64,000 nucleotides of DNA from positions 66,802 to 130,801 of the forward strand of contig KQ965752.1 of NCBI GenBank assembly GCA_001574975.1. Direction: 5' to 3'. This stretch comes from Gonapodya prolifera JEL478 (lineage: Eukaryota; Monoblepharomycota; Monoblepharidomycetes; Monoblepharidales; Gonapodyaceae). Made by a program: the position numbers and the translations under genes. Shown piece after piece: positions 1 to 64,000 of the stretch. Below the pieces are notes generated by a model. The model was not told the origin of the DNA. It saw only the letters and a list, made by a program, of their open reading frames with translations, and ran no database searches. Position 1 is the first letter of the stretch. Each line of letters opens with the position of its first letter.

Positions 1-660
1 ATTCAGGCGGTGGAGTGAGGAGAGACGACAGCGCAGAGTTAAGCGAGGTTAAACGGCCGAAAGAGTCTTTGCGGGTCGCCCAGGCGCATTTGTTGGAGAG
101 GAGGGGGAGACAGAGGGGTTTGACCTTCGTAGAGTGGTGGTGTTGTGGGGTGAGGAGAGATATGTTACGTTGAGGTGATTCAAACGTGGTAGACGGCATC
201 CACCGATCAATTTCCAGCACATGTCGATCCGTCGCGGTTGTGAGATGTGGCACCGTCAGTTTCCTCTGCCGAATCACCCTCCAACTTCCCCATCTTCACC
301 TTTGCGAACGCCTCCCGCCGCGCAGCAACAACGCACTCGTCCGCCATTGCCGTCACCTCTCCCCTTTCTCCTCCTCGCCTTCCGACCGCTCCGTCCGGAT
401 TCATCCCCCGATCGCCCATCGTTAAGTGTGTCAGCTGTGGACGGCCAAGTCGAACAAAAGTTAACCTTCCTGTGATCTTCCTTTTCGCGAGCCACGTCGC
501 AAGATGCACTTCAAAATACAGAGGACCATGAAGCAGCTTTACTGGTATTTTGGGGTTGAAACCACAACGATGCGATAGCTTGTAGGGTACATAAACGGCA
601 GACTTGGTACTGTATTTCTAATACTTGTTGCGTTTCCAATTGAGCGAAATTCTTCTAAGT
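1..660. other. No gene supported
   Basis: I see no recognisable protein here. The minus strand has an open stretch from about 509 to 207 that could be a first exon running off the left edge, but its composition is not distinctive and the opposite strand is equally open, so I do not call it. Confidence 0.4.
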
Positions 661-685
661 AACATTGAGAGCGCATTGCAGTCCC

Positions 686-2217
686 TTAGTGCACGCCAGC
701 TCCTCCGTACAGCACAAACATCATTCTACGTCCTTGCCCCAACTTGTCCACCACCAGCCGGTTGCCCGCCATCTGCAAATACTCGACCAGGTGCGCAATA
801 AATCGTTTGCCGTTTTGCGTCCAAGGATTGGATGCATTCTGGAGCCTCAAACATACGCTCTCCGCAGGAAAGCAGTCTAGTATGTTTTCCAACATAGTCA
901 AACCCTCCTGTGTGTATGTGCCGTCTTGGGACCCCGCCAGGGTCACACCCATAGCGTGCTGCTGTGACGATGGTATAAGCAAGACTGTCTGACCCAAATT
1001 AGGGAAATATTCACTCAGGAGGCCCTGGAGGCGAAGAATGAAGCATGCCATGAAGTACGCGATTTTCGAATCGTGAATGCTGTGAGACAAGAGAAACTTC
1101 CAAAACAATTGTTTTGACAGAATTCTTCGGTTTCTGCCCAGGAATTGAAAAGTGCAGAGCAAACAGTACGCAGTAGTTTGTCCCCATTCAATCACGTTCG
1201 AGAAGTAGGGCAGGAAATGGAGGAATGGTGATGTGCTTTTTGAGGAATTGTCCAACCCATTAAAGGAGAGATGTGTAATGTGCGTCTCGTAGGCGAACAG
1301 CATGAACTCATCGACCGTTGAGAATAGAGATGGATCATCGTCCTTCCGTGAAGAGGATACATCTTGTTCCAAAGTACGCACATTCGGCAAGAGTTTGAAA
1401 ACTTTTAAAGGCTCAAAATGTCAGAGGTGTAAGCATCAACTGGTCGATGCCTGGCGTTAATCTCTCATGCACGTGCCTCCCAATGGCACGAACACTAGGA
1501 ATAGGGTCACACCCATCTGCAACCATCAAGAAGCCCAGTCCGTTCTCACATCCACATCCAATCGCTCAGGTTTCATGTCACGCAAGAATGCCGCCGCTGC
1601 TATGAAATCTGAGTCCGTCAGGAGGGAGAGAGTGCCGGGCCACACAGCCAAACGGGTAAGGTACAGTCGAAACTTGCTCCTCAACTTCTCTGGAATAAGT
1701 GGTCGAGAGACTGTTGTTTCTGCGGGACCAGGAGGGATTGCGGGCGCGAGCTGTACGCCTGGTTCGGGTATTTGTCCACCCCGAAGCTTGAGGCGGACGG
1801 CAAACTCCAAAAGTCCATGAAAATGTTCATTTTGGCCCTGCTTCAGCCCTCGAAATACGTCTGGCTGAACTTGAACCACAACCGCTCCCGCAGTCCACCA
1901 TTTACCTTCGATCTTCTCAAACCGACGGAGCGGCTTCGCCTCCGTCAGCGCAACCAATGCCAAGTCATCCACGCCGTTGGTTCTCTGCGTGGATGGGATG
2001 ATGGTAAGGTGCAAGGAGAGCGGTATCCGGCCCTGTTCGTCCAACAGGTGAAGGACGGCAACACGGGTGCGGCGAGAAACGCGGGCCAGGCGAGAGTGCG
2101 TGGAGTGAGGTAGTGGAGAATCATGAGCGCGATTTCCTTGGAGAAGAACTCGACGGGCATGGTCACGTTGGTAAGAGGTTGATTTTTCGAATCGAGTTTA
2201 GCCCCACCGTCATTCAT
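686..2217 (-). CDS. F-box protein, one apparent frame break
   Basis: The N-terminus (residues about 20-55 from the ATG at 2217) reads as an F-box: PVEFFSKEIALMILHYLTPR, then ARVSRR. F-box proteins are substrate adaptors of SCF ubiquitin ligases. After the F-box the protein has no family I recognise; the C-terminal part (686-1410) has leucine-rich stretches such as FKLLPNVRTL and could be degenerate LRRs. An intron is likely from about 1550 (donor GTGAGA) to about 1412, which removes an in-frame TGA. The F-box is in one frame and the following segment in another: adding one C to GCCTGG near 2085-2093 would restore RTLALARVSRR. This is either a one-base decay event or a sequence error. The neighbour downstream on the same strand is the gene at 2274-3132. 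Confidence 0.55.
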
Positions 2218-2273
2218 TTGAACAATTCAACATTACATACAACTACAACTCAAATACCCCGCATTGCAAAACA

Positions 2274-3132
2274 CTATCGATCGAAATTCACTTTAAAGTG
2301 TTCCCTGAAGAAACGCAACATGAAATTGTCCTCCCACGAATAACCGCGAAAGAAGATGACAGCAAAGAACCAGAAGCGCTCCTCAGTCTCAAGAAGCGCC
2401 ACTTTATCAGGTGTCCATATGCGATCCAATTCATCCTGGTTGGCAGAGATATGTGACTTTCGAGCTTCATCGACGATGCCGCGAGCAAAATTGTGACTCT
2501 CGAGCGCCACAAACGTCTGTACTCGGTAAAGAAGGCGCTTATCAATCACATTGCGAAAATTTTCCTCTTGACTTGGCGAATCAGAAGTCGAATTTCTTTG
2601 GGAGGGTACCCGGCTTGCATACCTGGCAGTACTAGATGCTGTCTTGGGAACCACAAGAGATGGTTGGATTTGTCGTGCGGCAGCATGAACTGGTTGAGGA
2701 GCTGTTTGCGAAGGCGATGACCCATCCAGCTCCTCGATTTTGACGGCGACCACTCGTTCTGGTGCAGAGCGGCCCATGGACGGCTGTAACAACTGACGAG
2801 GCTGTAACAACTGACGAGGCACATTGACAGACAATGGGCTTTGGCTGACTTCGAGTTTGACCGCACCACGGTCAGGCAGAGCCCTGGTAGTCGTAGTATT
2901 GGTCTGTGGACAAGAGGTTGTTTCTTCTATCGTTTGCAAATTTCGCACTCTAAAGCAGAGACGAACGCACCTTTGTACTTGTGATATGTGGTCTTAACTC
3001 TTTCTCACCTACCAAACGCCCACTGCGACGTCGTGGACGAGCCGTGCCTACATTACTCTGCAACGTCACTTCAGCATCAGTTAAGGAATTAGGGGAATGC
3101 TGTAAAGTCGAAGAATGTTTTAGTGATCGCAT
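2274..3132 (-). CDS. Uncharacterised protein, possibly the C-terminal part of the JmjC/CDCA7-like gene
   Basis: Two exons are visible. The first runs from the ATG at 3132 through a basic stretch (RPRRRSGR) to a donor near 3010 (GTGAGAAAG); the second runs from about 2948 to the stop at 2274 and is open for 224 codons. The protein is rich in Ser/Thr/Pro/Gln, carries two sequences that fit the SUMO consensus (VKLE and VKIEE), and ends in a more ordered aromatic segment (WFFAVIFFRGYSWEDNF). I do not recognise a family. Its start overlaps the stop of the upstream gene by about 12 bases in a different frame, so it may be the tail of that gene joined by an intron I could not fix. Only transcript data would settle this. 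Confidence 0.45.
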
Positions 3133-5726
3133 GACGCATCTGGTGGCCAATTGTACATCTGGGAGTTTGCAGACCGAACCTCAGCACCAAAGTCCGCGTC
3201 AGAGTCCGATCGTTTCCTTTTCCGATTAACTTTGCTGTGAACTTCGGTGGTTGACTTGCTGATTGTCCTGAGAGTAGCCTTCCAATCGTTGAAAGGATTG
3301 TTTTTTCCTGGAACACAGACAACCTCGACTTGGCTAGATTTGGATGAGAAGCCTGGAGGGATGAGGATGGTGTCGTGTTCCGCTGTGTCAATTGGAAGTG
3401 GGTTTCATGGAGTAAGCTAAGATGACAGTGACCTCGAAATGTTACCACACACCAACGGCACAACGTTTCCCACCCGTATAGTTGGGATTACGTTCAACGA
3501 CCATGTGGAAGTCTGGAAAGCGGACTGCCACCTTGTACTCATAACCTTCACCGAGACATAAGCGGCAAAAGCATTTTTCTGTTAAAAAAAATAATAGAAT
3601 GCATTAAAATTTCAGCGACATAAGTGAGACTACCAAAGAGAAAGAAGAACTGTACCAGTGCAGCAATAACAAGTCCAGCTGGAAAGCTTTGCAAGATCAC
3701 CAAACCGGTCGCCATGACGTCTCCAAATGCATCGGTCGCAAAAGACTTTTGGACATTGCGACAGGCTGCATTCAATCCTGCGATAGCCTACTTGGCTTGG
3801 GATGCTCAACCTGCATCCATGACAGCTCCGCCCATTAATATCATCGACATTCTAGGATATCGACGTGAAGCAAAAAGTGAAAACCATGAGTAGAATCTAC
3901 GATATATAGCACTCACAGCGCCACAGCTGTTCACGATCCAAGCAGTTGTTGCTGACGTCCGATTGACTTGGTGATGTATTGGTCGTGTTGGATTTCTGCA
4001 GAGTGGGAACAATCATGAAGTGGAGGACTAGTTCGTGCACTTTGGGGATCACTCGCATTATACACTGATCTCCTGCAAGATTATGATACACCTCTTTTGC
4101 CAGCGAAGTGACACGCTCCAAGTCTTTTCGACTGCACCGCTGCACGGGTCTCAAATTATGGTCAGGCTCGCAACATCTGCGGCCGAGCGAAACGCATTGG
4201 TGGCAGAAGCTGGGGAGCCCTTCACAGATTTCGCATCGCCAATATCGGTCAAAAATGTCGCCGTTGCAAAAAATGCACGTGATGGCTCCAATTTGGTCTC
4301 CGGACGACAGCTGCAGCGGCTGATATCCTTCACGGTACTCCACATCTATATCGTCATCTTCAACCAGGTCAGAAAGGAGAAGTATGAGTTTCAACAGTTG
4401 TTTGGCACTTTGTGGAGCAAGTGGCTTGATCAGTCCCAAAAGCTCCGGAAGTCTTCGCGATTCCGGAAGGGCGCGTTTGCTGTTGCCTGGGTTCGAGAGA
4501 ATAATTGACATGGAAGCCACGGCACAAAGAGTCATCGTCAGTGGCCGATAGATGTCTGGTTTCAGGTAGTTCCGGCATTGCGGCAGCACATGGCGAATGT
4601 AATCGTCGAGGGTATCGGGAGTGGTGAGATTCCATTCCACCTGAATTCGAGCACGAAAGAAGTGAGAGACAAGTCAGAACACGATAGAAATGCAAATTTT
4701 TCGTACACAAAGACCTTTCCCGCCAAGGTTGACAGTTTGGCGGGCAGCCTTCCCAGGTAGAATGACCATATCGCCTTGTTTCTGAATGAAAATGCAAGCA
4801 TTGTTTTTCTCGAAGTCCTCAAATGGGAGTATATCAGAACCGTAATAAAGGTTCATACCCGCGGCTTGAGACAAAGGGTAAATCGACAGGTAAGACGAAT
4901 GAAAAGACTGAAGCTGGTGATGAACTGCCCACCTTGCCATGCCTTTTCAGCCTTGTCCAGAGCGTACCCAGGAAAGACCATCCACACAGTACATGCACGA
5001 CTCTCTCCATCAATCATCCAGTTTATCGAGATACTGGAAAAATGATGGTGCACTGTAACTTTGTTGGGGAGAATGAGGGAATTCATTTGGCACTCACGTT
5101 CCAGAACCTGCAATGCTCCCTGGCGAGCCAGTACCGGGACCTCCATAGAAAATCACATTGCTAGGGACTCGCAAGTGCTCTGGAAGAGCTGCAGCCAAGT
5201 CGTAGTCGCCGAAACAGCGAAGGCGAGGAGGCAGACGGACCTCCAGAGCCTTCGCAACAACACCCGGACACTCTTTCAATTGGCCGCATTGTAGACTAGT
5301 GGTAGATTCAACGAATTCTTTCAGGGAGATCGATTTCACGTCGTTTGCAGGTGCTGTACCAAAATCCCGACTGTTGACCTCCAGGGCAGAACCGTGACGC
5401 AGCATCCCTTCAAGCGAGACATCGCTTCGATCGATTTTGAGAGCTGTCATGGCATTCCGGAAGAGAACAGGTTTGCCAGCAGTAAGCGAGCGATCCACGA
5501 TCTTGTCGTCGTAAACAGTGATGACAGTTGGTGCGAATCGAGCCCGAGTCCCGCCATCTTCGAGTGAAAATAGAAGATCCGGTGGCGGCTTGAGACGCTC
5601 GAGAAAAACAGAGCGCCGGCTCGTCTTCATATCGTTTGGAATTTGACTCGAGGGAGACAGCTTTGGTCGACATTTGCTGCTCGCTTCTCTCCTTTCCCCC
5701 GAAGAACTTGTTTTCATTGCTTGCAT
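3120..5726 (-). CDS. JmjC-domain protein with CDCA7-like four-CXXC zinc finger
   Basis: Exon 1 (5726-about 5096) leads into a JmjC fold: VIFYGGPGTGSPGS, then after an intron ISINWMIDGESRACTVWMVF, then GDMVILPGKAARQTVNLGGK and VEWNLTTPDTL. It aligns with JMJD1/IBM1-type cores. The HxD iron-ligand position reads GSIAGSGT, and the distal His (usual PHQVxN) is Arg in AARQTVN, so Fe(II) binding looks lost. A Cys-rich finger follows (CIFCNGDIFDRYWRCEICEG, then CHQC). The last exons hold CHGC, FCDRC, WTCYCC and CFCRLC, the four CXXC pairs of the zf-4CXXC_R1 (CDCA7) family. That family recruits the HELLS/Lsh remodeller to nucleosomes in DNA-methylation maintenance. The junction between the 247-codon exon ending near 3905 and the zinc-finger exon starting near 3856 does not splice in phase with the best sites. 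The 3' end is uncertain, and a basic Ser-rich tail ending at 3120 is the preferred reading. Confidence 0.75.
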
Positions 5727-6033
5727 TCGATTTTGGTTTCTGCGACCGTGATGACAACATTGCCATTCTCCCTCCGATGCCACTCCATCGGCGCTCCAAT
5801 GAAGGATCGTCGTGTGTGGTCTCGGCGTCACATTTCTCTTGCATGACTGGGACAAATCAGAAACGGATCGCAATTGGCTAAACGTTTTTTTGTGGTCAGA
5901 ATGTTGCCGAGATGTTTACGACAAGTGTCGAAAGATGACAGCAACGTTGAGCTTTCAGATTGTTGCAGCTATTCGAGCATCATTCATCAATCTCACGGCC
6001 AATCGTTCTTTGTTTCTCCAAACAATCGTTGCC
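5727..6033. promoter_or_regulatory. Divergent intergenic region
   Basis: About 300 bp separates the likely starts of the JmjC/CDCA7-like gene (minus strand) and the alcohol dehydrogenase (plus strand). It must hold both promoters unless the minus-strand gene starts further upstream, since that frame stays open to about 5873. I see no clear TATA box or named binding site. Confidence 0.4.
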
Positions 6034-7622
6034 ATGTCACCAGTCGCCGCTCCAACTCTCCCCTCTACTTACAAGTGCTCTGTCATCACGGAACCTGGGA
6101 AACCAGCCGTTATCGAGATGAGGCCGTTGAATCCGAATCCCCCGGAGAAGCATGCTTTGATCAAAGTCAAAGGTGTGTTGTGTACCAGAGAGAGGTGTTG
6201 TTTTGGCGGGGGTGATATGTGCCGATTAGTTACAAATTCCACCACGTGCAACAGCAAGTGGCATCTGCCATTCAGAAATGTCACCACCAAAACTTGTACA
6301 AACAAGGTGAGTTCACAATCTTCATCTCTTCGGGATCCCGTACGCCCAACTTTACCCCGGACATCGATTGATTCGCAGAATACCCCCGAGTCCCGGGACA
6401 CGAAATCGTCGGCAAAATCGTTGCTCTTGGCCCAAATATCGCTCCAAAGTTGGAAATCGGACAGATTGTCGGAGTGGGCTAGTGAGTTGACAGTTCCTCA
6501 ACGAAGTGACTCTGATGATCTGACGTCATGCTAAAATCTGTTTCAGGACTTATGGATGGGATGGAACATGCCCAGCATGCCAAGACGGCCTCTTTGCCAA
6601 CTGTGTCAGCTCCAAAGTCACCGGAATCCACGTAAGCCTCCATGACCATTGCTGGCGATCAAGGTTCGTTTCCAACTCACCGAACTCCATCCCCGAGATC
6701 GACGGCGGCCACGCCGAATACGTCACAGCGCCCGACACCTCCGTCGCGGTACTTCCCGACGACATCGACCCCGCCAAGACGGCTCCCACATGTGCGGCGG
6801 TGTGACGGTCTTCAACGGTCTGCGGCACACCGACGACGTCAGGCCCGGGGACGTGGTAGCGATCGCGGGTGTCAGAGGGTGAGTTGCGTGTGCACGTTCG
6901 AGTTCGACAAAGTGAACGGCAGACTCGAACACCCTTTTCCTGGCAGTTTGGGCCATCTTGGGATCCAGTTCGCAGCCAAGGCTAGGTATCGCACTGCCGC
7001 CATCTCCGGATCATCAGCGAAGCGGGATCTGACGCTGAAGGTGGGCGCACACGACTACATCGACTCGTTCAAGCAGGATCCAGTGGTTGGACTGAAGAAG
7101 CTTGGAGGGGCAAAAGTGGGTTCCGATTTACGTATACCCAAGCCCAGAGCACCGAGGCTGCCGGCTGACAACGTCGCTGTCGTGTAGGTCATTGTGGTCA
7201 TGGCTCCAGACCACGAGTTGATCCGCCAGCTGGTGCCCGGGCTCGGATGGCGGGGTACCGTTCTCGTGGTCGCGATGGTCCTGGGCGAGTCCAAGATCGA
7301 CACGATGACGCTGCTCAACAACTGGGGCAAGATGAGCGAACATAGTCGCCGCGACTTGACAGCTGTCGCCTATCGCAACCGAATGTAGGTCGCAGCGTGG
7401 GCTGGCGGATCGGCCCGCGACTGGGAAGACACCGTCAAGTTCGCGCAGCTTACGGGCGTGGAAACTATGGTGGAGACGTTAAGCTGGAGCAGTATCAGGA
7501 GGCGTATAAGAAGATGATGGTGAGTTGGTCGTGGGAGCAAGGTGATTCGGGAGTCTAACGCGATGTCTCAACGTCAGGCGAACAAGGTCAGGTTCCGGGC
7601 TGGGATTACGTTTGACGATTAA
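6034..7622 (+). pseudogene. Zinc-dependent alcohol dehydrogenase (MDR family), interrupted
   Basis: The exons read as a medium-chain zinc alcohol dehydrogenase: SGICHSE holds the first catalytic Cys, YPRVPGHEIVG holds the catalytic His and Glu, GTCPACQDGLFANC holds structural-zinc cysteines, and RGLGHLGIQFA is the NAD(P) Rossmann turn, with Arg where the first Gly of GGLGH is usual. The C-terminus WEDTVKFAQLTGVETMVE... KKMM is also typical. I count six or seven exons with introns at about 6180, 6307, 6482, 6633, 6880, 7115 and 7520. At least four places need one extra base to stay in frame: after CHSE near 6275, at the acceptor near 6380, at ACATGTGC near 6788, and at ACGTTAAGC near 7479. The codon completed at the 6482 splice is TAG where Trp is expected. 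The gene is therefore a pseudogene or sits in poor consensus sequence. Confidence 0.7.
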
Positions 7623-7980
7623 TGAGTAAGCTTGTGTAAAGATGTGAGCTATAGAGAAGCGCTGGTCGCAGTAGCAGTGCTTCGGTTGGAGACAAAGTTT
7701 GATTTACGAGCTAGACAAAACAAACAAGGACACCCGCATGACACCATGCACACCTGCGTCTACGAAATAAAAGCCCAGAGCCTTGCGACCAAGCACACGA
7801 TAACAGCCGTCGACCGCAACATTACTGTTGGGACGGTAGGACTTTAGAGCTCTCCATCTCAACCATTGCTGCAGTTGTTCGAGCGGAGGTGGTTTCAGGC
7901 ACTACGGCAAGCGTGTTAGTCAGGGCAAACGGAGATAGCAGCTGCAACTCTACCCACCCACGAGTACCCGCCGACGCCGG
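7623..7980. other. Intergenic, nothing recognised
   Basis: Space between the 3' ends of two convergent genes. I see no RNA gene, repeat or ORF worth calling. Confidence 0.5.
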
Positions 7981-8986
7981 TCACAGATTGGGCAGCATCT
8001 GCATTCCGCTTACCCCACACGGCGCGACGACACCGTCCATAACACCCGCGACGCCGTGCAGCGCCAGCACTAACGTGATGTCGTCTTTACGGCACACGAG
8101 CTTGTGCGTGACCCAGTCCCGCTGCTGACACGCCGGGTTGCAGTACCGCGCGAGCTTGCACTTGCCGCACCGGCTTAATGCGGCAGGAGGTCCCATGGTC
8201 GAGGCGTGATGGGGTTGGGAATGTCGAGGTTGACGAGCATTTGCTCGTCGTCGTCGGCGCCGTCGGGGTTGATCTTTTCCTTGCGTACTTGGAACCGGTA
8301 GGAGCGCTCAAGAGCAGACTCTGTTTGACCGACGGGACATCCCACGCGGCAGCACACGAGGGGAAACCACTTGGCGTCCCTCCCACCGCGCGTGCGGAAG
8401 TCGGGCTGGGACCAGGTGAGGAAGTGGAACAGTTCTTGGACGAGTTCGTCGGAGGAGGCCGGGTGCAGTGGTTCCCCCGAGCGGCGACTTTCGAGACGTG
8501 CGTTGTAAGGGTGGGATGATATGGCGGTGGTGATGGCGTCCCATGACGCTGGTCCGGATGAGAGTCCCTCGCGGAGGAAGTGGAAGCAGGTTGCGAGGAG
8601 ACGTCGCTAGGTTGCGCACCGCGAATGGCAGCGATTCCATCCGGTTTGTCTTGCGCATCAGCGAGGTTGAGCACAGTTTTGAGAAAGGGCGAGTCTCGAG
8701 AAAAAATGCGAGCGGTGAGGTCATCGTTGTGGGAGAAAAGGTCCCACGATACACCGAGTATCATCATTGCACGAGGCAGGAAATAGGCAGGTGGACGGGA
8801 CTGTGGGTCAATTACCTTCCCGGACAATCTCTGTTCGAGGAAGTCGAGGTGCTGAACCCAGCTGTTGAGCATACACGGTGACATGCCCATGTTCAGGTAG
8901 ATTTGGCGCCGTTGGTGGAGGGAAGTCCCGGATGAGTCTCCATCATGGGGACACCCCGAGGAGAACCGAACTGTATCCAGCATCAT
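7981..8986 (-). CDS. MYND zinc-finger protein, copy 1 (frame breaks)
   Basis: The C-terminus is a MYND finger: RCGKCKLARYCNPACQQRDW then HKLVC. MYND fingers bind proline-rich protein partners. Upstream is an alpha-helical region with no named domain, starting at the ATG at 8986. It is a paralogue of the gene at 11065-11983: both share LSSG, a WDAIT/WGAIT segment, FHFL/HHFL, PLVCCR and PWDL just before the finger. Two frame changes interrupt copy 1. One lies near 8615 (CAACCTAGCGACG) and one near 8176, directly before the finger, where CATTAAGC gives a stop but CATTTAAGC would read through. Both fit loss of one base in a short run. It may be a pseudogene or a sequence error; the finger residues themselves are intact. 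Confidence 0.65.
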
Positions 8987-9528
8987 CGGACATTGAATGC
9001 TAGGGCAGTTTGTGGTATTTTGGAGTATCGCGACGATCTGACAACCCTTGAGTTTCGCAAGGCGCTGTGCGAATATAGGAACAGCGCGGGGCTATTTTGT
9101 GCATGTAACATCTCCATTTTGATTGCCTGGGATCGAATATCGGAGGAAGGCGAGCGAAAGCGATGGGAAGGCCATCAGAGGTAAGTCGTCTGAGAAAACA
9201 GACAAGCGATACTTACTGCAGCTTTCTTCTAACAGAATCCACTGTTATTGCGGCAATTAGTGTAATATAATCTGCCAGTTTCGTTCAAAAGGTTTGCCGA
9301 TTTGCCGGTACTTGGATTGGTGGTTTCCCAAGGAATCGCGTGAATTGATTCTGCCAATTCTTCCCCCGTCATGAGAGGTCATGAGTCTTGTCCTCAACCC
9401 ACCGCGAAGTCACGTTGCATTGGGGGCGATCTTGCCTGTGAAATCCCAGATATCGAGGTGGAAGCGCAACCGGAACTGTTCCACCGCCAGAACCCCATCG
9501 CCAGGATCTTTTCATCCACCATCTCTCA
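8987..9528. other. Divergent intergenic region, nothing recognised
   Basis: About 540 bp between the starts of the MYND gene (minus strand) and the monooxygenase (plus strand). It should contain both promoters. No conserved motif, RNA gene or repeat is visible. Confidence 0.4.
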
Positions 9529-10889
9529 ATGAAAATTCTCATCATCGGAGGTGGCTTGGCGGGACCTGTACTGGCACTGGCGCTCAAGCGAGCCGGTTAT
9601 GAAGGTTCGTTGATAGTCCCCGATGCCCATCTATTGCGCGGAGTCGCCACCAACCTCCCACCGCCGACAAATTAGTCCACATATTTGATCGCGTGGAGGC
9701 ACCGCACCCCGCAAGCGGTGAATTTGAGCCTGGTGCTCTGGGTGGCGGACTCACGCTCATGGAGAACGGTCTTCGAGTTTTCCGTCGTCTCGGCCTGCTC
9801 GACAGCATCGTGGCCGCTGGCACGCCAGTTCTCAGCTACGACATGCGTCGGTGGACGGATCCGTTGTCGCCTCGTTCCCCGTGAATAACAAGGAAGGCCT
9901 CACGACAGTGAACATCCTGCGATGCAACATATCCCGCGCTCTATTCACCGCGCTGAGCAAGGAAGGCGTTCAACTGCAGCCCAACAAAAAGCTCGTCAGC
10001 ATCACACAACCCGACCCGGCTGCTCACACTCTGGGCGTGACAGCAGTGTTCTCCGACGGCACGCAAACCTCGGGCGACATCCTCATCGCCGCCGACGGGG
10101 TACACTCGACAGTCCGGTCCATCCTCTTCCCTGACGTGCGCCCCGTCAAGACCGGTTTCGTGGGGTACCTCGGCGTGTCCGAGTACGACACCGACGTCAC
10201 ACCCGCCATCTGCCCCACATCGTCGCTCACGTTCCTCACCAACAACACGGCAGGCAAGTCGGCCATGATCATGCCGTCAGCCCCGCGATCGGTCCACTGG
10301 GCCATGTACGAGACCAGCCCCGCCGACATCGCCTACGACGGGTGGACATCCGTCACAGACGTTCCCGGTGAAGCCGCCCGCCTGAGCGCCATGGCAAATT
10401 ATGGGGCCTGAACGACTCCGTATGTGTCATCATCATGCACTCCACCCGCATCATCCCGCTACGGATCTTCGACATGGAAAACCCCGACACCGCAAGGGCA
10501 ACTGCGTTCTCATCGGCGACGCCATGCACGCTGTCGTGCCCTTCATCGGGCAGGGCGCCAACATCTCTCTCGAGGACGTGGACGTGCTCGCCCACCTGCT
10601 GACCCGGTTCCGCGACGACCCTTGGACTGCCTTCACAACATTCGAACGGCTCCGTATCCCACGTGTACGCAAAATCGCTCAAGCTGCGCGAACACAGGGC
10701 GAACGGCAGTACGCGACGTCGTGGGTGGGCGCGGCGATCGGGCAGTGGGTGTTGTGGGGCATGGCCAAGTGGGCGAGCTGGTGGGGTCAGAATTTGAGCC
10801 CGGAGGAGTTCTTGGGGTATGATGGCGTCGTGGAGGTGGATCGCGCCGTGAAGGATGGTGCACCAAGTCCGGTTGCGGCGGCGAGTTGA
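9529..10889 (+). CDS. FAD-dependent monooxygenase (class A flavoprotein), frame breaks
   Basis: Exon 1 starts at the ATG at 9529 with the Rossmann dinucleotide fold KILIIGGGLAGPVLALAL. After an intron (about 9604-9675) come GGGLTLMENGLRVFRRLGL, the DG motif IAADGVHSTVRS, and the GD motif VLIGDAMHAVVPFIGQG followed by SLEDVDVLAHLL. These mark a PHBH-type aromatic or secondary-metabolite hydroxylase that uses NAD(P)H and O2. Length is about 400 residues, normal for the family. The frame changes at three places: near 9850 (CGTCGGTGG), near 10396 (GCAAATTATGG) and near 10488 (GACACCGCAAGG). In each case one extra base of the adjacent run (G, A, C) restores the expected protein. The missing bases lie outside the cofactor motifs. 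Either the gene is decaying or the consensus drops bases here. Confidence 0.72.
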
Positions 10890-11064
10890 GATCTCTGAAT
10901 ACGAAATCAAATTATGAAGAACGATATGCAAACATGGTTTACATGATTGTCCACGAATAAATTATCAATTACGCTTATTCCTCTTCCTGGTGCTCGCAAT
11001 CGTCACGGCGGGAACATCTTTTGGCAGCAAGTCCCCATTACCACGCATGGCGCAACGATATTGT

Positions 11065-11983
11065 TCAAGAGATCTGGTTTCTGCTCGCAGCAGTAACAAA
11101 CCCATCATCGGTGACATTGCACACGAGCTTGTGCATGAGCCAGTCGGCTTTCTGGCACGCAGCACTGCAGTACCGTGCCACCTTGCAAATGGAGCACCGG
11201 TTGAGTTTAGGAAGATCCCATGGCAGGGGTTCCGGCGGCTCTGGAATATCAACCTTAAAGACCACCTTCTTTTCACCCCTGGGGGAGATTGTCTCGTCCA
11301 GAATCATGTAACGGTATTCCCGTTCTGGGCGATCTGTGAGGCCTACAGTGCAACCCATTCGGCAACATACAAGAGGATCCCACCATGCAGTCTTTCCACT
11401 TTTAAAGCGGAATTGAGGGTCGCGCCAGTGTAAAAAGTGGTGCATTTCTTTCACAAGATCGTCTGAGTCTGTGTCACGCGGGCCTTCCTTGTCATTGAGT
11501 AGTTGTTGACTTCGACGCTGGCAAGGGTGTGCTGAAATGGCGGCCGTGATTGCACCCCATGGGCCTTTTCCGGAGGAGAGACCTGTCCTCAGAAGACGAA
11601 AGCCCGCTGAGAGGAGTCCATAGAAGACGACGGGTGGTAAATCTGTAACCTCAGAGATCTTTCCCGGGATGTCCAATGTCACCATCGTCGCGAGTTCCAG
11701 TGATTCCCTCAAAGCACAAAACGAAAGAAACCGTGATTACTGTGGATGGCTTCGCCGAACTCGAGGCGATGGACAATCCAGGACTCGCTTTCTTTTGTTT
11801 GGTGTCTACTGGGTGCTTCGTTAAGTTTTCTCGGCCATGTCGCTAACCAATGAGTGAACAGCAGATCAAGGAAAGCTCTGAATTCATAAATTCTCCATGT
11901 ACACGCAATAAAATTTCGATAAATAAAGGTCAAAATATCCTCATGTCCGGCACGAGGAGCTCTGACCGTACAACCAAATCCAT
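11065..11983 (-). CDS. MYND zinc-finger protein, copy 2
   Basis: The 216-codon stretch 11712-11065 is open and ends in a full MYND finger: RCSICKVARYCSAACQKADW then HKLVC, followed by about 15 residues. It is the paralogue of the gene at 7981-8986, and the two flank the monooxygenase. The N-terminal part (ATG at 11983, then IYRNF and AFLDLLFTHWL) aligns with copy 1 (IYLNM, DFLEQRL). It lies in a different frame and needs one extra T near 11938 and one near 11718 to join. The finger and the middle of the protein are intact, so a functional product is more plausible here than for copy 1. Substrate and partner are unknown. Confidence 0.65.
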
Positions 11984-12009
11984 CCCAATCGCACGCCGCG
12001 TCGACCCAA

Positions 12010-13450
12010 TCAGCCACACACCGGCTTCGGGCTGGGGGAGGTAGGCGCAGGCACTGGCACGGGAGTTGGGGGACGCGGAGACGGGCTTGTGGCAGGACGT
12101 CTGGTGGTCGTGCGGGGCGCTGCGGGAACTGGTGCAGGAGCAGGAGCAGCCGGAGAGGGAGCAGGAGCAGGAACCGGAACAGGGGCTGCCTGTCCACTCG
12201 CGACGGCGTTGAGTCCCGGGTCACGGTCGAATCCGACGCCGGCCGCGTTCATCCTGTTAGTGTACTGGTTGGGGTCCGTCACGTCACCCGACACGCCCGT
12301 GGGAGGGATGTGGAGGAACGTGAGCCACGATACGCCTTGTTGTTCCATAAACTGCGTGAGTTGGGTGTCTTGACCGCCGTTGGGGGACGTGGGGCTTGTG
12401 GCGGCGGCGAATTCCGTGAGCACAACACCGAATCCGGCAGCGTTGAGTGCTTTGGCGGCGTCGGAGGCTCCTTGGGCTCCCCAGTATCCTGAATATGTGG
12501 GGGGAATCGTAAACGTCATTTCCGTTGACTGAGCGAGTTGCGCAAGACGAGCACGTGCAGTACCACCTACCCACCGTGAATAGCGACAGCCTCATTGGTC
12601 CACTTTGCGTTGGCGTTGCCAAAGACAGCCGCGTTGAAGCTCTGAATATCACGCACGGCTCCTGCGGCGCTGCTTCCGCCCCCGATACTGGCATAGGTGA
12701 ACAAGAGTACTGGAGTGTTTGGTGCCACGGCGCGAATGATTTTGTAGCAATCTGCGTTCATGGAGACGGCGCCTGCAGATAGCGAAGGAGAGAGGTATGA
12801 GCAGACTGGAGAAGAGAGTACTAGGTCATGTGCAAATGAAACCCACCAGGAGACTGAGTAGACGTGATGTACGGAGGTCCCCATTGGACGGGCTCGTTGT
12901 GGATCTCGTAGATGACGTGGGTCTCGTCCTTGTAGCGGGCGGCGTAGAACGTCCAGAAGTCACGAGCGTATGCCAGGTTGTACTTTCCGTTGTTCGCACC
13001 GTTCGCTGATCAAGCAAAAAGAAAAAAAAAATACAGAAACATCTGTTTATCACCACGTAGGTGCATAATTGACCGAACTAATACGAAGAACTCACCCAGA
13101 ACAATTACGACATACATGTTAGCCGCGCGGGTTGCAGCCACCACTTGGTCAACCCGAGTAGCAGCGTATCCTGGCTTCTGACTTCCAGCAGCGGGGTATT
13201 TTGGATCAAAAGTCTCGGCATAGAGGTGGACTGCATTGAAGTTGTAGTTGCGCATATTTGCGATATTCGCAGCGGGGACGGCGGGCGTCCACTCAGTCGA
13301 GGTGAAGGGCCCACGCAGCGGGACACCCGAGTCGGCGACAAATGTCTTGCCGTTGAGATGTGGACGGCCCCGAGCGGCCAGCGCTGGGGTGGCAATGGCA
13401 GCGAATGCAAGGATCAGCGCCGTGATGAATGAGGAGAGGCGGATTGCCAT
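12010..13450 (-). CDS. Secreted GH5-like glycoside hydrolase with Pro/Ala-rich tail
   Basis: The protein starts at the ATG at 13450 with a signal peptide (SSFITALILAFAAIATPALA). The mature part resembles a GH5 cellulase/mannanase (beta/alpha)8 barrel: GVPLRGPF near residue 42, YNFNAVHLYAE, then YEIHNEP with the acid/base Glu near residue 156. VVLTEFAAAT holds the candidate nucleophile Glu near residue 250, and WLTFLH is the late-barrel Trp. Four exons join in phase (introns about 13094-13014, 12846-12776 and 12571-12505; donors GTGAGT or GTGGGT). The reading frame is unbroken. The C-terminus is a 70-residue Pro/Ala/Thr linker ending in PSPKPVCG; such linkers usually carry a carbohydrate-binding module, but none follows. 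It probably acts outside the cell on plant or algal polysaccharide. Exact substrate is not determined. Confidence 0.75.
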
Positions 13451-15702
13451 CGCGGTGGAGTGGAGTTTGGTGAAGGGAAGGGGAACGGGGAGCTTTAAAT
13501 TGTCTCAGTTACCTCATGCGGCGGGCGGGGCCGCGGTCGTCGGAGAATAGCCCGATGGTAAAGGGCATGATCTTTCCGCACGGCGCACTTTAACCTTTTT
13601 GCTACGCCAAATCGATGTTAGAGCTCTGCGTGGAGAGGGGAGGGCGCCGACGTCCCCGAAGACCACCTGGATTCCGTAGTTATGAATAGAACACAAGGAA
13701 TTGGCCAAAGTTATTTGGGTTCACTGAGCGAATACGAGGCTCCGCCGCTGAAGATTCTCCGCAACGCCGAATCACAAACCCTGCACGGCGTCATTTTTCC
13801 TCGGGTAAATAAAAAGCAAAACAGAATCCTCTCTGACCTGTATTTATTGGATCACACATTGGAATTTCTCACTTTGGAAGAACGAAAGCCCAGGACCTCT
13901 TACTCAAGGGCGCAGACCGGCGACGCCGAACACCCGTCGAATGTTCCGCGAATCGCTATTTGGGGAGAGAAGGGCCGTGCTCACCCCACAACTCGGATAT
14001 ACTTGGCGTGAGAACGGCACAGCCCTCATGGTTGGCACCCCCATCTGCCGTCAGGGGAACCAATTGCGTAAATCAAGGGCCAAAAGCGGTGGGGCTTGTG
14101 GTGCGTTGGTTGCCAGCACTCATGGCATGCCAAGAAGCTCAGAGTGGCCGGTGTTTATTAGACAGTTTAAATGGACCATGTAGCTCGCACAAACCATTCT
14201 TTTTTCTTTGTGTGCTTCCACCCGATGAAGGTCATTCGTCATGACGAAGGTCTCGTCTTTGGTTGTCATCGACATGGACTTATAAAGAGACTGGTAAAGG
14301 TGTGCGCAGGTGTGGACCTGTGGTGAGATAACAGACGGGTTCTTCACAGGTGACCCGATGTCCAACAGGACCACAATTTGGGCCCCGCTAAGGGATGTCA
14401 GGGTACGAAGGAAGGCGAGGAGAGAAGTATCACCAAGTGCGCAACTTCATCGGATGACATGATGACGAGGGCTGTTCGACAGGTTCGACAGACGTGACCG
14501 ATCAATAGGCAGTAGCTATTCACAACAAGTTTAACCAAAGAAGGCGATGCACAAAGGCGACAGAAGAGAAAACGCGCTACGGTTTGCGCAAACCGTCGTG
14601 ATGGAGAGCTCCCGCGATTCCCTCGAAGGAAACGGTGGTTGTGCGCTGTGGAGAAATATTCATTCCATGCCACTCCGTCACTGGAACTGGAACCACGTTT
14701 GAGGCGTTTAAGAGATTCGTGCAGTTTGATACGAGATTGGGATTCGAAAGCAGCTAACGACGAACAATATATGGTAGTCGCGGTCATTTGAAGATCGTTT
14801 CGAACCTTCTCAAGTGCGGCGGTATCGATGGGGACCTGTGGCCATGTGGTGAGTGTACGTTCCGGGCAACTTTGGTTCCAAAACACCTCACCGTGAGAGC
14901 ATCCCCGCCCAAAAGATCTGCGCGCATGGATGGACAATCGGAACAAGAAGTGGCCACATTGATCAAATATAATTGTGAGTGGGAATTCAACTGAAACTCC
15001 ACCAGGTGCCAATTTATTCTCGTTTACAACCTTCGAACCCGAAAATGAAACATTTTAGTGGTACCCATCCAAGGAGACGTCATCTGTACCAGACGCGTAT
15101 CCCCACAGCGCAGATGGAGTCCGCGATCGGTAAAAAAAAGACAGGGTTTACTCTTCAAAACGCGTTCTCCACAGAAGAGTCTGCAGCGATCTCAAATGAA
15201 CGAAGTAAGGTCACAGCAGACAGCGTGGGAGTAATACAACAATCATGCAAAAGACGGTGATGCGAGCTTTCCAGGATTCGAACTGTGATGTGAATGATGT
15301 GGCACGAACTTGAGCAAGTTCAGCTTGTCGCTCCACGATCCCCAATCCAATTCCGGGAAAGTCGATAATGTACCTGCCATTGTACAACCACCACGGCACT
15401 GAGTAGCCGCAGCAGCCAACTTTGACAGAGTTTATGTTCCCGAATTTCCACATTGAATCGCATCCTCTATTGACAAGAGGAGCGGGATCTGGTGGCGGGG
15501 TTTACCGGACGACGAAGTGGACCAAACTGCAAGGGGATCGGAGCAGAGCAGAGCAGAGCGGGTTAAGTAAAAAATGCAAAGATATCGATTGCATAAATTA
15601 TGCCAATTGCCACTACACCATCAAAAGCTGAAGACTGAAGAATCCAATTGAAACAACCCTACCGTGGCAAATGTACTCTGTGCGAATACGCACGCACTCT
15701 CT
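13451..15702. other. Gene-poor stretch with weak reading frames
   Basis: The longest open stretch is minus strand 15012-14398 (204 codons). It contains a few Cys/His pairs (GCSHGEVFWNQSC) that faintly recall a MYND-like finger, but spacing is wrong and I do not call it. Minus strand 14374-14120 and 15453-15211 are open but unrecognised, and plus strand 13682-14011 has no family signal. Some decayed gene may be present. There is a short direct repeat (gagcagagcagagcag) at 15541-15558. Confidence 0.35.
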
Positions 15703-17890
15703 TCACGCCTCGTCCTTGCTCTTGTCCTTCTTCTTCTTTTTCTTCTTCTCTTCTCCGGATGCCGCGGCAGGCGCTGATTCGGCAGGCGCCGACTCCTCTC
15801 CGTCTCGTTTCCGTTTCGACTTCGTGGGCTTTTCCGCTCGTTCCTCGGCGGGTTCAGGGACGGGTGAAGAATCGACAGCCTTCTCCTTCTTAGACTGGAG
15901 TTCATGGGGTTGCGAGAAGATAGAGTTGTTCAGAAATCATCCTACCATGGAGAACATAATCAATGACTCACCTTCTTCTCCTTTCGCTCCTCCCCATCAG
16001 CTGCACGGTCCTCCTGTTCCCGCTTCTCCTTCTTCTTCTTCTTCTTCTCTCCGTTCGTCTCGGCCCCAGCCTCCGCAGCGGTATCGACCTCCATCGCGTC
16101 CTCATCCTTTTTTCCTTTCTTCTCCTTCTTGTCCTTCTTTTCTTTCTTTTCCTTCTTCTCCTCGCTCACCGCAGGTGCTCCCACAGCGTCTCCCGCAGTA
16201 TTATACGACTTGCCCGCCGTCAATTCCACCTTATCCTGCTTCGGCTTGCCCTTAGCGGCACTCTTGTTCGAAATCCCCGCCGCACGGCCTTCCAGATGAC
16301 GAAGGCGGTTCTCGGCAACGGCTCGCAGGGAGATACCGAGGTCGGGCGTGGTAGTTTCACCGAGGGCGTCCACACGGGCCGAGAGCGAGGCTTTGGTGGC
16401 GACGACACGGGCCATCTAAGCGGGAAGGGGGTGTGAGGTCAGTCGTGCACAACGAGACTTTGTTGCTCGACCGACGACCAACGAGCAGAAGACCGACCTT
16501 GCCCTTATGTTTCGGCGCCGCCTGCCCAACCAAGCTCGCATGGAACAGAAGCCCATACTTTGGCGTGTCATGCTTGGTCTTGAGCGCTCTAAACAGGGCC
16601 TTCTCCGCGCCCAAAATCTGCACCGTACTCGCAGGGTACTTTGCCAGATTAATCAAGCTCCCGGCATGAGCAATCAACCGCGCCCCGACGAGCTCCCCGA
16701 CCATGGCGGTCAAGTTGGGCGCTAGCGCGTTCATCCGTTGGCGGAGGTAGGAGGACAGCGAGGCGCGGTAGTCTGAGAGGGACACGACTTGGTCGCACAG
16801 GTACGTGATGTTGGCAACGTCCTCGGGAGAGATTTCGGTGCCCATGGAGATCTCGGCGGCGGTTTTTACTTGCAATTCGAGTTCCTCGGGCAGGATGGTG
16901 GAGAGGTCTGCGGCGGCGGCGTTTGTGCGGACACCTGGAGTGAGTGCGATGTTGGTGAGTGGGGGTTGCAGATCCTAGACACACGAGCAAACTCGAAGAC
17001 GACAGTGAGACTCACCCATCAGCTTGACCACACGCGCATACGCGACATTATCCACCACAATCTTGCTCATTTCCGGGAAATGCCACCCATACCACTCCTT
17101 GACCCTCATAGCGTACGTATTGAGCTCCTTGTCCAAATCATCCAACAGACTAATAGCCTGAACAACCATCGTGTCCACTTTGTCCGGGCTGAACTTGAGT
17201 TTGTACCGCGACAGGGAGTGCGCGAGACCCAGCTGCATCGCGCGCAAGTCGGCAGACGGGATACCGGAGAGGAGAGACTCGAGCTGGGACCGGATCCCGC
17301 GCAGGAGCTCATTGGTGGTGGAGTCGGAGAGGACCTTGATGCCGAGTTTCTTGGCGATGGATGCGCCTTGAGGGTGTTGGGTGACGATGAAATGGATGAA
17401 ATTATATGAGGATGAAATGGAGGAAATTATGAGGATAACGTTCAGGCGCAACCCCCGTCTCGACGTCTTCGACGGCCTCTTCCGAAGAGCACCACCGAAA
17501 AGAAGCCCTCCACTCACCGAGCTTGGCATCTCCGACAATAAGCGTCTCCTTCTTGACTCCCGCCTCTCCAATTTCGTCGTCCAAAAACTTTTTCAGGTTC
17601 TTGGGAACCTTTCCCTCCACGATGCCCGTCACGGCCGCCATGGCGTCGGTGGTGTTTTCGAATTTGGAGAAGGCGCGGAGCTTGATGCTAGAGTGAGAAA
17701 CGTTTGTTTCGAGGTTCGTCAGAGTCAGAGTGGGTCGAAACGTCGCAGGGAGGAGACCAATCACTCACGCCTTGTTGGCGCTCTCGGAAGAGGCAAACGC
17801 CTTCTCCAGCTCGTCTGGCTTGTGCAGCTTCCCATCGTCCAGGAGATTGAACAGGGCATACCCCGCAGGAGTCTCGAAGAGAACGAGCAT
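15703..17890 (-). CDS. NOP58: Nucleolar protein NOP58 (box C/D snoRNP core)
   Basis: NOP58 is a core protein of box C/D small nucleolar ribonucleoproteins that guide 2'-O-methylation and processing of pre-rRNA in the nucleolus. Six exons join in phase: 17890-17769, 17687-17518, 17366-17016, 16934-16498, 16415-15972 and 15894-15703, giving 571 residues. Residues 1-40 ([20 protein letters not shown]) are the Nop5 N-terminal domain. The coiled-coil core holds [20 protein letters not shown] and the diagnostic [17 protein letters not shown]. The Nop domain has [20 protein letters not shown], and [15 protein letters not shown] matches the snoRNA-binding end. The tail is the usual Lys/Glu repeat ([15 protein letters not shown]) and a final K-rich run. 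No frame breaks occur over 1.7 kb of coding sequence, a useful control for the breaks seen in other genes. Confidence 0.95.
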
Positions 17891-18216
17891 CCTGAAGTGG
17901 AAGTGGGACTAGGAGAGAGAGGGGTGGGGACGTTCGCAGTAGGAAACGTCAAGGCGTGGACGGAGCAAGCGCGAATGGGAGTGTGGTGAAGGTCTAGTGA
18001 ACTTTGAAATTGGCTTGGGAAGAGAACGCAGGAGCCAGTTCTGTGGTCACAACAAAATTGTTCCCTTCATCACAACAAAGTTTCGAAATCATGTATATAC
18101 ATCTAGTAGGGATAATTACATTCAACTGTTCCTTTCCAGGGAAGGGTCCGTTTTGAATATTCTCAAAGCACACGTCGGTGTCAACATCCACATCAACAGT
18201 TTGATTCCCATTTCCT

Positions 18217-18866
18217 TCAACAGATCATTCCCCACCGGCTCGCCACCGCCACACTCACATTATTTGGCGCTTTTGCCATCACCGGACTCTCCACCTCCAA
18301 TATAAAACTCAGGCCCGTACCCAGCGTCGGCGGCTGCTCAACAATCGAAATCGGGGAGGTGGAGATGGACGGTTGCGATATAGATAAACAGGCGCTGGTC
18401 ATAACCGGTGTCGTTCCTTGCGTGATAGTGCTCGACGACGGGGAGCGCCCGGAAGGGCTAGTGGACAGTCGGGAGTTGGAGCTCGGCAGCACGAGAGCTG
18501 CTCGCCCTGCCCCACAGAGACGGTGCGTTGAATGTCGGAGGTGCTCACGGTATGTACGCTCTCCCGCGAAAGCTTCAATTTGTCTTTCGACCCTGCGGCC
18601 GTCTTGGACGTCGTCGGCGTGCGACGCGTCCCACCGACGAGTGACGAAACAAGCTTTCCGGGCGATGTCTTCTTTCGAGACCCGCTCAGTGACTCGGTCG
18701 AGTTGGGTGGAGAATGCCCCTCGGTGCGCACGGATTCCCTGGAGCTTGACACTTTGCGACCGATTCCGAAGGCGCCGCCCAGAGATGCAGGTGCGGTCGC
18801 TGCTGATTGCGGCTAGCTCTCTGGGTGCCCGTATTGAGACGTGGGTGAGTGTCCTTGGCTGCTCAT
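18217..18866 (-). CDS. Ser/Thr-rich low-complexity protein with an in-frame TAG
   Basis: From the ATG at 18866 the frame reads MSSQGHSPTSQYGHPES, a TAG at 18813-18815, then PQSAATAPASLGG and a long Ser-rich stretch (SRESV, GSRKKTSPGKL, TPTTSKTAAGSKD). The composition is the same on both sides of the stop. A 53-base intron with donor GTGAGC (about 18548) and acceptor CAG is possible further on. Near 18495 the Ser-rich signal changes frame into LPSSNSRLSTSPSGRSPSSS and ends at 18217. No domain is recognised; it looks like a disordered regulatory protein. It may be a pseudogene, may lose the stop by splicing, or may start downstream. The neighbour is NOP58, tail to head on the same strand. Confidence 0.4.
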
Positions 18867-19258
18867 TGGTGGATTGGTGGTACGAGAGCTGTGGAGCTCA
18901 ATGGGGTCGATCGGCGAAGTGGGCGGTGGTCAGTAGACAAATTCGCAGGTCTAGGATGATCACGTGTCATCCGTAACGCAAAAGCGGCATTCTTGCTTGC
19001 TAAAAAATAGAGTCGAAGTGTGGTTTGGACTGTTAAAATTGGCCACTATTCATTGTGAAGGTTCACAAACATAAGTTTTTGCTGCATTTGTTCAAACCAC
19101 GTTTTCCGCGAGCGCCATTGATAACGGAAACGAAATCCTCCGTGTCTCTTCTCCAAAAGTCAAGTTTCGTTTCGCCGATCACGGTCGATCGTGCTGCCTT
19201 CTTCCCAATCCACGAATCTGCACCTCTCACTCTCAATTTCTCTCCTCCTCCTCTCATC

Positions 19259-20380
19259 ATGCCCAGTGACCACTTGCTCGATGTCCCCGAGCCCGCTCTG
19301 TCCAGGATTAAAGCCAATGTTCCCCGCCAAACAAGGGCAGGCTCGGCTTCGGTAGCGGCTCGAAATCAACGCTCGCTGGATCAAATGTACTCCGGTCCCG
19401 GTCGAGGAAAGTCTCAGACCCTCATTTCGTCGGTTGCCGGATTCGCTCGCTCGATGGTACAGGTGCAAGGAGAAGACGAAGAGAGACCGCCCACAAAGGC
19501 CTCCGCGGGCGACATATCCAAACTGGAGAAGATCCTCGGCGTGCCTCGAAAAGTTATTGCTCGAAGCGCGAGCGGGCTTGTGGATAAGTCGAATACAGCT
19601 CCGAATCCGAATCCGGGAAGCGTGCGGAGTCGCCGCGCGCCGGCGCCTCAACAAATGCGGGAGGGAATACAACGGTTTTTCTCGGACGTGACGCTCGAAG
19701 CGGCTGCACAATCGCAAGCCGGTGCCAAGCAACTTTTCTCGTCTTCTAGTGGGGAACATCTCCGCGCCATCGTAGAATCTCATCTCAGGAACTCGAACTC
19801 GTCCGATCATGCTGGAGCGGGACTTGGATTGATTGCTATAGACCGATCCATCTCCGAGAAAGTACAACGAGATACCCGAACACCCAACAGTCGAGACCCG
19901 CAACCTCCAACCCTGCAACTTCGGAGCGCGTCGTTCTCGGACGCTGTGCGGTCCCCCATTCCTCCTCAAACGTTACCGACAGGTCCACCAGCCCCGAAAC
20001 TGAAGATCAAGGTACCCTCACACCATCTGTCGCAGCTCATGGAGTTTCCCGGCGACAAGCCCGCCCCAGCTCCCATTCCCGCTCCGGCCCCGGAAGTACC
20101 CAACTTGGTCGTGGTGAAGCGGTTCGTACTCGGAGCGAGCGCTGGCGCTTATTCGCGGAGTCCATCCCAGTCCGAAGCCGGGCACGGGCACGGTCGGGGG
20201 GCGTCTCTTTCTTCAGTCGCGGGTCCATCTCGCCCAGGAACTGCAACGTCTGCGTCTGCGTCACCCAAATCGCTGAATGAGTCGATGTACGGCACTCCAC
20301 CCACCACGCCGGCGCCAATGTCAGCTGGTCAGGATGGACATTTTGTGACGCCTTTAGCGCCTCGACCGAAGAGCCCGTGA
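19259..20380 (+). CDS. Uncharacterised disordered protein, single exon
   Basis: A single open frame of 373 residues from the ATG at 19259 (preceded by a pyrimidine-rich leader) to the TGA at 20380. It begins MPSDHLLDVPEPALSRIKAN. It is rich in Ser, Pro, Ala and Arg, with one more ordered segment (SKLEKILGVPRKVIARS) and another (QQMREGIQRFFSDV). There is no signal peptide or membrane helix, and I recognise no family. The frame remains open upstream to 19055, but the upstream residues look like translated leader. Codon use matches NOP58 and CCDC40, so it is probably a real gene. The opposite strand is also open at 19160-19969 but reads as arginine-rich shadow. Confidence 0.6.
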   Translation: MPSDHLLDVPEPALSRIKANVPRQTRAGSASVAARNQRSLDQMYSGPGRGKSQTLISSVAGFARSMVQVQGEDEERPPTKASAGDISKLEKILGVPRKVIARSASGLVDKSNTAPNPNPGSVRSRRAPAPQQMREGIQRFFSDVTLEAAAQSQAGAKQLFSSSSGEHLRAIVESHLRNSNSSDHAGAGLGLIAIDRSISEKVQRDTRTPNSRDPQPPTLQLRSASFSDAVRSPIPPQTLPTGPPAPKLKIKVPSHHLSQLMEFPGDKPAPAPIPAPAPEVPNLVVVKRFVLGASAGAYSRSPSQSEAGHGHGRGASLSSVAGPSRPGTATSASASPKSLNESMYGTPPTTPAPMSAGQDGHFVTPLAPRPKSP

Positions 20381-20706
20381 GGAGCACACAGCTGGAGTGG
20401 GAGGGGTGGTCTAGGACATTTACAGGCTTGGTGTCAGATCGAGGTGTCCAGTGTCGACGCGTACGATGCTAAATACATATGTCAACTTCAGAATATTTTG
20501 TTTGCGTAATAAAGTGAAAGTCGCTCATCACGTCGGTTGAGCACTTTTCCTTCAGTCACAACAAACGTTACAACCAAAGTGCAGCAATTATCTTCACTTA
20601 TTCCATTAAGACCACTGTCTCAATTAGTCAAAGCGTTACCCGGCCGGTTGTGCAGTTCACATGGTTCATATTACCGAGCAATATTCAGTACAAGATAAAA
20701 TCAACT
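20381..20706. other. Convergent 3' region
   Basis: About 325 bp between two convergent stop codons. AATAAA at 20508-20513 is a possible polyadenylation signal for the plus-strand gene. Nothing else is recognised. Confidence 0.4.
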
Positions 20707-23700
20707 TCAAACTTCAACACCATTCCCCACCCCACTAGACTCCTTACTCAACGATGACGGCGACCGCATTGGCGCGAACGCGGAGCTCGCGGGAGGTGCC
20801 GTCGACACTGCCTTTCCCCCAGATGCAAGAAGGTGGTGAGCGCCGGTGAAGACTTCACGGACGTTGGATTTGTACGAGAAGTCGTCCTACACGGCGCATC
20901 GGCGCAAGAGAGCCGCGGGTCTTAGATACCCAAGGCTTATCTGAATTGCCCAAGAGCCACGACTCACCTCAGCTTTCACCAGCACCGCTTCAATCGTCCT
21001 CAACTTCTCCTTCCAAGCTTCCCATTCCTCAGGTCTCTTGGCCTCTTCCTTGACCACCGGAACGTATTTTCCGTCCTTGAGCTCCTGGTACCGCTTACCG
21101 CCCTTCTGGAACAGAAGGACCTCGGTGGCCATGCTCACTTTCACGTTGGCTTTCGAAATGATCTCGGATTGGACGTGGATCGTGCGGTCGGTGACATGTG
21201 TGATTGAGGCGTTGGTTTCGGAGATGATGGACGCGAGACGTGAGGTGGTCGAAGAGACGGATTGCAACTCTGGGATAGTTGTGGCGGCGGGGTCGGCAAT
21301 CCGGAAACCGTTCCACCGAAATGCTGCAAAGCTCACCTCGCTCCGCCTCCTTCACATCCTGCACAAGAGTCCTCAGCTTCCTCGTGAGATCTTCGATCGC
21401 CTTTCGCAACTGCTGCTGCCCCGCCAAGCCCCTCCTCCCCTTCTCGGCCTCCAGTCCAATCATCATTGCGACCCCACCGCCAGCCTTGGTCCCGATCGTC
21501 TCGCGCCTCAAGATGCATTTCTCCATCTCCTGGATCATCTTTTCTTGGAGCTTTAGGAGTGACGACAGGCGGAGTTTCATTCGGTGAATCTCCGCGCGCA
21601 TCGCGACGAGGTCGGCTGAGCCGACGTTTGGGTCGAGTGCGTCTGCGGTTTCTTTGACGATTTGGATCTTCTTTTCCCATAGAAGAATCTGGCGTCTTGG
21701 TTTCCGAGGGATATTTAAAGCTTCGTCAAATCCCCAACAAACATGAATCAACTTACTCCAAGTCCAAGAAACCTTCCTCCGCCTTCTCCTTCTCCGTAAC
21801 CAGTCTCTCATACGCCTCCTCAAGCCGCACCGCTTCATCCTCCGCGTCTCTCAGTCTTCCCCTGTATTCATTCTCCAGTCCCAAGTTCGCCTCTTCTAGA
21901 CGAGATTGCTGGACTGCCTGTTGCGAGATGAGGGTGTTAATCCGGACGAGAGTTTGCTGCAGCTGGCGAATGGAGCGGGCGTGTGTCGCAAGGACCCGTT
22001 CTTGCGATTCAAACGCACCTGTGATGATTGAGACTTACGTTAAGCACCAACCGTGTGCTCACTCCACGCCAAATCTATCACTTACCGTTCAGCTCGACCT
22101 TCTTCCTCTCCATCACTGCACACTTGACTCTCAAATCCTTCATCTCCTCCTGCGATTCTTCCTTCCTCTTCACGATGGCGACGAGATCATTCTGCGCTCG
22201 AAGCCACGCAGCCTGCAGCTGTTCCAGCTCAATTTTCTTGGCTTGAATGTTCTTGGTGAGGTTCGCGATCGTCGCTTCCAGCGGACCAAGGTTGGCGTCC
22301 TTTGACCATAATTGTGTTGTTGATGCTTCGAGATCGAGGGTGCACCGGATGTGCGATTCAGCTCACCTTCTTCCCCGCCAACGCATGTTCCAACTTCTTA
22401 TTCATCGTATCAAACTCGGCTTGCTTCTTCTGTATCTCATCGTTCCTCCTCTTGACCTCTTGCTCGTACTTATCCACCGTCGCATTAAGCTCCTTCAACT
22501 CCGCATCCACTTCCACGGTACGACGTCGCTTCTCCGTGTTCTCCTCAGCCAGCATCGCGGCGTTGACGCCCGTCTGCCCAATCTCGTTCATGGACTGCGC
22601 GAGCTCGGCCTCGACCTCGTGCACAGCTTTTTGCATCTTGGACAGGTTCCGCGCTTGGCCCTTGGCGGACTTCTCGGCCGATCCGAGGCGCTGAGCTTGC
22701 TCGGCCACGGCTTGTTCGGCGGCGGCGGCGGCACCGGCGTGTACTTGGATCTGCTTCCCGAGCTGAGCGACCTCGGCGGCGACTTGAGCCCGCTCCCGGT
22801 CCACACCGGTCAGTTCTTGCTCGGTCTGTGCGAGAGATTTGGCGTGGATGGCGTGCGATTCACGCAGACGGTCAAGACGCTCAGACGATAGCTGGAGGTG
22901 GCGGTTCAAAAGGTCCCGCTCAGATTGGAGGCGGCGAAGGAGCGAGGTGAGTGTTTGGTGACGGGAGGTCGACATAGACAAGTGGCGGAGGGTAGACGTG
23001 TGCTCCGTGGTGAGGGTTTGAAGGTGTGATCGCATTTTGCTTCAAGTTTCACGGGTGTAAAGTGAAGACTGAGGTGGTCAGGAAACAGTGCACCACGTAC
23101 CCAATCGCATCCCCGACCTCCTTCGCAACTCCATCCCTCCTCTCCACTCCTTGCACCGCCCTCCTCCACTCCCCCGCCAGCCTGTTCTTCTCAAACCCGA
23201 GCGCCTCTGCCTCCACCTCCGCCTCCTGGACGGTCTCCCTCGCCCTCCTTGTCTCGTTCCGCTGAAGCTCCAACTGCCGCGTCAGCACCGCGCTCTGGTC
23301 CTCGAGGTTCTTGAGCTGCAGAGTCAGGCGGTCAACGTACAAGTCCTGAGCGAGTTTTTGGGACTCGAGGGTTTGGAGGTCGCGTTCGGTCTTGAGGGCG
23401 GTGGTTTTGGCGACAGAGGTTTGAGACGAAAGTTGGGTTACGTGGAGGTGGAGCGTGTGCAGGCTGGATAGAAGCGCGGCCTGTTCGGTGCGATGGGCGG
23501 CCACTGAAAGGTGCAAATGAACGTGATTTGGAAACACATGAGGGATGGGGTCAAGATGATGGTACCAAACAGTTCACCCAAAGGCGAAAAACATACCATT
23601 TCTCTCCTGCTGCTCAACTCTCCCACCAACCTCCTTCCACACTATCCTCTCCTCCTCTCTCCTCCTCTCCCCGTCCTCTCGTGCCCTCTTAGACCTCTCA

Positions 23701-24620
23701 AGATCGTCCTGCTGCTTCGTCGCGCGCTCCTGCAGCTTGACGAGCTCGCTCTGCAGAGTATACAGACGGGACCCGATGTCTTCTCTCCGCGAGCGGGCGG
23801 TCTGGAGTGAGTGTTGTTTGGTGGTGAGGAGGCCGATGAGCCGGGTGAGGTGTGCGGTGAGCGAGGTCCGGAGGGAGGCTTGAACGCGGGCGAGGAGGGG
23901 CTGGAATTTGGTAATGAAGGGGAGCGTGAGGCAGCAAAGGGAGAAGATGTAGGTCGTACATTCACAGGCGCAGTATCCGCCAGTCCGTGACATAATACTC
24001 ACGTCGTCGGGATCCATAAGGGCTTCATTCTCCGCTCGCTCGATCTCTTCTTCACTTCTCATCCGCATCTCCACGCCTCCAATAGTAACCGTCGTCCCTG
24101 TCTCGCCCCCTGCCGCTCCGCCATCAAAAGCGTTCGCGGTCTGTGATGTTGCACTATTCACGATTCGCTCGACAGAAGCCTGGAGCTGTGCGAGTGGTGG
24201 CGCGTCCAGTGCATCATCGAAGGGAATGTCAGTTTCGGCATCCGTGTCCTCGAAGGTGGTGAACGTGCCGGCGATGGGTGCAGGTAGAGAGGGAAGGGGC
24301 GGTAGACTGTCTTCGGTCACCAACTCCGACGGATCGCGCGCAGAGCTTGTTCGTGTCGGTGCAGATTGGGGTGGCTTCCCTTCACCGTCCTTCCCAGAGA
24401 CAGGTCGCAAGGAATCCGTATCCACAGCAGCCAAATCAACATCCTTAGCGCTAGATTTGTGTTCTCCGCCGCTCAAGGATCGCTCCACGCCGTTCTTCTC
24501 CCGCGTTCCGTCTGTGTCCAGGGACGCGACGTTCTTGTCCGCGTCCAGACTCTCAATCTGCGTCGCCGTCACGTTGATCGCAGTTGTGGGTGACGCTCCA
24601 TCGTCGAGCGGAGACGGCAT
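20707..24620 (-). CDS. CCDC40: CCDC40 homologue, axonemal 96-nm ruler coiled-coil protein
   Basis: CCDC40 (FAP172 in Chlamydomonas) pairs with CCDC39 along the doublet microtubule of motile flagella and sets the 96-nm repeat on which radial spokes and inner dynein arms dock. The N-terminus (ATG at 24620) is acidic and disordered, ending EEEIERAENEALMDPDD. Almost everything after it is heptad-patterned coiled coil over about nine exons, for example TTKQHSLQTARSRREDIGSR and LREEAYERLVTEKEK-like helices. The diagnostic block is near 21540-21690: LLWEKKIQIVKETADALDP, then EIHRMKLRL and MEKCILRRETI. These match the conserved C-terminal CCDC40 motif. The last exon ends at 20707. Exons join in phase with GTGAGT- or GTAAGT-type donors, and no break is seen. 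Presence of this gene implies a flagellated zoospore stage. Confidence 0.9.
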
Positions 24621-25068
24621 GTCACGAAACGTGAATGTTGAGATGTGGAGGTTAGTGCCAGATAATTGGTAGCGTTGGACCCAGTCGTGGCGCTTCTGAG
24701 AGCGGCGACTGGATACCTAGCTTCAACAAGACTCATCTTACTGATTGATTAATATTCTCCAGTGAACTGTTCGATACTTCGCGGTCACCTCTTTCTGCAT
24801 GTACGTTCCATAGAGTGCTCAGGAGAGATCCCCCGAAAGACTAGCGTGTATGAAGAACGTGCCCAAGTCATGAATGGAGTGCCACCCTCAAACTTTACGT
24901 CTCTTCCCGGTATGTATGACTCTGCCTTCACGAGGAACCATTTTTGTTCGGCCGCAGCACCTTTTCACCGCCATCCAAAAGACCCTTTCCAACGCGCCAC
25001 GAAAGTTTACTTTTCTGGGACTCTGCAATCCATCGGAATCGCCCCATACTCTCCTCCTCTCCGCCAAA
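24621..25068. promoter_or_regulatory. Divergent promoter region between CCDC40 and a small basic protein
   Basis: About 450 bp separates the two start codons, which face away from each other. It must contain the CCDC40 promoter, probably active at zoospore formation. I see no motif that I can name; the sequence is not repetitive. Confidence 0.4.
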
Positions 25069-25485
25069 ATGCCCGGCTTCTTCTCCTCGCTGTCCTCGCT
25101 CGCGTCCCTTGTTTATTCAGCCTCATCCTCCACACCGCGAACACCGGCTGCCCCTCCGCCGGACGAGGTCCCTTCGAACGCCATGGTCCATAAACGCGGG
25201 ATCCGCAACGCCTCGGCGCGTCTGGTTTCGACGCTCTCGAAATTCGGCGGTGGACAGAAACGGAAAGTCAGTCCCCAGCCAGACCCGAAGGGCGCAAAAC
25301 CCATGGGCGCGGCGGTCGTCGCAGAACCGGAATGGGTCGAAAAGTGGCGGGAGTTTGAGGACGGCTGGGCCAAGGGAGACCATGCGTTGCCACAGTTTGA
25401 GCCCGAGGTGTCGCAGGAGAAGGAAGAAGGCGGGGGTTGGGGGGACGATGTCATGGCGAGCTTAGGGCATATTGCGGTGGTCTAA
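25069..25485 (+). CDS. Small uncharacterised basic/acidic protein
   Basis: Open frame of 138 residues from the ATG at 25069 (context gccaaaATG). It begins MPGFFSSLSSLASLVYSASS, which could form an amphipathic helix, then a Pro-rich stretch and a basic block (VHKRGIRNASARLVSTLSKF). The end is acidic and Trp-rich (EPEWVEKWREFEDGW, then GGGWGDDV). No family is recognised. The frame is open further upstream to 24874, but those residues do not look coding. It is divergently arranged with CCDC40, so a shared promoter and expression time is possible but not shown. Confidence 0.5.
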   Translation: MPGFFSSLSSLASLVYSASSSTPRTPAAPPPDEVPSNAMVHKRGIRNASARLVSTLSKFGGGQKRKVSPQPDPKGAKPMGAAVVAEPEWVEKWREFEDGWAKGDHALPQFEPEVSQEKEEGGGWGDDVMASLGHIAVV

Positions 25486-27649
25486 GGACGTTTTACGGGA
25501 GAGATGGTGCGATCGAGAAGATTTGGATTGGAAAGGACATTCAGAATCGTGTCGCAGTTGTGAAACGTATCATGTCGTGAAGGATTACCCCGCTGGAACT
25601 CGCTCGAACGAGGGCCGGACCCTCTCTGGAATTGGACTGCTTTCGAGGTGGAATTGGACTGGTTGTGTGACGGCGGGCTCTCCTTATGGAATCGAGGAGG
25701 TTGAAACCGACCTGTCACCGGCGAATGTTCGAACACAGTTTCCTCTCCTCCCCTAACCCTTTACCTTGCATTACTCGCTGGAACCCTCGCTTCATTCAGC
25801 GCACTTGCTTACCCCCTCCTTCCAAAGACTTTCCATGTACCGGGACATTTCATCGGCGGATAGCCCCTTCGCCCCATTTATTTTCTTGCTGTTATTGTTT
25901 TGTGATGGATTTGGTATTTCAGTAGCTGAACTGTGATGTAAATTGTGTCGCAGTAGAAAGAATGTTGCATTCACTTAGCTTCCACAGCCCCACTTCGGTC
26001 ATTCTTCTCTTGAGGTCCCAAATGAAAGTGTATTCGTGTTTCCGCAAGTGCGACTAGCTTGAGCTAGACGCTTTCCCAAAGCTGTGAGCTTTGGTCATGC
26101 TCCTTACTGTGAGTATGTGTCGGAGAGTCAGTCACAGTATGGTGTGAAAAGTTGGAAGCGAGGATCTAGCCTCTTTCTGCACATCAAAAAGGCCCACAGC
26201 GGGACACTTCACCTTCCACGTTTGAGCTCACCACTCCTTGGCTCATGGCTTGTTGATGAAATCTGGCAACTAGCATTCTTTTGTCACATTGAACAATCAT
26301 CATGTTCTTGGAACGATGAATATTTTTGTGAAGAGTCTTCTCGGTCCCGCGGCAGGAGCTTTGCGTAAATTGCCAGGAGTTAACGTATGAGACATCAGCT
26401 GGTGGGCGCCGTGACGAAAGTTTTAAGCGCATTTTTACTATCAAATGCCTTATGCGTGAACATTAATCTCCAAACTGTCCGCAATTTTGAAAATGCAGAG
26501 TAGACTCGGTGCTATACGATTTACCCACACGTGATACTTTTTGTGGATTGGAGCGATTTCACCTCCTGGAAGGTTGACGTCAGTCCACATATTCATCGTT
26601 GTACGGTTGAATCTGTAGTTCATGACACCTTGAATGATGTTTTTCTGAGGCTCTCGATCCTCCCATCACTGTCTGCAGCATTTTCGAAGGTCATCACTGT
26701 GGTACCACCTACCGTGGCGCTGATACACACTCAATAGTCTTCAACGAGTTGCTGGTTGACTGTGTGCGCACAGGCATGAATAAATGAGCGAGATTTTTGG
26801 GTTATGTATGGTTGCAGGTTTGTGACCTCTTGTCATAGCCTACAGCTCGCCGCACCACTCGTCCCATCGCGCACGCTTAATAAGCTAGCTTCACTAGCTC
26901 TCTGCAGCTTCCTCAAGTAGCAAGGCTCAAAAGCAAACGTGACGTCATCACCTTGCAATTGCCAGTATTTCTGCTGCACGCCGTCACAAATGGAACTTCG
27001 ATCGGGTCGGTATGGACAGCAACGACGTCGACGCAGGATGTTGCACGAAATTGAATTGCAAAATTAACTGAACGAGCTCTTGCAACCCGGATCCCACATA
27101 TGGCTATTAGACAATTCCCGTGCTTCGATGATAAGGTTCTGGTGTCCAACAGCGAATGTGACTTTAAAGCGACCTCTAATCCCAAAATGCGATAAAAAAC
27201 AACCACTTTAGGAGCGAAAAAAAAACATGAAATTATGTGGGTGGACGAAAGGGCTTCAGTTGTTGAAATCGTAGCCTGTAGCGCACATGTAGAAGTTGAA
27301 GACAGTGTGCCCGTTGAGCAAAGTCGTCAACGAAAAACTCTCAGCGGACATGGAGCTGCGACGGGCGGGAATGCCGCGAGTGCGGAAACGGAATCGCAGC
27401 AGTGAGTGCAGCGTTGGTGGAGTTGACGGGTGGCGATTCCTGTGACTGACCCGTCTTCCGGTGTTCCGCGGATGTGTCCGTCCGTGGCAACTGCACACTC
27501 GCACGGCAGCACTCGCACTCGCAGCTGCACTACTGTGTCTGTGTCTGCGATCTTAAGTGTCAGCGGCAACTTCCGGTACGCTCTTCACGTCGTTCTCCTT
27601 GTCGAACGGGCCCCTCTTTCTACCCCTCTATCACCCCACTTCGATCGTT
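25486..27649. other. Intergenic, low gene content
   Basis: No gene is recognised in about 2.1 kb. Minus strand 27569-27256 is open in two frames and one reads into a stretch with several Cys, but no family fits. There is no tRNA, no rRNA and no clear repeat. Base composition is AT-richer at 26.0-27.3 kb than in the flanking genes. Confidence 0.4.
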
Positions 27650-28369
27650 CCCAGCGTAGGTCCCATCCCGCCCCCCAACCACCCCCCCAGGACCCCCGCG
27701 GCCTCTCCAATCCCCGACGACCCACCCTCCTGTCCCACTTGGCGTCCCTCCTACCCCCCGTCCTCACCCACGCTGACGTACAGGGAGTCCCCGCCCCCTC
27801 AAAGGCGGTCGTGCAGCCTGGGAAAGTGTATATTACTCAGAGAGGGTATAAGGCGGAATGGGAGGGTGACGTCGGAGTGGGGCCCAGGGATCAGGCGGCT
27901 GTGACGAGGTGCGTGGATGAGGTGGGGGTTGTGGAGGGTGAGCTTTTGGGGTGGGGCGGCGGAGGGCCTGGGGTCTGCGGTGACTTCAGGTAGAGGACGT
28001 GTGCCACTTGCCGTCCAACTTTTCCCCTCCCCCACCAACCAGGCATGAACCATTCCACCGGCGCCGCCGGTTACTTGCCGCCATCGTGCTGATCAAAGAC
28101 GAAGCCTCGGCGCGTCGGGAGGCGAACGCAAGCTGCGCGAGTGGCCGTGTACCGACTGCGGGTGCGATGGGACTCAGACGGAGGTTAGGAGGACGAGTAA
28201 GGATGGGAAGAAGGTGCGTTTGCGTTGCGTGGTGCGGGTGGGGGTTTGGTGTGTGCGGGGTTGTGTTGACTGGATTCCCCCGCCAGGCCTAGTCACACAG
28301 CGTATCTGCGACTCCTGCTTCAAAGCACGTCGCAAAGCCCGCGAACAACGCACCCTCAGCAGCATCTAA
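27650..28369 (+). pseudogene. Decayed copy of the SH3 plus GATA-like-finger gene
   Basis: This is a partial paralogue of the 3' half of the gene at 50131-52517. Matching segments in order are HLASLLPPVLTHADVQG (there VFASLLPPVMTYLDVDG), VVQPGKVYITQRGYKAEWEG (there VVQPDRTYVCQRGFRAE), AAIVLIKDEAS (there PAIILVKDAS), PCTDCGCDGTQTEVRRTSKD (there RCSSCGCDGTQTPVRRTSKD) and RICDSCFKARRKA (there HICDECFHKRRA). The introns sit at the same places. The frame changes at least twice between these segments (near 28069 and 28127), each fitting one missing base, and the ectodomain and membrane helix are absent upstream. It is most likely a dead 3'-truncated duplicate about 23 kb from its source. Confidence 0.7.
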
Positions 28370-28825
28370 GCCGGGATCTCGGCGGCCGCGTCGAATGGCG
28401 TGCCGTTGGTGGAGACGTGAGTGGCCGGGGCCGGAGGTGCTGGTGTGGGAGGGGTGGGCACTTGGGAATATTGCTGCTGTTGGATCTCGGGTAGGAATGG
28501 ATCTTGACGACGGCACGGGGCGGACCGGAAAACAGGAGAAGGTGTGATTTTGCAAACACGTCAAAGAGTGGTGGTTTTTACAATTTTGCTACGACACGGA
28601 GTGCACGAATGTCTGTGTTATTTGATGTTTCACGTTGTTACGTAATACATGGTGGCATTTGTCGAAGAGCGGAACCAGTCCTCCCGTATCAAGAGACTAC
28701 ACAAATAAAAGGTGACGACGAGGCTAGGCTGCTGACTCGCAGTGTGATGATGGCGCCGCAGGCGTTGTGGAAGCGCCAATGTCTGGGTGTCAGTCTCAAT
28801 TGAGAGACCGTTGTTGCGCCCGGAA

Positions 28826-29536
28826 TTACACTGCCGACGTCAGCTTCGCCACCGCCCGCACCGGCGCGCCATCTCCTCCCTCCAGGCGTATCGGCATGAC
28901 GAACACCTCCACACTTTCACCCCATGCCTGACCATCCAGGACCTCACCCAGCCCTCTCAAGTTCTCCACAATGATACCCCCCTGCTGCGCCAACACGAAA
29001 TGCGTGGCCAGCGAGAATGCGCTCGGTGGGTCGGACGGGTCTGGTGTCCGGTCGACACTCAGGGCGTCAATTCCAACACACCGGATCCCGGCGTCTATGA
29101 GGATGGTCGCGAGGGCGGTGGATGGCCATGGGTGCGCGAGGTAGTTGTCAGGGTGGGTGGAAGAAGGGGGGAGGTCCCAGTGGGCGTCCCACCCCGTAGC
29201 GAAGAGCACAATCACGCCGGGTTTGAGCCTATCTCTCACGTCCTGTAGAACCTCAGGCCCGAACTCGGTTCTGGGCGGCTTCCCGCGCACGTCAACGACC
29301 ACCGCGGGGCCAGCGAACGTCTCCAGCGGCACCTCGTCCAATTTCGGCAGGGAATTATCGACGTGAAATGGCGCGTCGACATGGGTGCCCGATTGCGAGC
29401 CCATGTGGACGTGCAGCACGTTGACCCCGTCAGATTGGCAGGTGAGCGCGGGGATGATGGAGACGGCAGGGTCGCCCGGGTAGACGCGCGTTCCGGTACG
29501 CAGCGGGTGCGAGAGATCGATCCAGCGACTGGGCAT
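28826..29536 (-). CDS. Cyclase-family (kynurenine formamidase-like) metal hydrolase
   Basis: A single open frame of 236 residues. The family motif HxGTHxDxPxH is present as SQSGTHVDAPFH (residues about 47-58), with the His and Asp residues that bind zinc or manganese. The N-terminus (WIDLSHPLRTGTRVYPGDP) and the middle (FATGWDAHW) are typical of the bacterial KynB/cyclase family (Pfam Cyclase, PF04199), and length is normal (about 210-260). Members hydrolyse N-formylkynurenine or related amides and lactones; the substrate here is not known. The ATG at 29536 precedes a canonical start of the domain. It stands alone, with no pathway neighbour in the window. Confidence 0.8.
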   Translation of the reverse strand: MPSRWIDLSHPLRTGTRVYPGDPAVSIIPALTCQSDGVNVLHVHMGSQSGTHVDAPFHVDNSLPKLDEVPLETFAGPAVVVDVRGKPPRTEFGPEVLQDVRDRLKPGVIVLFATGWDAHWDLPPSSTHPDNYLAHPWPSTALATILIDAGIRCVGIDALSVDRTPDPSDPPSAFSLATHFVLAQQGGIIVENLRGLGEVLDGQAWGESVEVFVMPIRLEGGDGAPVRAVAKLTSAV

Positions 29537-29683
29537 CCCTTGTGGAGCGTGGAATGGGAATGGAGGCGACGAAGCGGGCCGCAGGCTCGATCACAACGAA
29601 ACATTTTTGCACTGACATTATAGCAGAAATACTCCTGCGATACACAAATATCTCTTCTAAAAATAAGTACGGGGTCATTACTC

Positions 29684-30777
29684 TTAATCTTCCTCGTCGT
29701 AAATATTGTCATCTTCATCAATCCCGTCCAGATACCGATCGATATCGTTTCCAGTATCAGAGTACCGGAAATGCGCCTTCCCACCAAACTCGAAGAGCAC
29801 CTTCCTTCCATGCAGTTTGGCGATGTACCTGATCTCTTGAGCCATCCGATCCAGGTGGACTCGCGAATGGAAAATCCCCGTGCTGCATGTGCAGATGATC
29901 TTGAAGTACTCCGACCCCGGCATGAGTTTGAAGAAGACGATCCATCTTGAATCCGACAATGTCTCAAAGTATGTGAGTTTGTAATCAGCCGACTGATGAT
30001 CATGCTCATCCCACCCGGCTGGAGGGATTTCTGGAATGGACCCACCGTCAAGCTGCAAAACAATCTTGGTGACTCGAGGAGGAGTTGCCCTTAAAGACGT
30101 CGCTGCCCTTAAGGGAGTGAACCAGAAGTTCTGGACTGTCAAATGTCAAATCTCCATGGTAGAGCACTGCACCTGACTCCGCGCATTTGTGAACCTTGCC
30201 AAGTCAACTTATGTGGCTGATAACGTGGAAAAGTGTGTGGTAAGACGGAGAATTCAGTGTCGCCTCGGTAACCATTCCAAACCGAACTGCGATCTCTGGG
30301 GAGTGGTCGGATGGTGTGAAAGGATATCGCTGGTTCTTTCGAGAGGAAATAACCACAATTCATCGACAATGGGAAATGTTCCAAAAACTTGATAAGGCTC
30401 GAATGTCGTGGCTGCATCCCAAGTAACTCCTGTTGTCTTCTCTCGTACAATATCAGGATTGTGAAGCTACTCCTCGACGGTCAAATCCCTCTGAACGTCT
30501 GTATCTCCAGATGCTGTCCTTCTGCGAGCTCCCTTGCAATCGCTACTGCCTCCTCCCATGTGGAAACAAACACTGCTCTGTGCGTCTGAAGTCCGGGAAA
30601 GTCCCCCGGTTGTAGGAAGAAGTCGCACCTGTGGTTTAGGCAACAGAAGTGTGGGCTTTGGAAGGGGCTGCAGTGACCGTCATCAGCTATCGTTGCCAAT
30701 CGTGGTCCCAAGTCCTGGAAACTCGCATTTTGCAAAATTTTATACACATGCTGGTAATTTGTCAATGCTGCTGCCAA
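29684..30777 (-). CDS. Uncharacterised protein, exon structure uncertain
   Basis: Three open segments on the minus strand look coding and probably belong together: 30777-30481 (KILQNASFQDLGPRLATIAD and EEAVAIARELAEGQHLEIQT), 30450-30139 (ISFHTIRPLPRDRSSVWNGY), and 30142-29684. The last ends in a very acidic tail (GNDIDRYLDGIDEDDNIYD). Between them a third frame reads AVLYHGDLTFDSPELLVHSL, which also looks coding, so one or more introns or frame changes are missed. No domain is recognised. The fragments of ordered sequence suggest a globular cytosolic protein. The gene may be broken. Confidence 0.4.
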
Positions 30778-31001
30778 GCTTCAAACAATTTTTCGAACCA
30801 TCAAAGACAGAACACGGCAGAGCACATTCCCGTCAATTTTCCAATTCGAATCTCGTGATATGTCGTTCACAACTACCAATGGCACCTTTCTTTGGAGACC
30901 TTTCGTCACGTTGAGTCTGTGCCGTTGCACTCAGCCACACCCTGCGATTCCATCCCTTTCTCTCCCACCCGCGCGACCTCTGCCCACTCTCCGCATCTGC
31001 A

Positions 31002-32204
31002 ATGGCGCACCGCAAGGCAGCGTCGTCTGGTACGTGCTCTGCTGCGATCCGCGCTCCCCTCGCTGCCGGCGCTGACTTTTCCAAATCGGGATGGTATCTC
31101 TCCCCTTCCTGGATCCGGTCCCCTCCACCCGTCTCTCGCCGCGACTCCGACCCACGCTCGATCGCAGCCACCCGCGGTCTTCTGCTGATTGCTGTCCTCG
31201 CGCTCTTCGTCCCCACGTTCGCCCGTGAGTCGTCCCCCATTCACGGTCCTTTTCATCACGTTCTCATTCATCCACCCTTCCAGAGACCCCGTTGCCCGCC
31301 TGTCCAGACGGCACATTCAACGCCTGTCCCCAAGCTAATGCGGCTCGGGGAGAGCTGAGCGTCTTCTGCCAGCAGCCAGCAAGAATCTGCGCTTACACTT
31401 GCAACAACATGTGAGTGCCGGAGACATCTACCCGGACGTGGAAAGGGCACGCATTGGGCTCAAACGACCGAGATTGTCCGAGAACGAACTTCGGATCCCA
31501 CGCAATCACCTTGCTCTCCTCACTAGACGATAACTGACGAAACGTTCCATAAAGGGCCACCTGTACCACAACCAACTGCTGCCCAGTTCCACGTAAGTCT
31601 ACTTCACCCTCCCACCTCACTCACTGTCACTCACGCGTTCACTCCAGCCCCGCCGCCACCGCCCACTCCTCCGGGTCCTCCCCCTCCTCCTCCCCCACCG
31701 GGAAGCGCTCCCCCTCCCCCGCCTCCCCCGCCTCCTCCTCCTCGTAAGTCTTCAATCTCACTCTCTCATCTTTCCCCAAGTTTCTAACCCCACCTTCCAC
31801 CAGCTCCTCCCCCTCCTCCTCCCCCGCCCCCGCCCGCACCTCCCACAACCACGACCACCCGCGCCGCAAGCCCGACTCCACCACCGGCGACCACCCCGTC
31901 CTCATCCTCGTCCGCGGCCGCGTCCACGACCTCGGCCGCCGGCTCGTCCGCAGGGGGCCAGATCGTGACCGCGAGCGCTCCCGCCGCGAGTAGCACTGTC
32001 GCGGCTCAGGCTACGGCCAGCCCGACGCCTAAGCCTGGTGGTGTTGCTGAAGGTGCGTTTGTCGTGTTGTTGCGTGGTTGGTTTTCTCTTGCTCTAACTC
32101 CCAACTCTTTACGCCACCGTCACCCTCCACCACCAGCCGCACCCATGTCCGGCCTCTGGAGCCTCGGCGCGGCCCTTGTGGGAGGTCTTGCCGCGCTTCT
32201 TTAA
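31002..32204 (+). CDS. GPI-anchored surface protein with Cys-rich module and polyproline stalk
   Basis: The ATG at 31002 opens a 57-residue leader and a hydrophobic segment (GLLLIAVLALFVPTFA) that fits a signal sequence. Exon 2 carries the Cys-rich module: PACPDGTFNACPQANAARG, then VFCQQPARICAYTCNN. Exon 3 adds ATCTTTNCCPVP. The next exons encode long proline runs and then Ala/Ser/Thr-rich sequence, a probable O-glycosylated stalk. The last exon gives AAPMSGLWSLGAALVGGLAA and ends in LL, which fits a GPI-attachment signal with no cytosolic tail. All introns are short with standard sites and join in phase. The Cys module and its phase-2 intron recur in the genes at 50131 and 55746, so this is a GPI-linked relative of those membrane proteins. 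Role in the cell wall or surface sensing is inferred. Confidence 0.65.
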
Positions 32205-34090
32205 GCTAATGTCCACTTTATGAAGGATGCGGGGTGGGGAGAGAGTAGAGACTTTGAGGTACACCGATCGTTGTGGCAGGGGAGAGTTGCCGTACTACGG
32301 GCGTTTTATTGACGGAAGGGTTTTTTTTTTCTCTTGTACGATTGGAATACACGGGGTTGAAAATAAGTAGAAGAGTGCGACTGGGTTTCGAAGCGAGGTC
32401 ATGCTTTAACCTCGTCGCTGCGAATACCGAAAATTGGTTGCGTCATTGGTTGCGACCCTCTGTACAAACAACCCGTCCTCTCGTCTTCCGGTACTCTGAA
32501 TAAAAGAAATTGAAAGTACCCGTGCAGACTGTGGTGTGTGTTTTTTACAAGGGTACTAGCATTTACGGAGAAATGTCCAACCGATGCTGCACCCGTGAAA
32601 CGACGGTAAGGATTTTCGCGAAAACTTGCCACCGTGTTCTGGGGATCCAAAATCAAGATTCATGTTGCCGATGCAAACTATTCTAAAGCAAAAGTGAAAC
32701 AACCAAGAAAGCTGGCTTCAAGAGACACTGAAAGAGTTCGACGTTGTTGGATGCGAGAGCAGACACACTGCTTTCATCTCAGTTCAAAAAAAACAAATTT
32801 TGAGTGCATGTCAAGAAAGCTACCTTGCAAGAAGCAGCTCTTCAAAATTGATTTAAATGGAGAGAATTGGGTGACGTCAGATCCCATGAAACTGTGTCTG
32901 TTGAAAGAATGGAAACTTGCGCTGTGACTTTTGCTAATAACTAACAATCTGCGCAAGCTTGTTTCATGCGATTGCTAAAATCTCAGGTCAGTTGGAATCA
33001 TTTCACCAGATAAAGCTCTCGACCATGTTGATAAGCTCGACTTTATCTGACTGTGATGCTCCAAGTTGAGTCACCAACTGTAATACAGTACAGGAGACAA
33101 ATTTAGCAACACATGACTACAAGTTTCAAATGAAAACTTCTCTTAAATGTGCTTGCCAGCTTTATGCAAGCGGGATAAATGAGACAAAAGAGAGCTACAG
33201 AGCAATGTCATGTCCTGAGCAACTGCAGTGCCACATGAGGCTGATCTGCTCTGATGGGTATTGCTCTGACGAAAAAGTAGCGGGCAATAACATGTGCACC
33301 CTCATTTGTAAATGGGAGTAAATGCCAAGGAAGGGACATAACTTGGCCAGACCAGATTTACAAAAATTGAAGCCACATGCCTCAAAAATGGTTGATGCAA
33401 GTTATAGTTGATGGTGAGTTCTTCTACAGAGTCCTTCAAATTTGGGACGTATGACTACACATAATGGGTGATGTCAAGTGGCAGTTTGCAAATTAATAAA
33501 AATGTTGCCTCAAGTGTTCTTGTGTTCTTCTAGAATCTGGACCACTCAGCTCATCCACTCAATGAGTGACTGGTGGACTTGAAACGTGTTTTTACACACC
33601 AGTCTTCTCATGACATTGTATGAGGAAGGACAGTCACGAGACAAAAATTGTATACCAGCTTGACGCAATACATGGACAATAAGCGTGTTGCGCATGGATA
33701 AGTTGGTCAGTGGCAACAACGAACAAATGAGCATAACGACGCACGTCAACTGGTGGCAGTTTGCAATTTCGTGAGCGTAGTATCTCGAGTGTAAGTTTTA
33801 TAGCCAAACCCAATGTCATTCGTAAGGTACCCACGCTGGAAGCATTTACCAACTTCACACCACGGCCATGTGTAAAGCGTAGTGCGTATTATTACAAAGT
33901 AAAGTGGCGTTAAGTTTTCTAAACCAAGCCCACCACAAGTAAATAGTCCAACGTAAATACGGAAATGTCCAGCAATGCAGTCCCAGCCCGCGTCATGTCC
34001 AACCGCGATCCAGTCACGCATAAATAATTCCTGTTCCAAGTCCTGGTCAAAGTCCCCACACCCCACTCAAAGGGCAATGGCGACCGGCGT
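32205..34090. other. AT-rich intergenic region, possible relic
   Basis: About 1.9 kb with many stops in all frames and fewer CpG than the flanking genes. I recognise no protein, RNA gene or clear terminal repeat. It could be old degraded repeat sequence like that at 56.6-63.6 kb. Confidence 0.35.
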
Positions 34091-36569
34091 CTACACCGCC
34101 ACAACCACATCCCTCTCCTCACCGCTCGCGAACAGCACCGAGGTCGGGAACATTCCCGACGTGCCTGTCGTGAGGTTACGGCCTGTGGGGATACGCGTGG
34201 TGAGCAAGCTGCACGGAAAGACGTTGGGGGAGGATGAAGGCTCACCTTCCATCCAATTATCATCCACGACCTCGGACACTTCCAGCACGTCACCTGAGGT
34301 GACCTTGAGCTCGTCGTCGGGTCGGTCTTCGGCCGCTACGTTTCCCCACAACAAATTCACAATTCAATGAGTGTTTAACCATCACAATATCCACGACAGA
34401 AGCAACTCACGCGTATACCGCCTCTGCGCAAAATACTTCACGCCCTCCCACCACCCATACTGCACCACGTCCACTCTTGTGCCTCCCGTTGGGGCGCCCT
34501 CGCACACTGGGGGGACGGCTTGCCGGGTGGAGGCCCCATGGGGGGCGCGGTGAGGGTGGGACGAGGACGGGTGGAAGAGCAGGGACGGGGCGAGTGGGCC
34601 GGTGAGGGTTGTGAGGAGGTTCGTGGCTGGGTGGGGGGTGTAGGGGTGAGTGGGAAGGAAGTGGGGGAGAGCAAAGGGGAAAAGAGGGGCGTACCTTCAA
34701 GCCACCCATCATCCAAGATCCTATCCACTCTGACAACGTCTCCCGCCGAGACCAATAGATCTTCAGGTGAGTCGGGGTTCTAACAACACATTATACATCA
34801 ATCATCGCGTCCCGTCAGCAAACAGCAACAGCACCACCACCCCGCCCACACAGATGCACCACACAGCTCACCTGCGCCTTCTGTACCACATAACACACGC
34901 CCTCTTTTGCTTCCCACCGCTCGCTCACTTTCCCACATTCCCACACCAGGGGAACGGCGGTGGCGGTGGCGGTCGATTTCCGCTTACTCCCCGACGCGCG
35001 TCGGCGCTGGGACATCCTTTTGGACTCTCCCTCTCCCACTCCTACACCCGCACCCGCACCCGCACCCGCGGCCGATCCGGCAACGGACATACGCTTGGAA
35101 TCGGCCCCCGCGTACGATTTGCGTCGCGAGGACGAGTCGGTAGAGGGTTTGGAACGGTGCTTGTCCTCGGCGTAAGACATGCGCTTGGACGCCGCCGTCC
35201 CAGGAACAGGGACGGCGAGGGATGCCATTCCCGAGGGGGCCGAAATCCGTTTGCTCGCTCCCCCCGAGGCGCGGCCTTGTTGTTCGGCGTCAAGACCCAG
35301 TCGGGACCGGCGTCTTCCCGACCCGCTCGTCCCCACGGACGCCCTACTCCTCCTATTCTCATTAAACCCACCCTGTCCAATCTCACCACTGGCCAAAAAC
35401 CCGCCTATAATATCCCCCTCGGCGACCTCAACGTCCGGAGACGCGAGCTCGCCCTCTGAGGGCCATGAGGTGGTGGTGGAGGCTGAAAGGGCCCGCATTA
35501 CCCTGGTGGGTGGGGTTGCAGGGATGGGTGCGGGGGTGGGGTACAGGGAGGAGGAGGGGTAAGAGGAGGATGGAGGAGCGCCGAACGAGTGCATGGTATG
35601 TGCAGCCGCGGGGTGTGCGAGTGCGAGGGCGAGGGGGTGTGGGAACCCGCCTGAGGGTGGGCTGTCTTCGGGGCTTGGCATTTTGTGGTACGCCCTACCC
35701 CCGCCTGCAGCAGGGAAGGGCAGGACGGGCTCGGACCCGCGGCCGAGGATGGTCGAGAATAGGGTGTGTCCGCGGGGGAATCCCAGGGGTGTTCCTGGTG
35801 GTGCCCCATCCATGTAGTCGTGCGTGGGCCAGGCGGTGTGGGATCCAATCTCGATCTCGGGCGATGCATGTTTCTGCTCACGACCGCGACGACGACGTGC
35901 ACGAACGTATAAGACGGTCACGGCCCCGATAGCTACGCCGAGAGCTACCATGACGCTGGCCACGGCGACGACGACAGGGCTGCTCGAGATCCCTGCGGCG
36001 CCGCCCCCCGACTGCGAGTTTTGGTTTGAGGAGGGTCCGAGTTGGGCGATGTCCGAGGTGGTGAGGAAAGAGGAAGTGGAGGTGGGGAAAGAGGAGGTGG
36101 TAGAGCGGGAGATGGCGGCTTGGGGTGTGACAGCGTTTCGGGCGGATGTGGGGGCGGCGGCAAGAGCTGCTGCGGAGGTAGGTTGCACAGCGGGTGCAGT
36201 TGTTGCAGCGGGGGGAGGTGCTTGTGCTTGCGACGTCGGTGCAGTAGCTTGGACAGTGGTAGTCGCCACAGCGGGGGCCGGGGGAGGGGGTGGAGGTGCC
36301 GCTGCAGGAGGGGGAGGGGGAGTGGCTGCCGGAGGGGGTGGAGGCGGGACAGCGGGAGTTGGAGACGCAGCCGAAGATGTGGGTTGGCCTTGTCCGTTGC
36401 CGTTGCCCCCGCCCCCGCCGACGTTTGGTTGCTGCGTGGGAGTTAACTGGGGCTGGTCCCGCGACAAGGCAGGGAAGGAGGTGGTCGCAGGCCCGGCACC
36501 ACCACCCCCGCCCCCATCGGCCAACGTCGCAGTTGCCATCGCAGTTTGCGAGTCTCTGGATGTGGCCAT
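34091..36569 (-). CDS. Single-pass membrane protein with two cytosolic SH3 domains (array member A)
   Basis: The first exon (36569-34872) encodes a Pro/Ala/Thr-rich ectodomain with polyproline runs (PPPPPPAATPPPPP), one membrane helix near residues 198-222 (VVVAVASVMVALGVAIGAV), a basic stop-transfer (RARRRRGR), and a 340-residue Ser/Arg-rich cytosolic linker. The first SH3 spans GVCYVVQKAQ, NPDSPEDLLVSAGDVVRVDR and DDGWLEG across exons 1-2. A linker exon (VDVVQYGWWEGVKYFAQRRY) leads to the second SH3: EDRPDDELKVTSGDVLEVSE, DNWMEG, then RNLTTGTSGMFPTSVLF. SH3 domains bind proline motifs. No cleavable signal peptide is seen, so the membrane helix probably acts as a signal anchor. It is parallel to two paralogues at 39.0-41.0 and 41.8-44.0 kb. 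Reading frames are intact. Confidence 0.8.
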
Positions 36570-36928
36570 TGTGTATAACGGGACGGCAACGGGAGCAGTT
36601 ACCGGTGACCAGGTGCAAGCCGTCGGAACAACTCGCGGTCCTTACCGTTGGGTGCGATCTCAGAGTCCTTGCCCAGTGTGCGTGCGGGCCTGCGACGATT
36701 CGTAACGGGTAAGGCGATTCGGGTGACAGCAAAGCGTCAGGTGAGCTGGATTTGAGGGGTGCAGCTGCGCGCCTTCGTGTGCCTAGTGTGCAAAAGGTCT
36801 CCGATGCAAGCTCAAATCGAAGATGCAAAGACTAGTACCACTCTTTTCCTATCTTTCTCGTAGCTATCGGTTAGTGTACCGTCACCTCGCTGATACAATT
36901 CCCCGCAAGAATATGAGGGGAACGACAT

Positions 36929-37165
36929 TCACCCGTCCCTTGGTCGCCTCACCTTCCAAATGCGGAACAGAGTGAATGCCTCCCAAACAATCACACCCGC
37001 CACACCCGCACACGCCACGCTCTCCCACAGTGCGCCCAGGTGACGCAGCATCCGCGGCCGTTCGTCACGAGATTGCACAAGGTGGTCGAGGAATATGATA
37101 TGCAGAGATATCAGACAAACAAACAGATATAATTCAACACTTCTGACTTTGGTCGTTCGCTTCAA
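36929..37165 (-). CDS. Small hydrophobic protein, possible exon
   Basis: A 78-codon frame with two hydrophobic segments (YLFVCLISLHIIFLDHL and SVACAGVAGVIVWEAF) and a basic end (WKVRRPRDG). It could be a small membrane protein or the last exon of something longer; the upstream sequence gives no clear partner. Low support. Confidence 0.25.
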   Translation of the reverse strand: MKRTTKVRSVELYLFVCLISLHIIFLDHLVQSRDERPRMLRHLGALWESVACAGVAGVIVWEAFTLFRIWKVRRPRDG

Positions 37166-37665
37166 GCTTCTTCAAGCATGAGCCAACTCAACAGTCTCGT
37201 CTTATGTAGCAAAATTTACAGCTAATTCAATTGTTAATTGAGGGCAGCTATATCCTGGGTCTGAGTCTTTTTTTTCGGCAACCTCGGTTCATCTCCGCCC
37301 GGGTAATCTTCGCAGCATCCACCGACCTTTCTCCCATCACTGCTGGCATCCCGTTGACAGCTCCCCGACGCTCTACGCAGAGAACTCACGATGCAGCGCC
37401 TACAGAACATTGCCATGACAGAGGTCATCTCGGTGGGTTCTGAGGTGTCGACACCTGTGGCCTGCCTTCACCCTCGCAATTTTCTGCCATGATGCCAATA
37501 CACAGAAGCTCGCCAAGGCAGCCAGGAAGATTGAGTCTTGATTCTCAGTTGGTGGGAGCACTGCAGTATTGGCAGAGGCATGTGAGATCGTGGTAAGTAG
37601 CCATTCAACGTCCCATTAATGGCCATATTGTTTCACATCATTGATTCGTTCTTCCACGCACTAGT

Positions 37666-38309
37666 TCAAATCCGAGACCAACGTCCTCCAGCATCTGTCA
37701 TTTCCTCCTACACCAGACGCTATTGCTGCCCTTGTGGGTGCTTCGGAGACCGCCAGCTTCGGCCTCGGGCCTGAGAGTGTGATGGACGAGACGTTCAGGA
37801 GAGCAATGGCGCTGGATCCCTCCAAGTTCTGGCACCGCTTGCCAATAGAGGAGATTCCCAGGGAGGCACAGAGGACTCTTCTGACCCGTTTTGATGTATG
37901 GGAAAGAGAAAGTCGTGTTTGATTGAGCCTCTGCTTTTCAAGGAGCCTACAGTCGAGGTTGAGGATAGTGGCATGTCAGAGATCTCTTCCAAACTCAACG
38001 TCCAATGGGCCGCGTTCTACTCAGATGTGGAACACGTCATCGCGGAGGTCACGCAGGGATAACGGATCACTTTGACGTACAACCTCTTGGCTGGTAAGAT
38101 CATGCAAGAAACTACATTTTGTTTTGTATCTCTATCGCTCAAACCTTTGATCGCCACGTCACTCGCCAGAACCTGACGCAGAAGAGCCTTCTCTGCCGTT
38201 GGTTGACCCACATTCCATCGCACTCATTACAAAGTTCTCTGAGGCGTTTAAGGGGCCTGCGCTCACTCTGAAAATCCTCTGGGCTGGGTGTGCGTTCATG
38301 ACGTAGGTT
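37666..38309 (+). pseudogene. Remnant of a fungal 2-oxoglutarate/Fe(II) oxygenase
   Basis: Two blocks match a widespread fungal prolyl-hydroxylase-like family: SASFG-type ETASFGLGPESVMDETFRRA with ALDPSKFW (37735-37830), and NVQWAAFYSDVEH followed by RITLTYNLL (38000-38090). Between the blocks, families normally have the nucleotide-independent core with YGPGGFF and HxDTPR, the first iron ligands; that part is missing here. A TAA stands where GHR is expected, immediately before RITLTYN. Both defects would remove activity, so the gene is dead. A possible first exon lies at 37391-37600. It sits between array members A and B and may be an independent insertion or duplicate. Confidence 0.6.
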
Positions 38310-39022
38310 CTTCTGTACATTACGACGGAGGTTCTTGGTACAACGTTTAGATACTCCATTAATCTTAGTACCCCTGCATCGATACCGACCTCTTATCCCC
38401 CACTGTTGCCAGGTTTATTGTAAGGAAGGGACCAGATGCTGTGATGGTGGAGGTCGCCTGCGCACTTGGTCTGGAGGTGCACGTACGTGTGTTGTGTTGG
38501 CTGAAGCTGAAAGGAAAGGGTGGGGGTACAAGCATGAGAAAAACGAAGACCCTTGGCATCACTCACGCGTGGAGCAAAAGTGCACCATCAAAGGAGGTGT
38601 TGTTGCCGAAGACTTGCATGCAAAAGTTCAGAGTGACGGCTCAGTGCAACATTCATTCATTCACTTCATTACATATCACACCATTCACCTATTCATCCGA
38701 TAAAAAAACGCATTCAAAACACAAAAGTCCACTGGCATCCCAACAGCCAACCCCCGCAACCAAGTGCGCTCCGACATTGTATGGCAAAATAAACAGTGTC
38801 TGGTGCCGTCCAGCGGTCCCCTCTCCTAAAATGCATCCTCTAGCGTGTATGCTTGTGTGCGTGTTTTTGTGACCAGGTGTAAGCCTCTTGTAGATTTGTG
38901 TCGCGACTCACGCCCCTGCTTCCCGCTGCTCTCTCCTTGCCGTTGCGTCCGCCGTCCGCGACCCCACGCAAGAGGCGACCCTCTACCCGTTCAACCCCTC
39001 CCCCCTCCCGTTCCACGCTGAA
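38310..39022. other. Intergenic, nothing recognised
   Basis: About 700 bp between the oxygenase remnant and the 3' end of array member B. AT-rich, no protein or RNA gene recognised. Confidence 0.4.
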
Positions 39023-41048
39023 TCACAGCGCCATAACAGCCTCATCCTCCCCATCGGCCGCGAACAGCGCCCACGCGGGGAAGTACCCCGTGCGGTTCGT
39101 CGTGAGGTTGTTTCCTAGCGGGCGGGTGAGGTGTGACGACGTGAGNNNNNNNNNNNNNNNNNNNNNNNNNNNNNNNNNNNNNNNNNNNNNNNNNNNNNNN
39201 NNNNNNNNNNNNNNNNNNNNNNNNNNNNNNNNNNNNNNNNNNNNNNNNNNNNNNNNNNNNNNNNNNNNNNNNNNNNNNNNNNNNNNNNNNNNNNNNNNNN
39301 NNNNNNNNNNNNNNNNNNNNNNNNNNNNNNNNNNNNNNNNNNNNNNNNNNNNNNNNNNNNNNNNNNNNNNNNNNNNNNNNNNNNNNNNNNNNNNNNNNNN
39401 NNNNNNNNNNNNNNNNNNNNNNNNNNNNNNNNNNNNNNNNNNNNNNNNNNNNNNNNNNNNNNNNNNNNNNNNNNNNNNNNNNNNNNNNNNNNNNNNNNNN
39501 NNNNNNNNNNNNNNNNNNNNNNNNNNNNNNNNGGGGGGGGGGTTGAGATGGGAAGAGGATGGGTTAGGGGAAGCGGGGAAGAGACGTACCTTCAATCCAC
39601 CCGTCGATGGGCAGTCCGACCACGAGTACGACGTCGCCTGCGCGGACACTGAGTAGGCCTCTGCCGGAGGAATCCTGGCGGTGCATTTGTGTCACGCTAG
39701 ACTCGTAGCCCATTGCAGGCAATTCACCACCATACCCCAAACAACTCACCCGCGATTCCTGCACGACATACAACGCGCCCTGCCTCACTTCCCACCGCTC
39801 CCTCACACCTCCTTTTTTCCACGACACGGAATCCGTGCCCCCGATCTGGGACCTCGAGCTCCACGAGAGCGCCACGCTTGCGGGGACGCGGAAGTTTGAT
39901 AACGAGCCCTGAGAGTACCTGAACGAGCTGTTTGTGCGGGGCGAGAGCTGGGACGAGCCCTGGATTTTGGAGTTGCGCGAGCGGAAGTTGGAGGGCGTGA
40001 TTGTGGAGGTGCTGTCCTTGCTGAACCCGCTCAGGGTCCGGGTCAAGGCGGTGATGTTGGCGGCGCTTAGGCTCGTGGAGGGTTCGGTGGCGCCGATGTA
40101 GTTTGCGACGGTGGAGGGCGGGTATGAGGCGAGTGAGGGCGGGATGGAGAGCTGGTTTTGGTTCTGGTGCAGGTTCCATCCGAGGGATTGGGACATGAAC
40201 CCGGACGAGATCTTGGAAGGTGGGAGGCTGGACGTGTATGTCGTGGAGGGATGCATGCCCGTGGATGTGGGCGAGGGGAGTCGAACGTCGGACATGATGT
40301 TGTGCTGCTGCGAGCCCGAGTTTGATCCCTGGTACCCTTCGTGGATGTGGTTGCCCGCTGCCGTGACGTACTCCGCGGTGGAGATCGTGGTGGCAGGACT
40401 ACGCCCGCCGAGCCATCCGCTGCCAGTGCCGGGCTCGGAATCTGAGAGCCACGAGGAGGACATGGCCTTGTTGACCCGCGTAGAGGAGCGGAAGTTCTCG
40501 GCGTCTGACTTGCGTTTGCGACGGCGCCGGTACACGAGGAGCATGACACCCACGGCAACGATGGCGAGACCCGCGACAATGCCCCCGCCGATCGCGAGGC
40601 CTGAGGTGGAGTCGGAGCCAGTGTTGCCCCCGCCGGCTGGACTGTTCGGGTCCAGGGCTTGCACGCCCCCCGTGCCCGTCGTGNNNGTGCCGGCTGCGCC
40701 AGTGCTGCGAGATGTGGAAGTGCGAGAGGAGGAAGATGAGGATGTGGTTTGCAGTGCGGCCGCGGAGGTCGGAGGTGTGGAGACTGCGACGCCGTTCACA
40801 TCCGACGGGGCCGCAGCCTCCGAAGGAGCCGCCGAGGTTGCTGAGGGGGAGGGTGAAGGGGAGGGTGAAGGAGATGACGAAGCAGGGGCGGGCGCGGAGG
40901 AGGAACCAAGTGCAGCGGAAGATGTGGCCTGTCGACTGGTGGATGTCGGGTTGGCGACCAGCGCGGAGGATGTTCGCGATGCAGCAGACGAAGTGGCAGC
41001 CCCGCCGCCACCGAGTGCGGAAATGAGAGGGTCGAGAATGCCGGACAT
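39023..41048 (-). CDS. Single-pass membrane protein with SH3 domains (array member B), interrupted by gaps
   Basis: The ATG at 41048 opens a Ser/Ala/Thr-rich ectodomain, a membrane helix near residues 150-173 (LAIGGGIVAGLAIVAVGVML) and a basic stop-transfer (YRRRRKRK). A long Ser-rich cytosolic linker follows. The first SH3 starts at GALYVVQESRVSC and continues to SVRAGDVVLVVGLPIDGWIEG, with an inserted loop of about 25 residues (GYESSVTQMHRQDSSG) or an intron that I could not place. The second SH3 lies mostly in the assembly gap 39146-39532; its end is visible as NNLTTNRTGYFPAWALFAAD and the stop at 39023. A three-base gap lies in the ectodomain at 40684-40686. Domain order is the same as in members A and C. 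Confidence 0.75.
39146..39532. other. Assembly gap
   Basis: 387 unknown bases inside array member B, in the part expected to hold the linker exon and the start of its second SH3 domain. A run of ten G follows directly, so a GC-rich or repetitive stretch is the probable cause. Confidence 0.99.
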
Positions 41049-41769
41049 CGTAGAGAGGGCGCGAGTAGGCTACTAGCGAGAGTGCGGGTGTGGATTGGTG
41101 ATCGCGGTTCGCCACGACAATAAAGGGCGCTCAAGTGGTGTGGCACCGGCGCGGACTTTGTTTTTGCACACCAAAAGAAATATCCCGACCAGTGTATCCA
41201 GCAAAAAACGCATCGTCCAAATCGGGTTGTGTCTTCTACTTTTAGCCACCCGTTCTTCTCTGTATCTCCGTCGGGGTCCGGTGGGGTACACGTCACCAGG
41301 TAAATCAACAAGTCCCTGCCAACGTTTTCCCAAGTACGCCAAACAAACAAGCTTCGCAAGCCACACCAGCCGAGCCTCGGACTTCGGAGTTCGGAAAAGC
41401 TCAGTAATTCATGTTATCCTGCTGTTGCTCTGCTTACACTGGCAGCCAAGCCTAGATATACCGAGTACATCCCCATTCGCTCGCATACAACCCAACCCGT
41501 ATTTTCAGCACTGCTTCCAAAAAGAAAATTGCACGAAAAGCCCATCTACCCGACCCGACCAGAAAAAGAAGAAGGCAAAAATGCAGCTGCATGTACATGC
41601 ATGCAATTGTCCGTCCAGCGGGGCCCACTTTTGCCCAGGCGTGTGTTTTGTAAAAAGTGTTTGTCATCGATATCGTGCACCTCTCCCAGTACAACCGTCC
41701 ACCTCCCTCGACCCGTCCCGTAATCACCCCCAGTATCCTTCACTCCAGAGTGAAGACCCGAGAGATCAT

Positions 41770-43954
41770 TCACTCAAGGGCCATCACCGCCTCCGTATCC
41801 CCATCGAACGAGAACAGCACCGACGTCGGGAACAGGCCCACCATGGACGTAGTGAAGTTTCGCCCTTTAGATTCACATGCAAAACCGTGCCATTAGCGTC
41901 GCACAGCAAACCGCCCACTATGGGAGCAAGAGCAAGCGGAAAAACATACCTTGAAGCCAATTCTCACCCACGACGTCATGGATCTCCATAATATCCCCGG
42001 GGGCTACCGACATCTCATCCGTGATCGAATCGTCCACTACCAACACAACCCTATTAATTCCTCCCGCCTCAATCGCACCACGTGCACCAACAACGCACCT
42101 TCATGACCCCTCTGCGCAAAATACCGACTTCCCGCCCACCACGCATACCGCACCACATCCAATTTTGTCGCCCTCGCTTGCACCTTCGGTTCGGTACCCG
42201 CGATCTCGGACGGGTGCACTTGGTGCGCCCCGTGCGGGGATTCGACGGGTTTGGCACGGCCGGGGCGGAAGAGCGTTGATGGAGCCAGGATCCCGAGTTG
42301 CGACGTGCGGAGGTTGCGGGCTGGGGGTGGTGGTTGGATGTGGGGGAAGAGGGGGAGGGGGGGCGTGTAAGCACGTTTTCGGGCAGCACCGAGAAAGAAA
42401 GGGAAGAGAAGAACGTACCTTCGATCCACCCATCCACGGGCAGCGCGCCGACCCACACAACATCACCCGCGGTCACGGACAGTTCTGCAGGCATGTTTGC
42501 CTTCTGCTCATAAATAAGCGTTAGCTCGAAATCCAGCCGTACCGGTTCTCTGTACCCACCCTCGTCTCCTGAACGACATACGACGCGCCCAACGTAACCT
42601 CCCACCGCTCTCTCACATCACTCTTCTGCCAAAACATCCCGCTCGCCACTAGGGGGCTCTTCACATTGCTCCCCAACGAACCCGGCCGGGACCCCGCCGA
42701 CGCGCTCCGGGCCGGCTGGGCCACGTTGGTGTACGCCTCGAGCTCGCCCGAAGAACTGTCGGGGATGAGTTTGACGGAGGGTAAGCGGAACCCGAGCGAA
42801 GGCGGTTTGGACCCGGACCCGTAGGAACCGGATTTACGGCCCAGGGAGGGGAACGCGCCGGCAAGGAGAGTGGGCGAGATGGACTGGTTCCCGCCCCCAA
42901 CGGCGTCGAGCGGGGTGTACTTGGACACCGAGAAGGATTTCTGCAGGCTCGGAGCGAGTTGTTGTACAGGTGCGCCGTCGTCGTCGGTGGTGGTCATGGC
43001 AGAGTGGTACGTGGCGGACCCGATCTGGGATGAGGGAGGGGAGCGGGATGATGCGAAGCTCGGGCGGGCGGATTTGTGTTTGGTCTCTGGAGTGGACCCG
43101 GCGGCGATCATGTCGACGGGCTTTCCCCATGAGTTGAGCGAATCAGACGTCACGACGTCCCTAGCCATGGACGTTTCCATCTGCGGGGTCGGTGATCCGC
43201 GCGTGCCAGCTGCAGCGCCGGTTTCGGCCCTTCCCCACGCGTCCACCTTCCCCACGCGCGACGCGGCGGCCGCTTTACGTTGCCGGGCGGACATTACCCG
43301 CCTGCGGATGACCAGCATGGCGATAGCGAAGAATGCGAGGCAGATCACCGAGACCGAGGCGGCCACGATGATTGTGAGCGAGTTGAGGCCGGATCCAGCT
43401 GCGGCACCGGCAGGGGAGGGTGCGACGAGACCCGGGGCGGATGCGGTGGGTGCACCGACTCCTGGAGGTGCGACAGTAACAGCTCCTCCGGACGCGGGAG
43501 GTGGTGGAGGAGACACCCCTGGTGCGGCTCCGGCGGCCGCAGGGGAACCTCCCGACCCGGACGTATCCCCCGAGCCGCTCGGTGGGGCTGCGGCGGGAGA
43601 GGCCTGCACGTTGTTGACGCCGTCGGGTTGCATGACGGTCGGCGGGGGTGCAGACGCGGGTGGAGGCGAAGACGTGGGGCTGTTTGGTGCATTGGTGGCT
43701 GTGCTTCCCGATTGTGCAGTTGTTGCTCCGGCGGCCTTTGTGCCCGAGGTTGCAGGGGATGGTGGCGGGGGAGGGTTAGTAGAGGGAGGCGCGGCTGCCG
43801 GTGTGGTTGCAGCGGGGGGAGGAGGCGGGGGTGGGGGTGCCGCGGGAGTGGCTGCAGCCGGAGCCGAAGTGGCCGCGCCCCCGAGAAGCGGGTCGACCAA
43901 GTTCGTGACGACGCCGACTACGCCCCCGACGAGACCTCCCACTAAGCCCGACAT
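41770..43954 (-). CDS. Single-pass membrane protein with two cytosolic SH3 domains (array member C)
   Basis: The ATG at 43954 gives a Gly/Val-rich start (MSGLVGGLVGGVVGVV), then a Pro/Ala-rich ectodomain with polyproline, and a membrane helix near residues 191-216 (LTIIVAASVSVICLAFFAIA) followed by RRRVMSARQRK. The cytosolic linker is Ser-rich. SH3-1 is GASYVVQETR, an intron, then KANMPAELSVTAGDVVWVGA and DGWIEG. The linker exon LDVVRYAWWAGSRYFAQRGH matches the one in member A. SH3-2 is DDSITDEMSVAPGDIMEIHD, ENWLQG, an intron, then RNFTTSMVGLFPTSVLF, and the protein ends DTEAVMALE at 41770. All exons join in phase. B and C share the final xDEAVMAL/DTEAVMAL, so they are probably the youngest pair. 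Confidence 0.82.
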
Positions 43955-45510
43955 TTGAATACGGATGTGTCCGCGTCAGGTAAAGGTAAGCTGAGTGAAA
44001 GCCATGGGAGAGGATTCCGTAATGGGCGATGAGGAGAGGCGGCGGAAGCGCAGCAACATGCCACTCACTGCAGAAAGCGACAACGCTGCGCGGTTCGCCT
44101 CGTGTGTTTCGTTACGTGCAGAGGCGTGAAGCAGGAACTGAGGGCGTTCTGCGTGTGGGGTCCTAACGGGTTCCTTTTTGCAATTACTTCGGTCACCGCA
44201 TCCACGATATAACGTGGCGCCAAGCGTGGAAGCTCCACGGAGTGACCGGAAACGAAGCAGACAGTGCATCAAAACATACTGGTGGAAGCCGGCCCGGTTT
44301 GGTGCGGTTTACGCACTTTCTATGGAACTGGCGACCCTTCCTGTGCGGCAGAGCCGGACCCAAACCTAAAATCCGAATTGGTCACCAGGTCCGGTACGGT
44401 GGTGGAAGGGTAGATCAACGTGAAGATTGAAGATTGTGGTCGAAATGGAACGGCGCGGTGCGAGATCGCAGGCGAATCATGTATGGGGAAGCTTGGCGCC
44501 CTGAGATGCCGGTTGCCGGCTCGAAACTGTTCCCATCAACCGGCATCACGATGCATGACTCTTGTTTGGCTGTTGTAAGCCACCACCCGTGATTGAGCCG
44601 ACAACGAACAAACAAAAATTCCTGTACCTTCGTGATGACTAAGATCGACGCCACGCAAGGGTGGGTCAGACGACAAACAACCGTGCAAAAATGGCACTCC
44701 TCCAGAAAGGTTTGTTTTTTACCTCGTACGCAAACATAAAAGCTCCTCAGTGCGAATGATTGCCCCTGGTTGCCCCCGCCGCCACCGTAGACATCAGGCT
44801 TCGCCACCACTGCTGAAGCAGACAAACGACAAAATCAGCGAGAGAATTTGTACAAACTAGATTGGGTTGTGTTCGGGGCTTAAAAGTGACGGTTTCAGCA
44901 AGCTATGTACAGTGCTATGCACCTTTTTTATCATCCGGGCAATTCGTGCAGCACATTACTGACTCAATGACAAACAAAATAGATGGCATGTCCGTCCCAA
45001 ATAGACCCGCAGATTTCAAAAGCCACGTGAGTCCGGTCTCAGCGTGTTTTGGGCACGCGTATAGGGATCGATCAACAGCGCTCATCATTACGTGGAAGTG
45101 GCGCTGCCATCGTCAATCGTCGGCAGGGGTTTCTAAGCTCTCTGCTTCTTCCTTGCCCCAAAGATTGCACCTATTTGTTGCAGCCCGACTCGAGGACTCT
45201 TTTTGGCCTTTTCCTGCAGGCTGTAACTAAAACTGCGAAGGCATGACGAACCAGGACGGTAGGGATCCCTTGGCCAACCACGGAAGGCACAAATACGTAT
45301 TGTACGAGTAGTAAAATCTGACGTCAGACTGTCGAAGAAATGATTTTTCATCAGGGCAAGCTTTTAGGCGCCGACTGGCCGGCTGAGTGCTGATTCAAAA
45401 ATGAATTTAGCGTTGGGTAGGTCGCGCAAGAGACTCCGCGTCATTCGAACTGACGGGTTTTAATCGTTCAGCTAATGCATTCCACGTGTCTCGGCCACCT
45501 GGAACATGCC

Positions 45511-45985
45511 TAGCTGAAACAAAATGTAGAGTTCGCGAGCTGAAGTGACATCAGACACCCCAAGCAGAGGCACAGTCGCATTTCTGCAGCAAGAATGGTA
45601 GTTTCCCCACTACAGCTTAAGTTTGACCAGGTCGACTCTCCTGTATACTGTCTCTCCTGTATAATGTGGCGTCGTGTGAGAGATCAGGTGCGCGCAGCGA
45701 AATATGCGGCCTGGCTCCTGAATGATACATTCCGAAAGTATAGCAAAGTGAGTGCCACTGCTGACACAATCTTTCTTGAAAATATTGTGACACTAGAAAA
45801 TTGCTCCACAGGGCAAAAAATGGTGGCCCGACGTGGGTGCTGCTGGCCGAATTGAAGTCAGCCAGTAAGCCGCTAACTGCGCAATGCTATTGTAGCGAGG
45901 CTCATCTAAAAGGATAGCACGCCGGAAGAAAAAAAAATGCAATTTGGGGCAGAATGTGGAGGTGAGCAGTGTGGGGAGACGGAGC
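45511..45985 (+). repeat. Diverged tandem repeat, copy 1
   Basis: This stretch and 46108-46540 share, in order, several blocks: caaaatgtagagttc; a block with tgac(a/g)tcag; ctctcctgt followed by ctgtctctcctg in copy 1; gctgctgac or actgctgac with caat; gacactagaaa(a)ttgctcc; and gaggttc/gaggctc followed by aaaagga. Identity is perhaps two thirds by eye, so the duplication is old. No coding function is seen. Confidence 0.55.
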
Positions 45986-46107
45986 GGCACTCGGTTCACT
46001 TAATTCGGGCACCTTCTATTGCGACCCCTCCTATGCGGCAGAGCCGGACCTGTGAGGCGAAACCTAAATTTAAATTGGTCGCCATACTAACCCCAGAACA
46101 TATGCTT

Positions 46108-46540
46108 GGCTGGACCAAAATGTAGAGTTCAAGCCCATGTGTGGCTCGAGTGACGTCAGGCTCCCCAAACACCAGGGTGCAGCTGTCGCACTTTCGGCGC
46201 AAGAAAGAAGGAACACAGAGCTTGATCTCATCGACTCTCCTGTTCATTGTGGCTTCATGTGTGGACAGCCGGGCGTATGCATCATGCAGCACAAACGATC
46301 CACGCACAAACCATCTTTTGATGTCAAATGCCGCTGCTGACGCAATTTGTGCTCGTTAAAATGGGACACTAGAAATTGCTCCGCTGGTGCCTGGACATGA
46401 ATGGATGTTGAAAGTCTGCACTCACAATCCGGCCTACTCTATTTTAGCGAGGTTCTTCCAAAAGGAGACCGGGGTGTAAAAGAGAAAACGCAATTCCGTG
46501 CGAATGCACAGGCAAACAGTGCGGTAGAGTTTGACCCCGG
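46108..46540 (+). repeat. Diverged tandem repeat, copy 2
   Basis: Second copy of the repeat at 45511-45985, in the same orientation. The sequence just before it (46015-46070, with tatgcggcagagccggacc) also matches 44325-44375 (tgtgcggcagagccggacc), so the repeating unit is longer than the two copies listed and a third partial copy exists. Confidence 0.55.
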
Positions 46541-46802
46541 CAGAATCTAGGTTGCAAAAAGGATACCGAAAGTCGTGCGTTCGAAAAATACTTCAAGCAA
46601 ACCATAGTTCCCACCAATGATCACGGCTCTCATCGTCGGCCCCGGAGCATCCATACAATTAAAGTTCAACTTTTGAAGCTAATCCCATCTCAACGTAATG
46701 CCCAGTAGCAGTGCATGATACGCAGTAACTTGTTTATTCTATTGACCAGCCCTTGCCTCCACCCGCTTGTATCTCCATCTCAACAGTGCTTTACAGTTGA
46801 TA

Positions 46803-47828
46803 TCATGTATCGCTTTCATCCTCATCCTCACTCGTGTCCGTCTGTGCGTCGTGAACATTCTGCAGGTCCACATCGTACTCAACCTGGGCATGATTCCGCA
46901 ATCTGCACTCAGGATCTCCGACCTCTCTCCAGCAGGAATCGCAGTAGGACCCATTCAATGAGCAGCACACACAGTATCTGACCTGTACAGCGTGTCGAAG
47001 CGGGCCCCGATATGATCGCGGCATGTCTTCAAAGCCCAAGCAGTTGGAGCATGTCTTGAGCATAGCGCAGCGATAACACCAAAATGTGGCGCGTAGCGGT
47101 GGGTATTCAGCAGGGGATAGGTCTGCCTTTATGATGTGTCCGGTACGAAGAGCAGCCATCCCGCGGAGTCCGTCCATTTCGCGATCCGGAATGATCCGCT
47201 CGCACGCAAGGCAAATACTTGGCACGACGGAAAGAAGGTTCGGAAATAGGAAGCGTATTCTAATAGTGAAATCAATCAAGTCCGCCTCCGCTGGCAAAAC
47301 CTCATCCTGAGGCGCGTGGTTCGCAAGGTTGTTGAGCCGCAAGTGTCGGAGCTGGGACTGCGCAGAGCTCAACGGTACAAGTCCCATAAAACCACTTCTT
47401 CTGTCTCTTCTGAGGTCTGTAAGCTCATCCAAGTCCTCCATGGTCACGTTGGGGCAGTTTCTGATGGATAAGGACACGATAGTTCGCTGGAGCAGCAGCT
47501 TTGAAACAGTCCACATCATCACTCCCGTCCTGTCCAGCACCACATGTCTCAGAAGTGAAAGAACGTCCACTGGTAGTTGACTGGCTCCTCCATCTCCGGC
47601 GCGGACCAAGCCCGCAATATCGTCCAGCAATTCGTCAAACTGCTCATCTCCGAACGAAGCTCCAAAGCTGCTGAGGTCCAGATACTGCCAGACAGATGGG
47701 GCGCCTCTGATTCGATGGAGCGAGCGACACGTTGTTGTCAGGTTCAGGCGAGAAGGGACGGGGAGGTAAACCGCGATGCCGGTGAGCGACTCGAGAGGGA
47801 GGGAAGAGAGGCTTGTGGAGGAGGACAT
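46803..47828 (-). CDS. F-box-like protein with C-terminal Cys-rich zinc-binding region
   Basis: The preferred start is the ATG at 47828, giving 341 residues; the frame is open further upstream to 48101, but those residues look like leader. The start reads SSLPLESLTGIAVYLPVPSR then LNLTTTCRSLHRI, an F-box pattern followed by a WQYLDLSSF turn. Leucine-rich segments follow (HVVLDRTGVMMW, LRHLRLNNL). The C-terminus has paired cysteines: CLACERIIP, FWCYRCAMLKTCSNC, then RYCVCCSLNGSYCDSCW and CRLRNH. These could bind two zinc ions in a treble-clef or cross-brace form, but I do not recognise a named family. It ends in an acidic tail. The frame is intact. The broken copy at 48280-49303 is its paralogue, in the same orientation upstream. 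Confidence 0.65.
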   Translation of the reverse strand: MSSSTSLSSLPLESLTGIAVYLPVPSRLNLTTTCRSLHRIRGAPSVWQYLDLSSFGASFGDEQFDELLDDIAGLVRAGDGGASQLPVDVLSLLRHVVLDRTGVMMWTVSKLLLQRTIVSLSIRNCPNVTMEDLDELTDLRRDRRSGFMGLVPLSSAQSQLRHLRLNNLANHAPQDEVLPAEADLIDFTIRIRFLFPNLLSVVPSICLACERIIPDREMDGLRGMAALRTGHIIKADLSPAEYPPLRATFWCYRCAMLKTCSNCLGFEDMPRSYRGPLRHAVQVRYCVCCSLNGSYCDSCWREVGDPECRLRNHAQVEYDVDLQNVHDAQTDTSEDEDESDT

Positions 47829-48279
47829 GGGAGGACTGATGATTTGATGATTCTCGAGAAGGGGAAATGCGACTCCGTTCTTGGTGTGATGGCGGACGGG
47901 TAGAGAGGAAAGACGGCAAGTGGGAGCGGTGACGGTCACTCCGAAAATGAAAGTAAGGAAGCGGATCTCCAGCGGTAGCCTCTCTGAAGAATGCGCGATT
48001 AGTAAGCTTGAGCACAAGGTGGTGGTTTCGTGGCCGGTCGAACTTGGAAAAAGTTCTACCGACATTCTCAAGGTCTCACTTGAATCGAGCTGGGTATTCA
48101 AATAACACTCGCACTGTCGCTGCTAGGAAGTGGGAGCTGCCGTGGTCGCAGTCCAGTTTCGAAGTCATTGAATGACGAGCGCTTCCGTTTCATATTATAA
48201 ATAAATAGTCACTCATAGAATAGCTCCACTTCTCTTAAAACAAATTGCCACCATTGCATGCCACAGCCTCACAACCTCT

Positions 48280-49303
48280 TCAATCACCACCGGCACCCTC
48301 GACGACAGCTACGTCAGATGGCAGCTCCTCGTGGTTCCTTGAGCTGCACACGGGATCTCCAACCGAGCTCCAGCACTTGTCACAATACGACCCGCTCACT
48401 GCGCACCGTACGCAATTCCAACATAGAACATAGAAAAAAAAATTGGCCAGTCGTACACTGGTGAATAGTCCTCGAAATCTCTGCAATGAGAGCACGTCCA
48501 CCAAACTGTGCAGTCCTGACACCAAAACATGCCCTGCACCGGTGGGAAGTCGAGTGTGGGGAAGAAGTCGGCAGGGATGTAATGTGTGCGTAGTAATGCC
48601 AGTTCACGGAGCTTCCTCTTTTCATGTTCGGGGATGACCCTGATGAAGAGGAGGCATATGCTTGGTCGCATGGAAAGAAAGTTGGGACAAAATGCGTACT
48701 TTGTTGGTGAAATCGACCATATTCTGCTCTGCGGGTACGTGGACCTCAAGTCCATGATTGAGGAACGGACGTCGCACAAGGTCGCTGATGCGCAAGTGCT
48801 GGAACTGGGACTGATCAAATGGCATCGTCTCGGGAGCATAACCGGGTGATCTTCTGTCCTTTCTGAGCGCGAAAAACTGAAAAAAGACGTGTTCGTTCGC
48901 GTTAGGGCTGTCTTTGACGGACAAGGAGATGATGTCTGGCCGCGACAAAAGCTTTGCTACAGTCCACATCAACACTCCAGTTCTGTCTAGCACAACGTGT
49001 CAGAAAAGTGAAAGAACGTCCAAAACCGGTTGCATGTCCCGTGGACACGCTCCTTCCTCCCGGTCCCCGGCTAGAACCCATCCCCCAATTGTGAACATCA
49101 ATCCATCAAACTGGTCGTCTCCGAATGAAGAGTTGAAGCAGCTGAGGTCGAGGTGCTCCCACACCGATCTGGCGCCAAGAGTGCGATAGAGCGGCAAGTT
49201 TTAGCCAGGTTGAGGCGAGTAGAAACGGAGAGCGGAGTCGCGATGGCAATAAGGGATTCAAGGGGTAGGGCAGATAGGCTAGTGGATTTGGTCGAAGGGA
49301 CAT
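48280..49303 (-). pseudogene. Broken paralogue of the F-box-like/zinc-binding gene
   Basis: Segments match the gene at 46803-47828 in order: ALPLESLIAIATPLSVSTRL (there SLPLESLTGIAVYLPVPSRL), RSVWEHLDLSCFNSSFGDDQ, LDRTGVLMWTVAKLL, PSICLLFIRVIPEHEKRK, FWCQDCTVWWTCSHC and GSYCDKCWSSVGDP. The frame changes near 49295, 49185, 48690 and again before the last Cys block; each fits loss of one base in a short run. An in-frame TGA near 49003 replaces the Arg codon of LLRHVVLDRTG and is explained by one C-to-T change at a CpG (CGA to TGA). The zinc-ligand cysteines are otherwise kept. It is probably a recently dead tandem duplicate. Confidence 0.7.
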
Positions 49304-50130
49304 GATGGAAGCTCCAGGGCTAAAATTAGGATAATGGGCGGGAATGAGAAACCGGATGCGGATTCGCGTCCACTCTGTCACTCGAAGCAAAAACTGAGAC
49401 ACGTCCACCCGAGATCGGTGACTTTCAAAGAGGAAAGCTAGTTTGACGGCGGGCTTCGTGATTGGGGTCCGACTGTTGCTGTGGTCATGCTGCAGCAATC
49501 GCCCCCAGATCTTCGAACACACAAGAACGCTACTGGACCAGCAGTTTCAGCATAAACGTGTTCGAAATGGACCGACTAGCCTAACTGGAAACTCTTCGGA
49601 GCTTGCTCACGCTTTGAGGACATCGACACCGAAACCAAAATATATTTGAATAGAACACATTAAAATACCCTATCACTTATAAAGAGGACGAAAGCCTGCC
49701 TGACGTGTTTTGTGGTGGACGTGTTGACACGGTTTTTACCTGCTGACCAATGATATTGTAATGCGTTAGTGTTTTCGCCAACAAAGTCCATTTCTACTTG
49801 CTCTTCTGGTTCAAATTTTCGATGATCGAAGCGTTGAAAACGAATCTTGGCGCCGATATCACCACTCAAGTCGGAGATTTTCACCAAAATTGGACAACGG
49901 GAATTTGTTTCTCAGGGAAAACCTTGGCCCCGTGCGGCGAAACAAAACCAGTGGCGCTAGAAGTCTGAACGAGAGCTAATCGAAGGAATACGCACAGGAC
50001 AGAGGAGTGCTGAAGAGTGCATTGCTTGCCGACTTGGGACTCGTGGCCGGTTTCGTTGGCGTTTGTGTTTTGCTTTGCCGGAACGGACCCGCTGTCGACC
50101 GACGGAATCAAAGGAACAGGGAGGACGGAC
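49304..50130. promoter_or_regulatory. Divergent intergenic region
   Basis: About 800 bp between the starts of the broken F-box-like gene (minus strand) and the SH3/GATA-like membrane protein (plus strand). The plus-strand frame is open from 50017, so part of this may be coding. No motif is recognised. Confidence 0.35.
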
Positions 50131-52517
50131 ATGGGACGGATGTCATCACTAGGTGAGAGATGGAAGAGTACGCTGGAACGCTCAGGTGGGAATGAGGCCT
50201 CATGTCCCGGTGTCGCTCTTTTTGGTTCCAAAGTCGGGTTGCTGGTGTCAGGGACAGTCGGGATACTGGCTACAACGGCTGTTGCTGGTAAGTTCTACAT
50301 CTACTCTTGCCCGATTGCTCTGCGACGGAACTCGAACCGTGTGTTGCAGCACCTGCGTATGCGCCCGTCCGGCATCACCTCACCAAACGAGCCTTTTCTT
50401 CCCTCAACTGCACGACCCAAGCAGGGTGCGGACTTGCAAGACCGGAGTATAATGAGGTGAACAGGTTCTGCGACCTGACAGAAAAAACATGCCAGTTGCA
50501 GTGCGCCCCAGGGTGAGTGCTCTGGAGAGTCGGCCCAGAGGGAGTCGAGTTCGTCGAAGGCACAACGCAGACGGGACAGAAACTGTCGAACATAATGCGC
50601 TTCTAGCTCTGTCGGGAAAATATCGCGCACTGGAACTACTGTCTCGCACAATTCCATGCAAAATCATGCAAGGCCGACTAACCCACCCCCATTCCCCAGA
50701 TACTACTCATGTGACTGGAACTGGTGCACAAACGACACCGGAGGCTGCTGGGCGGCCGTTCCCATCGCCGGAGTTCAAGGTCCAGGTCAGTTCACTGCAT
50801 TCCATACATACCAAACCGTAAGCCACGCTTCGACGGGTGCGGCTGCTGCTGCTTCTACTGGTGGTGAGTACTGAAATGAGATTTGAAGAGGGCTCGTTTG
50901 TGGGTGGGACAGTCTTGGAGTGTGGTTTGTTCATGACGTGCCAAATTGCTCGGGTGGTGTGTGGCCGGAACGCAACGCCCGATGTGATAGCACCCCCCTG
51001 TCGGAGCGTGCCGCATGAAAAACGATTGCTACTACAAGAAGGACTATGGACTCAATGTCGAAGTTTTTTGTGAATGCGCCCTGCATGCTTCATTGCCAAC
51101 TTTTGTGACCCCCCACTAAACGAAAGCCTCTCCAGGATTCCGAAGTCTGACGATTTCTTCATTACATTCGTCTCTCTTCCTCCCGCAGTACCCACATTGA
51201 CCTCCTCCTCCACCACCGGAGCCGCCGCTGCTTCCCCTGCCGCCGGAACTCCAACCGTCACGGCCGCCGCTGCCGCCGACACGACCACCTCCCCAACTCC
51301 TTCGCCCGCCGCCACACCTAGCTCACCTTACCTCCTTGGCAACGTCCCGCCCCGCACCCTGATCGGCGTTACCGTTCTGATCACGGGCTCTCTCTTTGGC
51401 GCGTGCGGGATCTACGCCGGGCTCCGGATGGCGCGTAACCGCCGGTACGACAAGAACTGGGTCGTGGAGATGGACGCGCTCGCGCCCCCTGTCGACCGCG
51501 GGGAGTCACCCGGCCTGCCGGAGTATTACGAGGGGCCGCATAACGGAGCCTTGGCGACGGCGCCGAGCCCGACGAGGACGGCGTTCCATGATGATGGGCA
51601 TGGTCATGCCGGTGGATACGGTGGGTGTTTTTGGTGGTGTTTTGAGGGGTGGTCGGACGTGCACGTGCTCACAACTCCCGCCCAATCAACAAACAGAGGC
51701 GTTCTCCCGCCCAGTACCACCGCCCATCTCAACTGCTACTACCGTCGCTTACCCAACCCCTGCTCTCACGTCGGGCGTCGGCCCCGACCAACCAGACGCC
51801 CTCCGCCGCGCGTCGACTCGAGCTCCGAGCCCCGCCTCCGTTTCGCCCCTCCTCACGGAACAGCTCACTCCCGGGGGTGCTCCCGAGGTCTCTGTCGCGC
51901 ACTTGACCGTCTTCGCGTCCCTGCTGCCTCCGGTCATGACGTACCTCGACGTCGACGGCGCGCCCGTCCCTGGAAAGAGTGTGGTTCAGCCGGACAGGAC
52001 GTACGTGTGCCAGCGAGGATTCCGCGCCGAACGTAAGGGCGAACTGGAACTCAAGAAGAGGGAGCAGGTTGCGGTGGAAGGATTCGCGCCGGAGGGGAAT
52101 GGAGCGTGGTTGAGAGGTGAGCCTCAAATTTAGCAAAGGAGGTTCAAGAGCCTCCGACGCTAAGCACATCGATCGACCTGTGTCTAGGACGAAACATTGT
52201 CACCGGTGCCCGCGGTATTTTCCCCGCCATCATCCTCGTCAAGGACGCCAGTACGACGACTCTTGAGGCTGAGGCAAAGCTTCGTGCCTGGCGATGCTCG
52301 AGCTGCGGATGCGATGGGACGCAGACACCCGTGAGGCGGACGAGCAAGGACGGGAAGCAGGTACGATTGATGGTTTCGTACTGCATTCGCTTCGTTGAAA
52401 GCTAACACTGATGGACCCAACCCCGAAAAGCATATCTGCGACGAATGCTTCCACAAACGTCGAGCGGCGAAAGGAGCGGCACAGGGACAGCGGCCTGTCA
52501 GCGGGGCGATGATTTGA
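50131..52517 (+). CDS. Membrane protein with Cys-rich ectodomain, cytosolic SH3 and GATA-like zinc finger
   Basis: The preferred start is the ATG at 50131 (upstream alternative 50017); a hydrophobic signal follows (VGLLVSGTVGILATTAVA). Exon 2 is the Cys-rich module NCTTQAGCGLARPEYNEV then FCDLTEKTCQLQCAPG; exon 3 adds YYSCDWNWCTNDTGGCW. A second Cys segment near 51020 (CRMKNDCYYKKDYG, VFCEC) may be another exon, but its splice phase is unresolved. An Ala/Thr/Pro stalk, a membrane helix (LIGVTVLITGSLFGACGIYA, about 51357-51420) and a cytosolic linker follow. The SH3 domain reads YVCQRGFRAERKGELELKKR, GAWLRG, an intron, RNIVTGARGIFPAIIL. The last two exons hold C-x2-C-x20-C-x2-C: WRCSSCGCDGTQTPVRRTSK, an intron, ICDECFHKRRAAKG, closely like a GATA finger. 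From the membrane helix to the stop at 52517 all exons join in phase. Confidence 0.78.
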
Positions 52518-52817
52518 GGATGGCCCGCGGATGTGTGAAGGACATACGTGCGAAGGCGGCTTGCGGATGGTACTGCGAGTAAGTGGAATGATCTCTTTTG
52601 GAATAATGGACCTGCAAAAGTCCGGCCGACGGGATCGGGAGGGCGAAGCAGTGATGATAATTTGAGAGACCGTGAAAGATCGGGTCTCGATTGGAGTGTG
52701 GGACGTCCACTGGACGCTAATTGGAAACACGTTGGACTATCTAAGGTTGTTAAGCTTTTGGCTTTTTGTAATAGAAGATCTTGGGAGAGTTATCAAATTG
52801 TCTGAATCCATTACAAA
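52518..52817. other. Convergent 3' region
   Basis: About 300 bp between convergent genes. Nothing recognised. Confidence 0.4.
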
Positions 52818-53948
52818 CTAGCTCCACATTAATTTTGATTGCATCTCCTCTACTTCATACTTACCCAGACCTAATCGATGTAAGTCATCGAAGACGCAAT
52901 CAAGGCTTTCTTCTTTCAGCATCCCGCGCAAATATTGCATGACCAGTCTCATCTTAATATCGGTCCCGTACCTTTCGGTCCACACGTTGATCAAGTGTGC
53001 GACTAACCTTACTATTTCAACATAGTCTCCAGAAAACCCTTGCAAGTGCGCAGATGCTTCGCCAAGAATGTTCCACCCTCTCTCATAGTCAACGCCAAAC
53101 TTCTGTAAAAAGTCCTCCACGGCCTTGGAAGCTTCCGAGTATCTATCCCTAAAGCTGATAAACGCCCCGACTATGAGAGGTCCAGTTGCACGATATCGAC
53201 CATCGCACAATGTCCATCGACCATCGCGGAATGTCCACACAGTGTATGTGTCCAGTTTTTTTGTGTTGAACAATTCGGGCACTATTGTTTTGAGATGATT
53301 ACCGAAAATAGGTGCCAAGTTCTCAATGGACATCCAATCGAGTAGCCAAAAGAAATCGGTAGTTGACATTGAATCAGAGATGAAGAGATCTCGAATGATA
53401 GAGAAGTTATCGATTTCTTCACTGGGCGCGTCATCTGTTGTCGACGCGCAAAGTTTGGTCAAGGTGTTGAACAAAGGCTCCCATAAAAACTGCACGTGAA
53501 GAACGTCCTGAACAAATGTGTTAAAATCTGTGATGTGATCCTCCAACGAATCCATGACCATACCCTTTTTGTGTTCAATAAAGGAAACGATCCCACTTCT
53601 CTGGTGGAAATCCAGGTGGACAGGAAGGTATAGAGTGTAGGAAATGGTCAGCAATAGTACGCTGTATGTGAGGCATCGTAAATTTGGAATTCCGTCTGTG
53701 GATGAGGATGCGGCGTGATGAAGAACCTCACTTCCAAGTTCGTCCTGGACGGTGTCACTGAAATCTTTCTCGGTTTTGCGGTCTCGATTCATGAAAAAGG
53801 CGAGCGAAAGGAATTCAACTGGAAACTCTCGATAGGCGTAGCCAAGGCGAATGCAAGCATTGCAGCGTCTGTTGGGTTTATCTTTGCCAATGATATCCAC
53901 GAAGGAGGTGAAGTCTCGGTCGACTCCGAGCTCCTGAAGTACCTCCAC
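52818..53948 (-). CDS. Uncharacterised 376-residue protein
   Basis: A single open frame of 376 codons with lower GC than its neighbours. The protein looks globular and helical, for example LRCLTYSVLLLTISYTLYLP, VQFLWEPLFNTLTKLC, and WNILGEASAHLQGF. It has no signal peptide; one hydrophobic stretch near residues 95-110 could be a buried helix. No family is recognised by eye. The frame is too long to be chance at this base composition, so I take it as a real gene or a single large exon. An upstream exon may exist at about 54100-54000. Its different codon use from the SH3 genes may point to a recent arrival, but this was not measured. Confidence 0.55.
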   Translation of the reverse strand: MEVLQELGVDRDFTSFVDIIGKDKPNRRCNACIRLGYAYREFPVEFLSLAFFMNRDRKTEKDFSDTVQDELGSEVLHHAASSSTDGIPNLRCLTYSVLLLTISYTLYLPVHLDFHQRSGIVSFIEHKKGMVMDSLEDHITDFNTFVQDVLHVQFLWEPLFNTLTKLCASTTDDAPSEEIDNFSIIRDLFISDSMSTTDFFWLLDWMSIENLAPIFGNHLKTIVPELFNTKKLDTYTVWTFRDGRWTLCDGRYRATGPLIVGAFISFRDRYSEASKAVEDFLQKFGVDYERGWNILGEASAHLQGFSGDYVEIVRLVAHLINVWTERYGTDIKMRLVMQYLRGMLKEESLDCVFDDLHRLGLGKYEVEEMQSKLMWS

Positions 53949-54446
53949 ATCTTAGTGAGTCCATAATACTTGTAAAGAATGTAGAATCCATCCCGTAATT
54001 TCGCGGAAGCTTATTCGAAACACACGCGGTGCGAAACCGGATCGTGCTGCAGTTGATCGATAGGCAGTCGCCATAGCACCTTGCTACGAGGACGGCGAAA
54101 GCGGAGGTTGTACAGAGACCAAGGTTGCGCGAATCAATGGGAAATGTTGAGAAGGTCGACCAAAGTCGATGTGCACGAGTCACGGTTCCATTGGATTACT
54201 ATTTACATCATACATAGACACATATAAACGATGAAGGCGCCATCACCAGTACATCACGACAAAGAAGATGACGGAGGTCGCCGGCCAGCGGCTCCGTTCG
54301 CAACTGTAACTTATTCTAGACGTAGACTCTGAAACTGTTCAGGTATAGATACCGCAGTCGCACCGGAAACGACAGAGGGCACTGTATGTACATAAACGCA
54401 GGCGGGGACCTGCTTCCCTGCCCAAAGAGTAGCGAGTCATTCACGA

Positions 54447-55746
54447 TCATGCCGGCTCCGACTCCCTGTCACGGTACAAGCTATCGCTTCCCCTGGTATC
54501 CGAAGACGGTCTTTGAATCGTGATGACGGGAACTTCCAGAGGCCTGGGCCCCGACTCCAACCCAGACGACGGAGTGCGGGATTCCGGCGTCCGTCGCAGC
54601 AAGCTTAAGGACCCGACGGGCCACGTCTGTGGCATTCTCAGGATCCGCGAGAGTGGCGGAGGAGTTTCCATTGTCCCGTCCTGCGGGGTGGACGTGGGCA
54701 TGGGAACGAGCTTCACTCCAGAGCCGCTTCGGGATCGTCCATGGTGGTACGCCCCTCTTTCGCGTCGGCGGCGCAGCCAGTGAAGACACTCGAACGCGAA
54801 GAGGGCGATGGCGAGGAGGAGGAACAGTGCGAGGAAGAAGATCCCGGAGTAGGCGCCGGGCGTGAGGGCGGTTCCCGTGGAGTTGGAGAGTGCGGGAGCG
54901 GAGGAGGGTGTAGGAACGAGCAGCGAAGACACTCTCGAGAATGGTGATGTTAAATTAGAGGTGGCTGTGTTGGTTGAGGTGCTGATGCTCGTCGTTTCAG
55001 AAGGTAAGAGGCCTGGGGTGGTTGTCTGAGAGATTGATTGAAGGGAAGGGGCGGTGGTTGCCGAAAATGCGAGCGTCACGGTATATGATGTTAGGGTATG
55101 TTGCGACTCGAAAGAGGAAGTAGTAGAAGTGTAATAGCTCGACTGAGTTGCTGTTGCCGGCCATGAAACTGCAGACATGTACGTCAAAGGTCCTGCAATT
55201 GACGATCCAGCAGAAGGCGCTCCTCTCGACACCGAGGTCGGTCTCCCATCATCTGAAGGAATTGTTGTCGGCGTAACAACAATCGCTATTCGACCAGTCC
55301 GTGCCGCAGAGGTGGGTGCACAACTGTTGGTCTCATCATCTTCACATTCCACTCCCGTGGGAGTCGAGCTGCCACAACCAGGGTCGCTGGAACACCAGTG
55401 GAATCCGCACTCCCAGTAACTGAGACAGATTATGCGTATTATTTGGAAGAGCAGCTGTTAATTATGTGATGTCGATTCTTGGCGTTTCAAAATCGACTCA
55501 CCCCTGAGCACACTCTGAATGGCAGAATCCATCATCCCCGCAGTACATAGACTCCTCAAACGCCGCACTATCTGGTGTTCCGCAGTCCCGAGCCGTCGCA
55601 CAGATGTGTCTCCGGCGAAGACGACGAGTCGAATCCGTCCGAAAACGTCGAGACCGTACATCGACCGTGCGTTTCTTCGCTATCTCCCCGGAAGACGACA
55701 CTTTCTGTACGCTGGAATAATGTCCTCGACGATTGAAGCTGTCCAT
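54447..55746 (-). CDS. Membrane protein with Cys-rich ectodomain and short cytosolic tail
   Basis: Exon 1 ends with ARDCGTPDSAAFEESMYCGD and DGFCHSECAQG. A phase-2 intron (donor GTGAGTCG at about 55499) separates it from YWECGFHWCSSDPGCGSS, the same module and intron position as in the genes at 31002 and 50131. A long Ser/Thr-rich stalk follows, then a membrane helix (SGIFFLALFLLLAIALFAFE), a basic stop-transfer (HWLRRRRERG), and a 95-residue tail with PPPLSRI and GPRPLEVP that could offer proline motifs to SH3 domains. It ends at 54447. There is no SH3 or zinc finger here. The 5' end is uncertain: the frame from the ATG at 55746 has no obvious signal peptide and an adjacent frame also looks coding, so a first exon or a frame break may be missed. 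Confidence 0.62.
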
Positions 55747-56599
55747 CCGACCTGAATGATTCGAAAAGAACAGTCATGAGGGTGGACGTCTCCCATCGAA
55801 ACTCCCTTCCCCGACATACCGTCTTCCTTGCGTCGCCGTCGTTCCATCGCCCAGTGTGCCGACGTACCAACCCTGCACGGGCTTGTCTCGAAGAAAAGGT
55901 TTGTTGTTGCACTCCTTCCTGAAGCGGTCTGGACTACGTGCCACAACCAAGGGTCAGCCTTCAATCCGCCCCCATTTCCGCCCGCCGCCCAAGTATGGAC
56001 AGCCCTTCTTCAGCCAACTGACTTGATACCTTTATCGCCTGAGCTGGGTGGCACTTACATGCGAGTAAACAAGGGGACGTGCGTTGAACGTGGATACCAG
56101 GGGTGCATCCCAATTTGGCCAAATGTTCCGAGACCAAAACATAATGAAGAAAGCGGATCTCATCAATCAAAAGGCTTCACCTGTGTTTTCGAGTCCTGGG
56201 AGATTATCGACTGGTTTTGTGCCACTAAAATATCACACAATGACTGAGCATCTGGCGTTGTGCTGAGAGCGGCGCCACATCTATGTATATGATCGGGTCA
56301 ACCACTTCTCATACATAACGCGGGATTATACAAGATTATTTTGCTTGCCAAAACAATCTAGAACAGTCTTCTGTTTCGCAACGGAGCTCTTTTTAACCCA
56401 CAAACTCCTCTCAGATGCCCATAGCCCACAGATTGTTGCATGGCATGACTCGTTTCCTTCCAATTTCCATTTCAATGCCTGCGTCACCCCAGTAACCGAC
56501 CCAATTAGTGATGACATGACAAGCTCTCCAGCAAAACATCATCAGCACCTTACAGGCTGACAGAGTGAGTATTCAAGCCCAGGTTCATCTTGGTGGCTT
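55747..56599. other. Intergenic with weak reading frames
   Basis: Plus strand 55828-56247 is open for 139 codons (PELGGTYMRVNKGTCVERGY faintly recalls the start of the SH3 domains here), but this is not enough to call a gene. Nothing else is recognised. Confidence 0.3.
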
Positions 56600-59020
56600 C
56601 TTCTCATGCACCAGAAACTCAAGAGGGAGAGTCTTCTGGCAAAGTACACACCTTTGTATAATGTCCCTGAGTGGATCGCTTGTTGCTATCATGGCAACTT
56701 CGCCCATTAGAAGTGGTGTGGAAGGTGCACTTTGAGGAACCAGCTCTTCAGCTTGTGGTCAGAGACTAAGAGGGAGAGGTTGTGCACAAGGAGGAAGGGC
56801 AGGACTTGGATGCATTGCGCATGGAGGAGCTTTGATCAGGAGTCAATGGAATGCAAGCAGCAAGTCCAGCATTGACTGCAAATCCAGTAGTGACAGGGAC
56901 CAGTCCGATTGTGCAGATCTCATGGGCGTTTGATTTTGCCTTTGAGAATCCAATAGATATCAAATCTGAGGAGGCCATTTGAGAGATTGAAGATATTTGT
57001 TAGTAGGGGCGGAGGATGTGGAAGGAGAGGGAGGAAACTGCAGGATCTGTGAAGGACCAATGGACAACTGACGCTCTTAGAGAGCAAATTTGCACAATCA
57101 AACATGTCCAGACAGACAAAGTGTGGAAATCCTGGATGGGGATCTGAGGTTCCACACAATACTCCATTCATGTAAACCTGCATGGACGGCAGTGCCTAGT
57201 ATAACACATGAGATGGGGGTCAGTGTAGTGTTGACAACCAACAAGATCACCAAGCTGCAACCCTTCAAACCAATTGAGAACGTGTCTGCAGAGGTTTCAA
57301 GGTGGATTGACAGGGTGCAGAAGAGTGTTGATGGAGCTGACGCTGCTGCCCTCTTGCATATCTTGACTGGTTGTTCATCATGATTGCGTGGGAATACCAT
57401 AGAGCTTCTGACCAAGCAAATGTTACACCACCCTAGGGGCACTCAAATGCGCAGATGGCAGGGGTCACACAGACTTTTTGAATCTGCCCTGCTGTGCATG
57501 ACATAGAACTGGATTTCATTGGAGACATGTTTGACATAGATGTGCTGGTCAATATTTTGCTGAAGAGTGACATGATGGAGTGTCATTTCATCAAGGTGAA
57601 TGTTGTCTCTTCTGTGAAGAGGCTCTCCTTATTCTTAAATATCAACCACAATGCTGAAAGGTTCTACGCAAGACGTTCTTGATGGCTTTTCAAGCAGAAG
57701 ACCCTTCCTTGCGTGCCACGGGACTTGCTCTGGGGTGCAATAGAGATCTGTGGTCCATCCTTGCTGGTTGCGGAGCTGCTGACAAGTGCGTCTACTATAA
57801 GCAGAGATTCAAGACCATTGGCAGCCTCAGGGATGCTCTTGTCTGGGACAAGGCTTTAGGAATGCAGCATTTGATTGTGTTCCTCTGCGTCTTTGCCCAC
57901 CACCTGCTAGAAAGGTTGCAGAGGCATTGGGATGGCTGTTTGGCATGTCCATCCTGGATCAGTTCAGTGGACCTCAACCAACCTCCAGGAGGGTCTTGAA
58001 GGATATTGTCCATGTGGAGCATGCAAATGTCCTTGTGTGCCTTGCAAAAGGGCATTTTTCAGGGGACAGATCTGAACACATTGAACAGCAGGCAATATCT
58101 GAGGAGGACAGCACAAAGCACTATTTTGCACTGCTGTGCAAGCAAGAGATTGTAGATGGACAGCAATTGGATGCAGATGTTGACAAAGAGAGCAGCAACA
58201 AGGGTGGACTGCAAAAGGATGCTCTCAACAACAAACAGGACAAATCTGTTGGCTTGGATGATGACACTGACAGTTTGGACTTGACAAAATCTGAAGAAGA
58301 GTGTTCTGAGACACAACTTAATCAAAAGGGGAAGGGACCAGCCAGCAAGAACACCACATTGGACATGGGCTTTGCTAAACCACAGCCAAACAAAAAACCA
58401 AAATGGGCCAGGGGTGCAGTGGATCAAGACAACATACAAAAGAGCACTGATATGTTTGTTCTTGCTCTATCAGACTGTGTTATTGGCAAGAAGCCACTGG
58501 CCATTGTTGTTCCAGATTTGAAGAAGTCTTTGAGCTTTTGCAGGCTCTGTCACTGGTGAATGCGCAGCCTTCATCCATCTCCAAAATCCCTGCAATGCCT
58601 GGAAGCTGGAAGGCGTTTACAAAGAGAAGGATGCTCTTGCAGTACTGGAACCATTGAGAACAGGCACAAATATTTGGATCAGTGAGTATCACGTCTGCTT
58701 TCCCATACCATGTTTTATTCAACTGTCCCATTTTGTATGTTTTAGAATGTGCTGCCTTCCCCAACTTCTGTCAAAAGGTTTTCTGTGACGACACAAGTAA
58801 GCAACACAAAGGAGCTTCTCTAAAGATTAAAAGTATGGTTGCCTGAGGGGGTGGCACTTCTACAACAAGTTGGATACTTGGGAAGCCTGTTGAACATGGT
58901 GGTGCACAAGTTTGCAGATCTCTTTGTTTGATCTTGTCCAGATGACAATCGGGACATCTCTCTGTAGAAGGCCTTCTTCACAAAGATTGTCATCTGAAGC
59001 TATGGTGACAGTCTTTGCAT

Positions 59021-59130
59021 TCCTGCAGGTGAGTTCCATGTATAAACCAACTCACTATGTACTTCTAATGATATAAATGTGTTCCTGCAGATTACAGGCT
59101 TGTGCAGCTCACCTAGGTTGTGTAGCAAAG
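59021..59130 (+). repeat. Inverted repeat, left copy
   Basis: The segment starts tcctgcaggtgagttc and ends ctcacctaggttgtgtagca. Its reverse complement is at 60761-60871. Inside are two copies of tcctgcag, about 60 bp apart, which flank a stretch that begins gtgagtt and ends in cag, so the piece looks like a short intron with its borders. Confidence 0.65.
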
Positions 59131-60760
59131 AGGGTAAGATCTTGTAAGTCACACCCTGTGGATGTGCCAGAGCACTCTGTATTTTGACCTTGGGAACTTT
59201 CACCTTGTCATACCAACAACAAGGGCAATTTGGCATTGCACTGCTCAAAGGAGCATTGCACAGAGGGGCTTGGCTGCAGGACTTCCAGCAGACACTCTGC
59301 TGAAACAAGGAACACATCAAGGCACTTCAGCCGCACAATGTAAACAAGCAAAGCTTCTTGTGGAGGTTTGTACATCAAAAATGTGCTTGATAGCTGACTC
59401 AATTTGCTGATGAATGTTTTTGTTCTCTGGTGGACTCAGTTTTTGGATGACATTGTGTCCAAAATTCATTGGAAAGTTGTTAGCATCATGCGCAAGCACC
59501 TTGTTATTGCATTTAAGGCCCAGCCAAAGAGGATCATGGAAATGCTTGTCCTTCCAAATCAGTACCAGGTGACTTTTGCAGATCAGGTGGCTACTGCCCT
59601 TGCTCAAGGCATGGAGCTTCCATGGAGAGGTGTGCTCCACAGGAAAGGGAAGTTTGAGTAGAACATCAACATGCAGCAAGTGGCATTGCACTACCTGACC
59701 GACTTGCAACTTTTTTACTGGAATATGGAGGAGTCAAAAGATGCTCCTCTCAAAGAGCAGGACAAACTCATGCCCTGTTACTTGGTCCTGTGGAAGCTAG
59801 TCTTATCAATGCAAGCAAGCCAAGCTGAGACATTGGAACACCATTGCCAGATGTCTGATTGCTGGTGGGAGATGACTGGAAGAATTCAGCGGACATGTCA
59901 GATGCATTGTCATCTTGTTATTGAGAGATGAGGGAGAAGCAAGCTGGACATTGGCCATTTGTGCAACAGTTGAAGTGTCCACATTGCTGAAAGGAGCTTG
60001 AAGTTGTTGGAGAGAAGCTGCAATGGGACAACTTGGAGAGCCTCTGGGTGTCCATTTGGGTGTACATCCAAGAGTGACTTCTGGGAGTCCTGAGCATGGT
60101 GAATGCAAATGATGCCACTGAGGACATCAATTGGAAGGAATTTACTCCTAAGCTTGCAGCCCTCCTGTGGAACACTGTGCAGAAGGACTCAGGCACACAA
60201 GGCTCAAATGTCCCTTTGACTCCAGCACAGTTGATGAATGGAGCAAGCACTGTGCATTTTGGCATGGTTCAACAGGCATTGTCCAGCAACAGCTGTTTTG
60301 GACTAAGGCAAGCATGCTTGTTGGATGCACAGTTGCACATCAGAGAAGGATTGTCAACACACTGTGCAATGCGTTTTTGGCCAATGTTGGGGTCAACAAC
60401 GTCCCTGAGTCAGACAAGATGTCAGACACAACAGAAAACAGATTCAAACTGGGTTGGGTGCAATGTATGACCAAGCTTGCAAACATAGTCAAGGAGAAGG
60501 TTTCAAAACACAGATTAGTCTTTGCAGATGTCTTTGACTAGTAATCACAACCTCCTGTCAACAAAGATCAGGCTGTGCAAATGGAGAAGCTCTTGGACGC
60601 TTTGCGCAGCTACCTTTGAGCCACCAAAAAGGTTGATTGCAAATTCCAAGACAGGAAGAAGAAGCAAACACTTGGAGAGGAAAGTCTCAGCAAAGAAGGT
60701 TGGTTCACTTACAGCCAAGCCTTTTCTCACTTCCGTTCTCTCTGACCAAAAAGTTGTCTG

Positions 60761-60871
60761 TGCTACACAACCTAGGTGAGCTGCACAAGCCTGTAAACTG
60801 CAGGAACGTGTATATATATGATCAAACATACATAATATGTTGTAGCGCACACAGAACTCACCTGCAGGAAC
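60761..60871 (-). repeat. Inverted repeat, right copy
   Basis: Reverse complement of the left copy at 59021-59130. The two ends match well (gttacaggcttgtgcagctc-type block and the gtgagttc block), while the AT-rich middle differs. It stops at the assembly gap 60872-60892, so its outer edge is unknown. Confidence 0.65.
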
Positions 60872-60892
60872 NNNNNNNNNNNNNNNNNNNNN
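60872..60892. other. Assembly gap
   Basis: 21 unknown bases next to the right copy of the inverted repeat. A repeat-induced assembly stop is likely. Confidence 0.99.
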
Positions 60893-60974
60893 GCCCTGCA
60901 GGTGCACTCATCTAAATACATGACCACAGTAGTGGCACAGCACTTAACACCTCACACTATATATACCATGTCAA

Positions 60975-61007
60975 TGGATGTCACCTGAGGGTATGGTGAC
61001 AGTCTGC
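60975..61007 (+). repeat. Direct repeat of 58989-59017
   Basis: gtcacctgagggtatggtgacagtctgcgc at 60976 matches gtcatctgaagctatggtgacagtctttgc at 58989 in the same orientation. Together with the inverted pair this shows at least two rearranged copies of one sequence block within the relic region. Confidence 0.55.
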
Positions 61008-63650
61008 GCGCACAGCAAAAAGCATGGCTGCTACAAGTCCATTTTTATGAGAGAAATTCTTCGGCCATTGCTGGATTGTGCAGTTTGCCAAGTTGTGGGT
61101 GGCGTTTTGGAGGAGCAAGTGCCTGCAAAACCTCCAAAAGAGGATAGGAGACCAGCTGAACGCACAGACACAGACAGGTTTGACAAGCAGTGTGCCGGCA
61201 ATAAGTGCTGTCAAACCTCAAAGCTTCTGGAACAATTCTTTTGAGATGTCGCCTTGTCTATGGTGACATCACTGGCTCACAAGGAAGATGCTTGGACACG
61301 GAACAGAAGCCCCTTCAAAAAGACCTGAGAGATCGGTTCAATGGCCACTTTGAGATGGCTCTCTGCAATCTCTACATGATTTTTTGAGGTGCCGTTGGTG
61401 GTGTTGCCAAGCAAGAGTGGTGTACAGAGGCCAAATTCTCAGAGGTGGAGATGCAGCTGAGGACAAGTCTACCAGTTGACTTTGTCTGCATTGAAGTCAG
61501 CAATTGCAGTACAACACTGCATGATGTTGCAGCTGCAGAGGGGAATTTGATCCTTTGCTTTGCTCATGATTCTGATTCCCAGGGTCCATTTTGCTTTGCT
61601 CAACAAACCCCCTTTACTTTGCCCCAAGAACAGTCAGGGAAGCAGAAGAGACTGGCAAAGGCAGATCTAGCCATTTTCCCCACTTGAGTTGCCAGTGACA
61701 GATGTTGAGGATAACAGTCCAATGGCTCTACATGTTGGCGAAGTGGTGTGTAGCCATTCTCTTGCTTTCATATGGCTTGAAACTTATAGCTCATCTCTCT
61801 TGTTGCCCATGTGACTGTGAGGAACCAGCTCTCCCAAGTTCAAGTTGGTGACCTGCAAGAACTTTCAAACGCAACAGCTCTTAATGTTGGACATATTGCA
61901 AACACGTCTGGAGGGTCCAAGTTGAAGGGTAGTGGACAGGCACACGTTGAGGGGAAGGACAGTCAGGCAACTGTCACAGACAAAGAGTGTGCCAGCTTCC
62001 TGATTGACAAAGCTGCTCTCCACAAAATCTACTGGAGAAGCTGAGACAGCTACAACAAGCAGAGGAGTGCAATAACTGCGCATGAGTCCTCTGATAACTT
62101 CCCATTCCCTTACTTTGCATCAAGAGGCTCAGATAATCTCTCAATAACCTGAGCTCAAAAGGATGATACAGAGCCTTTCAACCACCCTTCAGGGAAGGCC
62201 ATCCAGAGAGACTTCCTTGCAGATGATAACCAATTGTACCAAGGAACCAGTGGGCACTTGTTTAATGCAATATTGTTGTGGTCAGTCAAAGGTGGAGAGG
62301 ACGTCAGCATGGGGAAATCCATGTGCAACAGTTGGACAGTGATTACACCTACAGATTTAGCATCAACTTCATGAGCTTGAGACCCAACATAGAAACCTGG
62401 CTGGTGCAAGAGGGAAAAGTCATCTGTGGCATCAAAAACACCAATGGAGACGAGAGGGTTCACAAAGAGATGTGGGACGTGAAGGAGCAGTGGGAGTACA
62501 GAGACAATGTCACGGGAGAGAGGATTGAGTTTGCAGACACTGAGAGGAAGACAAGGATGACTGCAAAGGAAGTTAGGAGCAAAAGTGGTGCAAAAAATGG
62601 ATGCTTTTGTGACTGAGTACCTCTGAACAACAACAGTCCTGATTAACAATGGGCATGTGTGCTCTCTGGAGAGCTCACAGACAGGCTGAGCAGTTGAAAT
62701 CACACCATCCAGCACTTATCTCCACTTGGGTGGAATGTTGAGAGGGAGCAAATTCTGGCAAGCCACGCAGAGAATGATTTGGTTAACGTAGCTGTAGCCA
62801 AATCCTCCCTGGAAACAGTTAGAGGTCATGCTTGGAGAACAAATGCCGTGGTTACCTCGCCAATTTTGGACCCCTTGCACCATTACTGGCGTTCTACAAC
62901 CACAAGGTGTTTCATTGTCCTTTGTTTGGATAGATACCATCACTGTCAGTTGGACATTTGCAACGGTGTTTGCAAGACTGGCTGGTTCAACAGATGGTTA
63001 TCCAGGGCGTAGAGGTAGACAAGATCCATCTGCTGTTTGGCAATAGCATGTTTGGGACATCAAGGAGGGGATTTGAGAGTGCCGTCTACCTCTGAGTCTA
63101 TTGCTACCTCAAGACCCTCCACAGAAAGACGGTGGCGCGGAGATGGCCAGCCTTTGAACTGCTCATTCTGGCCAATGGGACAATCAAGTTACACAGGGTG
63201 AAGTGTGTTGTCAGGGTACTCTTTCAGCTGAGCTCCATGGACAAGGTAAGCTAACATCAAGAAAGTTCCGTCCACAACTACTTTGCTGAATCTTTCCACC
63301 ACATAAGTACCGCACTTTGAAAGTGTGCAGCCTATGCCATGGTTATCTCCAACCGGCAAGAGTTCAAAATTTGGAGGACAACACCACCATGAAGAGAGTA
63401 CACCACCCTCACTGGCTCCGTTTTTGCCCAAACCACGGCAAACAAGTAGTTGTGCTTCACAGGGATGACAACGCAACACAGAACATGTTGTTCATCCACC
63501 ACTTTGCCGTCTTCACTGGACACCGTCCACCAGGGTTCCGATCACCACCTTCTTCAGAGAGGAAATGAGAGAAGAAGTGGTGAAGATGACATTCTAGTTT
63601 TCACAATGGAGCCCGTTTCCGCATTTGTTTGCAGCCTGGTATCCGTGCAC

Positions 63651-64000
63651 TAAACTTAGTTGTTGCAGGTCATTTTGTACTCAACGCAACTCGCATCTAT
63701 GTACGTACCTAGAAACACAGAAATTCATTTAATTACAAACTATTTACAAATTTACATGAGGTTTGGCGCTCGAAGTTGAGCTTCTGCTATCCTCTAGCGA
63801 CCAGCAGCGCCAAATTACTGAAAACATTACAATCGTTGTTCGTCTGAAACTGATGGAAAACTGCCTCTGTCTGATGCTGACACTCCACCCAGAATCGCAA
63901 CACCACGAACAGCAACTCACCCCCCAACGGGTTGTTCTGGCTCTGGTGGTGGTGGTGTAGAGGGCACTCGAGAATAAATGCCGCCACCGCTAGCGCTTTG
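63651..64000. other. Right edge, nothing recognised
   Basis: The last 350 bases hold no recognisable gene. Minus strand 63987-63787 is open for 66 codons with no family signal. Confidence 0.4.

Follow-up and report, generated by a model that had tools for sequence, protein, structure and literature searches.

Transmembrane (TM) proteins with an SH3 domain, such as Fus1 and Sho1, are signalling hubs of fungi. Fus1 has one TM segment, ends at its SH3 domain and is not known to have a zinc finger, and nor is Sho1; the JIP proteins are soluble scaffolds. Fus1 of Saccharomyces cerevisiae is described in a passage of PMC5823434 as a transmembrane SH3 protein with a non-canonical SH3 surface and with targets that lack PxxP, and according to passages of the same paper and of PMC3817587 it binds formins via its SH3 domain and is found in a complex with Sho1. 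Four TM segments are given for Sho1 in an excerpt of PMC4411306, and a dimer interface on the SH3 domain of JIP1 in an excerpt of PMC8866124. For zinc fingers of GATA factors, a passage of PMC8367991 assigns the spacing C-x2-C-x20-C-x2-C to type IVc, and the same source reports putative GATA factors of plants that have a single TM helix. No description of a protein that joins TM helix, SH3 domain and finger was found among the literature matches listed, as judged from the listings, the starts of abstracts and the passages cited here.

Such a protein appears to be encoded on the + strand at positions 50131–52517 of the window, i.e. the whole stretch of 64,000 nucleotides that was analysed. A sequence-only reading had placed there a protein with ectodomain, stalk, membrane helix, SH3 domain and finger joined in one chain, and both the coordinates and the joined order are borne out by the computed gene model. 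The start codon is located at 50131 and the stop codon ends at 52517, and seven exons (50131–50287, 50350–50512, 50700–50863, 51189–51620, 51697–52116, 52188–52360 and 52431–52517), separated by six GT-AG introns of 62, 187, 325, 76, 71 and 70 bases, form one frame of 531 residues that is open to the stop. In exons 1–6 the frame of the model is the only one free of stops, and in exon 7, which carries the terminal stop, one other frame is open too. Rfam and tRNA scans of the whole window gave no matches.

The splicing was modelled in silico and exon 4 is of low complexity and GC-rich (68%), so that the SH3-finger portion might be encoded by a gene separate from that of the membrane portion. We regard this as highly improbable. 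Among the consensus joins tried at the boundary between exons 4 and 5 three are open, all from the single donor at 51621 and each with its own acceptor, the first of which gives the join of the model, and exon 4 therefore joins in frame through one consensus donor only. Exon 5 has no in-frame Met before Met386, and the region conserved in another copy of the SH3-finger part, located at 28 kb in the window, begins already at residue 375, so coding must enter exon 5 from upstream. The order of a TM helix followed by SH3 is also found in two neighbouring genes, at 34 and 42 kb.

The domain order of the predicted 50-kb protein is an N-terminal hydrophobic segment, a Cys-rich ectodomain, a Ser/Thr stalk, a membrane helix, a linker, the SH3 domain and the finger. 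Its hydropathy shows two strong segments, residues 35–53 (1.88) and 218–236 (1.89), and a weaker one at residues 370–388 (1.36). The first of these (50233–50351, + strand, spanning intron 1) could be either a signal peptide or a signal anchor. The membrane helix, residues 218–240 (51356–51424, + strand), is the single strong helix ahead of the SH3 domain, with residues 35–53 as a possible second helix if they are left uncleaved, and it is directly followed, on the SH3 side, by basic residues and then by a linker rich in Pro and Ser. From this arrangement we infer a location at the cell surface. Sho1, an osmosensor, is likewise a membrane protein with a cytoplasmic SH3 domain, but identity with Sho1 was rejected, since four TM segments would be needed and the 50-kb protein has two strong hydrophobic segments and one weak.

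The ectodomain, residues 72–123 (50406–50748, + strand, spanning intron 2), contains two N-glycosylation sequons, and when searched alone it matched no Pfam family; of the following stalk stretch, residues 135–210, 37% is Ser or Thr. It resembles the ectodomain of another gene, here called the 55-kb gene (54450–55600, − strand, 5' end approximate). The resemblance reached E 0.33 only in tblastn; with the exons joined the alignment score was 99, a value reached by 0 of 5000 Cys-fixed shuffles (highest score 81, n=5000) and 0 of 5000 full shuffles, and the two ectodomains have a phase-2 intron in common (55501–55420 in the 55-kb gene). The 55-kb gene also encodes a stalk and one strong helix, and has a weak match to Endomucin (E 0.0055, below cut-off) that fits a mucin-like stalk, and its tail gave neither an SH3 nor a GATA match in Pfam. 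Ectodomain, SH3 domain and finger thus seem to have been mixed as modules, because the 55-kb gene combines the ectodomain with another tail. It sits downstream of the SH3-finger gene, on the opposite strand.

The SH3 domain, residues 408–463 (52002–52240, + strand), is interrupted by a phase-1 intron (52117–52187). A segment of 71 residues matched Pfam SH3_1 with E 1.4e-4 and 21.8 bits, and in the scan of the whole protein the match had E 0.0075 and 16.3 bits, both under the cut-off of 22.9. The nearest PDB sequences are SH3RF2 (2cuc, E 1.8e-4), and JIP2 (E 0.0031) and JIP1 (E 0.025), which are thus among the best matches. With the similarity to 2cuc and to the last SH3 domain of the 34-kb gene, and an intron in common with the latter, the domain is homologous to accepted SH3 domains, and the SH3 assignment of the earlier reading holds although the score stays under the Pfam cut-off. 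In the alignment the ligand Trp and Pro are present, and Arg and Ile are found at two usual Tyr sites, which we take to be the first Tyr of ALYDY and the Tyr of SNY, so the canonical set of PxxP-binding aromatics is incomplete. As judged from these aligned residues, it is an atypical SH3 domain in which two of the usual ligand-binding tyrosines are absent. The 50-kb protein is accordingly like Fus1 in being a predicted membrane protein whose SH3 domain departs from the canonical ligand surface, and unlike Fus1 in its Cys-rich ectodomain and in the finger behind the SH3 domain; the likeness drawn here is one of layout. A pre-SH3 block, residues 375–393 (51903–51959, + strand), overlaps the weak hydrophobic stretch at 370–388 and is kept in the 28-kb copy. 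A match to GSK-3_bind (E 0.017, residues 340–429) was below cut-off, extended over the linker into the beginning of the SH3 domain, and was set aside as compositional.

A row of TM-SH3 genes, all on the − strand, occupies positions 33900–44000 of the window. Two of them, the 34-kb gene (34094–36641) and the 42-kb gene (41773–43975), both with approximate outer ends, have a phase-1 intron in their last SH3 domain, end after this domain and carry no finger; the third, a probable TM-SH3 gene at 40 kb (39026–41069), has a run of N inside and only a weak match to SH3_9 (15.2 bits), in its first piece. All three encode a start rich in Ser, Thr and Pro, one strong helix (hydropathy 2.69 at 34–37 kb, 2.47 at 39–41 kb and 2.73 at 42–44 kb), a long tail and SH3-like ends, and weaker second hydrophobic stretches are found at 39–41 kb (1.44) and 42–44 kb (1.76). 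With exact splicing, the last SH3 domain reaches 43.5 bits with SH3_1 in the 34-kb gene and 34.2 bits in the 42-kb gene, above the cut-off in both cases. In both of these genes a second, weaker SH3-like region lies ahead of the last SH3 domain, and that of the 42-kb gene scored 14.1 bits with SH3_1. The SH3 domain of the 50-kb protein is 34% identical to the last SH3 domain of the 34-kb gene over 56 columns (pairwise E 2e-8) and 28% identical to that of the 42-kb gene over 57 columns (pairwise E 5e-7), and by our own reading of the sequence the phase-1 intron inside the domain is common to all three genes, which are thus related.

The second SH3-finger copy was detected when the 50-kb protein was compared by tblastn with its own window, and is located at 27730–28365 on the + strand, with its pieces in three frames. 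The identity is 52% over a block of 58 residues before and in the SH3 domain, and the fingers, with their two exons joined, are 69% identical over 42 residues. Both introns are kept at the same sites and in the same phases, as read from the sequence by ourselves: the phase-1 intron follows the Gly of WLRG and the phase-0 intron follows DGK[QK]. For the 58 codons of the SH3 block pS is 0.66 and pN 0.32, which gives a dN/dS of about 0.26, and for 39 codons of the finger the values are 0.65, 0.19 and about 0.15, where the counts cover the alignable blocks only and the ratios are biased downward. The constraint is seen in the first finger exon (27 codons, pN 0.14 vs pS 0.72) and is weaker in the last one (12 codons, dN/dS 0.52). 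The synonymous differences are near saturation. SH3 domain and finger thus form a conserved unit, and the common introns, the near-saturated synonymous sites and the low ratios suggest that the pairing is old and has been kept by selection. For the first SH3 part of the 28-kb copy, Pfam gave no match with an E of 1 or less.

Upstream of the 28-kb copy no ectodomain or TM segment resembling that of the 50-kb protein was found by tblastn, and in the 50-kb protein Met242 and Met256, just past the membrane helix, are the only in-frame Met residues between Met4 and Met386. A soluble SH3-finger protein might accordingly also be made, from one of these two positions or from a shorter transcript, and its finger would then work away from the membrane. 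This is very unlikely in our view, as the three frames of the 28-kb copy mean that it may not be expressed, and unrelated hydrophobic stretches do occur upstream of it, which possibly represent another kind of membrane part. The 28-kb copy is probably decaying or truncated, or there are assembly errors at this place.

The finger, C-x2-C-x20-C-x2-C at residues 482–509 (52295–52448, + strand), has a phase-0 intron inside (52361–52430). It had been read as a GATA-like finger, and the part of that claim which is supported is the spacing, x20 in both copies, which falls within the C-x2-C-x17-20-C-x2-C of GATA fingers and is of type IVc among the types IVa–c. Comparison with the GATA profile, which had been put forward as a check, gave E 0.026 for a segment of 61 residues, under the cut-off, and in the scan of the whole protein GATA was not listed and DUF7685 had E 0.13. 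The scores with GATA (PF00320) are 14.6 bits for the 50-kb finger and 16.2 bits for the 28-kb finger, with a cut-off of 26.8. GATA and DUF7685 are the only Pfam families for the finger segments of the two copies, DUF7685 with E 0.011 (also under cut-off) in the 50-kb finger vs 0.14 in the 28-kb finger, and GATA with 0.026 vs 0.0078. DUF7685 was rejected as the family of the finger, being as good as GATA on the main copy, worse on the second and without a functional lead; a search of control genomes gave DUF7685 matches in 1 of 14 (Bacillus subtilis), below cut-off.

In the 50-kb and 28-kb copies TPVRR and TEVRR, respectively, correspond to the TPLWRR core of GATA factors, and CDECF and CDSCF to CNACG. 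The core Trp is thus absent in both copies, the Pro of TP is lost in the 28-kb copy, and the residues past the last Cys are unlike GATA. The score with a home-made profile of seven GATA fingers, which cannot separate GATA from other treble clefs, was reached by 2 of 5000 Cys-fixed shuffles of the 50-kb finger and 8 of 5000 of the 28-kb finger, so that both resemble GATA more than random sequences with the same Cys positions do. When the single finger was compared with the PDB, plant GATA18 ranked highest (E 0.026). A profile of both copies put a partial match to a C2H2-type protein at the top (E 0.0036), followed by bL36 and then by plant GATA18 (E 0.26), and this weakens a firm GATA label. 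The only NCBIfam match on the Cys region is a weak one to Cas12f2 (E 0.042 and 0.014, cut-off 450 bits) and points to a generic resemblance of Cys pairs. Because both copies score below the Pfam cut-off and lack the core Trp, the finger, presumed to bind zinc, is better called a GATA-like treble-clef candidate, and it may be another treble clef. Pattern searches for relatives gave 15 matches to the SH3-finger unit in viral contigs and 106 to the finger in prokaryote genome contigs, none of which was confirmed by tblastn.

The finger could mean that the protein is a transcription factor tethered to the membrane, where a ligand or a stress would cause the chain to be cut in the membrane helix or close to it, and the tail with SH3 domain and finger would move to the nucleus and bind DNA through the finger. 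Among Pfam families GATA ranks first or second for each of the two finger segments, plant GATA18 is the top PDB match of the single finger, the spacing is that of type IVc, and basic residues are present on the finger flanks. The putative membrane-bound GATA factors of plants have, like the 50-kb protein, one predicted TM helix and a finger, and in the passage of PMC8367991 they are described without an SH3 domain or an ectodomain. Rare combinations of TM segments and DNA-binding domains are proposed as a class in a passage of PMC13294678, the main text of which mentions neither GATA nor SH3. The idea is rather unlikely, though, as the GATA scores are under cut-off in both copies, the core Trp is gone, the Pro of TP is missing in the 28-kb copy, nothing of GATA type follows the last Cys, and the neighbouring 34- and 42-kb TM-SH3 genes have no finger; the 50-kb finger also differs from GATA factors in being predicted to be membrane-anchored together with an SH3 domain. 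Its specific form, a chytrid-type surface receptor that combines an SH3 scaffold of its own with a GATA-type finger in a single chain and is released as a transcription factor, is distinctly unlikely.

The second copy, the finger-less TM-SH3 neighbours and the ectodomain-sharing neighbour argue more for a modular family than for a tethered transcription factor, and judged by its sequence the 50-kb protein belongs, as a member that carries a finger, to a local and modular TM-SH3 family of Fus1-like layout. We give an even chance to the reading that it is a surface scaffold of this layout, with a finger that binds protein. The Cys-rich and probably glycosylated ectodomain, on its mucin-like stalk, would sense or bind something outside, and the membrane helix would anchor the chain in the plasma membrane. 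At the inner face the atypical SH3 domain, carried on a flexible linker, might dock a partner or dimerise, and the C-terminal GATA-like zinc treble clef would provide a second, protein-binding contact. The ligand type and the signalling role of such a scaffold are what we infer from this layout. Against it speak the SH3 score under the Pfam cut-off, the SH3 part of the 28-kb copy without a Pfam family and the dN/dS of 0.52 in the last finger exon, and the basic residues of the finger (VRR, KDGK and HKRR) would be compatible with binding to nucleic acid or phospholipid as well.

The window also contains a gene for an axonemal ruler protein like CCDC40/FAP172 (22361–24716, − strand, E 9.3e-16 with the one ORF piece searched), and the flagellate, chytrid-like setting proposed earlier is supported by this gene. 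A piece of a snoRNP gene of Nop58/Nop56 type is located at 16360–16974 on the − strand (Pfam Nop, E 5.6e-52). Two similar ORF regions at 46806–49550 (− strand), with a motif LPLESL...RLNL, are F-box-like by eye; the second is apparently degraded, and the pair looks like a local duplication.

Fungi commonly have domain architectures that are specific to one species, with 443 in the sole chytrid of a survey of 111 species according to a passage of PMC4102429, which tempers the surprise at the pairing of SH3 domain and finger. The finger yields a sharp motif for the search of other genomes, CxxCGCDGTQTxVRRTSKDGK. The locus points to a TM-SH3 family in a flagellated fungus, one member of which carries a selected GATA-like finger behind its SH3 domain. 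This position of the finger suggests a new use of such fingers in protein docking, or else a factor that acts directly from membrane to nucleus, and a released receptor, if true, would mean that in early fungi a single protein could lead from the cell surface to the genes.
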